This document shows, in pieces, positions 1-41,869 of a stretch of DNA of 41,869 nucleotides. The stretch's first letter is position 1. Every line of letters begins with the position of its first letter. This stretch comes from Candidatus Woesearchaeota archaeon (lineage in GTDB: Archaea > Nanobdellota > Nanobdellia > Woesearchaeales > UBA10216), in the NCBI GenBank assembly GCA_016188145.1, contig JACPIJ010000042.1, forward strand, positions 1 through 41,869, in the 5' to 3' direction. The translations under genes were made by a program, and so were the position numbers. The notes under the pieces are model-generated. The model had not been told where the DNA came from. It made no database searches and saw only the letters and a program-made list of their open reading frames with translations.

Positions 1-225
1 GACCACGTTGCAGCCATGCTGGAGGAGAAGCTCATCAGGCCCAACCATCTTCACAGGAAATACGCCGATACAGTGAGGAAGTTTTACCTTCTCCAGAAGA
101 GGATAATGCACAGGGAGCTAAGGGAAGTCAAAGGCGCACACCTTGACGTGCTTTTCAAGGAAGCCCAGGACTTTGTTGCAAAGATTGACGACTTCATCAA
201 CAAAAGGTCCACGGTCAGGAAATAA
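1..225 (+). CDS. C-terminal end of an unidentified helical protein (truncated by window)
   Basis: The reading frame is open from the first base and ends at TAA 223-225, so this is the last 74 codons of a gene that starts outside the window; an internal ATG at 16 should not be taken as the start. The visible part is highly charged and predicted helical (KYADTVRKFYLLQKRI, then REVKGAHLDVLFKEAQDFV), as in the helical tail of HEPN- or nucleotidyltransferase-linked proteins, but no catalytic motif is visible and I do not assign a function. A T-rich run at 231-247 follows and is a plausible terminator. Confidence 0.6.
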   Translation, partial: DHVAAMLEEKLIRPNHLHRKYADTVRKFYLLQKRIMHRELREVKGAHLDVLFKEAQDFVAKIDDFINKRSTVRK

Positions 226-230
226 GCGCT

Positions 231-247
231 GTTATTTCTTTTTTTTG
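231..247 (+). terminator. T-rich terminator after the first gene
   Basis: A run of T with few interruptions lies just after the stop codon of the upstream gene. Archaeal transcription commonly ends in such oligo-T tracts without a hairpin. The gap continues as A-rich sequence to 331. Confidence 0.4.
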
Positions 248-295
248 CGGCAATAGGAATCAAGGATAGAACAAAGAATAATAAAAATAAGAAGG

Positions 296-326
296 AAGAA
301 ATAAAAGATAATAAAAAGAAAAAATT
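296..326 (-). terminator. T-rich terminator (minus strand) after the surface-protein gene
   Basis: Read on the minus strand, the sequence after the stop codon at 332 is almost pure T/A with several T5-6 runs, fitting archaeal oligo-T termination. Confidence 0.4.
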
Positions 327-331
327 GCTGC

Positions 332-2104
332 TTACTGCGGCTTCATCAGCTTGATGAGCAGTGCTGCCCCGCCGCCAAGCACGACAACGTAGCCAAGCAC
401 AAGCAGCGCCACATACTGCGGCGTTTCAAGGAATGACTTCTTTGCTGCAGGCTGTTCCTGAGGCGTTACGTTCACCTGAGGCTGCGTAGGCGGAACGGTT
501 ATTACCGTTACCTCGTCCTTCTTGCCTTCCTCAGGAGGAGTTACCTTTTCCTTCTCATCTTCGGCACCGCACTTTGCAACGCTCAACAGCACAACCTCGC
601 TGTTGCTCTTGGTGTCCGTGTTGAAGTAAGTGTCAACCGTTACCCTGTAGTTCGCAGGCCTTGTAATGCTTTCAGCTACTGGCACAGTGAAGCTTACACT
701 GTCCTCGTCATCCTGGTCAAGTGAGAGCTTGTCGCTTACTGCGCCAAAGCTGAGCTCAGGGCTTGCTAGCCTCACAAGGACATCTTCCTCATCCCTTCTG
801 CCGGAATTTCTCAGGTTTGCCGTGAGCTTCGTTTCTTTCTCGCAGCTTACAGTTGGCGGGTTAAGAGTTACGCTCTTTATCTCAATCTCGTGGCTTTTCC
901 TCTTGATTTCAAAGTCAACGCTTATCTTCTCGCCGTGCCTTGCGCCGAACTCGTCAGTGCCTTCCGCGCTTATTTCAACGCTGAACGTGCCGTCGTCCGC
1001 GTCGTCATCTATTACTGACTCAACCTTTATTGTGTCCTTGTCCTCTGCGCCAAGGTCGCCAAGATCTTCAGATTCGTCAATGTCCAGCTCGCCGTTGCTT
1101 ATGACCTTGACCTCAACATCTTCTATGGTGACGTCTTCCTTGCTCTTAAACCTGTTTTCAACCTCTATCTCAATCTCAATATTCATGCCAGGCTTCAGGT
1201 CCTTGACATTATCGCCGTTGTCAACATTCTCGGACTTGCCGTCAAACCTTACCTTGACATCCTTTAGCTTCAGGTTGTTTTCTGCCCTGACTTCGAGCTG
1301 CGTTGTGCCGCTTACTGCGCCCCCGGTGATGGAAGGCGTCGCCTCAAACTTTATTGAGCCAACATTCACAGCGGAAGCAACAAGCGCCTTTGTTACGGCA
1401 TTAAGCTTCTGAGGCACCCTGACGCTGATTGGCACGCTTACGCTTTCGCCAACTGCCAACGTTGTCTTTGGCAGCGTGAAATTAATCTTAAGGTCGCTTT
1501 CTGTAAAGCCACTCGCAACACTAACAGTACCCTTAAGGCCATTTAACTGTTCCGGACCGTCGTTCTTCAAAGTAATTGTGCCTGTTAAGTTAACCTCCCT
1601 CTTGTCTTCTGTGTCGTGGTTTGGGTCGCTCCTTTCCTGAGTCTCGCTGCCAAGAGTTAATGTTGATGTTACGGCCAGCTTTGGAGGGACGTCAACGACT
1701 GTTACGGTTACGTCCTCAAATGAGTTATTTGTATCATCATCTGTGACGTTAAACCTGAACTTGTAAGTTCCTGACTGCGTGAAGTCTGGTGTCCAATTGA
1801 AACCCATCTGCGTGGTGCTTAAGTAAGAATAGTTTACTTTTGTCGAGCCTATTGTTATCTGTTGGTCCTTGGACAATGCGTTAACCTTTGTTCCCGCACA
1901 TGGCGCATCTAAGCATACGCTAAAGTTTATTGCGCCAACATCCGCAGCAGTTGAACTCACGACAAAGTTTAAAGGCTGGCCTTCATTTACCGATTTAGCT
2001 CCTATTGCAGGAGAAAAAGCCGGAGCGCTAGCAGCTGCGTAAATCATAGCCGCTGACAACACGAGAACTAACATGAACAAAACACTTTTGAAGACGTTTT
2101 TCAT
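332..2104 (-). CDS. Secreted, membrane-anchored surface protein with Ig-like/CARDB-like modules
   Basis: About 590 residues if translation starts at the ATG at 2104; the frame is open to an ATG at 2149, but only the inner start puts a signal peptide at the N-terminus (MKNVFKSVLFMLVLVLSAAM followed by small residues). A GGGGGTTGG stretch precedes this ATG. Residues about 25-125 look like a cadherin/Ig-like module (PPKLAVTS follows), then come several beta-rich modules typical of NEW3/CARDB-type adhesins, very acidic in the middle (many D/E pairs), then a Pro/Gln/Thr-rich linker and a single C-terminal membrane helix (YVALLVLGYVVVLGGGAALL) ending in a short basic tail. This architecture is that of archaeal cell-surface or S-layer-associated proteins; the ligand is unknown. 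TATA box at 2185-2198. Confidence 0.8.
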   Translation of the reverse strand: MKNVFKSVLFMLVLVLSAAMIYAAASAPAFSPAIGAKSVNEGQPLNFVVSSTAADVGAINFSVCLDAPCAGTKVNALSKDQQITIGSTKVNYSYLSTTQMGFNWTPDFTQSGTYKFRFNVTDDDTNNSFEDVTVTVVDVPPKLAVTSTLTLGSETQERSDPNHDTEDKREVNLTGTITLKNDGPEQLNGLKGTVSVASGFTESDLKINFTLPKTTLAVGESVSVPISVRVPQKLNAVTKALVASAVNVGSIKFEATPSITGGAVSGTTQLEVRAENNLKLKDVKVRFDGKSENVDNGDNVKDLKPGMNIEIEIEVENRFKSKEDVTIEDVEVKVISNGELDIDESEDLGDLGAEDKDTIKVESVIDDDADDGTFSVEISAEGTDEFGARHGEKISVDFEIKRKSHEIEIKSVTLNPPTVSCEKETKLTANLRNSGRRDEEDVLVRLASPELSFGAVSDKLSLDQDDEDSVSFTVPVAESITRPANYRVTVDTYFNTDTKSNSEVVLLSVAKCGAEDEKEKVTPPEEGKKDEVTVITVPPTQPQVNVTPQEQPAAKKSFLETPQYVALLVLGYVVVLGGGAALLIKLMKPQ

Positions 2105-2184
2105 TGTATAACCAACCCCCAACCGTTTTTGCAAAATCTGCAAAATCATCTGCCAGTAATTTATTAATTCCTGAGTAGTTACAA

Positions 2185-2198
2185 GTTATATATAAACC
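2185..2198 (-). promoter_or_regulatory. TATA box of the surface-protein gene
   Basis: Minus-strand GGTTTATATATAAC is a strong archaeal box A. The inferred transcript start is near 2165, giving a leader of about 60 bases to the ATG at 2104. Confidence 0.6.
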
Positions 2199-2277
2199 TT
2201 TTGTTTTTTTGAAATGCATTTCTCAGAATATGCTGGCTGCGTGCTTGTAAACTCTGGCTACAGCTGCAGCAGCCGCA

Positions 2278-2394
2278 ATGGCAGCACGCAACTGCCATAT
2301 ATTATAGCAATTCGCATTAATTATCGAAATTTTGTGCGAATTGCTAAATAGCAGATTGCAGGAAGAATTTACGAAAATTTATGCAATCTGCTAT
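2278..2394. repeat. Three consecutive inverted repeats in the intergenic region
   Basis: The 341-base gap between two minus-strand genes holds three hairpins in a row: ATGGCAG 2278-2284 with CTGCCAT 2292-2298; TAGCAATTCGCA 2305-2316 with TGCGAATTGCTA 2335-2346; ATAGCAGATTGCA 2348-2360 with TGCAATCTGCTAT 2382-2394. The last two have perfect 12-13 bp stems and loops of 18-21 bases that both contain a TAnCGAAA-like core. They may form the 3' end of the upstream transcript or bind a regulator. No gene is visible here. Confidence 0.75.
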
Positions 2395-2445
2395 TATATA
2401 GGAAAGATGGAAATAAGAAAAGAAGGAAAAAAATAATGAATAAGA

Positions 2446-3036
2446 TTATTTGCCGAAGTAGAATATCTTTTCTATTGCAACGTCCTCGGGCCTGAACTCT
2501 TCCCTGCCTGCCCTTGCGGTCACTCTGGGCTGCTCTGCTTTCGGTGCCTGAGCTTGGGGCGCTTGCACTTGCGATTCATGAACAAAAGTGGGGTGAACTG
2601 CTGCCTGTTGAGCTGATTCTGCGGCTGCCGCATCATGATGTGCTGCAGCAACAGGGGAAGGAGCGCTTACTGGCTGTTGCTGCTGGATTGACATCCTCAT
2701 GACCTGCTTGTTCACATCGCCAAGCCCTCCACCCAGCTTTTTAATCTCATCTTTCAGGCCAATAACCTCCCGCACAATGGCTTCAAGCCTCACTCCCAGT
2801 GAGCGCACATCCATGTTAAGCTCAGACAGCGCTTCGTTGGAAATGCTTGCCGGCTCTGATCTTGCAATATGGCTGTTCGAAGCTATTGCTGCTGACATGG
2901 AACTAACGCCGTTGCCTCTCAGCATTTCTTCTGCCTTCAATACAGCTTCATCCGATGTCTGTGCTATTCCATGCCTCATAAGCTCCCTTGCCAAAGCGTT
3001 AATCCTCTGAATCTCCTCAACACCCATTATGCCCAC
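2446..3036 (-). CDS. Hypothetical protein: helical N-terminus, coiled coil, Ala/Gln/Pro-rich linker, conserved-looking C-terminal tail
   Basis: 196 residues; a second ATG three codons in (3027) is an equally good start, both behind GAGGTG at about 3046-3051. Residues 5-45 form a helical segment (INALARELMRHGIAQTSDEA) that resembles a small DNA-binding or dimerisation fold, residues 70-115 are a heptad-like coiled coil (RLEAIVREVIGLKDEIKKLG), residues 120-175 are low-complexity A/Q/P/H, and the protein ends with a compact EDVAIEKIFYFGK. I do not recognise the family. It has its own TATA box at 3159-3168; tandem TAGTATAC-like sequences (3120-3127, 3149-3156) sit beside it and could be an operator. 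Confidence 0.65.
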   Translation of the reverse strand: MGIMGVEEIQRINALARELMRHGIAQTSDEAVLKAEEMLRGNGVSSMSAAIASNSHIARSEPASISNEALSELNMDVRSLGVRLEAIVREVIGLKDEIKKLGGGLGDVNKQVMRMSIQQQQPVSAPSPVAAAHHDAAAAESAQQAAVHPTFVHESQVQAPQAQAPKAEQPRVTARAGREEFRPEDVAIEKIFYFGK

Positions 3037-3158
3037 CTCTCACTCTGAACAACCAAGCCTTCATTCGGAACGCTGCCGGAATATAGCCGATAGCGATGCC
3101 TGCTGCTTTTGTTCGACGCTAGTATACAAATATACGGACTATCCCCTTTAGTATACTG

Positions 3159-3168
3159 CTATATAAAT
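3159..3168 (-). promoter_or_regulatory. TATA box with flanking TAGTATAC repeats
   Basis: Minus-strand ATTTATATAG upstream of the gene at 2446-3036. Two TAGTATAC copies (3120-3127 and 3149-3156) lie at or downstream of the expected transcript start, where a repressor could act. Confidence 0.5.
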
Positions 3169-3216
3169 GTTTTGGTTTTCAAAACTTTTAGCTGAAAATA
3201 TGGTATATGCAAAAAG

Positions 3217-3229
3217 CTTAAATATAAGC
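3217..3229 (+). promoter_or_regulatory. TATA box, leaderless transcript
   Basis: CTTAAATATAAGC lies about 25-30 bases before the ATG at 3252, so transcription probably starts at or just before the start codon. Confidence 0.5.
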
Positions 3230-3251
3230 ATTCTTACTCATTAGTGACAAT

Positions 3252-3677
3252 ATGAGACTACCTACGGCCGGCTCTGAAGGCTTGGTGAAGATTGTTGAAG
3301 GATTTGTTTCTAATTACAATGCTAGTGGCAACTTTTCAGGGTTAAGGGTGATTGCTGACATCCTTTACCATACTGCTATGGAGCACAGGCAAACGGGCAA
3401 CATTTCTAGAGCTGGTGTTTGTGACTGGCTGGAAGCTGCTAAATCAGCTTATGCTGCAGCTTTGGAAACTTACGGGATGCAGCAGGAACAGGTTCCAGGA
3501 TTTGCCGAACAGATTGTAGCCAGCATTGCAGAGATTGATAGAATGATCGGTTACTCATCGCCATACGGCACTCAGCTTACACCCAAGGAAGGAGACTCGA
3601 TTGGATCGGAGTTTCAGTTAATGCCGCAGCCGCTACCTGAACAGAGGCGGTTGAGGGTTGCTGTGATGGAGAGGTAG
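3252..3677 (+). CDS. Hypothetical helical protein
   Basis: 141 residues, beginning at an ATG with no ribosome binding site but with a TATA box at the distance expected of a leaderless archaeal mRNA. The sequence is mostly helical and rich in Ala (CDWLEAAKSAYAAALETYG), reminiscent of a TPR-like hairpin, with a polar Pro/Gln C-terminal tail. No signal peptide, membrane segment or catalytic motif is visible. I do not recognise a family. It stands alone between divergent and co-directional neighbours. Confidence 0.55.
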   Translation: MRLPTAGSEGLVKIVEGFVSNYNASGNFSGLRVIADILYHTAMEHRQTGNISRAGVCDWLEAAKSAYAAALETYGMQQEQVPGFAEQIVASIAEIDRMIGYSSPYGTQLTPKEGDSIGSEFQLMPQPLPEQRRLRVAVMER

Positions 3678-3695
3678 GTATAGTTCTAGCATAAT

Positions 3696-3705
3696 CTTTA
3701 AATAA
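3696..3705 (+). promoter_or_regulatory. TATA box of the Rieske gene
   Basis: CTTTAAATAA is centred about 28 bases before the ATG at 3729, consistent with a leaderless or near-leaderless transcript. Confidence 0.55.
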
Positions 3706-3728
3706 CCTTTCTCTTGCTGTAGTAAAAC

Positions 3729-4040
3729 ATGGCGGAACTCGTAAAAGTTGCAGCGGTAAGCGACATACCGTCAGGAACGGCAAAGGTTGTTGATGTAAAG
3801 GGCGAGCCGGTTGCCGTTTTTAACGTGAAGGGAAAGTTTCTTGCAATCCACAACACCTGCCTTCACAGGGGAGGGCCATTGGGCGAGGGCTTTGTCAACG
3901 ATTCCGAGCTTACTGTTGAATGCCCCTGGCACGGCTGGGTTTACAGCCTGGAAAGCGGTGAGACGACCTTCAATCCAGGGGCAAAGGTTAAGACTTACGC
4001 GGTTAAGGTTCAGGGCAGCGACGTATTCTTAGAAATTTAA
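3729..4040 (+). CDS. Rieske-type [2Fe-2S] ferredoxin
   Basis: 103 residues, the usual length of a stand-alone Rieske ferredoxin (NirD/biphenyl-dioxygenase ferredoxin type). Both cluster-binding boxes are present: CLHRGG (Cys and His about residues 42-44) and CPWHGW (Cys and His about residues 63-66). The rest fits the fold: an N-terminal beta segment, the FNVKGKFLAIHN strand before box 1 and the TYAVKVQGSDVFLEI C-terminal strands. Such proteins carry electrons, usually to an oxygenase or reductase; no partner is encoded next door, so the substrate system is unknown. Single-gene transcription unit followed by tRNA-Leu. Confidence 0.93.
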   Translation: MAELVKVAAVSDIPSGTAKVVDVKGEPVAVFNVKGKFLAIHNTCLHRGGPLGEGFVNDSELTVECPWHGWVYSLESGETTFNPGAKVKTYAVKVQGSDVFLEI

Positions 4041-4055
4041 GCAGCAGCAACAATC

Positions 4056-4063
4056 TTTATAAA
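4056..4063 (+). promoter_or_regulatory. TATA box of the tRNA-Leu transcript
   Basis: TTTATAAA about 25 bases before GATTGACC at 4081. The transcript would therefore begin at the base of the folded leader rather than at the tRNA itself, leaving about 70 bases to be removed by RNase P. Confidence 0.6.
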
Positions 4064-4080
4064 TTGCCCAGTAGTTTTCT

Positions 4081-4152
4081 GATTGACCTCTCCACATCGC
4101 CTATGGCGATGGGACCAGTCGTGCATGCACGACTTGGTTTACTAAAGAGGTC
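4081..4152 (+). repeat. Folded twin-hairpin leader upstream of tRNA-Leu
   Basis: GACCTCT 4085-4091 pairs with AGAGGTC 4146-4152, enclosing two hairpins: CATCGCC 4095-4101 with GGCGATG 4105-4111, and AGTCGTG 4117-4123 with CACGACT 4128-4134. The closing stem ends two bases (AT) before the mature tRNA. On the minus strand the distal edge reads GGTCAATCAGAAAAC, a version of the motif found at 5823, 18969, 22794 and 25430. Comparable leaders precede tRNA-Thr and tRNA-Ser. Confidence 0.75.
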
Positions 4153-4154
4153 AT

Positions 4155-4286
4155 GCGGGGGTAGCAAAGCCCGGCTAAATGCGCAGGACTTAAGACGTTT
4201 TTCCGCCAGCGCTTTTGCGCCGCAGCGGAAAAGGGCTGTGATCCTGTGGGTTAGTCCCTTCGGGGGTTCAAATCCCCTCCCCATTA
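4155..4286 (+). tRNA. tRNA-Leu (anticodon TAA) with a 46-nt intron; acceptor stem irregular
   Basis: Manual folding: acceptor 5' strand GCGGGGG 4155-4161, T8 A9, D-stem GCA/TGC, anticodon stem CAGGA 4184-4188 with TCCTG 4242-4246, loop CTTAAG+A giving anticodon TAA at 4191-4193, long class II variable arm (GGG..TCCC), T-stem GGGGG 4262-4266 with CCCCT 4274-4278 and loop TTCAAAT. The intron after position 37 is 4195-4240 and folds on itself (TTTTCCGC...GCGGAAAA). Oddity: the 3' acceptor strand reads CCCC and then ATTAAG, so only four pairs form; CGC plus A, the expected end, appears six bases later at 4289-4292. The true 3' end is therefore 4286 or 4292. A methyltransferase gene follows. Confidence 0.85.
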
Positions 4287-4330
4287 AGCGCATCAAGCCA
4301 GATTCGGCTGTTAATCCTGAGAAAGTAAAC

Positions 4331-5068
4331 ATGGAAGCATACGCTAGGCTTGCCGCTGCTTATCAGGCGAGGACAGACGTCCTGCCTATTGCAGATCCTT
4401 TTGACGATTTTGCCAAAGTGCTTTCACTCAATCGTATTATGGATGTTGGATGCGGTCCTGGCAGGGATGTTGAAACAATCCTCCAGAAAGGGCACAAGGT
4501 TGTCGGGATTGATTTATCAAAAGAAATGCTGCAGCTAGCGCGCCAGCGGCTTGATGCATTTCTGCAGCAACAGGAAGATCCGCTTGGGTTTCTTCGCGCA
4601 AGGGGTTACGAGTCAAAGTCGATTGATGGTGTTTTGGATGCCATGTTTTTCCAAGCCACAATGCAGGGCATGCCTATTGGTCGGCCGGGATTTGAAGTGG
4701 AATCTTATGGCGGGCTTTGGGCTGTTACGAGTGTGCAGCACCTGCCTTATGCGCAGCTGCCAAAATTTTTAGCTAACGCATCAGCACTTCTCGCTCCAAA
4801 AGGGGTTTTGTATGTAAAGACACGGGCACCTTTCGACAATCAACCTAAAGATCTTCTTGAGTGTTTAGAGACGTCTTCAGAGAACCAAGGATTGCCATTC
4901 ACTCGTTTCTTTGCCTATTATGTGCCATCTGATTTCCTTAATAGCCTTGAGCAAGCTGGGTTTTCAGTTGTAAGGACGTCTAAAGGACCAGATGGCAGGA
5001 TTCAGTATCCTTCAACAAACAGTGGCGAACGTGGTTACAAATTCTGGGTCATTGCCCAAAAGAAATAA
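4331..5068 (+). CDS. Class I SAM-dependent methyltransferase
   Basis: About 245 residues from the ATG at 4331. The open frame runs back to 4064 but through the tRNA-Leu gene, so the longer version is rejected. SAM-binding motif I is clear (IMDVGCGPGRDVETIL, about residues 36-51), followed by an acidic end of strand beta-2 (HKVVGIDLSKEMLQLAR) and the LLAPKGVLYVKTR segment of motif III. An insertion of about 45 residues lies between the SAM half and the post-motif II strands (QQQEDPLGFLRARGY region). The family covers many substrates; the substrate here cannot be told. It starts 40-45 bases after tRNA-Leu and may share its transcript, so a tRNA- or rRNA-related role is possible but unproven. 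Confidence 0.85.
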   Translation: MEAYARLAAAYQARTDVLPIADPFDDFAKVLSLNRIMDVGCGPGRDVETILQKGHKVVGIDLSKEMLQLARQRLDAFLQQQEDPLGFLRARGYESKSIDGVLDAMFFQATMQGMPIGRPGFEVESYGGLWAVTSVQHLPYAQLPKFLANASALLAPKGVLYVKTRAPFDNQPKDLLECLETSSENQGLPFTRFFAYYVPSDFLNSLEQAGFSVVRTSKGPDGRIQYPSTNSGERGYKFWVIAQKK

Positions 5069-5084
5069 GCAATGTGCTTGATTG

Positions 5085-5585
5085 TCACTGAATTATCTCA
5101 ACCCTGCTGTCGCCTTCTTGGATTCCGTATGCAGTGGTAAGGTTTCCGTTCACTTCGAGAACATATCTGATGGGCTGCCCTGAGTTGTAGAGGGGGCACG
5201 GGTCTGCATGGCAGGGCACGGCGTGGTGAATCTTAACCACTGTGAAGTCTTCAGAAATGAACACGATGTCCAGCGGAATCAGCGTGTTTTTCATCCAGAA
5301 GTTTTGCACTGACGTTGTTGGGAATATGAATAGCATGCCTTCGTTTTCGCCGAGGGATTTTCTGAACATGAGTCCGGTTTCTATCTCTGTTTCGTTGTTT
5401 GCAACTTCAGCGTTTATTATCAGTGATTCGGGATAAAAGGTTACAATTGCCCTGTCATTTGCTGTCTGGGTTGTGCCTGTGGCATCGCCAGATTTATGAA
5501 CCAGATTGGGAAGTCCAACAGCAAAAAAGAACAGGATGAAAAACAGCACCGATGCAGAGATAATAACTGTTTTGAAATCTGTCAT
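5085..5585 (-). CDS. DUF192 family protein with an N-terminal membrane anchor
   Basis: About 166 residues from the ATG at 5585; an ATG at 5603 lies almost on the inferred transcript start (TATA 5607-5618), so the inner start is preferred. One hydrophobic segment (VIISASVLFFILFFFAVGL, about residues 6-25) anchors the protein with its domain outside. The DUF192 signature is complete: ETGLMFRKSLGENEGMLFIF, then FWMKNTLIPLDIVFI, a CHADPCPLYN segment with two Cys, YVLEVN and a final GIQEGD. The family (PF02643) is widespread in archaea and bacteria, usually exported and without proven biochemical function. Divergent from tRNA-Thr. Confidence 0.88.
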   Translation of the reverse strand: MTDFKTVIISASVLFFILFFFAVGLPNLVHKSGDATGTTQTANDRAIVTFYPESLIINAEVANNETEIETGLMFRKSLGENEGMLFIFPTTSVQNFWMKNTLIPLDIVFISEDFTVVKIHHAVPCHADPCPLYNSGQPIRYVLEVNGNLTTAYGIQEGDSRVEIIQ

Positions 5586-5606
5586 GAGCAGCCCTGCTGA
5601 CAAATA

Positions 5607-5618
5607 CCTTTAAAAATC
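5607..5618. promoter_or_regulatory. Two-way TATA region between the DUF192 gene and tRNA-Thr
   Basis: CCTTTAAAAATC can serve as box A for tRNA-Thr on the plus strand (start near 5640, at the base of the folded leader) and, read on the minus strand, for the DUF192 gene. Confidence 0.45.
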
Positions 5619-5648
5619 ATTTGCATATGCGAGAATTTAGTAAGGTTG

Positions 5649-5725
5649 ATAAGGGCGCGAGCATTGCGAGTGCAAGTTGGCGGTAGCCAACTGCACAATC
5701 GGCGAAAGCCGATTTGTGCCCTTAT
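5649..5725 (+). repeat. Folded twin-hairpin leader upstream of tRNA-Thr
   Basis: ATAAGGGC 5649-5656 pairs perfectly with GCCCTTAT 5718-5725, which directly abuts the tRNA at 5726. Inside are AGTTGGC 5675-5681 with GCCAACT 5686-5692 (loop GGTA) and AATCGGC 5697-5703 with GCCGATT 5708-5714 (loop GAAA). The layout matches the leaders of tRNA-Leu and tRNA-Ser although the stem sequences differ, which favours a conserved fold over a conserved sequence. Confidence 0.75.
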
Positions 5726-5876
5726 GCCTCTGTAGCACAGCCAGTAGTTGCGCCACCTTGGTATGGCCTTTTAGGAAAATGTCACCGGAAAGGTGACATT
5801 CTTCGTCTCTAAGACGAAGAAAGGTCAATCAAAAACGAAAAGGTGGAGGTCCGGGGTGCAAATCCCCGCAGAGGCT
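5726..5876 (+). tRNA. tRNA-Thr (anticodon GGT) with a 77-nt structured intron
   Basis: Acceptor GCCTCTG 5726-5732 pairs perfectly with CAGAGGC 5869-5875, discriminator T 5876. D-stem GCA/TGC, anticodon stem CCACC 5753-5757 with GGTGG 5842-5846, anticodon GGT 5760-5762. The intron 5764-5840 follows position 37 as usual. T-stem CGGGG/CCCCG is perfect, but the T-loop reads TGCAAAT, with G where T55 (pseudouridine) is almost invariant. The intron holds its own twin hairpins (see 5765-5837). Discriminator U fits archaeal tRNA-Thr. Confidence 0.88.
5765..5837 (+). repeat. Hairpin element with GGTCAATCAAAAACG inside the tRNA-Thr intron
   Basis: GGCCTTTT 5765-5772 can pair with GAAAGGTC 5819-5826, enclosing AATGTCACC/GGTGACATT (5778-5786, 5792-5800) and CTTCGTCT/AGACGAAG (5801-5808, 5812-5819). 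Directly after the closing strand comes AATCAAAAACG, so the whole motif GGTCAATCAAAAACG spans 5823-5837. Almost the entire intron is this element. Confidence 0.7.
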
Positions 5877-5974
5877 TTATTAGCTCTAATTGAGAGCTCC
5901 GAGAACTTTAGTTTCTAACCCGTTAGCAGCGGCCACTTGTTGCACCTGATTAAGATACCTAGGCTGGCACACGA

Positions 5975-6364
5975 TCAGATCGGGCTTGCTACCAAGTCGC
6001 AAACCGTCATCAGTAAGGTGTTTTTTAGCTCATAGGGTAATTGTGCATCACTAACAAAATTTCCAATACGTGTTCCTGAAGAGTAAGCAACACTAAACAC
6101 GTGGTGGATTCTAGGCGGCAGTCGCTCAACTTCTTCCGCTACGCCCAGTTGTACACTAAATAAATGGAGAGAAGCTTGTACTTCTGCTGGTAAGCTTGGT
6201 GCTCTCCGCACGGCTATATACCATGAAACATCAGTATTTAAGCCGTAACGCTTTAATGTAAGAGCAGCTTCCTCAATTTCGATTTTATGTGCTTCGCTTC
6301 CTCTACCATCAGTTGCGTGCAAATCACCTGAATCAGTAACGATGATTGGTAAACTAGGTTTCAT
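5975..6364 (-). CDS. Hypothetical protein
   Basis: 129 residues starting at an ATG about 25 bases after a clear TATA box, so the transcript is probably leaderless. The N-terminus PSLPIIVTDSGDLHATDGRGSE suggests a beta strand followed by an acidic loop, and the rest mixes helices and strands; no known motif or membrane segment stands out. I do not recognise a family. It lies alone downstream of tRNA-Thr. A short match between its far flank (GCAGAGGCTT, 6529-6538) and the tRNA-Thr 3' end was noted but is too short to prove integration. Confidence 0.5.
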   Translation of the reverse strand: MKPSLPIIVTDSGDLHATDGRGSEAHKIEIEEAALTLKRYGLNTDVSWYIAVRRAPSLPAEVQASLHLFSVQLGVAEEVERLPPRIHHVFSVAYSSGTRIGNFVSDAQLPYELKNTLLMTVCDLVASPI

Positions 6365-6384
6365 GAATAAAGCGAATCAAACAT

Positions 6385-6397
6385 AATTTATAAAACT
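6385..6397 (-). promoter_or_regulatory. TATA box of the 5975-6364 gene
   Basis: Minus-strand AGTTTTATAAATT is centred about 27 bases before the ATG at 6364. Confidence 0.55.
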
Positions 6398-6563
6398 ATC
6401 CAAACAATTATTTTTGCCTCTCGGTTCAAATGGCAAAGAAAGATAAGAATATTCGTAAGCAGGATAGCAAATAATTAGGCAACTGTTCCATTAAAGCCCT
6501 GATTATGAACATTTTAGTATAGCTCCCAGCAGAGGCTTATAATTTTCTGAGCCGAAGCGAGTA

Positions 6564-6575
6564 AAATTTATAATC
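6564..6575 (+). promoter_or_regulatory. TATA box of the 6601-7089 gene
   Basis: AAATTTATAATC lies about 30 bases before the ATG at 6601, the spacing of a leaderless archaeal message. Confidence 0.5.
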
Positions 6576-6600
6576 TGACTAGTGTTACTAACACGGAATA

Positions 6601-7089
6601 ATGACAAGTGACCCTGAGATGACAAGTGACCCTGAGGGCTTGGCAGAGCGAATAGAAAAGCAGTATTTGGCAATGCAGGAGCAGTTGCCAAGTAACGTGC
6701 AGAGCTGGAAGGCGAGCGCCAGCGGCATAATTCATGCGTTAACCGGTAGAGTCAGCATTGAATTGGTCGTCCCGTTGAATGGCGCTTTTAGTCGCCACAC
6801 TGAATTTGTAAACTTACTCTTTGTTAACAATGTTCCAATTACGGGCAGTTACCGAGAGGAGGTTTTTTATTCAAGTGAATATGATAAGGCAGGGTATTCC
6901 GGGGAGTCTGAACATGTAGGAAAGTATAGAATTGAAATTATGAGCAAGCATGGCGGTAGGAGCTTGGAAGGGCAAGTTATTCTGCGTGCCGAAAGAACAA
7001 AAGATTTCGGTCAGATGCATACCTTGGTGAAGGTTATTAAGGAGTACGTTGCTCTCTTTGGCCAAAAAGACGAGCCTAGTGACAGATAA
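6601..7089 (+). CDS. Hypothetical protein with a duplicated start
   Basis: 162 residues. The first 36 bases are a perfect tandem copy of an 18-base unit (ATGACAAGTGACCCTGAG, 6601-6618 and 6619-6636), so the protein begins MTSDPEMTSDPE and two in-frame ATGs are available. The TATA box spacing favours the first. The body has an N-terminal helix (GLAERIEKQYLAMQEQL), then alternating strands (VSIELVVPLNG, YRIEIMSKHGG, LEGQVILRAER) and a C-terminal helix, an alpha/beta layout without recognised catalytic residues. It is the co-directional gene immediately before the seven-gene ATPase cluster, 71 bases away, but has its own promoter; membership in that cluster is uncertain. Confidence 0.6.
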   Translation: MTSDPEMTSDPEGLAERIEKQYLAMQEQLPSNVQSWKASASGIIHALTGRVSIELVVPLNGAFSRHTEFVNLLFVNNVPITGSYREEVFYSSEYDKAGYSGESEHVGKYRIEIMSKHGGRSLEGQVILRAERTKDFGQMHTLVKVIKEYVALFGQKDEPSDR

Positions 7090-7160
7090 GCAAAATCTTT
7101 TTATCTTCAGTGGCATTCCTCAACGCTTTAAACGTTCAGTAACATGTGAGGGGTTTTTGC

Positions 7161-9437
7161 GTGGAAAAGGCAGGTTCATTGCTGGAGAGATATGCGCATG
7201 TCAGGACAGGTCAAGACCTGATTAATGCAGGAGTAATTCCTAAGAGCTCGGCAGCGTTTCTCGCATGGATTGCATTTTCACGCCTTTCAAATTTGAAAGC
7301 CGCGATTACGCAGTCTGTTGAGCCTGAGATGCTCGGAAGCTGGTTGCCTGCTTTTGCTCCTGTTATTAAAGAAGTTGGCGAAGTCATATCAAACCGGAAT
7401 GACATAGGTGAATACGCCAAGGTTGGCATGAGGGTTCGTGGCGATGTTGCAACTGCAGACAACCCTTCAGCAACGCTTGAAGGGACTATTAGAGATGCAG
7501 CACGCGGGTCTTACCTTGCGGTTGAGTGGGACCGTCCGATTATTAACAGCAGGTCAATTAAAGGGGTTAAGGAAGGTTACGGAAGTTATGTGTCTTACGA
7601 AAACGGACAAGTCCATCTCCTTGTCCCAGGAGGCAAGGTTGTAGACGGCTACCAGCTCGCAAATGGCGTGGTTGCTGATGAGAAGCTCGGACACAGGGTA
7701 AGGTTTGTAGAAGGCTACGAGTCAACTAGGCGTCGGCGGGATTCCCCGGATGCTGAGGTTAAGATTCCTAAAGGGGCCCTTGCAACGCTTACCAAGTATG
7801 ATGCCGAGAGGCAACGGGTAACAATTAGGCTTGATGAAAAGGTTGAAAGCTTGCGCTCTAACGAGCTTACGATTGGCATGGGTGAAGCCCTGACAAAATT
7901 GCAAGTGTCGAGCCTGGGCCAGATTGAGCCTAAGAGCCTTGAGCACGAAGTTATGAAGGCAGCTTTTTCCGGTTTCTTCCCAACGACTGTGCTCGACATT
8001 GGCACGGCAAGGGATATCGTTGTGGGGTTGCTGATGGGGAAAGACATGGTTTTTTACGGACCTCCAGGATCTGGCAAGAGCCAGGCCGCTAAGGACATCG
8101 TGGCCATCGCACAGCAGCAGGAGGTCATCTTCCACGTTGAAGGCTGCAAGGTCCAGTGCAACCCGTTCAGCCTGTTTGACCCCTCCTTCGCAAAAGTTGT
8201 GCCGGCCTGCCCGGAATGCAAGATAAATTATGATTCCGGATTTAAAGAAACTGGAAACTTTACGCCTCCCAAACCGCAAAAGGTTAAGGTAACCACAGCA
8301 AGATATGGGGAAGGAAAGGGCATTGAAATGTTGGAAGGCACGACAGGGCTTCAGCGCATGCACCTTGCGGGCTTTAAGATACCAAACCTTAGCGACGCAA
8401 ACATGGTGGACCTGGAAAACGAGTTTGACCCGCAGGGCTTTCATCCTGGCGTCTTGAGCAGGACCAACAATGGCATCCTGTTTGCCGAGGAGTTTGACAA
8501 GTGGCGGCCTCAGGCGTGGGAAAGCCTCTTGGCAGCTTCTCAGGACAGCGCAATCAAGCCTGACCAGCTCAGGTTCTCTTACCCGGCAAATGAGGCTTTT
8601 TTTGGTACAGCAAACGACCCTTCTGTTTTTCCAGAAACAATCAACGACCGTATGCTGCTGATAGCCATTGGGTATCCTCAAAACCGTGATGACAGCTACC
8701 TCATCACCAGGCGAGCTTACCACAAGGAAACAGCAATCCTTGAAGCCGTTCCGGTTGGAGACTCTCACACCCAGACCAACCAGGCGCTGAGGCAGGTGCC
8801 CATGCCAGTAATTGTCGAACGAGCAGTAGACGCATTTTATCTGAAATTCAGGAAAGAGTACACCGGACCGGGAAAGACCCAAATATCAGGCAGCAACCGT
8901 TCCAAGCTTGACGCGCTTGATGCGGGAAGGGCAGAGCTCTTTCTGGATTCAATATTTTTCGAAGCCACGCCCGCTACTGCAACTGCTGAATACGCGATGC
9001 GCGGCATTAGGTTTGCACTTGTTACCCGGCTTCAGGAAAGCAGCCCTGAAAAGGTAGCACAGGCAAAGTCGTCTTTGGACGAATACCTGCTGAAGGAGTT
9101 TCCAAAAGCCATGCACGAGGAAGAAGACACGTGGTGGTGCAGGGTGTTCCAGAACATGGCAATTAAGGAGACTCAAGCGCCAGGCATTGAAGGCGCTTTC
9201 CGCGCTGAAATAGCAAGTTACAAGGAAGACCCGAGGAAGGCATTGAAGCCTTTTCAAAAGGTGAAGGCTGCCAATGAAAGCCCTCAGAATCCTAGACTCC
9301 AAAATGCCTTATTGGACCACCCATTTATGGCTTACCTGTTTGGGGAGCAGCCTAAAATGTCAATGGTCAACGAAAGGCAGCTGACCGAGCTTGTGTCATA
9401 CCTGATGGCAAGTCAGGCAAGCTCATCCTGCAAGTAG
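7161..9437 (+). CDS. Cluster gene 1: MoxR/PrkA-like AAA+ ATPase with a cysteine cluster
   Basis: About 758 residues from GTG 7161, which has GAGGGG seven bases upstream; GTG 7146 is the alternative. An N-terminal region (about 1-280, beta-rich in its second half) precedes the AAA+ core: Walker A FYGPPGSGKS near residue 298, a Cys-rich insert C-x3-C...C-x2-C at about 330-355 (KVQCNPFSLF...PACPEC) resembling the insert of PrkA-type AAA domains, Walker B-like GILFAEEFDKW near 438 and a sensor-1-like FFGTAND. MoxR proteins normally read LADE at Walker B; here it is FAEE, with Glu for Asp. MoxR ATPases remodel partners together with a VWA protein, and such a protein is encoded two genes on. Substrate unknown. 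Confidence 0.85.
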   Translation: MEKAGSLLERYAHVRTGQDLINAGVIPKSSAAFLAWIAFSRLSNLKAAITQSVEPEMLGSWLPAFAPVIKEVGEVISNRNDIGEYAKVGMRVRGDVATADNPSATLEGTIRDAARGSYLAVEWDRPIINSRSIKGVKEGYGSYVSYENGQVHLLVPGGKVVDGYQLANGVVADEKLGHRVRFVEGYESTRRRRDSPDAEVKIPKGALATLTKYDAERQRVTIRLDEKVESLRSNELTIGMGEALTKLQVSSLGQIEPKSLEHEVMKAAFSGFFPTTVLDIGTARDIVVGLLMGKDMVFYGPPGSGKSQAAKDIVAIAQQQEVIFHVEGCKVQCNPFSLFDPSFAKVVPACPECKINYDSGFKETGNFTPPKPQKVKVTTARYGEGKGIEMLEGTTGLQRMHLAGFKIPNLSDANMVDLENEFDPQGFHPGVLSRTNNGILFAEEFDKWRPQAWESLLAASQDSAIKPDQLRFSYPANEAFFGTANDPSVFPETINDRMLLIAIGYPQNRDDSYLITRRAYHKETAILEAVPVGDSHTQTNQALRQVPMPVIVERAVDAFYLKFRKEYTGPGKTQISGSNRSKLDALDAGRAELFLDSIFFEATPATATAEYAMRGIRFALVTRLQESSPEKVAQAKSSLDEYLLKEFPKAMHEEEDTWWCRVFQNMAIKETQAPGIEGAFRAEIASYKEDPRKALKPFQKVKAANESPQNPRLQNALLDHPFMAYLFGEQPKMSMVNERQLTELVSYLMASQASSSCK

Positions 9438-9465
9438 GCTGCCATATGCGTGGTGATTGGTGGTT

Positions 9466-10224
9466 ATGGAAACAAACAGCGCCAGTAAAGGCATTCACGT
9501 TGACGACGTTGACGTAAAGCGATACGAGCGCGCAGATTGCACGCTGTTCAGAACACCGCCAGTTGATGTTTCTTCAGTTGGCAGCATTATTGAGAAAGCG
9601 CTTGTGCGCGCGTGGGAGCAAGGCGAATCTGCCGATTATGCGCTCGATTATTTGCTGCGTGAAGGCAGCATAACAGACAAGCTTGCCCAGCAGATAGCCC
9701 AAAGCCTCCAGTTTCAGAGGCAGCGCGCCTTGGAAACAGTAGATGAAGAAAAGGCAAGAGCCATTGGCCAGTACGCTGCTGAAAGGGAGCAGCTGTTGCA
9801 AAGCATAGAAGAAGCACTTGGAACCAGTATCCGGCAGAGGCAGGAAGGGCTGCAAAGGACTATGGGGGAAGCTCGCCAGCAAACAGCAGCGTACAGTGCA
9901 ACGCAGTTACAGCTGAATGAGCTGCGCACTCGTGTTAAATCGCAGATAAGCGAGCTTGGCGGGGTTCAAGGCTATAATGTGCTTAGCCGGATTAGGGAAG
10001 AGTTAATTCAAGACCAGGACCAAGGCCAGGAAGAAGGGCAAATAGGGCAAGTGAAAAAAGGCGAGGAAGGCAGGGATTACCGTAAGCGGCCAGTGCGCCA
10101 AAGGCAAGAGCTGGCCGGAAGCGCAAGCGACCTTGAGGAAATAATTGAGCGCGAGCCAACCAAACTTGGCCGCTTGTGGAAGACGCTGGTCAACGTGGTA
10201 ACTTTAAGGTACTTGAGGAAGTAG
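9466..10224 (+). CDS. Cluster gene 2: coiled-coil protein
   Basis: 252 residues from ATG 9466, which follows GGTGG closely; a TTG at 9457 is the alternative. Residues 1-70 look folded (YERADCTLF, then a helical stretch), about 70-165 form a long Gln/Glu/Arg-rich coiled coil (QFQRQRALETVDEEKARAIG), about 180-215 are charged and disordered (EEGQIGQVKKGEEGRD), and the end is basic and partly hydrophobic (KLGRLWKTLVNVVTLRYLRK). No enzymatic motif is seen. It is 28 bases after the MoxR-like gene and likely co-transcribed, so an adaptor or scaffold role in the same machine is the natural inference. I do not recognise the family. Confidence 0.7.
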   Translation: METNSASKGIHVDDVDVKRYERADCTLFRTPPVDVSSVGSIIEKALVRAWEQGESADYALDYLLREGSITDKLAQQIAQSLQFQRQRALETVDEEKARAIGQYAAEREQLLQSIEEALGTSIRQRQEGLQRTMGEARQQTAAYSATQLQLNELRTRVKSQISELGGVQGYNVLSRIREELIQDQDQGQEEGQIGQVKKGEEGRDYRKRPVRQRQELAGSASDLEEIIEREPTKLGRLWKTLVNVVTLRYLRK

Positions 10225-10260
10225 TGAAGTAGTGGAGTAGTGGAGTAGTGGAGTAGTGGA
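10221..10260 (+). repeat. 8-base tandem repeat (GTAGTGGA, five copies) at a gene junction
   Basis: GTAGTGAA then four GTAGTGGA units run without interruption from the last codon of cluster gene 2 (its TAG stop is 10222-10224) towards the ribosome binding region of gene 3 (GGTGATGGGTGG, 10262-10273). Such short repeats gain and lose copies by slippage, which here would change the spacing between the two genes. Confidence 0.9.
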
Positions 10261-10283
10261 ATGGTGATGGGTGGCTATAAAAA

Positions 10284-11660
10284 ATGACAGCAAGAAACGC
10301 TCAAAACTCTCCTGCTATTTTAACGCTTGAGGAGTTTACAGAAAGGTTTTCGAAGCGGTATCGGGCAGAGCAGTCCTTCCGCGAGATGGTGCACAGCTAC
10401 ATGAAGCTGTCCGGAATCAGGAAGGCGGCGCTTTCGGTGGCAAAGGCCCTTCACATTCCGTGGTATGGCACAGAAACAGGCAGGATAATCACGAATTATG
10501 CTACGATAATCTATGAAGGAATGTTCAAGCTGCAGAGGGTTGAAAGCGCTATTGGCGAATTTAAGCAGACAAGTGGGGTATTGGGAAGCCAGGCTCAGGC
10601 AGTAGGCAGACTTGAAACTGCAGTTCAGGAGGCTGAAAGTGAGCTCAGAGTTACTGAGGCAGAGCGGCGGGCAGCATTGCAGCAGGCTGACGAGTCGTAC
10701 CTTGCGAAGACAGAGGGGGAAGAGCAAGCCGCCCAGCAGGCAGCAGGGGAAGTAAGGAGAAAAACCGATGAGCAGGAAATCGTAAGGGGGAAGTTGAGGG
10801 AGTTTGTTGTTAATTCCCCACTCGTCAAAATGTCAGAACATGGCACACTTACCTTTGACGAGGAAAGAATTATGAGGCGGCTTGAAGAGGTTGCTTTAGA
10901 CGAAATAGTTGAAGGAATTGAAAGCGAAGGCTCCACAGGTTTTATGGCAAAAATGAGGGCTTCTTATGATGGGCTCATAGCTTACTGGGCAGAGGTTGAA
11001 GACTTCTCCGAACTGCCAAACGTTGACTGGATACAGTCAGCCATCCTTTCAAGGACAAAAGGCTACAGGGTTCCGACATTCCCTTACTGGGTAGCTGGGA
11101 AACCCGAGGATAAAGCCAAAGCCAGGGTCTCTGTTGACACTGCCATAAGCCTTGACGTCAGCGGCAGCATGAGGGAGAATAACCGCATGGTTGCCGCAAG
11201 AAAAACAGCCACGGCAATGGTTGCACTGATGAGGCGCCTAAACTCTCGTAACGAAACATTCCTTTCTGTTTTCAGTTACGAGATTAACCCAATAACAACC
11301 AAAGACCTGAGGACAATCGTGCCTAATGGGGGTACAAGGACAGAATACGCGCTTGATTGGATGATACAAACGCTGAAAGACAGGGGGCCAAGCCTTGCCT
11401 ACCTTATAACCGATGGCGCCCCAAACTACCTCGATGCTACTGTAAAGGCGGCAAGGCGGTTTCAGGATCATCCCTACATAATGCTGAGAATCTTCCTTAT
11501 AGACGGGGACAAGGAAACAGAAGAAAATGTGCGAAAATTCGGCAGTGCTGCCGGGCTGCAAACCAAAGTCGTGCCCGTCAGGAACTACCAGCTTGGCGGC
11601 AAGGTTATTGCAGACATGTCGAAAGCCATTGGGGAGATGCGCGGAATAGCGGAGTTTTGA
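10284..11660 (+). CDS. Cluster gene 3: protein with C-terminal von Willebrand A (VWA) domain
   Basis: 458 residues. Residues 1-90 are helical, about 95-175 form a coiled coil (Glu/Ala/Gln-rich), about 190-280 are another helical region, and the C-terminal third is a VWA domain with an intact metal-ion-dependent adhesion site: LDVSGSM near residue 291, GGTRTEYAL near 348 and YLITDGAPN near 376. Length and the C-terminal placement of VWA are those of ViaA/NorD/CoxE-type partners of MoxR ATPases, so pairing with cluster gene 1 is likely. The ATG lies about ten bases after GGTGATGGGTGG. No signal peptide, so it acts in the cytoplasm. Confidence 0.88.
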   Translation: MTARNAQNSPAILTLEEFTERFSKRYRAEQSFREMVHSYMKLSGIRKAALSVAKALHIPWYGTETGRIITNYATIIYEGMFKLQRVESAIGEFKQTSGVLGSQAQAVGRLETAVQEAESELRVTEAERRAALQQADESYLAKTEGEEQAAQQAAGEVRRKTDEQEIVRGKLREFVVNSPLVKMSEHGTLTFDEERIMRRLEEVALDEIVEGIESEGSTGFMAKMRASYDGLIAYWAEVEDFSELPNVDWIQSAILSRTKGYRVPTFPYWVAGKPEDKAKARVSVDTAISLDVSGSMRENNRMVAARKTATAMVALMRRLNSRNETFLSVFSYEINPITTKDLRTIVPNGGTRTEYALDWMIQTLKDRGPSLAYLITDGAPNYLDATVKAARRFQDHPYIMLRIFLIDGDKETEENVRKFGSAAGLQTKVVPVRNYQLGGKVIADMSKAIGEMRGIAEF

Positions 11661-11712
11661 CGTATGCAATGAATTTTCATCCACGGGAATTCTATGCCAA
11701 CCATCAAGCATA

Positions 11713-11725
11713 ACATTTATAAAAG
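11713..11725 (+). promoter_or_regulatory. Internal TATA box before cluster gene 4
   Basis: ACATTTATAAAAG in the 190-base gap after the VWA gene suggests that genes 4-7 can also be transcribed from their own promoter, starting near 11745. Confidence 0.5.
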
Positions 11726-11848
11726 TGTCTTAATTCCTCAGTTGTTAATTAAAGGTTTTAGGGTTTGGGGTGAAGTGGCATCACAACAGAAGGCAACAAT
11801 CCAGCACAACAGGCAGCCAGCAAGCCAGCAAGCCCTGGCGAACAGGCT

Positions 11849-13057
11849 TTGGAGAGAATTCTTGAACGTTATAAGGGTCCTCAAGCGGCAGCGCACCGTG
11901 CTTTTGACGCTACTTCAGGGCAGGCAACAAGAGCCCAAACGCGGATTAGCCGCGGACCGACTCAGACTATAGGCGAGGAATCAGGGCTCGCTGAGCATTA
12001 TGCAAGGATGGCTGAGATAGAGCAGCAGCTAATACAGTATGCAGACGACCACGGCAAGCTTACCAAAACCTTTCAGGAAATATTGGCTGATAAGGGCTTG
12101 TCCATGGGTGATAAGTTCAGGATTGTTCTGTACAATCTAACCCTTCGGGCAAATAAAGCGAAGCAAGTGCCGATTGAGGCTGCTCGGAGAAAGGGCACGC
12201 TTCTTGAATCGCTTGTTAACGACATAGCTGAAGTGTTTGACGAACAGCATCAGACTAGTATCAACGGGGTTGCGCGTTCAAGAGAAATGCAGACAAGAAA
12301 CATTGCCCACATGAAGTACCTTGATGACAAACTTGTGAAAAGCCTTACGGACAGTTATAAGGGTCAGCCAGACTACCTTGCTGCGGAGCAGGAAGTAGGG
12401 CGTTTGGAAAAAGAGCTTTTCGAAATACAAACCGTAATGGAAAGCGTGGAGGCAGAGGTACAGGCTGCCAAGGACGTGGGAGACCTTGCAAGGGTTTCCA
12501 GCCTTACCCAAAAACTAACCGACCTCCTTGAAGTCAAGAGAGGGGTTTATGACGGCAGGTATGGTGCAGAAGGCGCAGTGCTTGAAATAAGAAGGAATAT
12601 GCTTGACAAGGCAGAAGGAATACAGTCTGCTAAGGGTGCGCTTGCTGCTTCAAGAGTGAACTACGAAGCAATAACTGCCTTAATAGACGCCTACACCAAG
12701 CTTGAGATAAAATACAGGCATGCCAGAAGCGACATGATACCAGTTTTCAGAATACAAGCCCAAATAGGAGCTGGGGCTATGCAAGCCGCTAAACTTACGG
12801 ACTCCCTAATCAGGGCTGCAGCTATTTCAGAGCAGCTCATGGCGTTTAACGAAAGCATTGTCAGGCAGATTGGGCGTTCTGTTCAGGACCTCCTACAGAC
12901 TCAGCTGTATGATGAGCAAAGGGCTGCAGCAATCGAGGACAGGTTAAAAGAACACATGAGACAGCTGGCAAAAAACGATATTGAATGGGCTCAGAATCTT
13001 ACGACTGTAAGGAGTACTCCCGGAAATGTAGGCGGCGGATACGCACGCCCTTCATAG
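11849..13057 (+). CDS. Cluster gene 4: long helical protein, perhaps TelA-like
   Basis: At least 402 residues, nearly all helical. The first conventional start in frame is TTG 11849, which has no ribosome binding site; the frame stays open back to 11774 with protein-like composition (GNNPAQQAASKPASPGEQAL), and GGGGTGA 11767-11773 is correctly spaced for an ATC at 11780, so the real protein is probably about 23 residues longer. The middle has coiled coils (EQEVGRLEKELFEIQTVMES), and the last third (PVFRIQAQIGAGAMQAAKLT, then a long Gln/Arg helix) resembles the C-terminal helices of toxic-anion-resistance TelA proteins; this likeness is by eye and weak. No membrane segment. Confidence 0.75.
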   Translation: MERILERYKGPQAAAHRAFDATSGQATRAQTRISRGPTQTIGEESGLAEHYARMAEIEQQLIQYADDHGKLTKTFQEILADKGLSMGDKFRIVLYNLTLRANKAKQVPIEAARRKGTLLESLVNDIAEVFDEQHQTSINGVARSREMQTRNIAHMKYLDDKLVKSLTDSYKGQPDYLAAEQEVGRLEKELFEIQTVMESVEAEVQAAKDVGDLARVSSLTQKLTDLLEVKRGVYDGRYGAEGAVLEIRRNMLDKAEGIQSAKGALAASRVNYEAITALIDAYTKLEIKYRHARSDMIPVFRIQAQIGAGAMQAAKLTDSLIRAAAISEQLMAFNESIVRQIGRSVQDLLQTQLYDEQRAAAIEDRLKEHMRQLAKNDIEWAQNLTTVRSTPGNVGGGYARPS

Positions 13058-13069
13058 GCCCTTCATAGG
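13048..13069 (+). repeat. 11-base tandem duplication over the stop codon of cluster gene 4
   Basis: CCCTTCATAGG occurs twice back to back (13048-13058, 13059-13069); the first copy contains the TAG stop. Deleting one copy would leave the same C-terminus, so the duplication is neutral for the protein but changes the intergenic distance. Confidence 0.85.
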
Positions 13070-13115
13070 CAAATCCTGACCTGTTTTTCTTACTGCTGCG
13101 GCATGCTCTCTTAAA

Positions 13116-14249
13116 ATGGTAAATGTAACGCGTTCGCACCGGCTGACTGGCAGTGAAAAGGGTAATTACACGTCTGCACTTGATTCAGCACTTGAAGTTC
13201 TTGCAAACGGGCTGGCAGAATTGCCTGAGCAGCACCCAGGCCAGTTCCGCGCTTTTGGAGAAAGAAACAAGTGGGATTGGGATAGGCTGCCAAAGGAGCA
13301 GAACACTTACCAGACATTGGCTGACATGGTTAGGCGAGTTCAGCAGGAGTACAGGTGGTTTATGCCGGTTCTGGATTCTGAAGCTCCCGAGCATAACAGG
13401 GCGTATTTCGAAGAGGTTGAAGTAAGCGCAGAATCAGGGCTTCCCTGGGTTTGGGAATTCATTCGCTTAGCCAGCCTGAAAAGAGACGCTCCGCAACTGC
13501 TTCAGGTGATGCCAACGTACCAAAGGGCTGTGCAAACTTTTCGCTCTTTGCTGCTTGAAGATTACGTCAAGCCCGAGGAAGTCCCGGAAAGGGTTGAAGC
13601 CCTTCACAGGGATGCGTTGCGAAGGAGTTTTATTGAGCAGTTACGAGGCGCAGAGCTGCTTGATTGGCACCAGGGAAAAAACAGCTCTCCGGTGAAGGCA
13701 AGAAAACTGCTAACCCTTGGCGCAGAGCAGCTATGGAACATAACAGTTATTAAGTATTCGGCAGCAAGCAGCCTGTTTCACTTGTACGCGATTGACGCTT
13801 GGCAGGACGTTCGCGAGCCCGTATTTAACGAAGTGGCAGCAGGAAATGTTTCAATATCCCCTTCGTTTGAAGCGCAGTTCGAGTTCGGAACCCAGAACGA
13901 GGCATGGTACATGCTTAGGCAGATTGACCAAGCTTTCAGAAGCCTCCACCCAGTGCATGTTTCCAGAGCGATTGTAGGACCGTTTGAAGGCAGGTATTCG
14001 ACAAGCCCAAGGGAAATACCTATGCTTCCAGTAACAAAACAGCTGCTGGCAGAAGACTTTGGCGTAAAACTTTTTAGGTTTTCAAGGCAATACGCCTTTG
14101 CGCCCAACCACGTTGAAGTGCTTGGAGAGCCTCAACAAGTTGTCCACAGGGAGGACTGGCGGGATGAAGTTATCGTATGCCCTGCGAAATACGCCTCGCA
14201 GGTTGCAAGCTCTGTAGCAGGAACTAACATAAAGATTTTCAAGATGTAA
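13116..14249 (+). CDS. Cluster gene 5: hypothetical protein
   Basis: 377 residues. The N-terminal 200 residues are helical with many aromatic and acidic positions (RVQQEYRWFMPVLDS, LPWVWEFIRLASLKRD), followed by a mixed region (LLTLGAEQLWNITVIKYSAA) and a beta-containing C-terminus (DEVIVCPAKYASQVASSVAG). No Walker, metal-binding or membrane motif is visible and I cannot place it in a family. The gap to gene 4 is 58 bases and it lacks an obvious ribosome binding site (TCTTAAAATGG). Its position between the VWA/TelA-like genes and the second ATPase suggests it is a component of the same machine, but this is inference only. Confidence 0.7.
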   Translation: MVNVTRSHRLTGSEKGNYTSALDSALEVLANGLAELPEQHPGQFRAFGERNKWDWDRLPKEQNTYQTLADMVRRVQQEYRWFMPVLDSEAPEHNRAYFEEVEVSAESGLPWVWEFIRLASLKRDAPQLLQVMPTYQRAVQTFRSLLLEDYVKPEEVPERVEALHRDALRRSFIEQLRGAELLDWHQGKNSSPVKARKLLTLGAEQLWNITVIKYSAASSLFHLYAIDAWQDVREPVFNEVAAGNVSISPSFEAQFEFGTQNEAWYMLRQIDQAFRSLHPVHVSRAIVGPFEGRYSTSPREIPMLPVTKQLLAEDFGVKLFRFSRQYAFAPNHVEVLGEPQQVVHREDWRDEVIVCPAKYASQVASSVAGTNIKIFKM

Positions 14250-14268
14250 TGTGTAATGTAAGATGTAG
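14245..14268 (+). repeat. Short tandem repeats over the stop codon of cluster gene 5
   Basis: TGTAATG occurs twice in tandem (14245-14251, 14252-14258) and AAGATGTA occurs at 14241-14248 and 14260-14267; the TAA stop at 14247-14249 lies in the first unit. This is the third junction in the cluster with direct repeats at a stop codon. Confidence 0.7.
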
Positions 14269-14289
14269 CGTATGGCATAAGTGGTACAC

Positions 14290-16002
14290 ATGGCTGAAGT
14301 AAAAACGATAGTGCTTGATGAGTTGGTTGCTTCAGAGGTAAAAACTGTGCAAGCAATCGTATCAAAAAGCGGGCAGCCTTTGAACAGGTCGCTTTACGAC
14401 GCAGTGGTTCACGAGCTTTCCGACGGAACAAGAAACACACCCAACCAGATTCAGTACCTTGACGCTTATGAGCAGGCGGTTTCTGTATTCAGGGCTGCTG
14501 CCTTGCAGCTCAGGGTAGAGATGGATGTCCTCACGCTTGAGCAGAGGCTTGCTGCGAGGCAAAGCCCAGCCCCAGCCGCTGGCGCTTCAACTCAAGACGA
14601 GCTTCAGAAGAGAATCACCGACGCGATAGTCTTCAGCAACCGCTATGCGCTCTTCCTCGCAGGTAATGTTGGCCTTGCACTTCTTAGCTCAGAAAAACCG
14701 GCAGAGGTTAAGAGCCACTTCACTTTTACTGATTACGAAGCAAGCAAGGATAGGGACCAGCATACAGCGAGCCTGGCAAGGCAGAACAGTGAAGACTTGC
14801 TCAGGGTAATTTCGGAGAAAAGAAGCCAAGGAATGCCCGTAAGCGATGACGACCTTAAATACACACTTGAAGGAATCTTTGCTTCGTGGATTAACCAGTT
14901 TAAGTGGGACACCTTTAGGGAGGTTGCGGAGCCATTCGGTGCTGATAAGATAAGGCTACAGTACCGCCAATTTTCAGTTGAGGCAGGAACTTTCCAAAGA
15001 AAGCATACCTCTGTTGTCGTTGACGAGCGCTTCATGAACGCGCGAAGAGCAGACATTATCAACAGCGAGGAATATACCGGAAGGATATGGAACAACATGA
15101 TTAAGCTCCTCGCGTACGACCACCAAAGGAGGAGAAACCCTTACGACCCTGCATTTTGCGTATTTACATTCGGCGCGCCTGGAGGGGGCAAGACGTTTAT
15201 TGCCCATGCCCTGGTAAGAGAGCTCGAAGAGTTATGCAAAGATCGTGGCGTTCCGTTCTGGGCTTTAACGCACAGCACTACGGACTACGCCTCACATTTC
15301 CAGAACCTGACTGCCAACCGTCTTTCGGAGCTTGCAGCACAAATAAGGGATTTCCCTGGCCCTGTAATCATGTACGTCGCCGATGCTGACAACCTCTTCC
15401 AGTCGAGGAAAGACCCAAGGTTAACTTCTGAGCAGCAGCAAACCCTTGCCGTGTACTTTAAAATGTTTGACGGCCAGCTCATTCCGAAGAACGGGAAGTT
15501 CATGGCAATCATGGACGCAAACTACATAGAGGGCATTGACGACGCAACCAAAAGCCGGCTTTTCGATGAAATACTTGAGCTGCCGAGGTTTGTAAGTGAA
15601 GAGGATTTTGCAAGGCTTGCGAGGATGCAGCTGACAAAGGGCTTGGAAGGAGGCATACCAATTCCAGAGCAAGACTGGCTTGAGGTTGGGAAGTATCTTT
15701 TGGAATCGCCTCTGAGCAACAGGGAAGTAGGGCACGTGATAAACGGCCTCAGGAGGGGTTTTGATGTGCCTGAAAGCATGGTTGGCGCGCCTTATGAAGA
15801 GCACGTGGCTTACCGGAACCATCAGTTACAGGGCATTACGAAGGCATTTGTGATAGCAAAGTTTAACGATTACATAACAACCCGAATGATGGTGGAAAGG
15901 GCCTCGCGCGAAGCGCGTTTGCGTGATGACACGCAGCGGTTCCTCGACTTCCTCCAACTGCCAGGCGGCGGAGCTACCACCCCTCCTCCTTCAGCAGGCT
16001 AG
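14290..16002 (+). CDS. Cluster gene 6: classical AAA+ ATPase with altered Walker B
   Basis: 570 residues from ATG 14290 (GTG 14281 is possible). The N-terminal half is helical and unassigned. The AAA module starts near residue 285: Walker A FGAPGGGKT at about 295, Walker B region VIMYVADADNLF at about 360, a sensor-1-like AIMDAN and an Arg-rich finger segment SRLFDEILELP as in Cdc48/Vps4-type AAA domains, then a helical lid and a Pro/Gly tail. Canonical AAA proteins read DEAD/DEID at Walker B; here it is ADAD, so the Mg-coordinating Asp is Ala and the catalytic Glu is Asp. It may bind ATP but hydrolyse it slowly. Second ATPase of the cluster. Confidence 0.85.
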   Translation: MAEVKTIVLDELVASEVKTVQAIVSKSGQPLNRSLYDAVVHELSDGTRNTPNQIQYLDAYEQAVSVFRAAALQLRVEMDVLTLEQRLAARQSPAPAAGASTQDELQKRITDAIVFSNRYALFLAGNVGLALLSSEKPAEVKSHFTFTDYEASKDRDQHTASLARQNSEDLLRVISEKRSQGMPVSDDDLKYTLEGIFASWINQFKWDTFREVAEPFGADKIRLQYRQFSVEAGTFQRKHTSVVVDERFMNARRADIINSEEYTGRIWNNMIKLLAYDHQRRRNPYDPAFCVFTFGAPGGGKTFIAHALVRELEELCKDRGVPFWALTHSTTDYASHFQNLTANRLSELAAQIRDFPGPVIMYVADADNLFQSRKDPRLTSEQQQTLAVYFKMFDGQLIPKNGKFMAIMDANYIEGIDDATKSRLFDEILELPRFVSEEDFARLARMQLTKGLEGGIPIPEQDWLEVGKYLLESPLSNREVGHVINGLRRGFDVPESMVGAPYEEHVAYRNHQLQGITKAFVIAKFNDYITTRMMVERASREARLRDDTQRFLDFLQLPGGGATTPPPSAG

Positions 16003-16016
16003 AGCAGGATAATATC

Positions 16017-17429
16017 ATGGAACCAACACTGAAAGATTTGCTAGAGCTTCATAAGCTAAGGAGATTAAGCAGAAGGAGGCGTGGAGAGCCGGACACAAGT
16101 CGGCTTGAGGAAGAATTTCTGTTGTTTTCCTCACAGCTTCCAAAAAGTGCCTTAACTGTTCAGATTCCAAAGCAATATACTCTTGAAGGCGATGAACGGC
16201 AACATTTTGCCGAGGCACTGGAAAGTCTTGGATTGCTGCCAGGAACTGTACCAGCGAACAGCGCAGTAACAACGGTAGACATTTCCGGAGCTACACACCT
16301 GTTATTCCCCTACGATGTATTGCTTTTTGTTTCAGATAAGCAACTTGCAGCTGACCATGTTTCCACTGAGAGATCTTACCTTAATCCGCTTATCGAGCAG
16401 ATTTATACTAAAGGACGGGCATTGTTAATGGACTTTACGATTCACGAAGCTCTCTTCGGAAATGTGGTTGCAAAACGTGACAAGCTTGACCTTCAAGAGG
16501 TGCATCTGTTTCCTGAAAGGTTCAAGCAGGGGCCCTATGAACTGCATGTAGAGCTTGATACGCCACGCCAGACAGTTAGGCAGTTCAGAAGTCTTGCAGA
16601 TGTTTTGGAAGAGATTGGCTCTAATCCGGAATCCTCCTTGCTTAATCCTGCACTGCTCAAACAGGCAACTGCCCTTGCACTTGGCCTAAGGGAACGATTA
16701 GGCTCGTTATCGAGGTACTCCCCAGCTTCCCAGACTTTTGCTTCCCAAACGAATTCTTGCTTGGTTCGAACAGAAGAAGCGGACCTCTTCTACCTGTATG
16801 CGCCATTGCACAACAGGAATGTTCTTGTCTGCTTCGGCAGCTCCCCGTTTAACCCAGCCAATAAGCCAGCTGATTTGATGGTGCTTGATGGCAGCAACTA
16901 CCAAAGCACGTTGATAAAACTATTAGAATTGGGGATTTTTCAAGTGAGCCAGCAAGTGCTGAAATTGAGGATTGAAGACCTTACAAAAATGTATGAACGG
17001 GCATCACGGGCAGCTTCAACATCCCTAAGAGGGCTTTACCCTGACTTTGAAGGGCTTATGGGGCAGTTGAGGACAGCAGAAGACACCCTCGAGCGCATCG
17101 TTAACCCTGACGCGAGAAGGGCATACGCCGCCGGAATTACTGCCGAAGTGCTCGAATTTATGGTTTATCCGAACACAGAAGACCCGGTTGTTCATGAGCT
17201 GCTGCCCAGACTTTCGTGGAACAGGGCACTAAGAGAGTACCACAACACAAGGCAGTTCATAAGGGTTTTTAGTGCGGCAACTGATGAGAACAAAAGGGCT
17301 ATGCTTGATGAAGTTACAGCAAGCACCATGTTCCGTAATCAGCAGAACAACAACGTAAACCAGTGGCTATACCAACAGCACAGGGACTTCTGCGAGGCTG
17401 CAGGCATAAAATTTGTAGCATCAGGGTAA
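16017..17429 (+). CDS. Cluster gene 7: hypothetical protein
   Basis: 470 residues starting 14 bases after gene 6. The N-terminus is basic (LHKLRRLSRRRRGEP), then alpha/beta sequence (TTVDISGATHLLFPYDVLLF, VVAKRDKLDLQEVHLFPE, LFYLYAPLHNRNVLVCFG) gives way to a helical C-terminal third (LRIEDLTKMYERASRAAS, then a long Arg/Glu helix). A single hydrophobic patch around VLLFVSD is too short for a membrane helix. I find no catalytic motif and no family resemblance. The close spacing makes co-expression with the AAA gene likely. The stop codon is followed by AT-rich sequence with several T runs, where the cluster transcript probably ends. Confidence 0.7.
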   Translation: MEPTLKDLLELHKLRRLSRRRRGEPDTSRLEEEFLLFSSQLPKSALTVQIPKQYTLEGDERQHFAEALESLGLLPGTVPANSAVTTVDISGATHLLFPYDVLLFVSDKQLAADHVSTERSYLNPLIEQIYTKGRALLMDFTIHEALFGNVVAKRDKLDLQEVHLFPERFKQGPYELHVELDTPRQTVRQFRSLADVLEEIGSNPESSLLNPALLKQATALALGLRERLGSLSRYSPASQTFASQTNSCLVRTEEADLFYLYAPLHNRNVLVCFGSSPFNPANKPADLMVLDGSNYQSTLIKLLELGIFQVSQQVLKLRIEDLTKMYERASRAASTSLRGLYPDFEGLMGQLRTAEDTLERIVNPDARRAYAAGITAEVLEFMVYPNTEDPVVHELLPRLSWNRALREYHNTRQFIRVFSAATDENKRAMLDEVTASTMFRNQQNNNVNQWLYQQHRDFCEAAGIKFVASG

Positions 17430-17721
17430 ACTATATCTGGGCGAGCTATAAATCCGCGCAAGTGTTTTCCAAACCAAATTATAAAATCCATCAACTTTTA
17501 TAAAATCAGCTTTTTTTATAAGTTTTATAATATATAAGCCAAAGTTATTTATGAGTGTAAGCCTACATGCCCCTTTAGTTGAATAGTTTCACATTTCCCA
17601 AGTCGCTACTGCGACTGGGCCCAATCGGCTGCTGCGATTTGGGTTTCTTTAGCAACAGCAATAACGGCGAATTAGGCGAATTGGCAGGGCTGTTATTGTC
17701 GCAGGGGAGGCGGTATGGGTG
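17430..17721 (+). promoter_or_regulatory. AT-rich promoter region and long structured leader of the 118-residue gene
   Basis: The gap opens with an AT-rich tract carrying repeated TTATAAAA-like boxes; TTTTATAATATATAAG at about 17523-17538 is the best TATA box, giving a start near 17560 and a leader of about 160 bases. The leader contains the twin hairpin at 17597-17643 and a further stem (CAATAAC with GTTATTG, about 17656-17698). GGGGAGG at 17703-17709 is the ribosome binding site. No gene is seen in the gap. Confidence 0.55.
17597..17643. repeat. Twin-hairpin repeat, copy 1
   Basis: Two adjacent inverted repeats: CCCAAGTCGC/GCGACTGGG (17597-17619) and CCCAATCG/CGATTTGGG (17620-17643). Nearly the same unit occurs at 22714-22761 and 35936-35983. 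Stem bases differ between copies but remain paired (AGTCG/CGACT, AATCG/CGATT), which suggests selection on structure. Confidence 0.8.
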
Positions 17722-18075
17722 ATGTTTGAGGACTACGATACAGAATTCGGGTACTCGTTCAGCGACTTAAGGCGGGACTACAGCAGGAAGGCCTATGCGG
17801 TGCCTGACTACGACGCGCACAGCCTGGAGGAGATTGAGCTGAGCCTTGCAACCAGCAAATACGCCGAGCGCGGCGAGTGCCTTGAGCATTCAAAATTCCT
17901 TGAAGACCTGCAGAAGCGGCTTTCAATGATTGCCCTCGCTGAAGAGCGCGAGGGAATAATGAACTGGGAGCTTCGCGAGGTCCTTGAAAAGGTCAGGCGG
18001 CTAACAAGGCAGCTTGCGGCAGTGATGGAGAAGTTGCCTGAAGTGGTTGTGTATAAGACGCCAAAAAAGGAATGA
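17722..18075 (+). CDS. Hypothetical protein with a coiled-coil C-terminus
   Basis: 117 residues from ATG 17722 (a GTG directly before it is also possible), about 12 bases after GGGGAGG. The first 40 residues are Tyr/Asp-rich (EDYDTEFGYSFSDLRRDYSR), followed by charged helices ending in VRRLTRQLAAVMEKLPEVVV. It is not obviously related to the ATPase cluster upstream: it has its own promoter and a long structured leader. No family recognised. Confidence 0.65.
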   Translation: MFEDYDTEFGYSFSDLRRDYSRKAYAVPDYDAHSLEEIELSLATSKYAERGECLEHSKFLEDLQKRLSMIALAEEREGIMNWELREVLEKVRRLTRQLAAVMEKLPEVVVYKTPKKE

Positions 18076-18189
18076 AATTCAGGTTTCAAGGTAAAAAGGG
18101 TGGGGTGCTGGCGAAGGGGCTGTGGCTACTCATTCTGAACCGCTAATGTGACAAGGCAATACAAGATTATACGTATTTTATATCGTAAA

Positions 18190-18199
18190 GTTTAAATAG
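18190..18199 (+). promoter_or_regulatory. TATA box of the small membrane-protein gene
   Basis: GTTTAAATAG, with an inferred start near 18222 and a strong ribosome binding site AAGGAGGGTG (18260-18269) before the ATG at 18279. Confidence 0.55.
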
Positions 18200-18278
18200 T
18201 CGGAAAGTTCAGAAGGCCACATAAGCCGTTTAATGTCGTAAGGCTGAAAATAAAAACGAAAAAGGAGGGTGTGCAAAA

Positions 18279-18665
18279 ATGGCTAAAGCTATGTCAATGT
18301 CTAGAGCAGGTGACAACTCACTGCAGTCTATTGGAAGCTGGGCTTTCCTGCTTGGCGTCTTTGTTGCAATTATCGCAGGCGCCCTGTTGCCTGACAAGTC
18401 AACCACGCCAACTGTGACGTCATTCCTTGTGCTTCTCGGTACAATAGTTGGGCTGCTGAATGTCACAACAAAGGAAACCAACTCGTTCCTGCTGGCTTCG
18501 GTAAGCCTCGTGCTTGTTACAGCGCTTGGCGGCTCAGTGGTTAGCGGCGTTGTTTCAGTCGGCCAATACCTCGGGTCGATGCTTGACTCGATCCTGGTGT
18601 TTGTTGTGCCGGCAACGATAGTTGTTGCGCTGAAGTCAATCTTCGCGCTTGCTGAGCGCAAGTAA
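18279..18665 (+). CDS. Small membrane protein with four predicted transmembrane helices
   Basis: 128 residues behind the strongest ribosome binding site in the window (AAGGAGGGTG), which suggests high expression. Four hydrophobic segments are visible: WAFLLGVFVAIIAGALLP, VTSFLVLLGTIVGLLNV, FLLASVSLVLVTALGGSVV and LDSILVFVVPATIVVALKSI. The ends are hydrophilic, with a Ser/Met-rich N-terminus and a short basic C-terminus. Proteins of this type are common in DPANN archaea without known function; that is general knowledge, not a database match. A T-rich terminator follows. Confidence 0.75.
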   Translation: MAKAMSMSRAGDNSLQSIGSWAFLLGVFVAIIAGALLPDKSTTPTVTSFLVLLGTIVGLLNVTTKETNSFLLASVSLVLVTALGGSVVSGVVSVGQYLGSMLDSILVFVVPATIVVALKSIFALAERK

Positions 18666-18671
18666 ACGCTC

Positions 18672-18702
18672 AGCTTTTTTCCTTTCTTTTTCTTTATTTT
18701 CC
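18672..18702 (+). terminator. T-rich terminator
   Basis: GCTTTTTTCCTTTCTTTTTC and further T runs directly after the stop codon, typical of archaeal oligo-T termination. Confidence 0.55.
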
Positions 18703-18764
18703 GGTTATTTTAACGATTATTGATGCTGCTGGCTGCCGTTGGCTGCGCCTGCCTCATTGCAAAA

Positions 18765-18776
18765 GTTTTATATATC
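18765..18776 (+). promoter_or_regulatory. TATA box of tRNA-Val
   Basis: GTTTTATATATC about 43 bases before the tRNA; transcription should start near 18796, giving a short leader. A hairpin (TTTCCAA/TTGGAAA, about 18778-18802) lies across the start region. Confidence 0.55.
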
Positions 18777-18813
18777 ATTTCCAAGTTCGCAGAAATTGGA
18801 AAAATCGGATTTC

Positions 18814-18946
18814 GGGCTCGTGATCTAGTGGTTATGATGCTTCCTTGACGTGGAAGATGTCCCCAGTTCGAACAACCTTTTTCCTCGCTGCGGCGAGCAA
18901 AAAGCTTGACCAAAAAGGAAAAGGTGCGAATGTCTGGGCGAGCCCA
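18814..18946 (+). tRNA. tRNA-Val (anticodon GAC) with a 60-nt intron in the T-loop
   Basis: Acceptor GGGCTCG 18814-18820 pairs perfectly with CGAGCCC 18939-18945, discriminator A. Anticodon stem CTTCC/GGAAG is continuous with anticodon GAC 18847-18849, so there is no anticodon-loop intron. The T-stem CCCAG 18862-18866 and CTGGG 18934-18938 are separated by 67 bases: TTCGAA, a 60-base insert 18873-18932, and T. The junctions form a bulge-helix-bulge: TTCG pairs with CGAA (18927-18930), the 5' bulge is AA|C and the 3' bulge TG|T. Splicing restores the standard loop TTCGAAT. The intron has stems ACCTTTT/AAAAGGT and CTCGC/GCGAG. Confidence 0.9.
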
Positions 18947-18950
18947 CTTA

Positions 18951-18982
18951 ACTTTTTTACCTAAAAAAGTCAATCAAAAACG
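18951..18982 (+). repeat. Hairpin plus GTCAATCAAAAACG after tRNA-Val
   Basis: ACTTTTTT 18951-18958 pairs with AAAAAAGT 18963-18970, and the 3' arm runs straight into CAATCAAAAACG (motif 18969-18982). The T run inside could also end the tRNA transcript. The motif is the same as in the tRNA-Thr intron and in the coding region at 25430. Confidence 0.75.
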
Positions 18983-19139
18983 TGTCTTATGCAAAAAGTT
19001 TATAATGTTCTATTTGTTCTTTCTTCTGAAATTTAGGAAAATTTTATCAGGGCATAGTTACGAAAACAGCCCTTAATGGCAAAAAGGTCGGGAAAATGGC
19101 AAAAAAAGGCTGGATAAACCGGGAAGGAGGGCGGGCAAC
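18983..19139 (+). other. Intergenic region before the permease gene
   Basis: Contains two weak TATA-like boxes (AAGTTTATAATG near 18994 and AAAATTTTATC near 19037) and ends in GGAAGGAGGG (19121-19133). Two out-of-frame mini reading frames beginning with ATGGCAAAAA (19076 and 19096) stop within 20 codons. No gene is seen. Confidence 0.4.
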
Positions 19140-19190
19140 ATCAAGCTGACCATAAGGTATTCAGTAATCCTCGTCATACTTCTCGGATTT

Positions 19191-20204
19191 GTGGCTGCCT
19201 TAATAGTCAACTCATTGTTCAAAACAGTGATTGCGGGGCTTATTCTGAGCTACGTCTTTTTCCCCTTGTACGAGTTCGTTTACTCAAGGCTGAGGATGAA
19301 GACGGTTTCCGCGTTGCTTGTTACTGTGCTCGTTCTGCTGCTTCTCACAGTGCCTTCGTTTTTCGTCATAAACAAGCTTTCAACCGAGGTTTCTGTGGCT
19401 TTTGTGATAGCAAAGCAGTACTTGGAAGGAGGGAGCAAGGCGGTCAAGTGCGAAGGCGATGGCTTGTGCCAGCTTATACCTGAAAACCTGAAAGACGCAA
19501 GCCCTAAAGTCAAGGCGGTGCTGACGAACACGCTTGGAAAGGGCACGGAGTACATAGTTAACAGGGCAACGCAGACCATTCTTTCTTTGCCATCGATTTC
19601 CCTTCACCTTTTCATCGTCTTTTTCATCATGTACTACATGTTCAAAGACGGAGAAAAATTCATCGATAAAATCAAAAACGGCCTCCCTTTAAGGAAACAT
19701 AGGCAAGACGCTATTATAGGGCAGTTCAACCAAGTTGCTTCTGCTGTGCTTTACGGCACTGTAATCGTTGCCCTGCTTCAGGCACTGCTTGCCGGTGTAG
19801 GCTTTTTCCTGTTCGGCGTTCCCTCTCCTATTATCTGGGCAATCATCACCCTGATCGTTTCATTAGTGCCTTTCTTGGGGCCCTTTGTCATCTGGCTGCC
19901 GGCTTCGGCGCTCCTTATACTAAACGGCTATTACGGGGGCGAAGGACTTGTTCTGCTAAGAGGCATCGGGCTGTTCTTTTACGGCATGCTCATCGTCAGC
20001 GGGATAGACAACGTGCTTAAGCCGAGGCTAATAGCTCACAAGGCAAGAATCCACCCTGCGCTTGTCCTTTTGGGAATAATAGGCGGGATTAATTTCCTCG
20101 GCATAGTGGGCTTTGTAATAGGCCCTGTGATTCTGGCAATGTTTGCCACAGCCTTTGAAGCTTACATTAAAGAAAGGGCGCAGGCAACGTCGGAAGGGCA
20201 GTAA
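19191..20204 (+). CDS. AI-2E transporter family (UPF0118) permease
   Basis: 337 residues from the first conventional in-frame start, GTG 19191, but this cuts into the first membrane helix. The frame is open to 19077 without ATG, GTG or TTG; AAGGAGG at 19124-19130 points to an ATC at 19140 that would restore YSVILVILLGFVAALIVNSL. The family pattern is clear: paired helices at the N-terminus, a soluble insertion with two Cys (KAVKCEGDGLCQLIPEN), then VFFIMYYMFKDG, SAVLYGTVIVALLQALLAG, FFLFGVPSPIIWAIITLIVS and the characteristic P-F-L-G-P segment (LVPFLGPFVIWLP), about eight helices in all. Such proteins export small molecules or ions; the substrate here is unknown. Confidence 0.87.
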   Translation: MAALIVNSLFKTVIAGLILSYVFFPLYEFVYSRLRMKTVSALLVTVLVLLLLTVPSFFVINKLSTEVSVAFVIAKQYLEGGSKAVKCEGDGLCQLIPENLKDASPKVKAVLTNTLGKGTEYIVNRATQTILSLPSISLHLFIVFFIMYYMFKDGEKFIDKIKNGLPLRKHRQDAIIGQFNQVASAVLYGTVIVALLQALLAGVGFFLFGVPSPIIWAIITLIVSLVPFLGPFVIWLPASALLILNGYYGGEGLVLLRGIGLFFYGMLIVSGIDNVLKPRLIAHKARIHPALVLLGIIGGINFLGIVGFVIGPVILAMFATAFEAYIKERAQATSEGQ

Positions 20205-20232
20205 GAAGCCAAGGTGAAGAAATAGATTTCTG

Positions 20233-21093
20233 CTAGGCAGTTCCTGATGCTTCTTTCGCTTCTTTCACCGCGTCAACACAACTCTGCCTGAAAACTACAG
20301 GAATCCTGTCACACAAGGCCGCATTGCCTGTCTTCTTGGCCACCCTGTGATAGCACGTCCATCTGGTGGCTGGCTCTCCTATCTCTGCGCACAGCAGCGG
20401 GTCAGCGTTGGCAGCACCTACTGCGAGGAAACACCCGTCTTTTTTCTCCTGGTTAAGTATGTAGGCGCATGTAGGGCCATAGCTGATGTTCTTGGCCAAT
20501 GCAACGTAGCAGTCAGCAACTCCAGTCTCGCCTTCTATCTTCGTGCAGGCTTCATGTTTCTTGCTGACCAGCGCCAGCTGGGCATAGCAGTAATTCCTCC
20601 AGCCAAGGTCATCGACATTGCCGCACAAAGGCAGCTCTATCTTGTTTATCGCGAGCAGTGCGGTGCAGTAGCTCCTCGCCTTAACCTCCTCTATCTGCTC
20701 GCACGCTTTCCTGCTATTGGCTTCAACAGCCAGCTTGGCATAGCAACTCGAACTTATGGATGAAGAGTTAAACACCTTCCCGCAGAAATACGTTTTGTTC
20801 ATGGAAAATGCCAGCTCCCTATAGCAGTTGTTTTTGGCTGCCTGGTCTGTTTCGCCCTTGCACGTGTCAAGCTTTTCAAGCGAGCGGTCAAAAATCCCTT
20901 TCTTAATGACCTCAGTTCCAAAGCGGGAAGGCCACGTTACAACAAGTATTATGGCAACAAGCACAGCTAACGAGAGCAGAAGCTTTCTGTTGCCCAGAAC
21001 ATTCATGGCTGCGTTCTGCTCTGCTTGCCCATTAGCTTCCTTCGCGTTAGCTGCTGCCTTGGAAGCAGCCTTTTTCCTGATCATGATTTTCAT
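20233..21093 (-). CDS. Membrane-anchored protein with repeated cysteine-paired helical units
   Basis: 286 residues: a basic Ala-rich cytoplasmic tail, one membrane helix (LLLSLAVLVAIILVVTWPS, about 37-57) and an outer part made of about seven repeats of 30-38 residues. Each repeat ends in a C-Y-x2-L-A or similar block (NNCYRELAFSMN, SSCYAKLAVEAN, NYCYAQLALVSK, ADCYVALAKNIS, WTCYHRVAKKTG), with a second Cys about ten residues later, giving regularly spaced Cys pairs. The pattern suggests a disulfide-stapled alpha-solenoid exposed outside the cell. No family name is offered. TATA box at 21121-21134 and a near-leaderless start. Confidence 0.75.
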   Translation of the reverse strand: MKIMIRKKAASKAAANAKEANGQAEQNAAMNVLGNRKLLLSLAVLVAIILVVTWPSRFGTEVIKKGIFDRSLEKLDTCKGETDQAAKNNCYRELAFSMNKTYFCGKVFNSSSISSSCYAKLAVEANSRKACEQIEEVKARSYCTALLAINKIELPLCGNVDDLGWRNYCYAQLALVSKKHEACTKIEGETGVADCYVALAKNISYGPTCAYILNQEKKDGCFLAVGAANADPLLCAEIGEPATRWTCYHRVAKKTGNAALCDRIPVVFRQSCVDAVKEAKEASGTA

Positions 21094-21120
21094 CGTAAGA
21101 GGAGTTGTTTGTGTTTAAAA

Positions 21121-21134
21121 TTACTATAAAAAGC
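21121..21134 (-). promoter_or_regulatory. TATA box of the Cys-repeat protein gene
   Basis: Minus-strand GCTTTTTATAGTAA about 30-35 bases before the ATG at 21093. Confidence 0.45.
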
Positions 21135-21167
21135 TTGTGAATGGGAAGGATGAACCTGATGGGACTC

Positions 21168-21959
21168 TTACTTCTTGCGCTGCTCCCTTTCCGCTTTCTT
21201 TGTTTCTTTGAGCTTGAAGTAGTTAGCCAATGCCCTCATCACTTCCACAAAAGGCACTTCCTCAGCCAGCAAAGGTATCATGTCCCTGTCCCACCTGAAT
21301 TTGAGCTTGTCCGCCCTGCTGAACATTCTAGGAATATTAAATTCCACTCCGGATTGCTTGCATTTCTGCTTTACCAGTTCAAGATTGATTGGCAAGCCAG
21401 CCTTGATAATAGTATAAACGTCGTAGTGGTCCCTTGGCCTGTTCCTGCCTACCATTGCAGCTACCTTCTCTGCAAACATCTCGTCCCTGGCAAGGGTGTT
21501 CATAGAGAACTTTGGAATATGCCCCTCATAGAAATGAGAAATTTCGTGCATTTCAGGTGTTTGAATAAGCTTGGCACGTTGGTTAATGTCAACAAACACA
21601 ACATCAGCCCTGTTTGAGAAGTTCGTGTAGTGGGCAACGATGCGGGTAAAACCCTCCACGTCCTTGTCGTATGAAATTTTATTGAAAAGCTTGCTTTCTT
21701 CAAGTAATTGCTCAATCGCTTTTTTGACTTTACTGATATCCCCTGTTACGGTAAAGTCCGCATCCTCGCTAAGTCGTGAGTAATTGAGGAATATCTTTTG
21801 TAATGCTGTGCCGCCCTTAAAGTAGATTCCTCGTAGGTCTTTCAAGAGGTAAAGAACTAGAGTCACGTAATAATCTTTCAGCATGAGATCAATGCCAAAA
21901 TTATGCTCAGCAGCTATTTCCTTAATTTCATCGTAGCTTATCTTTTTGATTTCAGCCAT
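21168..21959 (-). CDS. AbiEii-type nucleotidyltransferase toxin
   Basis: 263 residues. The AbiEii/DUF1814 signature is present near residue 44: YFKGGTALQKIF, then RLSEDADF, that is the GG-T-x-L...R-x-SED-x-D nucleotidyltransferase core. The rest fits the family, including ADVVFVDIN and an RDEMFAEKVAAMVGRNRPRD-type helix about two thirds of the way along. In type IV toxin-antitoxin systems this enzyme transfers nucleotides to tRNA 3' ends and blocks translation until the AbiEi partner restrains its production; that is family knowledge. The gene overlaps the end of its antitoxin gene by 22 bases, so the two are translated together. Confidence 0.9.
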   Translation of the reverse strand: MAEIKKISYDEIKEIAAEHNFGIDLMLKDYYVTLVLYLLKDLRGIYFKGGTALQKIFLNYSRLSEDADFTVTGDISKVKKAIEQLLEESKLFNKISYDKDVEGFTRIVAHYTNFSNRADVVFVDINQRAKLIQTPEMHEISHFYEGHIPKFSMNTLARDEMFAEKVAAMVGRNRPRDHYDVYTIIKAGLPINLELVKQKCKQSGVEFNIPRMFSRADKLKFRWDRDMIPLLAEEVPFVEVMRALANYFKLKETKKAEREQRKK

Positions 21960-22438
21960 TTTTTTGTCTGCTCCTTATCCAAAATTCTAAATGGGTGTTC
22001 TTCAATCTTTTGCAACACCGCTTTATGTAAATTTTTCTTGGTTGTGCGATGGAAGACAAAACGCGTGTTCATGATAGTGACTCTTCCTTGGCGTTTAGTT
22101 GTGTAGATATCTGCCTGAAAGGGAATCTGATCAGTTAGATGCCAGTAATTTGCTGCATACCAGCCTCCGACATAATACTCTTTCCCATTAAGCATTTCAT
22201 CAGCAATGATGAGAGGATTATCAACCCACTTGCCAGTGCGCGCCTTGATAGGAACCAGAAAATACTTGTTTTTGTTAAGCCGATGAACGCGCCCTTTTTT
22301 GTGCAGCGTATACAATGTGTTAATCATCTGACGCTTGTCCTTGAAAAGATGAGCAATATCCTCCCGTGAAAAGTAATATTTCCCATCAAATTCAAGATTC
22401 GCAACCGCCTGCACTTCCTTCTTGGAGAGTCCTTTCAT
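21938..22438 (-). CDS. AbiEi-type antitoxin / transcriptional regulator
   Basis: 166 residues. The N-terminus is a winged-helix domain (YFSREDIAHLFKDKRQMINT, then LHKKGRVHRLNKNKYFLVP), followed by the AbiEi C-terminal region (ADEMLNGKEYYVGGWYAANY and ITIMNTRFVF-like strands). AbiEi antitoxins bind inverted repeats in their own promoter; here a matching inverted repeat lies at 22448-22476, between the TATA box and the start codon. Gene order antitoxin-toxin with overlap is standard for AbiE. The family is best known from bacterial phage defence, and its archaeal presence suggests horizontal spread. Confidence 0.88.
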   Translation of the reverse strand: MKGLSKKEVQAVANLEFDGKYYFSREDIAHLFKDKRQMINTLYTLHKKGRVHRLNKNKYFLVPIKARTGKWVDNPLIIADEMLNGKEYYVGGWYAANYWHLTDQIPFQADIYTTKRQGRVTIMNTRFVFHRTTKKNLHKAVLQKIEEHPFRILDKEQTKKWLKSKR

Positions 22439-22447
22439 TTTAACACC

Positions 22448-22492
22448 AACATGTTAGATTTTAAGATTCTAATGTTACAACTATATAAATAT
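22448..22492 (-). promoter_or_regulatory. AbiE promoter and operator
   Basis: TATA box ATTTATATAG on the minus strand at 22481-22490. Between it and the ATG at 22438 is an inverted repeat, AACATGTTAGA (22448-22458) with TCTAATGTT (22468-22476), covering the expected transcript start. This is a good candidate binding site for the AbiEi regulator. Confidence 0.65.
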
Positions 22493-22541
22493 TGCGATTT
22501 TAAGAAGAACGCTGGGACAGGGTGGCGGTTTTGAAAGTTAA

Positions 22542-22695
22542 CGCCGCGGCAGGGACTTTCAAGCCTTTGCACAACTCATTTTTGGTTGAGCTTTTGCCGT
22601 GCAAAAGGTCATTTGAACCCCGAAGCCCTTGCGGGCACCAGTTTGCTTTTCTGAAAGTTCAAGACTGGCGCACTACCAGGTTATGCGACCGCGGC
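22542..22695 (-). tRNA. tRNA-Ser (anticodon TGA) with two introns, one in the T-loop
   Basis: On the minus strand: acceptor GCCGCGG (22695-22689) pairs perfectly with CCGCGGC (22549-22543), discriminator G. Anticodon stem CCAGT/ACTGG is interrupted after position 37 by a 14-base intron (22644-22657); joined, the loop is CTTGAAA with anticodon TGA. The long variable arm TGCCCGCAAGGGCTT marks it as class II. The T-stem CGGGG/CCCTG is split by a second intron of 56 bases (22556-22611): TTCA pairs with TGAA, bulges AA|T and AG|T, restoring TTCAAAT. This is the same site as in tRNA-Val. Intron stem CCTTTTGCAC/GTGCAAAGG. Confidence 0.88.
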
Positions 22696-22697
22696 AT

Positions 22698-22809
22698 GAC
22701 CCCTTTTGCGAAACCCAAATCGCTGCTGCGATTGGGCCCAGTCGACTGCTGTCGACTTGGGAGCGGTCAATCGGAAAACCGCCTCTCGAAGAAGGTCAGT
22801 CAAAAATGG
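22698..22809 (-). repeat. Folded leader of tRNA-Ser, containing twin-hairpin copy 2 and the GGTCA motif
   Basis: GACC 22698-22701 and following bases pair with ...GAAGAAGGTC (to 22797), enclosing the twin hairpin CCCAAATCG/CGATTGGG (22714-22736) and CCCAGTCGA/TCGACTTGGG (22737-22761) and a third hairpin GCGGTcaatcggaaAACCGC (22764-22782). Outside the closing strand the motif continues as GGTCAGTCAAAAATGG (22794-22809). Relative to the tRNA this is the 5' leader, ending in AT directly before the tRNA, as for tRNA-Leu and tRNA-Thr. Confidence 0.75.
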
Positions 22810-22820
22810 TTGAGAAGTTG

Positions 22821-22830
22821 TTATTTAAAC
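22821..22830 (-). promoter_or_regulatory. TATA box of the tRNA-Ser transcript
   Basis: Minus-strand GTTTAAATAA; 25 bases further lies TTTTTGACTGACC, so the transcript would start at the foot of the folded leader, as for tRNA-Leu. Confidence 0.5.
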
Positions 22831-22858
22831 TTAATTGTTGCCATCAGGCCTTGGCAGC

Positions 22859-23398
22859 CTACATCCTGAGCTGCTCCGGCCTTCTCATCAGGCCGTACTC
22901 GTACTGGTAGAGGTTCAGGAAGGACTTTATCGTTGAAAGGAGCTGGAGAACGTTCTCTACCAGTAGCTCCTCGTACTGCGTGCTGTAGGTCCTGTAAACG
23001 AACTTGTCAAACACCGTCCTGATGAAGAAGTAGAACGGCTTGGATTCCCAGCGGTCCTCGTAGTCTGTGTCAAGGTAGCCATCCATCACGACAGATATCT
23101 TGCCCCTGTTAAGGTTTGCCCTAATGTTGTCCTGCTCAACCACGACATCCTTCAGGTCCCTTATCCTGATGTTTATCCTGATGACGTGCCTGGCGTAGTC
23201 TGTTATCTTCTTCCACGGGAGAAGCTCCAGCTCTATGTATTTCCCGCCTGGCCTGACGTGCTCCTGATTCCTCTGCTCCCTCAGGTCAAAGCCCTTGTCC
23301 TTCAGCCACTGGTTTATCAAGCTGTAAAATTCGTGAAGGTCAAAAAGCCCGTCGTAACTGACCTTCATGTGGTCTATGACAAGCCTTCTTTCAGCCAT
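22859..23398 (-). CDS. Hypothetical protein, paralogue of its upstream neighbour
   Basis: 179 residues. It shares its plan with the protein encoded at 23400-24065: an N-terminal strand and YxGLFDLHEFYSLINQWLKD helix (neighbour: YKGMFDLDSFYKVMALWFKE), a strand rich in charged residues, a VIRINIRI-type strand, an IS/VVMDGYLDTDYED block (neighbour: MIITINGDLEAPYPDI) and a helical C-terminus ending near QYEYGLMRRPEQLRM. No enzymatic motif or membrane helix. The two genes are one base apart, so they form an operon produced by tandem duplication. Function unknown; tight pairing suggests a heterodimer. Confidence 0.75.
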   Translation of the reverse strand: MAERRLVIDHMKVSYDGLFDLHEFYSLINQWLKDKGFDLREQRNQEHVRPGGKYIELELLPWKKITDYARHVIRINIRIRDLKDVVVEQDNIRANLNRGKISVVMDGYLDTDYEDRWESKPFYFFIRTVFDKFVYRTYSTQYEELLVENVLQLLSTIKSFLNLYQYEYGLMRRPEQLRM

Positions 23399-23399
23399 T

Positions 23400-24065
23400 T
23401 TACCGTGCTCCGAACTTTAAGTGTTCCTTCAGCGTGCCGTAAAGGTCGTAAAGCTCGTAATAAAGCCTGTCCCAGTACAGGCCCTGCCACTCCCTTTGCA
23501 TGACCCAGTTCCTGAAGAGCTGTGAAAGCCTTCTTTCCAAGTTGTTTGCGGTCCATCTCGGCTCGCCGAAGATGTCCGGATAGGGGGCTTCCAGGTCGCC
23601 GTTTATCGTTATTATCATCCTGACCTTTGCCATTTTTTTAGTCTTGCCATTCACGATGGCCTCAACGTTGTACTCCCCCCACATATGCACAGTCACTTCC
23701 ACTATCTCCTTCACCCAGCTCGTCCTCTTCCTTTCAGCATACCACTCTACTCGCAGCTCAGGAGGCTTTGCCTTGTAAAGCCTTTCATGCAGCTCAAACC
23801 TTCTCTCCTTGAACCACAGTGCCATGACCTTGTAAAAGCTGTCAAGGTCAAACATTCCCTTGTACTTTATCCTGTGAGGGAACCAGCCGAACTTCGTCTC
23901 GTGCTTGTAAGCCTTTGGGACATGCACAGGCACAGGCCCCTTTGCAGGCAGACCTTCCTCTTCCCCCTTCGGTCCTTTTAGAATAGTCCTCAACCCTGCC
24001 GTAGACCTGACTGCGCGAACAACACCTCGAAGGGCTTCAAGAACACCTGCACTTTCGTCGGCCAT
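23400..24065 (-). CDS. Hypothetical protein, first of a tandem paralogous pair
   Basis: 221 residues from the ATG at 24065. The frame continues to 24089, but that ATG lies inside the TATA box (24088-24101), while 24065 is at the inferred transcript start, so the message is leaderless. An N-terminal extension of about 55 residues (LRGVVRAVRSTAGLRTILKG, basic) is absent from the paralogue. Then follows the shared domain: YKGMFDLDSFYKVMALWFKE, ELRVEWYAERKRTSWVKEIV, MIITINGDLEAPYPDIFGEP and a helical, aromatic-rich end. The function is unknown; I see no catalytic motif. Confidence 0.75.
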   Translation of the reverse strand: MADESAGVLEALRGVVRAVRSTAGLRTILKGPKGEEEGLPAKGPVPVHVPKAYKHETKFGWFPHRIKYKGMFDLDSFYKVMALWFKERRFELHERLYKAKPPELRVEWYAERKRTSWVKEIVEVTVHMWGEYNVEAIVNGKTKKMAKVRMIITINGDLEAPYPDIFGEPRWTANNLERRLSQLFRNWVMQREWQGLYWDRLYYELYDLYGTLKEHLKFGAR

Positions 24066-24087
24066 GCCTCTATCCATGCTGAAAATC

Positions 24088-24101
24088 ATTTATAAAGATT
24101 T
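24088..24101 (-). promoter_or_regulatory. TATA box of the paralogous pair
   Basis: Minus-strand AATCTTTATAAATG, about 29 bases before the ATG at 24065. Confidence 0.6.
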
Positions 24102-24142
24102 CGGATTGCAATATTTGGGAATAGCTGAATTAAGAAAGCAAG

Positions 24143-24784
24143 CTAGAATCCGATGGTTGAAACATACTTCTTCCTGCTCGTGGAGCACTTTGTGCAGAGA
24201 AAATCGCCCTCAACCTCGTAAAGCTTCGGGAAGAACTGGCCGCAGTTGTCACACGTTCCTTCAACAGGATGGTGGCTGCCGGTGAGCTTCTGCTCCTCCT
24301 CCCTTAGGATTATCTTGTCAACAAGCAAATCAAACAGTTGCGGCTGAATCTTCAGCACGTCCTTCAGCGTCAGCAGGCCAACTAGCTTGTTGCCGTTTTC
24401 CACGTCAACCACGGGCAGCTGCCTTGTCTCGTAATCGCGCATCGTCATAAGGGCATCGTAAATATCATTCTTCGGCTCAGTGGTGGGGACCTTTACAAGC
24501 ATGACATCTGCAGCGGTTGTCCTGTCAACGTTCAGCCCGTCAGCAAGGACATTCCTTATCAGGACATCATCTGTTATGTGCCCTCTGAGCGAATCGCTTT
24601 CCTTGACAACAAGCGAGCTTACATTATTGGTCCTCATCAGCCTGGCGCACTCCCTCACGCTCGTCTGCGGGGTAACTGCAATGGGCTTCCTCGTCATAAC
24701 GTCACAGACCCTGTAACCGGTTTGCATTTTTTCCCCCGCCCAGCTTCCAAAACTCCCTTTTGAAAATGCCTTAGGCTTTATCAT
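24143..24784 (-). CDS. CBS-domain pair with a C-terminal zinc ribbon
   Basis: 213 residues from 24784 (an ATG at 24727 would remove a 19-residue lead). Two CBS motifs: VCDVMTRKPIAVTPQTSVRE at about 26-45 and AADVMLVKVPTTEPKNDIYD at about 90-110, each followed by the typical SSLVVKE / RQLPVVDVE strand and GHITDDVLI / GLLTLKDVL turn. After residue 165 comes a zinc ribbon CDNCGQFF...CTKCSTSRKK. CBS pairs bind adenosine nucleotides and act as energy or ligand sensors; the zinc ribbon may contact nucleic acid or protein. CBS plus zinc ribbon is a recurring archaeal combination. It is divergent from the next small operon and shares a two-way promoter. Confidence 0.88.
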   Translation of the reverse strand: MIKPKAFSKGSFGSWAGEKMQTGYRVCDVMTRKPIAVTPQTSVRECARLMRTNNVSSLVVKESDSLRGHITDDVLIRNVLADGLNVDRTTAADVMLVKVPTTEPKNDIYDALMTMRDYETRQLPVVDVENGNKLVGLLTLKDVLKIQPQLFDLLVDKIILREEEQKLTGSHHPVEGTCDNCGQFFPKLYEVEGDFLCTKCSTSRKKYVSTIGF

Positions 24785-24814
24785 TAATAAACTTAATGGT
24801 AAAACGAAATATAA

Positions 24815-24834
24815 TTTTATATAAAATTTATATG
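24815..24834. promoter_or_regulatory. Two-way AT-rich promoter
   Basis: A nearly palindromic TTTTATATAAAATTTATATG stretch lies between the divergent CBS gene and the zinc-ribbon operon and can act as box A on both strands. Confidence 0.5.
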
Positions 24835-24882
24835 TCGCACTGTGTAAAAAAGTTAATAAGCAGCAAAAGCTTTCACTTTAAT

Positions 24883-25056
24883 ATGGCTTCAGCAGTAGCT
24901 GCGGATGGAAAAAACAGGGACGGCAAGAACGGAAAAAACAAAAAAACGTACGAGCCGGAGCGCTGCGCAAGATGCGGAACTCCAGTGGTTGAAACCCACT
25001 GCAGGGTCCTCTGCACCAACTGCGGCTTCATGAGGGACTGCAACGACCAATGGTGA
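24883..25056 (+). CDS. Small zinc-ribbon protein
   Basis: 57 residues from ATG 24883. The frame is open upstream to 24796, but that start lies at the promoter; an ATG at 24832 is a further alternative. A Lys/Asn-rich N-terminal arm (KNRDGKNGKNKKTYEPE) precedes CARCGTP and CTNCGF, a four-Cys zinc ribbon with an extra Cys-x3-Cys inside (HCRVLC). Such small ribbons occur in archaea as stand-alone proteins that probably bind nucleic acid or protein. The next gene starts six bases after the stop, so the two are co-transcribed. Confidence 0.75.
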   Translation: MASAVAADGKNRDGKNGKNKKTYEPERCARCGTPVVETHCRVLCTNCGFMRDCNDQW

Positions 25057-25062
25057 ATTTGA

Positions 25063-25650
25063 ATGAAGTTTAGGAACGACGATAACATTCGCAGCAGCCG
25101 CGATTTAACCGACGCGGTAACAAAGGAGCACCCAAAACACTTCATTGCCGTTGCCGAGCAGCAGATAATGGCAATGCACAGCCACAAGGATGGCTCGGCT
25201 GTCGAGCTTCACCAGGTCGGCTCGCGGGAATTCATACAACAGTCGCAGCAATCAGCAATGGCAAGCCTGGAAGGAAAGCTTGGTGGCAGCGAGGGGCACA
25301 ATGAAAAGCAGTTCTGGCAGAAAGAAAACGAAAGCCCTTTTGCAGCAGCGAAGATAGAGTATGAAAGGAAAGGGCAGCAACCTGGACAGCAAGCCATATA
25401 CGGCGCCCAGCATGACCTTTTAGCAAAAGGTCAATCAAAAACGGAAACAGCCATGATGGGCTGCAACTGCGGAGCTGAATGGACAGTAACAGGGCAAAGC
25501 ACAAAAGCACAGGGCGCAGAAGGCGTAAAGGTTGAGCAGTACGGCCATGGCATGGCAGGACAGCCCGGGGGCTACAGGGTTTCAGGGGCAGGCGGTGAAA
25601 AGGCAGAGTACAGAACAGGAGCGGGGCAGCAGCAGGATTATAAAGGATAA
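25063..25650 (+). CDS. Gln/Gly-rich hypothetical protein containing an embedded hairpin repeat
   Basis: 195 residues. The first 110 are helical and rich in Gln, His and Ser (FIAVAEQQIMAMHSHKDGSA); the last 80 are Gly/Gln/Thr-rich and probably flexible, with one Cys-x-Cys (MGCNCGAEW). At 25412-25441 the coding sequence contains the hairpin GACCTTTT/AAAAGGTC followed by AATCAAAAACG, the same element found beside and inside tRNA genes; it encodes about residues 117-126 (DLLAKGQSKT) without breaking the frame. No family is recognised. It probably forms an operon with the zinc-ribbon gene before it. Confidence 0.7.
   Translation: MKFRNDDNIRSSRDLTDAVTKEHPKHFIAVAEQQIMAMHSHKDGSAVELHQVGSREFIQQSQQSAMASLEGKLGGSEGHNEKQFWQKENESPFAAAKIEYERKGQQPGQQAIYGAQHDLLAKGQSKTETAMMGCNCGAEWTVTGQSTKAQGAEGVKVEQYGHGMAGQPGGYRVSGAGGEKAEYRTGAGQQQDYKG
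25412..25441 (+). repeat. Hairpin plus GGTCAATCAAAAACG motif inside a coding region
   Basis: GACCTTTT (25412-25419) and AAAAGGTC (25423-25430) form an 8 bp stem with a three-base loop; CAATCAAAAACG follows directly. Motif and geometry match 18951-18982 and the end of the tRNA-Thr intron element. Confidence 0.8.
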
Positions 25651-25675
25651 AAAAGGATAAAATTAGCAATATAGC

Positions 25676-27766
25676 TCAGTAATTAACCAGTATCTCCACA
25701 TCCTTCCCGAATATCCGCTTGAGGTCCTCAAAGAGCTTTTCCTTGATGAACGTCTTTGGAGGGATGGGCTTGTTTGCCAGTGCAGACTCCATTTCCTCAG
25801 CGCTTGATTCGGTGACTGCCGCAAGGCCACCCTCTTCAGTTACCTTCGCCTTTGAAACCTCCTTCTGGGGCTGGTCAACGTCCTTGATTATGAAAGCATC
25901 AGACTCCAGCAGTATCACTTCGCCGAACTTGCTGCCGTGCTTCACCCTTATCTTTGCCCGTTCCAGTTCCCTTCCTCTTTTTCGCTGGATGTACTCAAGC
26001 AGGGCAGTTGAGAACTCTGCAGAGTCCTTCTTGACCCTTTCAATCTCCGCCTTGTTAAGCTTCTTGGCCTCATAGTCCTTCTTTGCCTTTATTATCGCGT
26101 TGAGCATCCTCAGGTATTTGGCAGCTATCCTGTTCTTGCTTATGAGCTCGTCCTCAAAGGTGCTTACAAGCTCGGCATCGTCAACCTTGTCAATGCCCTC
26201 TAGCTTTAACGCATCGCGAATCATCGTTACTGCCGTATCGTACAGCCTTACTATGTTCTCCTCCTCCTTCACCTGCGCAATCTCCTTGAAAAGCTGGTCA
26301 ATCCTCTTCAGGTATTTATCGCAATCCGCCAGGAGTTTGTCAACCTCTACACCGCTCATGTCCTTCCTGTCGCCGTGCTCAAGCTCCTTCCTTGTCTTAA
26401 TCACCGCCTCAAGCGTGTTAACATACGTTTCTTCCAGCAGCTTTTCCTTCCTGACAAATATCTCCCTCACAACTTCAGGAGTTTCCTTTGGGGTTGGTGG
26501 TGGTATGCCGTAAAGCATGATGGCTGCCTGTGTTGGCGTTATTATTGCCCAGAACATGTCCTCCATCCCAATCTCCTTAAGCTTAAACCTCACTCTCTCC
26601 AGCAGCTGCTCTCCTGAGCTCATGTAAAGCTCAATAGCCTCAGAGCTTGGCTTAACCCTGCCCATCTGAAGCAGCTGCTTCCACGGCATGAAAATTCCTC
26701 GGTCATACAAAGGCACACCATCCCTCAGGAAAGTGAAGATAATAGGGTTAGCGTCCTTTATGGACTCCCAGAAGTCCGTCAGGATGTAAACCTGGATGTT
26801 CAGCTTGTTCCTGACGCCGGTAAGCTCGCCAGCCTCGATGCCCATCCCGATAATGATGGCGCGGAGCTTGTCCTTCAGCTCAACCCTGGTCATCCTCTTG
26901 ACATCGGTATCGTCAACGACAATGAAAACGTCAATGTCCGACTTTTCCGTAGCGCGGCCCTGGATGAGCGAGCCGGCAAGCACATAGCTGACTATGTAGC
27001 GTTCAAACTTCTTGATGACCATCTGCTTGTGAATCTCGGAAATCCTCACAGCAGCGAGCATTCCCGTATCGTAAATCGGCGCAGAGGAGGCAATTACCTG
27101 GGTAAGCTCGTACTTTCCGTCATAGCAGTTCTGCCAAAGCTCCGAAAGTATTATTGCCTGGACAACAAACTTCTTGTCAACCTCAGAAGCCATTCCCTGG
27201 ATTATGCCTGAAAGCTTTGTCTTCAGCTCATCCTTGGTCATCTTCTTGCTGTCAGTGTCATCAACCAGAATCAGGATGTTAACCTGGTCCTGTGGTGGGA
27301 TTTGCTGCTGTAATTGTTGCGGCGTTTGCATTTGCTGCTGCATCTGCGAATTATTGTCGCTGCCATCCGGGCTTTCAGTCGCCTGCTGCTGTTGCTGTGT
27401 CGCCTGCATCTGCGGCTGGAGCGTTGGAGGAAGCTGACCCAGAGCAAACATTCCCTGGCCGGGCTGCTGCGGCATTGGCGGAGGAAGCAAGGCAATGCCC
27501 ATTATGTACTTGTCAAACTTTGCCAACACAGCAGACTTGAACTTGTCAAGCTTAACCTTGATGTCGCGAAGCTTTTCCTGCGCCTCCTTTGGCAGTTTTG
27601 ATGCCAGAAGCTCGAATTCGTCCACAGGAGCCCCTGCAGCTGCCGTTGCCGTCGCGCCTGCGGCCTTCTCAATCGCGGAAGCGTCGTACTTTGGCTTTGC
27701 ATCTTTTGCAGCAACTTTATAATCGCTGCCGTCGCCTTTTTTAACGTCACTCTTCTTTTTTGCCAT
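25676..27766 (-). CDS. Large protein with tandem nucleotidyltransferase-like domains
   Basis: 696 residues. An N-terminal low-complexity part (Lys/Ala, then Gln/Pro-rich to about 160) leads into two related domains. The second, at about 255-370, has the MNT-type signature VLAGSLIQGRATEKSDIDVF, that is G-S-x(10)-D-x-D, followed by VVDDTDVKRMTRVELKDKL. The first, at about 165-250, repeats NILILVDDTDSKKMTKDELK but has no G-S preceding it, so it looks like an inactive copy. The C-terminal 300 residues are helical (coiled coil around 470-590). The substrate is unknown: such enzymes add nucleotides to proteins, RNA or small molecules. TATA box at 27789-27800 with a leaderless start. Confidence 0.8.
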   Translation of the reverse strand: MAKKKSDVKKGDGSDYKVAAKDAKPKYDASAIEKAAGATATAAAGAPVDEFELLASKLPKEAQEKLRDIKVKLDKFKSAVLAKFDKYIMGIALLPPPMPQQPGQGMFALGQLPPTLQPQMQATQQQQQATESPDGSDNNSQMQQQMQTPQQLQQQIPPQDQVNILILVDDTDSKKMTKDELKTKLSGIIQGMASEVDKKFVVQAIILSELWQNCYDGKYELTQVIASSAPIYDTGMLAAVRISEIHKQMVIKKFERYIVSYVLAGSLIQGRATEKSDIDVFIVVDDTDVKRMTRVELKDKLRAIIIGMGIEAGELTGVRNKLNIQVYILTDFWESIKDANPIIFTFLRDGVPLYDRGIFMPWKQLLQMGRVKPSSEAIELYMSSGEQLLERVRFKLKEIGMEDMFWAIITPTQAAIMLYGIPPPTPKETPEVVREIFVRKEKLLEETYVNTLEAVIKTRKELEHGDRKDMSGVEVDKLLADCDKYLKRIDQLFKEIAQVKEEENIVRLYDTAVTMIRDALKLEGIDKVDDAELVSTFEDELISKNRIAAKYLRMLNAIIKAKKDYEAKKLNKAEIERVKKDSAEFSTALLEYIQRKRGRELERAKIRVKHGSKFGEVILLESDAFIIKDVDQPQKEVSKAKVTEEGGLAAVTESSAEEMESALANKPIPPKTFIKEKLFEDLKRIFGKDVEILVNY

Positions 27767-27788
27767 TGAAAAAGCGGTGTTGTGGAGA

Positions 27789-27800
27789 GTATTTAAATGT
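27789..27800 (-). promoter_or_regulatory. TATA box of the nucleotidyltransferase gene
   Basis: Minus-strand ACATTTAAATAC, about 28 bases before the ATG at 27766. Confidence 0.55.
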
Positions 27801-27846
27801 TTGCAGCCACAGTTTTGTATCTACAAAATAGTGGTTAAAATAGAAA

Positions 27847-27857
27847 GATTTATATAG
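27847..27857 (+). promoter_or_regulatory. TATA box of the 27957 gene
   Basis: GATTTATATAG; the inferred start is near 27880, leaving a leader of about 75 bases with GGAGGG before the ATG at 27957. Confidence 0.55.
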
Positions 27858-27956
27858 CCCTTAGTTTCTTTTTATGATAAAGTATTTAAGAAACGTCAGC
27901 GCGTGTGGATGGCATAACTCAACCAATTTATGATTGCGAAAACGGAGGGATTGAAA

Positions 27957-28772
27957 ATGGTTAATGATAAAAAGAAAGTTACTCTTGATGATGTTGTTAA
28001 CCAGAGTGCTGGTGAAATTGTAGAATATTTTCAGAGCCATACTTCTGCAGATTTTAAGACGAGAATGGCTAAATTTGAGGAATTCCACCACCCGAAGCAC
28101 GAGATTCCTGAAATCTTTGGGCAGCATGTCGAAAACGTAGTGCGTGGCAATCCTGATGACAGGGAAAAGTCGCCTGGCGCTTATGATATCGCTTACAAAA
28201 AAATGGCTTCAATGCTTAAAGGGCGTTTTGATAAGTTAGAAAATCGCGATGACGCTCTTGCAATTATAGAGGCTTATGTTGACCAGTTCCTGACGAAAGC
28301 CCACAGCAACAGATTCGAAGAAGCGATGAAGCATGCAAAGGAGGAGGGCTTAACACCTGACCAAATAAGAAGCATGAAGGGTGTATATTTCATGATGTAT
28401 CACCCGCCTGACCAAAGAACAGGCAGGAGATTGAACCCATTCAGCGAGGAATTCATAAAGGGCCTTGTTGGAAAAACAAGACTGAAGATTGAGCAGCAGC
28501 TTAGAGCAATGGCAAACTCCAGCGTATCAGCATACAGCCAATACTTGATTAGCAAAGCCACTGAAGGTTTGCTGAAGGAGGAAGAACACCTCGAAATTGC
28601 CAAATATGTCGGTGGAAAGTTCAAATCAGCAGGTTTCCACGATCCAACACGCCCGTCTCTAACAAAAACGGTGGACGACCTAGTTGCGGATTACTCTACA
28701 CTGCTTCAAGGCGGTAACTTGCAGGAAAGAGGTTATGAGAAAACGGTTGAACAGCCTGCGAAGAAAAGCTAG
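27957..28772 (+). CDS. Hypothetical helical protein
   Basis: 271 residues. ATG 27957 is preferred because CGGAGGGATTG precedes it at normal spacing; an in-frame ATG at 27930 has no such site. The protein is soluble and mainly helical: VTLDDVVNQSAGEIVEYFQS at the start, DDALAIIEAYVDQFLTKAHS in the middle and KTRLKIEQQLRAMANSSVSA later, with a Lys-rich end. No motif or family is recognised. It is a single-gene unit followed by a T-rich terminator. Confidence 0.7.
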   Translation: MVNDKKKVTLDDVVNQSAGEIVEYFQSHTSADFKTRMAKFEEFHHPKHEIPEIFGQHVENVVRGNPDDREKSPGAYDIAYKKMASMLKGRFDKLENRDDALAIIEAYVDQFLTKAHSNRFEEAMKHAKEEGLTPDQIRSMKGVYFMMYHPPDQRTGRRLNPFSEEFIKGLVGKTRLKIEQQLRAMANSSVSAYSQYLISKATEGLLKEEEHLEIAKYVGGKFKSAGFHDPTRPSLTKTVDDLVADYSTLLQGGNLQERGYEKTVEQPAKKS

Positions 28773-28773
28773 A

Positions 28774-28805
28774 CTTACTCTCTCTTTTTCTTTTATTTTT
28801 TATTT
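28774..28805 (+). terminator. T-rich terminator
   Basis: CTCTCTTTTTCTTTTATTTTT and further T runs directly after the stop codon of the 27957-28772 gene. Confidence 0.5.
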
Positions 28806-28822
28806 CAGAAACCTATAAATAC
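28803..28822 (+). repeat. Left 20-base direct repeat flanking the VapBC pair
   Basis: TTTCAGAAACCTATAAATAC, identical to 29546-29565. It contains a TATA box pointing right, but only about 60 bases separate it from the 3' end of the convergent toxin gene, so any transcript from it would be short or antisense to vapC. Confidence 0.85.
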
Positions 28823-28882
28823 CACTATACCCGCCGAAGCAGTTAGGCTGCAGTCGTAAGCAACTGGCGTTTACAGGTCAGA

Positions 28883-29272
28883 TCACCATATTACCTCAGC
28901 GTATCCTGAATTTTTTATCTCGCTGTCACGGCTTATGAGCTTGGCAGAAATTATGTTTGCAGTTGCCACGATAATCCTGTCATGCATGTCCTTCAGCTTT
29001 TTCAAGTTCTGCGTTTCAATAAGAACGATGAGGCTAAGGTTATATACGATGTAGTTCGCGCTTTCTTCCAGCTTTTTCAGCAGCGCATTTAGCTGGGCGC
29101 TTGCGCCTCTTTTTTCTGCTATGTACAAAACTTCTGCAATCACTATCGCGGGGATAACAATAAGCGCTTTGCCTTCGTCAGCGCTGCGGAAGGCGCTCAG
29201 CGCATCTTTCCCAAGCTTTGGGTCGTTAGCCAGAAACCAAACAAGGCTGTGCGTGTCTGTAACGTAAATCAT
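28883..29272 (-). CDS. vapC: PIN-domain toxin, VapC type
   Basis: 129 residues, normal VapC length. PIN-domain acidic residues are in place: YVTDTHSLVWFL (Asp 6) at the start, VIPAIVIAEVLYIAEK (Glu near 45), KDMHDRIIVATA (Asp near 97) and ISRDSEI (Asp near 116). VapC toxins are Mg-dependent RNases, often cutting tRNA or rRNA, held inactive by the partner antitoxin. The start codon overlaps the antitoxin stop (ATGA at 29269-29272), the usual coupling. The pair lies between two identical 20-base repeats, suggesting it was inserted upstream of thrS. Confidence 0.9.
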   Translation of the reverse strand: MIYVTDTHSLVWFLANDPKLGKDALSAFRSADEGKALIVIPAIVIAEVLYIAEKRGASAQLNALLKKLEESANYIVYNLSLIVLIETQNLKKLKDMHDRIIVATANIISAKLISRDSEIKNSGYAEVIW

Positions 29273-29472
29273 GCTGCATCGACTTTAAACAGGGATTTCT
29301 TCGCGCTTTCGATATCGTTTTCTGTGATTGAAAGCCCTTTCAGCGAGCCTTCTAGCCTAACCACTTTGTCCTGAGCTTTTGCTTGCGATAGTTTAAGCAC
29401 CATGGATTTTAGGCTCGTAAGCTCGCTCTCAAGCGAATTTAGCTTTTTCTTAATTTCAACCTCTTGCAGCAT
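29269..29472 (-). CDS. vapB: VapB-type antitoxin
   Basis: 67 residues just upstream of, and overlapping, vapC. The N-terminal half is a coiled coil (KKKLNSLESELTSLKSMVLK), the C-terminal half (LKGLSITENDIESAKKSLFK) would wrap the toxin. There is no clear AbrB or ribbon-helix-helix DNA-binding domain, so it belongs to the short coiled-coil antitoxins seen in archaea. The call rests on size, position and overlap more than on sequence. Confidence 0.75.
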   Translation of the reverse strand: MLQEVEIKKKLNSLESELTSLKSMVLKLSQAKAQDKVVRLEGSLKGLSITENDIESAKKSLFKVDAA

Positions 29473-29545
29473 TTTTTTCCACCAAACGGCTTTTTGGCAG
29501 TTTAACTATTTAAACCTTTCATTTTTTGGCTTGCCTCGGTAAACC

Positions 29546-29565
29546 TTTCAGAAACCTATAAATAC
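29546..29565 (+). repeat. Right 20-base direct repeat; thrS promoter
   Basis: Second copy of TTTCAGAAACCTATAAATAC. The CCTATAAATAC part (29555-29565) is a TATA box placed to start the thrS transcript near 29585. Confidence 0.85.
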
Positions 29566-29621
29566 AACTGCCGCTGAGTGGCAGCTATAGCTACTTTGTA
29601 AATAGCTTGAGAGATTTTGAA

Positions 29622-31553
29622 ATGGCAACAGCAAAGAAGGGTAAGGGCGCAGCAGCCACAATTAAGATTACTTTTCCTGACGGCGCTTCCAAGGAGTTTC
29701 CGAAAGGCACGACAGCGCTTGACATTGCCAAAACCATTAGCAGAGGGTTGGCTGAGGAGGCCGTTGCTGCGAAGGTTAATGGCATTCTTTACGACCTGAC
29801 AAGGCCGATTGACTCTGACGCAGCATTGCAGCTGCTCAAGTTTGACTCTGTCGAGGGAAAGAGCGTTTTCTGGCACTCCGCTGCACATGTCATGGCACAG
29901 GCAGTCACGAGGCTGTTCCCCTTTGCGAAGCTCACAATCGGGCCTGTGTTTGAAAGCGGATTCTACTACGACATCGAGCATGACCCCTTCAAGCCTGAAG
30001 ATTTAGAAAGGATAGAAAAGGAAATGGCAGCTGTAGTTGCCGAAAAACTCGACATAAAAAGACGCGTGCTGACAAAGGCAGAGGCGCTCAAGGTTTTCAA
30101 GGACAACCTGTACAAGATTGAAATAATAAACGAGGATGTAAAAGAAGGCGAGGAAATTTCAGCTTACCAGCAGGGCGACTTTATCGACCTGTGCCACGGT
30201 CCTCACGTGCCGAACACGAGCTGCGTTAAGGCATTCAAGCTCACGAAAATCTCTGGGGCTTACTGGAGGGGGGACGCGAAAAACAAGCCTCTGCAGCGGC
30301 TTTACGGAATAGCGTTTCCTTCAAAGAAGCAGCTGGACGATCACTTCGCAATGCTGCAGGAAGCTGAAAAGAGGGACCACCGAAAGCTTGGGAAGGAGCT
30401 TGAGCTTTTCATGTTCCACGACTGGTCTCCAGGGAGCGCGTTCTTCCTGCCAAAAGGAGCGATAATCTACAACGAGCTCGTCAGTTTTGTTAGGGAAGAA
30501 TACCGCAAGAGGGACTATAAGGAGGTCATAACGCCCCAGCTGTTCAACAAGGCACTCTGGGAGTCGTCAGGGCACTGGCAGCACTTCAAGGAGAACATGT
30601 TTGTCCTGAAGGTTGATGAGGACGAGTTCGCCCTGAAGCCCATGAACTGCCCAAGCCACGTGCTGATTTTCAAGAACAGGACAAGGAGCTACAGGGAGCT
30701 GCCGCTGAGGATTGCTGATTTCTGTGCGTTGCACAGGAACGAGCTCAGGGGCGTGCTTGCAGGCCTGACACGGGTCAGGAAGTTCGCGCAGGACGATGCG
30801 CACGTCTTCTGCGCAAAAGAGCAGATAAGCTCGGAAATAATGCAGCTTCTGGACTTCGTAAAGTTCGTTTTCGTTGATACGCTGAAGTTTGAGTTCAGGA
30901 CAAAGCTGAGCACAAGGCCTGAAAAGTTCATGGGGGACATAAAGCTGTGGGACCTGGCCGAGAAGGCGCTTGAAGAAGCCCTTAAGGCAAGCAAGCTGAA
31001 ATACGAGGTAAAGCCCGGTGAGGGGGCGTTTTACGGCCCGAAGATAGACTTTGACGTGAGAGACGCGATTGGAAGGGACTGGCAGCTAGCCACAATCCAG
31101 CTGGACTTCCAGATGCCCCTCAAAATGGAAGCAGAATACGAAGGCCAAGACGGGAAGAGGCACCCTGTTGTGATGATTCACAGAGCAATCCTTGGCAGCC
31201 TGGAAAGGCTGATTGGCGTGCTTACAGAGCACTACGCAGGCAAATTCCCGCTGTGGCTGAGCCCTGTGCAGGTCAGGATTCTGACAGTAGCTGATAGGTT
31301 CAATGACTACGCCCGCAAGCTGCAGCAGCGGTATTTTGATGCTGGAATAAGGGTTGAAGTTGACGACAAGGCAGAAAGCGTGCCCTACAAGGTAAGGGAA
31401 GCTGAATTGGACAAGGTTAACTACATAATCGTTGTTGGTGAGAAAGAAGTTGCTGCGAATACGGTGACTGTGAGGAAAGGCAAGGAGCAGTTCACTCTGG
31501 ATGCGGATAATTTCATGCGGCAGGTGGTGGAAGAGGTAGAAAAAAGAGCTTAA
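29622..31553 (+). CDS. thrS: Threonyl-tRNA synthetase
   Basis: 643 residues from ATG 29622 (TTG 29607 gives five more). All parts of the full-length bacterial/eukaryotic-type enzyme are present: an N-terminal TGS domain (ITFPDGASKEFPKG), the N2 editing domain with HSAAHVMAQA and DLCHGPHVP, the class II core with the Zn ligand Cys in MNCPSHV, motif 2 around HRNELRGVLAGLTRVRKFAQ, motif 3 around MIHRAILGSLERLIG, and the anticodon-binding domain after about residue 545. Most archaea instead have a D-aminoacyl-deacylase-like editing domain, so this gene may have come from bacteria. It charges tRNA-Thr; a tRNA-Thr gene lies at 5726. Confidence 0.97.
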   Translation: MATAKKGKGAAATIKITFPDGASKEFPKGTTALDIAKTISRGLAEEAVAAKVNGILYDLTRPIDSDAALQLLKFDSVEGKSVFWHSAAHVMAQAVTRLFPFAKLTIGPVFESGFYYDIEHDPFKPEDLERIEKEMAAVVAEKLDIKRRVLTKAEALKVFKDNLYKIEIINEDVKEGEEISAYQQGDFIDLCHGPHVPNTSCVKAFKLTKISGAYWRGDAKNKPLQRLYGIAFPSKKQLDDHFAMLQEAEKRDHRKLGKELELFMFHDWSPGSAFFLPKGAIIYNELVSFVREEYRKRDYKEVITPQLFNKALWESSGHWQHFKENMFVLKVDEDEFALKPMNCPSHVLIFKNRTRSYRELPLRIADFCALHRNELRGVLAGLTRVRKFAQDDAHVFCAKEQISSEIMQLLDFVKFVFVDTLKFEFRTKLSTRPEKFMGDIKLWDLAEKALEEALKASKLKYEVKPGEGAFYGPKIDFDVRDAIGRDWQLATIQLDFQMPLKMEAEYEGQDGKRHPVVMIHRAILGSLERLIGVLTEHYAGKFPLWLSPVQVRILTVADRFNDYARKLQQRYFDAGIRVEVDDKAESVPYKVREAELDKVNYIIVVGEKEVAANTVTVRKGKEQFTLDADNFMRQVVEEVEKRA

Positions 31554-31568
31554 AAACAGTGGTGTAAA

Positions 31569-31706
31569 ATGCAATTTAAAACAAAAATAGGGAAAAAGTG
31601 GGAAGTAATAATCCCAAAGGCAATTCTAGATGATTTTGGAGTAAGCCCGGGGGAGGAAATAATTATGATTTATGAAGAAAATAAGCTGATAATAAGGAAA
31701 CCCTAA
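31569..31706 (+). CDS. Small AbrB/SpoVT-like DNA-binding protein
   Basis: 45 residues, 15 bases after the thrS stop. The sequence MQFKTKIGKKWEVIIPKAIL followed by DDFGVSPGEEIIMIYEENKL and IIRKP is a complete swapped-hairpin AbrB/MazE domain (the strand, W-x-V-I-I-P-K, L-x-x-x-G-V-x-x-G-E-x-I pattern). The family includes transcription regulators and the DNA-binding half of VapB/MazE antitoxins; no toxin gene follows it, so it is a stand-alone regulator or an orphan antitoxin. GGTG precedes the ATG; it may be co-transcribed with thrS. Confidence 0.85.
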   Translation: MQFKTKIGKKWEVIIPKAILDDFGVSPGEEIIMIYEENKLIIRKP

Positions 31707-31726
31707 CACTCTTTAAAAACAGGTAG

Positions 31727-31739
31727 GTTTAAATATTAG
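31727..31739 (+). promoter_or_regulatory. TATA box of the HTH-idi-GGPP synthase operon
   Basis: GGTTTAAATATTA, about 33 bases before the ATG at 31767; the message is close to leaderless. Confidence 0.55.
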
Positions 31740-31766
31740 CGTGCAGCGCCATACCAGAGAACAAAT

Positions 31767-31961
31767 ATGGGACAGCAGGAAGTAAGCGATTTTTTAAAAA
31801 AGCACAGGGCAAAGTGGTTCACTTCTAAGGAGATTGCCAAAAACCTTAAGGTGTCAACAGGCTCTGTAATAAACAACCTTTCAAAGCTCAGGAAGAGCAA
31901 GCAGGTGCTGTTCAAAAAAGCAGGGCGAGCCAACCAGTACATTTACAAGTATAAGGCATAA
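31767..31961 (+). CDS. Small winged-helix DNA-binding protein
   Basis: 64 residues, a single helix-turn-helix domain: WFTSKEIAKNLKVSTGSVIN is the HTH (Ser/Thr after the turn, hydrophobic spacing correct), followed by NLSKLRKSKQVLFKK and a wing ending in YIYKYK. Such minimal regulators are frequent in archaea. As first gene of the unit with a membrane protein, idi and the prenyl synthase, it might control that operon, but this is inference. Confidence 0.82.
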   Translation: MGQQEVSDFLKKHRAKWFTSKEIAKNLKVSTGSVINNLSKLRKSKQVLFKKAGRANQYIYKYKA

Positions 31962-31992
31962 ATAAGGCACAAAACTCAATGCTGATGCGGGC

Positions 31993-32277
31993 ATGATAGT
32001 GAGGTTCTCAGCTTCAAACATCGTGGCAATGATTTTCTTCATCCCGCTTCTCCTGCTACTGGGCCTGATAATGGCTTTTCTTGTTCCGCTGCTTGCGCTA
32101 ATAATAGCAGCTGCCTCGATTTTATTCTTGGGCCTGTACACCTTTGCAAAGATTGGCTTCGTTAGGAAGCAGCAGGGTCGCATTGGCGGCAGCAACAGCG
32201 ATAGCGGAGAGAATTCTTCAGAATCCCATAAAAAGAAGAAATCCACGCTGGAAGTGAAGGATTACAAGGTCAGGTAA
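31993..32277 (+). CDS. Small membrane protein with two transmembrane helices
   Basis: 94 residues. Two adjacent hydrophobic segments (IVAMIFFIPLLLLLGLIMAF and PLLALIIAAASILFLGLYTF, separated by little more than LV) form a hairpin, followed by a hydrophilic tail of about 40 residues rich in Ser and Lys (SNSDSGENSSESHKKKK). Thirty-one bases after the HTH gene and 42 before idi, so in the same transcript. Function unknown. Confidence 0.7.
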   Translation: MIVRFSASNIVAMIFFIPLLLLLGLIMAFLVPLLALIIAAASILFLGLYTFAKIGFVRKQQGRIGGSNSDSGENSSESHKKKKSTLEVKDYKVR

Positions 32278-32319
32278 GCAGAAATACTCCTAAGGCAAAG
32301 AATAAAAAGGAGAGATTCT

Positions 32320-32853
32320 TTGCCACATCCCATGGAGCAGGTAGTGCTTGTTGACAGGCAGGACAAAGAACTTGGTTCTGAGGAGAAGCTTGAAGCCCAT
32401 AGACAGGGAAAATTGCACAGGGCGTTCTCCATCTACGTTTTAAACAAGCAGGATAAGCTGATGCTGCAAAAAAGGCATAGCGCAAAATACCATTCCGGTG
32501 GCCTCTGGACCAACACGTGCTGCAGCCACCCCAGGCCTGGCGAGACAGTATTGGAAGCAGCCCACCGTAGGCTTAAGGAAGAGATGGGCTTTAGCTGCGA
32601 GCTGAAAGAAAAGTTCAGCTTTGTTTACAATGTAAAGCTTGACAAGGGCCTGACAGAGCACGAGTATCTGCATATCTTCATTGGAAGATTTGATGGCGAG
32701 CCTATCCTAAACCCGGAAGAAGCTGAAGGCTGGAAGTGGATGGACTTCAAAGAACTCCACAAGGATATGAAGAAAAACCCGCAGGTTTACACTAAATGGT
32801 TTCGGCTAACAACAGACAGGCTGGCACCGTATCTTGAGTCATATTCAAGGTAA
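32320..32853 (+). CDS. idi: Isopentenyl-diphosphate delta-isomerase, type I
   Basis: 177 residues from TTG 32320, which has GGAGA six bases upstream; an ATG at 32332 would be too far from that site. It interconverts IPP and DMAPP, the starting units of isoprenoids. Diagnostic features are the catalytic Cys in WTNTCCSHPRPGE, the Nudix-like helix EAAHRRLKEEMGF, the HEYLHIF segment and EAEGWKWMDFKELHKDM with the conserved WKW. Length matches the family. Many archaea use the unrelated FMN-dependent type II enzyme, so type I is worth noting. It lies five bases before the prenyl synthase gene, a direct consumer of its product. Confidence 0.95.
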   Translation: MPHPMEQVVLVDRQDKELGSEEKLEAHRQGKLHRAFSIYVLNKQDKLMLQKRHSAKYHSGGLWTNTCCSHPRPGETVLEAAHRRLKEEMGFSCELKEKFSFVYNVKLDKGLTEHEYLHIFIGRFDGEPILNPEEAEGWKWMDFKELHKDMKKNPQVYTKWFRLTTDRLAPYLESYSR

Positions 32854-32858
32854 TCCAT

Positions 32859-33914
32859 ATGGACTTTTTTGAAAACCCGCACAGGGAACGCATTGAGAAA
32901 GAGCTCAGGTCATTCCTTCCAGCGGAGCTGACTGCTAATTGGGCAGAAAAGGCTGTTGGAAAAGCAAAGTGGAAGCAGGATGTTGAGGCGCTGACAAAAG
33001 CCATCAGCGAGCCAGTCTGGGACTTCCTGAGCCGGGGAGGAAAGAGGTGGAGGCCTATGCTGATGTTGATGTGCTGCGAGGCAGTAGGAGGAAAACCTTC
33101 TGAGACTCTGCCATTCGCAGTAATCCCTGAGCTTATCCACAACGGCTCGCTCATTGTTGATGACATAGAGGATAACTCGGATTTGAGAAGGGGCAAGCCC
33201 GTGCTTCACAGGATTTTCGGGGTAGACATTGCTGTCAATGCCGGCAATGTGCTTTATTTTCTGCCACTTATTGCCATAAGAGACTCTGACCTGCCTGAAA
33301 AAACAAAAAGCAAGGCTTATGAAACAATAATCACACAGCTTCTGAAATGCCATTTGGGGCAGGCCACTGACATATACTGGCATAGCGGTAAAGCACAGAA
33401 TATTCCGACAGAAAAAGAATACCTTCAGATGTGTGCAAATAAGACGGGGTCAGTAGCTTGCATGGCAGCAAAGCTCGGCGCATTGCTGGGCGGAGGAAGC
33501 GAGAAGCAAATCGGAGCCCTTGGAGAGTTTGCAGAGGCAGCAGGAGTGGCTTTCCAGATTAAAGACGATATCCTTAATGTCGAAAGCAGCGAAGGAATAG
33601 GCAAAGAATTTGGCGATGACATCAGTGAAGGAAAAAGAACGCTGATGGTTATCCATACGCTAAATACTGCCCATGCTTCAGCTACTGAGAAGAAAAGGCT
33701 TCTTGAAATATTAAACTTGCGCACGAAAGACAAAAGCCTCATCGCAGAGGCTATTGCGGTAATAAAGAAGCATGGCTCTATAGATTACGCAAGGAAAACT
33801 GCCCTGCAGCTTCTGGAAGAAGCGTGGCAGGAAGCAGACAAAGTGTTGCCAGAATCAGAAGTTAAGAACCAGATGAAAGGGTTCGCGCAGTTGCTGATAA
33901 ACCGTTCTGTCTAA
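32859..33914 (+). CDS. Polyprenyl (probably geranylgeranyl) diphosphate synthase
   Basis: 351 residues. Both Asp-rich motifs of trans-prenyl synthases are present: the first as LIVDDIEDNSDLRRGKP near residue 102 and the second as FQIKDDILNVES near residue 232, with GGKRWRPMLML in the IPP-binding region near 60. In archaea this enzyme makes the C20 (or longer) chain for ether lipids; the exact chain length cannot be read with certainty. It directly follows idi, and a cis-prenyltransferase is encoded convergently downstream, so the block supplies lipid chains and polyprenyl carrier. Confidence 0.93.
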   Translation: MDFFENPHRERIEKELRSFLPAELTANWAEKAVGKAKWKQDVEALTKAISEPVWDFLSRGGKRWRPMLMLMCCEAVGGKPSETLPFAVIPELIHNGSLIVDDIEDNSDLRRGKPVLHRIFGVDIAVNAGNVLYFLPLIAIRDSDLPEKTKSKAYETIITQLLKCHLGQATDIYWHSGKAQNIPTEKEYLQMCANKTGSVACMAAKLGALLGGGSEKQIGALGEFAEAAGVAFQIKDDILNVESSEGIGKEFGDDISEGKRTLMVIHTLNTAHASATEKKRLLEILNLRTKDKSLIAEAIAVIKKHGSIDYARKTALQLLEEAWQEADKVLPESEVKNQMKGFAQLLINRSV

Positions 33915-33929
33915 TTTACTTTTTTACTT

Positions 33930-34661
33930 TCATCTGCCGAATCGTCTGTGCCTTTGCTTGTATTCATCAATAACCTGAATGAGGTCTTCCTTCTCGAACT
34001 CCGGCCACATCTTCTCAAGAAAGAACAGCTCTGAATAGGACGACTGGTAAAGCAGAAAGCCGCTCAACCGCTTTTCCCCCCCTGTCCTTATTATCAGGTC
34101 GGGGTCATCGGGCATGTAAAGGTATTTTTTGAGCGTATCGTCATTAACAGCAGCAGTGGATAGTTTGCCTTTCTGCACATCCGTAGCCATCCTTTTCGCT
34201 GCATCGGCTATCTCCTGCCTGCCGCCGTAAGCCATGCAGAAATTGACAATAAGGCCGCTGTTCTTTGCAGTTTTTTCCATTAGCTCGCGCATCAGCTTCA
34301 TTATGTCTCTAGGGAACATCACAAGCCTGCCGAGGAACTTTATCCGTATTCCTAATTTATTGCCTTTTTCCTGCAGCCGCTTGTCTGTTCTGAGCTGCTC
34401 GCAGGCCTCCCTGAAGAGCTTCATGATGTAGTCAAACTCCTCCTTAGGCCTGTTGAAGTTGTCAACAGAAAAGGCGTACAGCGTGAGTTCCTTTATCCCA
34501 AGCTCGCTGCACCAGTCCAGCAGCTTCTCTACCTTCTTCTTGCCCCACTCGTGCCCCCTCCAGGGCTTCAGCATCAGCCTTTTGGCAAACCTTCGGTTGC
34601 CGTCAAGGATTATTGCAACATGTCCAGGGCCCTCGTTTACTGAAGCATTTTGTCCCGCCAT
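33930..34661 (-). CDS. uppS: Isoprenyl (cis-prenyl) diphosphate synthase, UppS family
   Basis: 243 residues. The N-terminal signature HVAIILDGNRRFAKR holds the catalytic Asp, then WRGHEWGKKKVEKLLDWCSE, TLYAFSVDNFNRPKEE, VNFCMAYGGRQEI and the C-terminal RTGGEKRLSGFLLYQSSYSE, all typical of this family. It adds isoprene units in cis to make the long polyprenyl carrier lipid for glycan assembly and protein glycosylation. Convergent with the trans-prenyl synthase; the two stop codons are 15 bases apart with T runs between them. TATA box at 34687-34700. Confidence 0.95.
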   Translation of the reverse strand: MAGQNASVNEGPGHVAIILDGNRRFAKRLMLKPWRGHEWGKKKVEKLLDWCSELGIKELTLYAFSVDNFNRPKEEFDYIMKLFREACEQLRTDKRLQEKGNKLGIRIKFLGRLVMFPRDIMKLMRELMEKTAKNSGLIVNFCMAYGGRQEIADAAKRMATDVQKGKLSTAAVNDDTLKKYLYMPDDPDLIIRTGGEKRLSGFLLYQSSYSELFFLEKMWPEFEKEDLIQVIDEYKQRHRRFGR

Positions 34662-34686
34662 TTCGCTTTTGTTGTAGTTTCCACAG

Positions 34687-34700
34687 GGGATTTATAAATA
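34687..34700 (-). promoter_or_regulatory. TATA box of uppS
   Basis: Minus-strand TATTTATAAATCCC about 32 bases before the ATG at 34661. Confidence 0.6.
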
Positions 34701-34767
34701 TTTTTGTCTACAGGCAGTACAAACCGGTTCGTGTTCCGAAACTCCACAGCAGCAGCTGCGGCAATAA

Positions 34768-34780
34768 GATTTAAATAATA
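34768..34780 (+). promoter_or_regulatory. TATA box of rpe
   Basis: GATTTAAATAATA; the inferred start is near 34800, just ahead of three ATGGTGAA sequences (34809, 34821, 34835). Confidence 0.5.
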
Positions 34781-34834
34781 CTGCTGGTGCTGTATTTCCA
34801 ATAAGCTCATGGTGAAAAAGATGGTGAAGATTAC

Positions 34835-35503
34835 ATGGTGAAGATTGCCCCTTCAATACTTTCTGCGGACTTCGGCAAGCTGGCTGACGAGATAAGGCGG
34901 GTTGAGAAATACGTTGACATGCTTCACATTGACGTCATGGACGGGCATTTCGTGCCAAACATAACATTTGGGCCTCCTGTTGTGAGGAGCATTAGAGTTG
35001 TTACGAAGCTGCCTTTTGACGTGCATCTCATGGTGGAAAACCCGGACAACTACGTTGAGCAATTCATTGACGCAGGCGCAAACCTCATTACTGTGCATGC
35101 AGAGACTGCAGTGCACCTCAACAGGACAATAAGCAACATCAGGAAAAAAGGCGCAAAAGTCGGAGTTGCATTGAACCCTTCCACGCCCCTCACCGCGCTT
35201 GACCACGTATTGCCCGACATTGACATGGTTCTCATCATGACCGTAAACCCCGGCTTCGGGGGCCAGTCCTTCATAAAAAGCATGCTGCCGAAGATTAAGG
35301 CGCTAAGGCAGATGATTGACAGGGCAAAGCTTGACGTCGAGATAGAGGTTGATGGCGGGATAAACGGCGACACCGCAAGGCAGGTCGTAGCTGCCGGCGC
35401 TGACATACTCGTGGCAGGCTCATACATCTACGAAAGCACAGACCCTCTTACGGCAATTAACAGCCTTAGAGGAACAACCTCATCGGCAACAAAGAAAAGA
35501 TAG
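34835..35503 (+). CDS. rpe: Ribulose-phosphate 3-epimerase
   Basis: 222 residues, normal length. A (beta/alpha)8 barrel with all family signatures: APSILSADFG at the start, MLHIDVMDGHFVPNITFGPP, FDVHLMVENPD, TVNPGFGGQSFI and IEVDGGINGDTA, which include the metal-binding His/Asp residues. It interconverts ribulose 5-phosphate and xylulose 5-phosphate. ATG 34835 gives the family N-terminus. The 14 bases before it are a near copy of the start (ATGGTGAAGATT twice, 34821-34832 and 34835-34846), and two further ATGs at 34809 and 34821 open a ten-codon frame that ends across the real start. Confidence 0.96.
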   Translation: MVKIAPSILSADFGKLADEIRRVEKYVDMLHIDVMDGHFVPNITFGPPVVRSIRVVTKLPFDVHLMVENPDNYVEQFIDAGANLITVHAETAVHLNRTISNIRKKGAKVGVALNPSTPLTALDHVLPDIDMVLIMTVNPGFGGQSFIKSMLPKIKALRQMIDRAKLDVEIEVDGGINGDTARQVVAAGADILVAGSYIYESTDPLTAINSLRGTTSSATKKR

Positions 35504-35534
35504 AAGAGCTTATTCTGCTTTTCTTGCAATCTGC

Positions 35535-35547
35535 ACATTTATAACAG
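35535..35547 (+). promoter_or_regulatory. Orphan TATA box before a hairpin
   Basis: ACATTTATAACAG lies about 25 bases before GAGAGGAG at 35571; no protein gene follows on this strand, so it may serve a small RNA. Confidence 0.4.
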
Positions 35548-35570
35548 CAGCTCATTATAGCTGCAGCAAC

Positions 35571-35608
35571 GAGAGGAGAATGTTATTTACGGAAATCTAG
35601 CTCCTCTC
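35571..35608 (+). ncRNA. Possible small hairpin RNA (or rpe terminator structure)
   Basis: GAGAGGAG 35571-35578 pairs with CTCCTCTC 35601-35608 around a 22-base loop, placed at the transcript start expected from the TATA box at 35535, with A/T-rich sequence after it. It could equally be a 3' structure of the rpe message. There is no recognisable C/D or H/ACA box. Confidence 0.3.
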
Positions 35609-35671
35609 CTATAAATAATAAAAATAAAATAAATATAAAAGAAAAAGTTTGAAGTTTTCCTATTTTTCTTT

Positions 35672-35902
35672 TTACCTTCCCCGTGCCATCTTGGCCCTGG
35701 AGATGTCGCCCTGCTTGTCGATGAAGTACAGGTATCCCTTTTCCTTCCTGACTCCGACCTTGGCAACTACTTCCTGCTTCTGGGCTCCTTTCTTCTTTCC
35801 GCCCCTGACCATCTTGGCCCTGGCAACATTCCCTCTCTTGTCCACAAAATAGAGGTAGCCGTTCTGCTTCCTAACGCCTGCTTTAGCAACTTTCTGCGCC
35901 AT
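35672..35902 (-). CDS. Small basic protein with an internal duplication
   Basis: 76 residues made of two copies of a unit of about 30: AGVRKQNGYLYFVDKRGNVA + RAKMVRG and VGVRKEKGYLYFIDKQGDIS + RAKMARG, joined by a Lys-rich linker (GGKKKGAQKQE). Each unit looks like a small three-stranded sheet; many Lys/Arg and few acids give a strongly basic protein. A role in binding nucleic acid, perhaps as a nucleoid protein, is plausible from charge and size but unproven. The gene has a leader of about 145 bases with the twin-hairpin repeat, and T-rich sequence follows the stop. Confidence 0.75.
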   Translation of the reverse strand: MAQKVAKAGVRKQNGYLYFVDKRGNVARAKMVRGGKKKGAQKQEVVAKVGVRKEKGYLYFIDKQGDISRAKMARGR

Positions 35903-35935
35903 CCCTTACACCCCCGATTTTTTATTTTATTGTTG

Positions 35936-36000
35936 CCCAAGTCGCCGCTGCGACTGAGGCCCAATCGGCACTACCGATTTGGGTTTCGCGTTTAGCGCGA
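35936..36000 (-). repeat. Twin-hairpin repeat, copy 3, plus a third hairpin, in an mRNA leader
   Basis: CCCAAGTCGC..GCGACTGAGG (35936-35959) and CCCAATCGG..CCGATTTGGG (35960-35983) closely match 17597-17643 and 22714-22761; TCGCG/CGCGA (35986-35990, 35996-36000) follows. Further out, CTCCTCG and CGAGGAG (about 36008-36048) can pair. Relative to the basic-protein gene all of this is 5' leader (TATA 36072-36084). Confidence 0.75.
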
Positions 36001-36071
36001 CATTTTTCTCCTCGCTGAAACCCTTTTCTTCCAGATTTTCTCGAGGAGAGAATTTTCTTTTGCACATACTT

Positions 36072-36084
36072 CTATTTAAATCTT
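36072..36084 (-). promoter_or_regulatory. TATA box of the basic-protein gene
   Basis: Minus-strand AAGATTTAAATAG; transcription would start near 36050, giving the long structured leader. Confidence 0.55.
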
Positions 36085-36102
36085 GCTATTTTACGACGGA
36101 AT

Positions 36103-36582
36103 TCACCTTTTGGCAAAAAGCTCATCAACTGATGCAAGGTATTCCTTTACCCGCTGCATAATCCCCTGAAGAAGGAACTTTTCGATTTTTTCGCTGAAAA
36201 TATCCGAAAGCCCGAGAAATTCCGTGATTCTGTACCTGCTTTTTAGCTTCTCAACAAGCATAAGGTTTCTGAGCCGCTTCAGCTGGCGCCTTATGTTTGA
36301 AGGCGCAATGCCCTGAAGCTGGAGCTTGTGGAGCTTCCTGTTGATTATAACCTTCTTTTCCAGCTCTTCGACGCTGAGAAGCTGCTTCTTCCTCCTGCTT
36401 TTGAACAGAACGTGGAGAATATCAACAATAACATCCCTGGAATCGCCAGGCTGCAGCAAACCAAGACTGAGGCAAAGCCTCTTTATGAGCTCGCGCTCCT
36501 TCCTCGACTGTGGCTTTTCATACTTCCTCAGAGTCAGCTCAAAAAGAGGCGTATCACTCAAAACCTTCCTGGCGCTTTTCAT
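36103..36582 (-). CDS. Winged-helix-like DNA-binding protein
   Basis: 159 residues, very basic. The central part LSVEELEKKVIINRKLHKLQ, then GIAPSNIRRQLKRLRNLMLV and EKLKSRYRITEF reads as a winged helix (recognition helix SNIRRQLKRLRN, wing with RYRI). Flanking helices at both ends probably dimerise. Archaeal transcription regulators of this size are common, but I cannot name the family or target. It shares the region with the divergent dys gene; its own TATA box is at 36643-36654. Confidence 0.7.
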   Translation of the reverse strand: MKSARKVLSDTPLFELTLRKYEKPQSRKERELIKRLCLSLGLLQPGDSRDVIVDILHVLFKSRRKKQLLSVEELEKKVIINRKLHKLQLQGIAPSNIRRQLKRLRNLMLVEKLKSRYRITEFLGLSDIFSEKIEKFLLQGIMQRVKEYLASVDELFAKR

Positions 36583-36642
36583 TTACAAATCAACCCATGC
36601 ACACCCAAAACAATAGCCAACTAATTAAAACTTTTAAGAATT

Positions 36643-36654
36643 AAGTATAAATAG
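36643..36654 (-). promoter_or_regulatory. TATA box of the winged-helix gene
   Basis: Minus-strand CTATTTATACTT; start expected near 36622, about 40 bases before the ATG at 36582. Confidence 0.5.
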
Positions 36655-36706
36655 TTTTCTATCTGCTTCCGTCTTCCAGTATCGGCTTGCGCTGATGGTT
36701 TTTGGT

Positions 36707-36720
36707 AAATTTTATATAAC
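36707..36720 (+). promoter_or_regulatory. TATA box of dys
   Basis: AAATTTTATATAAC about 28 bases before the ATG at 36744: a leaderless transcript. Confidence 0.6.
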
Positions 36721-36743
36721 ATTGGGCTTTACAGATTGATAAG

Positions 36744-37724
36744 ATGGAAAATAATGACGACAAAGGCGCTGATAAAAATAACCTTGACGCTTCGCCAATT
36801 TCTGACATACACATCAGAAAAAACATGACAGTTGCTGAAATGGTGGGGCAGTTCAAGAACTCGGCGTTCCAGACTCACAACATAGCAATTGCTGCTGAGA
36901 TTCTTGCAGAGATGGTCAGGGAAAAAGCCACGATATTCCTGAGCTTTACTTCCAACATAGCTGCTTCCGGAATCAGGGGAATAATCATTGACCTCGTCAG
37001 GAACAGGAAAGTCCACGCGCTTGTGGTAAGCAGCGGCGCCCTGGACGAAGACGTTGCGCGTGCAAAAATGCCTTATTTTCAGGGCACGTTTGAGGCAGAT
37101 GATGCTGAGCTTGGCAGAAAAGGCATCAACAGGATGGGGAATATTTTAGTCCCAAATGAATGCTATGGCTACCTTGAGGAAAAAATTTCCCAGCTGTTAA
37201 GAAGAATTTATTCCACCAGCAGCAAGGAGTTTACGGCAACTGAGCTTATAAGGCAGATTGGATTAAATCTTGATACCGAAAATTCGTTTGTTTACCATGC
37301 CGCGCGCAACAATGTTCCAATATTCTGTCCAGGCGTAAGCGATGGCGCGGTTGGCCTGCAGCTTGCATTCTTCCAGCAGGCGCATGCAGATTTTAAGGTT
37401 AACGAGCTCAAAAGCGCAATTGAGGCGATAGACTTTGCAATGAGTGCAAAGAAAAAAGGGAAGGTTGGTGCAATAATCCTTGGCGGCGGAATAGCGAAGC
37501 ATCACACGATAATCTCAAACATCCTTGGAGGCGGCCTTGATTACGCAATTTACGTCAACAGCAGCTCGCCATACCACGGCTCATTGTCAGGAGCTACGAC
37601 AAGCGAGGCAAAATCCTGGGGAAAAATCAGCGAAAATGCGAGAGACATCACGGTTTACGGAGATGCCGCCGTGATTTTCCCGCTCCTGATAGCATCAAAC
37701 AATTATTTTTTCGAACAAAAGTGA
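36744..37724 (+). CDS. dys: Deoxyhypusine synthase
   Basis: 326 residues. It moves the aminobutyl group of spermidine to a lysine of translation factor aIF5A, the first step of hypusine formation. Family features: the N-terminal DIHIRKNMTVAEMVGQFKNS, FLSFTSNIAASGIRGIIIDL, LVVSSGALDEDVARAK in the NAD-binding region, IFCPGVSDGAVGLQL, the LGGGIAKHHTI loop and TSEAKSWGKI containing the active-site lysine. Length is normal. It is followed by speD- and agmatinase-type genes, so spermidine supply and use are encoded side by side. Confidence 0.96.
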   Translation: MENNDDKGADKNNLDASPISDIHIRKNMTVAEMVGQFKNSAFQTHNIAIAAEILAEMVREKATIFLSFTSNIAASGIRGIIIDLVRNRKVHALVVSSGALDEDVARAKMPYFQGTFEADDAELGRKGINRMGNILVPNECYGYLEEKISQLLRRIYSTSSKEFTATELIRQIGLNLDTENSFVYHAARNNVPIFCPGVSDGAVGLQLAFFQQAHADFKVNELKSAIEAIDFAMSAKKKGKVGAIILGGGIAKHHTIISNILGGGLDYAIYVNSSSPYHGSLSGATTSEAKSWGKISENARDITVYGDAAVIFPLLIASNNYFFEQK

Positions 37725-37787
37725 TTTCTTGCAAAAATTTATCAAAACTTTTTAACAAAATCTTTTCAGGAAAAACGAAAAACAGTT

Positions 37788-37802
37788 AAGTTTAAATATA
37801 AG
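37788..37802 (+). promoter_or_regulatory. TATA box of the speD transcript
   Basis: AAGTTTAAATATAAG; expected start near 37822, shortly before the small reading frame at 37840. Confidence 0.55.
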
Positions 37803-37839
37803 CGTTTCCATAACTGGTTCACATAAAAAATTGGTGCAG

Positions 37840-37956
37840 ATGAACTCATATATCAAGCCAGTAAGCAATATGCATTTATGTGGCAATTGCGGTATTCTTG
37901 ACCCAAAGAATAGCTTAAGCTTTCCCCTGATTGAAAAAAACGAGGTGAGCATTTAG
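37840..37956 (+). CDS. Small reading frame (38 residues) upstream of speD
   Basis: Begins at an ATG behind TTGGTG, about 18 bases after the expected transcript start, and ends four bases before the speD ATG. The product (MNSYIKPVSNMHLCGNCGIL, then DPKNSLSFPLIEKNEVSI) has one Cys-x2-Cys knuckle. The ribosome binding site of speD (GAGGTGA, 37942-37948) is inside this frame, so translation of the two must interact. It may be a regulatory leader peptide or a tiny metal-binding protein. Coding status rests on position only. Confidence 0.45.
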   Translation: MNSYIKPVSNMHLCGNCGILDPKNSLSFPLIEKNEVSI

Positions 37957-37960
37957 CAAA

Positions 37961-38395
37961 ATGTTCGGACCACACCTGACGCTTGACTTGTACGGATGCG
38001 ATAAAAGGAAGCTGGATGATTACGATTTCATTTATGGCGTTCTGGATGAGATGCCTGAGATGCTTGGCATGCACAAGTTCTCAACGCCACAGCTTACAAA
38101 AATCCCAATACAGCCGAACTCCTTTGACAAAGGCGGTTTGACGGGCTTCGTAATACTGATAGAGAGCCACATCGCAATACACACCTTCCCAAGTGATGGA
38201 TTTGCATCCTTTGACATATTCTCCTGCAAGTACTTCAGCGAGGAAGCCGCCACAAAGTATCTCATGGAGAAACTCGAAGCCAAGCGGGTAGAGAAAAACA
38301 TGATTGAGCGCGGCAGGGACTTTGTCAAGCACTACCCGAGGAATGTCCAGAAGGCAGCAACTATAGTGCGAAAGGAAAGGGAGCTTGTCCAGTAG
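37961..38395 (+). CDS. speD: AdoMet decarboxylase family proenzyme (SpeD; possibly arginine decarboxylase)
   Basis: 144 residues. The signature LIESHIAIHTFPSDGFASFD contains the Glu-Ser bond (about 66-67) where the proenzyme cleaves itself to make the pyruvoyl cofactor, followed by FDIFSCKYF with the conserved Cys. Prokaryotic SpeD makes decarboxylated AdoMet for spermidine synthesis. In some archaea a close paralogue decarboxylates arginine instead; since agmatinase is the next gene and no other arginine decarboxylase is in the window, that activity is a real alternative. The N-terminal FGPHLTLDLYGCD is typical. The start is four bases after the small upstream frame. Confidence 0.9.
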   Translation: MFGPHLTLDLYGCDKRKLDDYDFIYGVLDEMPEMLGMHKFSTPQLTKIPIQPNSFDKGGLTGFVILIESHIAIHTFPSDGFASFDIFSCKYFSEEAATKYLMEKLEAKRVEKNMIERGRDFVKHYPRNVQKAATIVRKERELVQ

Positions 38396-38492
38396 TGCGG
38401 CAGCCTTGCATGGCAATATTGTAGAGGCTTATTGCAGCAACAGATTTCTTGGAAAAATTTTTAATGTAGCCCCATGTAGCGATTAACTTAAG

Positions 38493-39428
38493 ATGGCAAC
38501 CAAAAACCCGCACTTTTACATCCCGTTCAATTTTGGGGCAATACCGCACGAGCTCGCAGACTACGACAAGGCAAAAGTGGCAATACTGCCTGTGCCGTAC
38601 GACGCAACCACCACTTACCAGCCTGGCACCAGGAACGGCCCAAGGGCCCTGATTGAGGCCTCACGGTGCCTTGAATTCTACGATGAGGAGACTGAAAGGA
38701 GCTTTACCTGGATTGGTGTGTGCACTTTGGATGAGGTGGAAGCGGTTGACGATGCAGAAAGAATGGCCGGCAGGGTTTACGAGGCAGTCAAGGTTCTGCT
38801 GGATGGCAATAAAAAAGTCGTGGTTATCGGCGGCGAGCACTCCATCAGCAGCGGCTCTGTAAAGGCTCACAAGGAGAAATACCCCGACATGGCAGTGCTT
38901 CACATAGACGCGCACGCTGACATGAGGCATGAACTCGCAGGGAACCGCTTCAACCACGGCTGCGTTGCTAGGCGCATTTCAGAAATGTGCCCTCTTGTAT
39001 CTGTTGGAGTGAGGAGCATTGCTGAAGAGGAGATGGAGCACATTCGCAGCAGCAACGGCAAAATCAGGATTTTCTTCGCAAAGGACATGCACGACAGCAA
39101 CAGCTGGATGGATGCAGTTGTCAAATCGCTTGGGGAAAATGTTTACATTACAATTGATCTTGACGCTTTTGACATTTCCATCATGCCATCCGTCGGCACT
39201 CCTCAGCCGGGAGGGCTGCTCTGGTACCAGATGCTGGAGTTCATGAAAAAAATTGCCACAGCGAAAAACGTGGTGGGATTTGACGTTACCGAACTTATGC
39301 CGATTCCAGGCAACAATGCTCCGAATGTTCTCGCAGCAAAGCTCGTTTACAAGCTCATCGGCTACTTCTTTACCTCTTTTCCAGGCAGTAGCTCTTCAGC
39401 AGCCGCGCAGGGTGGTAAGAAAGCTTAA
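38493..39428 (+). CDS. speB: Agmatinase
   Basis: 311 residues, ureohydrolase superfamily. The two Mn-binding motifs are complete: LHIDAHADMR near residue 135 and ITIDLDAFDISIMPSVGTPQ near 220, with VIGGEHSIS near 110 and GFDVTELMPIPGNN further on. The N-terminal PVPYDATTTYQPGTRNGPRA is characteristic of agmatinase rather than arginase. It turns agmatine into putrescine and urea, which fits the preceding speD-type gene and dys. The last 59 bases overlap the 3' end of the convergent DUF2156 gene. Confidence 0.94.
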   Translation: MATKNPHFYIPFNFGAIPHELADYDKAKVAILPVPYDATTTYQPGTRNGPRALIEASRCLEFYDEETERSFTWIGVCTLDEVEAVDDAERMAGRVYEAVKVLLDGNKKVVVIGGEHSISSGSVKAHKEKYPDMAVLHIDAHADMRHELAGNRFNHGCVARRISEMCPLVSVGVRSIAEEEMEHIRSSNGKIRIFFAKDMHDSNSWMDAVVKSLGENVYITIDLDAFDISIMPSVGTPQPGGLLWYQMLEFMKKIATAKNVVGFDVTELMPIPGNNAPNVLAAKLVYKLIGYFFTSFPGSSSSAAAQGGKKA

Positions 39429-40317
39429 CCCTCTTTAGGTAGTCCACTCCAAAATCGTCCTGGGCGTTGAGAAGCTCATAAGAGGACCAGTATCTCGCGA
39501 ATTCCCTGAAAATGAATTCGGAAGCGCCATTCAGCGCAGGCTTTGTTTTTTCTATGATGTTGCTGCACATATTTGGTGCTAATTGCTCACCCAGGCTTAT
39601 TCCGGCAACCGTTCCTTCAACTTTCAAAACAATCCCTTTAACATCAAGTTCCCCTGAAAATTCAACAACAGTTCTTGCAACCTCAGTTTCAGCTTCCAGC
39701 TCGTACCTCCACGAATCCGAAATAACATCATCCTTCTGCTCTCTCCACAGGCCTATCAGCTTCAAACAGTCATTTGCGTGGCTGTCAAAACTGAATTCTT
39801 CAATTTTGTAATCGTAATTCTTCGCAAAGAAGTTTGCCTTGTTCCTTTTTGAGTCAAAATTCTTGCCCTTAAGCTCTATCAGCTCTTTTGTGGCGTAGAC
39901 GTAGTCCTGAGTCCAATAATCGAATGCCCAGCCTTTCTCAGTTGCAATTGCCTCGTAATTGCCTTTCAAACACTCAGGAATGTAAATTGCAACAGGATTT
40001 GCGTTAATGCCCTTATCGCCGTTGAGCTTCTCAACAACGTCAAAGCAGCTGCCAAGTGTTTCACCCTGCTTTGTGCCGCCGACAGGAGGTCCCCAGACAA
40101 CGTATTTATCTTTCAGAAAACCGAAAACGCAGAGATTGCCGTTGATGATTGCCCATGTATGCTTCAAGGGCTCTGCCCAAATAAAGCGCATAGTAAAAGT
40201 GGTATCGGCAAGCGGCTCCTTCACGGCAGCAAAGAATTTATGAAACGTTTCCCTGTCACTCAGAGTTACTTTTCTTAGTTCTGATAAAGGCATTGTCACG
40301 GTATTAACAGCTGCCAC
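39370..40317 (-). CDS. DUF2156 (LPG synthase C-terminal-like) acyltransferase
   Basis: 315 residues with a GNAT-type fold. The family block is YVYATKELIELKGKNFDSKR then NKANFFAKNYDYKIEEF, the K-G-K-x-F-x-x-K-R-N pattern of DUF2156 (PF09924); later AISLGEQLAPNM-like and FARYWSSYELLNAQDDFGVD segments complete it. Related domains in bacteria transfer aminoacyl groups from tRNA to lipids, but substrates in archaea are not established. There are no membrane helices here. It is divergent from a second, distantly similar protein at 40380, and its 3' end overlaps agmatinase. Confidence 0.85.
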   Translation of the reverse strand: MAAVNTVTMPLSELRKVTLSDRETFHKFFAAVKEPLADTTFTMRFIWAEPLKHTWAIINGNLCVFGFLKDKYVVWGPPVGGTKQGETLGSCFDVVEKLNGDKGINANPVAIYIPECLKGNYEAIATEKGWAFDYWTQDYVYATKELIELKGKNFDSKRNKANFFAKNYDYKIEEFSFDSHANDCLKLIGLWREQKDDVISDSWRYELEAETEVARTVVEFSGELDVKGIVLKVEGTVAGISLGEQLAPNMCSNIIEKTKPALNGASEFIFREFARYWSSYELLNAQDDFGVDYLKRVKLSYHPARLLKSYCLEKR

Positions 40318-40320
40318 GGC

Positions 40321-40375
40321 TGTTTATATTTTTTTGCAAACGAGATGGAAATGAAAAAATGAAAAAAATTAAATA
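40321..40375. promoter_or_regulatory. Divergent promoter region of the two DUF2156-like genes
   Basis: CTGTTTATATTTTT (from about 40319) can act as TATA for the rightward gene, and minus-strand CCTATTTAATTTTT (about 40362-40375) for the leftward one. The 62-base gap forces the two promoters to overlap. Confidence 0.4.
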
Positions 40376-40379
40376 GGTA

Positions 40380-41339
40380 ATGCGACATACGGCTTTTGTA
40401 ATGGAATTGGTAGAAACGCCGGAGAAATCAGGCGGTGAAATAAAGAGGTGCATAGAGAAATTCGGCTGCACACCAGAGCACAACTACGCATATTTCCTGA
40501 CTGCAGCCGATAATGGAGCGAGAAATATTTTCCTGAAGTCGGATGATGGCTTTGGCATTTTTGCGAACTACAGGGAAAGTGCAAGAGAGGTTGTAATGAT
40601 CTCAGAGGTCATTGCCCCAAGAGAAAAGCAGGTTGGTGTCCTGAAAGAGGCTCTTGACATGTGCTTCAGCCAGCTTAAAATCCGGAAATTTGTTGTTGAG
40701 CAGGACGATGCCCTGCGGGCAAAAACGCTTATGTCGTTTAAAGGCAACGGCTACGCTGCATTGCAGCCAAGGTTCTCGCTTTACTGGCCGGTTTTTAACA
40801 TGGAAAAGTGGGCTGGAGATGAAATGCCTGGCGACGACTGGAAAAAGCTCAGGAACATCAAAAACAGGTTCTACAATGAGCACTCTGTTGAGGTTGTTGA
40901 CAGCAGCACTGTTGGCAGCGAGAAGCTAAAAAAAATTGTTGCTGACTGGGTGGAGCGCAGGAAGCTGATGGGGCTTGGCACAAACCGCAAAGATTCCAAC
41001 CTTGCTTACCATGAAAGATATCTCAAGATGATTGAGCTTGGCTTTGAAGGCACAAAATTCGCCACAACAATGGTCGTTGACGGAGAGCCATGCAGCATAA
41101 CTTGCGGCTGGGAGATACCAAACTCGGATGGCTCATACTATTCCGCAATCGGAATATCCAACTACAGCTGTGAAGGGCTGGGTGAAGTGGCAAATCTTGA
41201 CGACCTTCACAGGCTTAAGGAAAGCGGCTACAGCACAGTCGACTTCGGAGGCAGCCCCATGCCGCTTTTGAAGTTCAAGCTCAAGTTCAGGCCGCACTTC
41301 GTCTATGTGACGCACACGTACGCGATTGTGAAGAAGTAA
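40380..41339 (+). CDS. GNAT-fold acyltransferase, DUF2156/FemAB-like
   Basis: 319 residues from ATG 40380 (ATG 40401 is also possible). It has the same plan as the divergent neighbour: an N-terminal GNAT-like half, the block DDWKKLRNIKNRFYNEHSVE matching the K-x-R-N-x-x-N-x-F pattern, and a C-terminal half with ATTMVVDGEPCSITCGWEIP, LGEVANLDDLHRLKESGYST and VDFGGSPMPLLKFKLKFRPH, the G-G-S...L-x-x-F-K-x-K-F pattern of DUF2156 and FemAB-type aminoacyl or acyl transferases. The pair looks like an old divergent duplication. Substrate unknown. Confidence 0.8.
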   Translation: MRHTAFVMELVETPEKSGGEIKRCIEKFGCTPEHNYAYFLTAADNGARNIFLKSDDGFGIFANYRESAREVVMISEVIAPREKQVGVLKEALDMCFSQLKIRKFVVEQDDALRAKTLMSFKGNGYAALQPRFSLYWPVFNMEKWAGDEMPGDDWKKLRNIKNRFYNEHSVEVVDSSTVGSEKLKKIVADWVERRKLMGLGTNRKDSNLAYHERYLKMIELGFEGTKFATTMVVDGEPCSITCGWEIPNSDGSYYSAIGISNYSCEGLGEVANLDDLHRLKESGYSTVDFGGSPMPLLKFKLKFRPHFVYVTHTYAIVKK

Positions 41340-41350
41340 AGATAGAATCC

Positions 41351-41752
41351 TTAGTACGGTGCCTTTACCTTCAGGTTTTGTATCCTTGCATAATCAGAAA
41401 TGTTCCTTGTACAAAGCACAGCATTTACCTGTAATGCGGTTGCGGCTATTATGGCATCTACAATCGACAAGCCATACACTCTTCTCAGCGCACCGCCTCT
41501 CCTTGCTAATTCGTTGGTTACCAATACTTTTTTGCCAATCGATAAAAAGGCAATAGCCTTATCCTCGTTTTCCTTGTCCTCACATGCTTTTCCGGCTAAA
41601 ATTTCAGCCTCTGTAAGTGCGGAGTAATAAAGCTCAAACTTGTCGCTTTTCACAACGGCATCGAACCATTCTGTTGATTTTTTAAAATCTCGGAGGTTGT
41701 CGATAAACAGGTCTGTGTCTATTACAAGTGAGATTGGTTCCTCCTGTTTCAT
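41351..41752 (-). CDS. vapC: PIN-domain toxin, VapC type (second copy)
   Basis: 133 residues. Acidic PIN residues: LVIDTDLFIDNL (Asp near 12), SALTEAEILAG (Glu near 48), LSIVDAIIAATAL (Asp near 99) and LCTRNISDYARI (Asp near 119). The arrangement matches short archaeal/bacterial VapC ribonucleases. It differs clearly in sequence from the VapC at 28883, so it is not a recent copy. Its start overlaps the stop of the upstream antitoxin gene (ATGA at 41749-41752). Confidence 0.9.
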   Translation of the reverse strand: MKQEEPISLVIDTDLFIDNLRDFKKSTEWFDAVVKSDKFELYYSALTEAEILAGKACEDKENEDKAIAFLSIGKKVLVTNELARRGGALRRVYGLSIVDAIIAATALQVNAVLCTRNISDYARIQNLKVKAPY

Positions 41753-41869
41753 ATGCCAAGCCTCTTCGCCCTTTTCGCATACTCGGCCCTCATTTCCCTC
41801 ACGTACTTAACCGAGTCCTCAACACTTTTCCAAGTGCCGGCTGCAGCTTTAACGACGTCTTCTTCAAAC
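41749..41869 (-). CDS. vapB: VapB-type antitoxin, cut by the window edge
   Basis: Only the last 39 codons are visible (FEEDVVKAAAGTWKSVEDSV, then KYVREMRAEYAKRAKRLGI). The end is helical and basic, as in antitoxin tails, and the stop overlaps the vapC start by the standard ATGA. The DNA-binding N-terminus lies outside the window. Confidence 0.75.
   Translation of the reverse strand, partial: FEEDVVKAAAGTWKSVEDSVKYVREMRAEYAKRAKRLGI

Follow-up and report, generated by a model that had tools for sequence, protein, structure and literature searches.

MoxR-vWA pairs are viewed as remodeling machines in which the MIDAS of the vWA protein captures a peptide and the AAA+ ring remodels the client, and the maturation of cofactors and metalloenzymes is a common job of such pairs (reviewed in PMC7159879). 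In the bacterial FtsH ternary systems, a MoxR protein and a vWA protein are found with a classical AAA+ protein and unique helical proteins (Kaur et al., 2020, PMC7159879). We analyzed a 41,869-nt stretch of a Candidatus Woesearchaeota contig (hereafter the window), in which seven consecutive plus-strand ORFs (g1-g7, 7146-17429; Table 1) include both an AAA+ protein of the MoxR/chelatase clade (g1) and, nearby, a vWA protein with a MIDAS (g3). The ORFs and domain matches bear out a first-pass annotation that had listed here a MoxR-like AAA+ with a Cys insert, a vWA protein with a MIDAS, and a classical AAA+; its start at 7161 falls in the same ORF but is the sixth codon of g1, which opens at 7146. 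We favor, with moderate confidence, the reading that this cassette is a horizontally acquired, seven-gene, two-module protein-remodeling machine.

Table 1. Genes of the cassette and features of the surrounding acquired block, in window coordinates.
Feature	Coordinates	Strand	Description
intron-containing tRNA gene	5726..5876	+	left border of acquired block; ARAGORN, introns allowed; conserved in congeners
acquired block	5882..17495		11.6 kb; missing from the corresponding site of congeners G012 and G013
small ORF	5975..6364	-	129 aa, within acquired block; no homologue found by search
g0	6601..7089	+	162 aa, directly upstream of g1, within acquired block
g1	7146..9437	+	763-aa MoxR/chelatase-type AAA+ ATPase
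g2	9457..10224	+	255 aa, predicted coiled coil
g3	10284..11660	+	458 aa, helical N-terminus, vWA with MIDAS at C-terminus
g4	11849..13057	+	402 aa, predicted helical, TTG start
g5	13116..14249	+	377 aa, alpha/beta; homologue of the bacterial gene two before DUF6638
g6	14281..16002	+	573-aa classical AAA+
g7	16017..17429	+	470 aa, distant DUF6638 homologue

When the phylum was scanned with g1, 5 of 371 genomes had strong matches; a g6 profile run over the order gave strong matches in 6 of 353, all six of which carry all seven genes. The set is not a chance grouping, since five more genomes of the order have complete homologous seven-gene sets. The gene order is the same in four of these five, including G296, where the set is divided between two contig ends with its order kept; in the fifth, G146, g4-g7 precede g1-g3, the two blocks being swapped whole, and this is the sole exception to the visible g1-to-g7 order. 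A g6 scan of genome contigs added four further contigs with all (CAIQQL010000011) or contiguous parts (VGLX01000008, JACPXY010000061, and JACPNI010000023) of the set, while JABJHR010000002 appears to have been counted already as contig C7 of G166 (same length and match positions). Four of these five contigs are labelled Woesearchaeota or Pacearchaeota and the fifth an unassigned archaeon. The gene-order search proposed in the first-pass annotation therefore found conserved synteny rather than single homologues, and the recurring seven-gene sets support a conserved system of several genes, among them two for different AAA+ proteins.

The mean pairwise protein identity across homologues ranges from 29% (g2) to 47% (g6), and the gene junctions are short in most of them and often overlapping, with spacings of -4 nt at g2/g3 and g5/g6. 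Since about 10 kb is kept together in a nanoarchaeal genome of about 1.2 Mb despite this divergence, the cassette must be useful. The inter-protein distance correlations are high for g1-g6 (0.87) and g4-g5 (0.75), and several other pairs reach only about 0.2-0.4, so that co-evolution of all seven proteins is not uniform.

The first three genes form a putative MoxR-vWA module. The Pfam Mg_chelatase model matches g1 above its cut-off (1.4e-5), and AAA_5, AAA_PrkA (best 4.8e-8), and Mg_chelatase were all matched in 6/6 g1 homologues. Walker A lies at residues 305-312, sensor-1 is present, and an NDR motif resembles an Arg finger; the Cys4 motif (C334-x3-C338 and C355-x2-C358) has all four cysteines invariant. 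Among the proteins tested, the AAA core is nearest to ~360-aa archaeal Cys4 ATPases of MoxR/chelatase type (hhalign 99.5%), which occur, for example, in G004, G230, and G211. These share with g1 the core and the CxxxC...CxxC insert but lack its N-terminal extension of ~270 aa, predicted to form SH3-like barrels, and its C-terminal extension of ~240 aa. Judged by these alignments, g1 is derived from this archaeal Cys4 family. Derivation from PrkA was also considered and was demoted because the archaeal ATPases scored far higher; PrkA/YeaG came second (95%), and RavA was weak (9.9%). The PrkA/YeaG-YeaH-SpoVR group is similar in its AAA core and in having a vWA partner, but the YeaG alignment does not extend past the AAA core, g1 has no match to a PrkA kinase family, DUF444 and SpoVR had no match in the cluster, and g3 aligned with YeaH at only 20%.

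The C-terminal vWA domain of g3 (VWA_2, 2.9e-5) has a MIDAS, D-x-S-x-S (D291/S293/S295), that is invariant in eight aligned homologues. The earlier description of g3 as ViaA-like is loose: the profile-profile probability against E. coli ViaA is only 34.7%, with the vWA domain alone aligned. The general idea of an AAA+ protein beside a vWA protein with a MIDAS is common to RavA-ViaA; given the hhalign values for RavA and ViaA, g1 and g3 are not members of that pair. Between the MoxR and vWA genes stands g2, which abuts or overlaps g3 in most homologues and encodes a conserved N-terminal block (ADCxLFRxPPxD) and a basic C-terminus.

The Mg_chelatase match of g1 and the frequent role of MoxR-vWA pairs (PMC7159879) would fit a maturation chaperone for a cofactor or metalloenzyme, comparable to NorQD, CbbQO, or Mg-chelatase, whose client is made by g4, g5, or g7. 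We consider this unlikely, as neither Pfam nor, for g5 and g7, a fold search revealed an enzyme domain in these three proteins, a second AAA+ would be unusual, and the set has no conserved flanking enzyme gene.

The second module is built of less familiar parts: searches of Pfam, NCBIfam, and PADLOC gave no family above chance-level matches for g4, g5, or g7, nor for g2. A motif resemblance suggested that g4 might be TelA. A comparison with TelA genes, retrieved with a fragment as bait, gave an hhalign probability of 0.6% (E 0.096) in the region and register where the resemblance was suspected and did not support this assignment; the family search with g4 likewise returned no match. The models of g5 and g7 are confident (pLDDT 87 and 86, respectively), and neither has a significant match to any solved structure in the PDB. 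In g6, the classical AAA domain (PF00004, 1.8e-10) spans residues 296-435, behind a family-specific N-terminal region of ~290 aa. Walker A (GxPGxGKT) is intact and g6 retains the sensor-1 Asn as well as an Arg, but Walker B is degenerate: MYVADAD stands in place of the motif, and AD replaces DE in 7/7 aligned archaeal homologues, at the position where Msp1 reads DE. The two ATPases of the first-pass annotation therefore call for a qualification, as g6 is without the Walker B Asp-Glu pair.

A divergent g5-g6-g7 set (4e-16, 2e-40, and 3e-46, respectively) is present in G090, a complete one-contig genome, where a gene for a helical protein takes the g4 position and no g1-g3 lie nearby. The g7 homologue in this genome matched DUF6638 (PF20343) weakly (9e-5), which led on to a bacterial module; the window g7 alone had no match to the DUF6638 Pfam model. 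The bacterial module occurs in Vibrio and on plasmids or chromids of S. meliloti, Shinella, and R. leguminosarum, in the order ~360-aa helical protein, ~380-aa protein, ~635-aa ATPase, and DUF6638. Archaeal and bacterial profiles matched at 98.4% for g5, 99.0% for g6, and 96.5% (E 7e-10) for g7, and no off-diagonal control exceeded 8%. The order g5-ATPase-DUF6638 is thus common to both domains, with the helical protein upstream in the g4 place; this protein matched the g4 profile at 0.3% and can be linked to g4 by position and apparent helicity only. The Walker B pair is DD in the bacterial g6 homologues and AD in the archaeal ones. The annotated neighbors of the copies in Vibrio and S. meliloti include no MoxR or vWA gene, and the bacterial occurrence of g5-g6-g7 without adjoining g1-g3, together with the block swap in G146, supports two separable modules, A (g1-g3) and B (g4-g7). 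G090 further indicates that module B does not depend on module A everywhere.

Because Msp1/ATAD1 are the best matches to g6 among solved structures (3.4e-5), we weighed an envelope or membrane-protein quality-control machine in which g6 acts like these proteins. Arrays of lipoprotein-like or membrane-anchored genes, which come after the distant homologues of both G090 and G490, point in this direction, as does a gene for a DUF2333 protein with an N-terminal hydrophobic stretch that follows the module in S. meliloti and Shinella. This reading nevertheless seems improbable to us, because no hydrophobic anchor is evident when g1-g7 are read by eye, the match to Msp1 is generic for AAA+ proteins, and g6 has lost Walker B.

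Among 19 genomes of the family of the window, g3 is present in one, the window's own. The distance between the flanking DUF192 and AI-2E-transporter genes is 13.6 kb in the window vs. 1.9-2.8 kb in five relatives. An alignment with two congeners places the borders of the block at about 5882 and 17495, the left border directly following the tRNA gene; in these congeners, the tRNA is separated from the counterpart of window position 17496 by about 0.7 kb, in which a cyclophilin gene is located. The window's genome has a cyclophilin gene, 68% identical to that of a congener, on another contig. No direct repeats of 11 nt or longer were found at the block borders, and no integrase was seen. From these comparisons, the block was either gained here or lost repeatedly elsewhere, with local rearrangement, and gain would be the simpler reading; the cassette apparently moves between genomes as one unit. 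The flanking gene g0 was considered as an eighth member and is not claimed as core: it was not found next to the cluster at other loci, and it alone has a weak homologue by a related locus (26% over 116 aa, in G090). A viral origin of the cassette was also examined. A pattern scan of IMG/VR found no relative of g1 or g6, no relative of g6 or of the G090 g6-like ATPase was found in phages and none of g1 in plasmids, and the g7 model had no match in BFVD, a set of viral structures; such negative pattern scans, including the viral ones, are weak evidence, as one genome-contig g1 scan missed existing relatives.

The patchy distribution in the order and family and the empty site would also suit a conflict system directed against invaders and belonging to the MoxR-vWA ternary type, in which the ATPases restrain an effector until invasion and neighboring paralogue arrays are the variable parts. 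FtsH ternary systems combine similar component types (PMC7159879), and in G090 the divergent g5-g6-g7 genes are paired with a divergently oriented operon that encodes an HxH...SxxD-motif protein, a double-ThiF, E1-like protein (1.8e-50), and, at its end, the g0 homologue. The HxH...SxxD (JAMM) motif was read by eye, with no Pfam match. This operon recalls the Ubl-bearing variant of FtsH ternary systems, at one locus and with an orientation that is no proof of association. In addition, tandem paralogue arrays of 15, 10, 9, and 6 genes lie beside related loci, compared with a maximum of 6 over 253 kb of control sequence; the arrays are not homologous between loci, however, and the window has none. 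Also weighing against an anti-invader system, no nuclease, toxin, caspase, EAD, VMAP, or Ubl domain was found in g1-g7, PADLOC anti-phage models gave only weak, P-loop-type, or coiled-coil matches, and the genes around module B in Vibrio and rhizobia are ordinary ones. We therefore regard it as doubtful, though more plausible than the maturation and membrane readings.

Under the favored reading of a two-module remodeling machine, module A would be a MoxR-type chaperone in which g1, with its predicted zinc site, forms an AAA+ ring, g2 serves as a coiled-coil adaptor joining g1 to g3, and g3 uses its MIDAS to bind an acidic peptide in the client. Module B would be a DUF6638-type complex built on g6, which, with its degenerate Walker B, is probably a slow or nucleotide-gated scaffold, while g5, g7, and the helical g4 may provide body and adaptor parts. 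ATP hydrolysis by module A could then assemble, load, or reset module B, or remodel a client held by it. We infer that the g1-g7 products act in one complex, with this direction of action, these adaptor roles, and a lowered g6 activity; remodeling of module B by module A would be an extension by analogy from MoxR-vWA pairs. The favored reading is weakened by the uneven distance correlations, by G090 with its module B apart from module A, and by g2, g4, g5, and g7, whose folds and families point to no particular role. Given the mobility of the cassette, a part in stress responses or conflict seems the most likely.

The cassette gives DUF6638 proteins a functional context, namely an AAA+ partner, a fixed gene neighbor, and, in archaea, a MoxR-vWA chaperone. 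It also supplies concrete protein pairs for pull-down and structure work, and in g5 and g7 confident models that stand apart from solved structures. More tentatively, it may represent a new class of mobile dual-AAA+ machine, in which an archaeal Cys4 MoxR-vWA chaperone is joined to a DUF6638-type complex of wide bacterial-archaeal distribution with g6 turned into a nucleotide-gated scaffold; together with the E1/JAMM variant in G090, this would make a family of DPANN systems for conflict or quality control that combine ATPases with a tag.

Overall, the first-pass annotation was right that no named operon matches the entire set, and the seven-gene combination was not found described in the literature searched, where we found no paper on MoxR and von Willebrand proteins in Woesearchaeota, on DUF6638, or on the bacterial module. 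Its statement that the cluster has no recognised counterpart was too broad, as g5-g6-g7 are collinear in bacteria, g1 belongs to an archaeal family, and the theme of MoxR-vWA with a classical AAA+ has been described (PMC7159879); the parts are thus partly rooted in known families. The nearest described kind is the bacterial MoxR-vWA-FtsH ternary conflict systems, and most of their defining features are absent here. Unlike these, the cassette is archaeal and has seven genes, no recognised effector, and no Ubl genes in the window; none of NEFF1, radical SAM, EAD1, caspase, and the Ubl set was found in the seven genes or the scanned window neighbors. The third component of FtsH ternary systems has two FtsH-type AAA domains, the first inactive, whereas a Pfam sequence search matched one AAA domain in g6 and none in residues 1-290, where a very divergent inactive copy might escape such a match. 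Pfam models of the ternary systems gave nothing except a chance-level bpMoxR match (0.09, beta-propeller class) in one g1 homologue, and for VMAP, of the MoxR-vWA-VMAP ternary systems, single-sequence scans of g1-g7 gave no model match with an E value of 1 or less. What the cassette has in common with the FtsH ternary systems is a MoxR AAA+, a vWA protein, a classical AAA+, several helical proteins that do not occur elsewhere, and a patchy distribution.

Tandem arrays of diverged paralogues adjoin the seven-gene g1-g7 cluster or its distant relatives in genomes G082 and G146 and at loci L046 and L047. Most of these arrays exceed the control maximum (≤6 paralogues in 253 kb of control sequence), and the arrays of different loci are not homologous to one another. 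An operon with parts listed under L046 and L050 is oriented divergently from the g5'-g6'-g7' genes; its products are an E1-like double-ThiF protein, a protein bearing a JAMM motif, unknown proteins and a homologue of g0, the gene directly upstream of g1.

Features at and around the cluster and related loci
Feature	Locus	Coordinates
Tandem array, 9 diverged paralogues	G082 (L017+L018)	21629-31328
Tandem array, 15 diverged paralogues	G146 (L019+L020)	78-9939
Tandem array, 10 diverged paralogues	L046	2116-8440
Tandem array, 6 diverged paralogues	L047	1932-6607
JAMM-motif/E1-like operon	L046 (G090:C1); L050	14479-19736; 7501-7905
Intron-containing tRNA gene	window	4154-4286
Intron-containing tRNA gene	window	5726-5876
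Intron-containing tRNA gene (Val by its congener)	window	18810-18959
Dispersed palindromic-looking repeat	window	17590-17650, 22710-22751, 35936-35969
AbiEii/AbiEi-type pair	window	21168-22438
AbiEii/AbiEi-type pair	L016	9251-10698
Helical/g6-like/MoxR-like set	L048 (G060:C18)	429-4210
Interrupted DUF6638 module	L062 (S. meliloti Ak57)	16097-17842

Default ARAGORN and Rfam searches missed all three intron-containing tRNA genes of the window; in the third, a 60-nt insertion that is absent from congener G012 interrupts the T-loop region. AbiEii/AbiEi-type toxin-antitoxin pairs lie a few kb downstream of g7 at two loci, the one in the window falling outside the acquired block. The dispersed repeat also occurs in congeners.

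A possible third variant is found in the archaeal locus L048. Its consecutive genes, which adjoin lipoprotein-like and membrane-protein genes, encode two AAA+ proteins, one g6-like and one MoxR-like, together with a helical protein. In S. meliloti Ak57 the bacterial DUF6638 module, homologous to g5-g6-g7, is interrupted: between its ATPase and DUF6638 genes lie two others, one with an endonuclease domain and one for an ISRm16 transposase.
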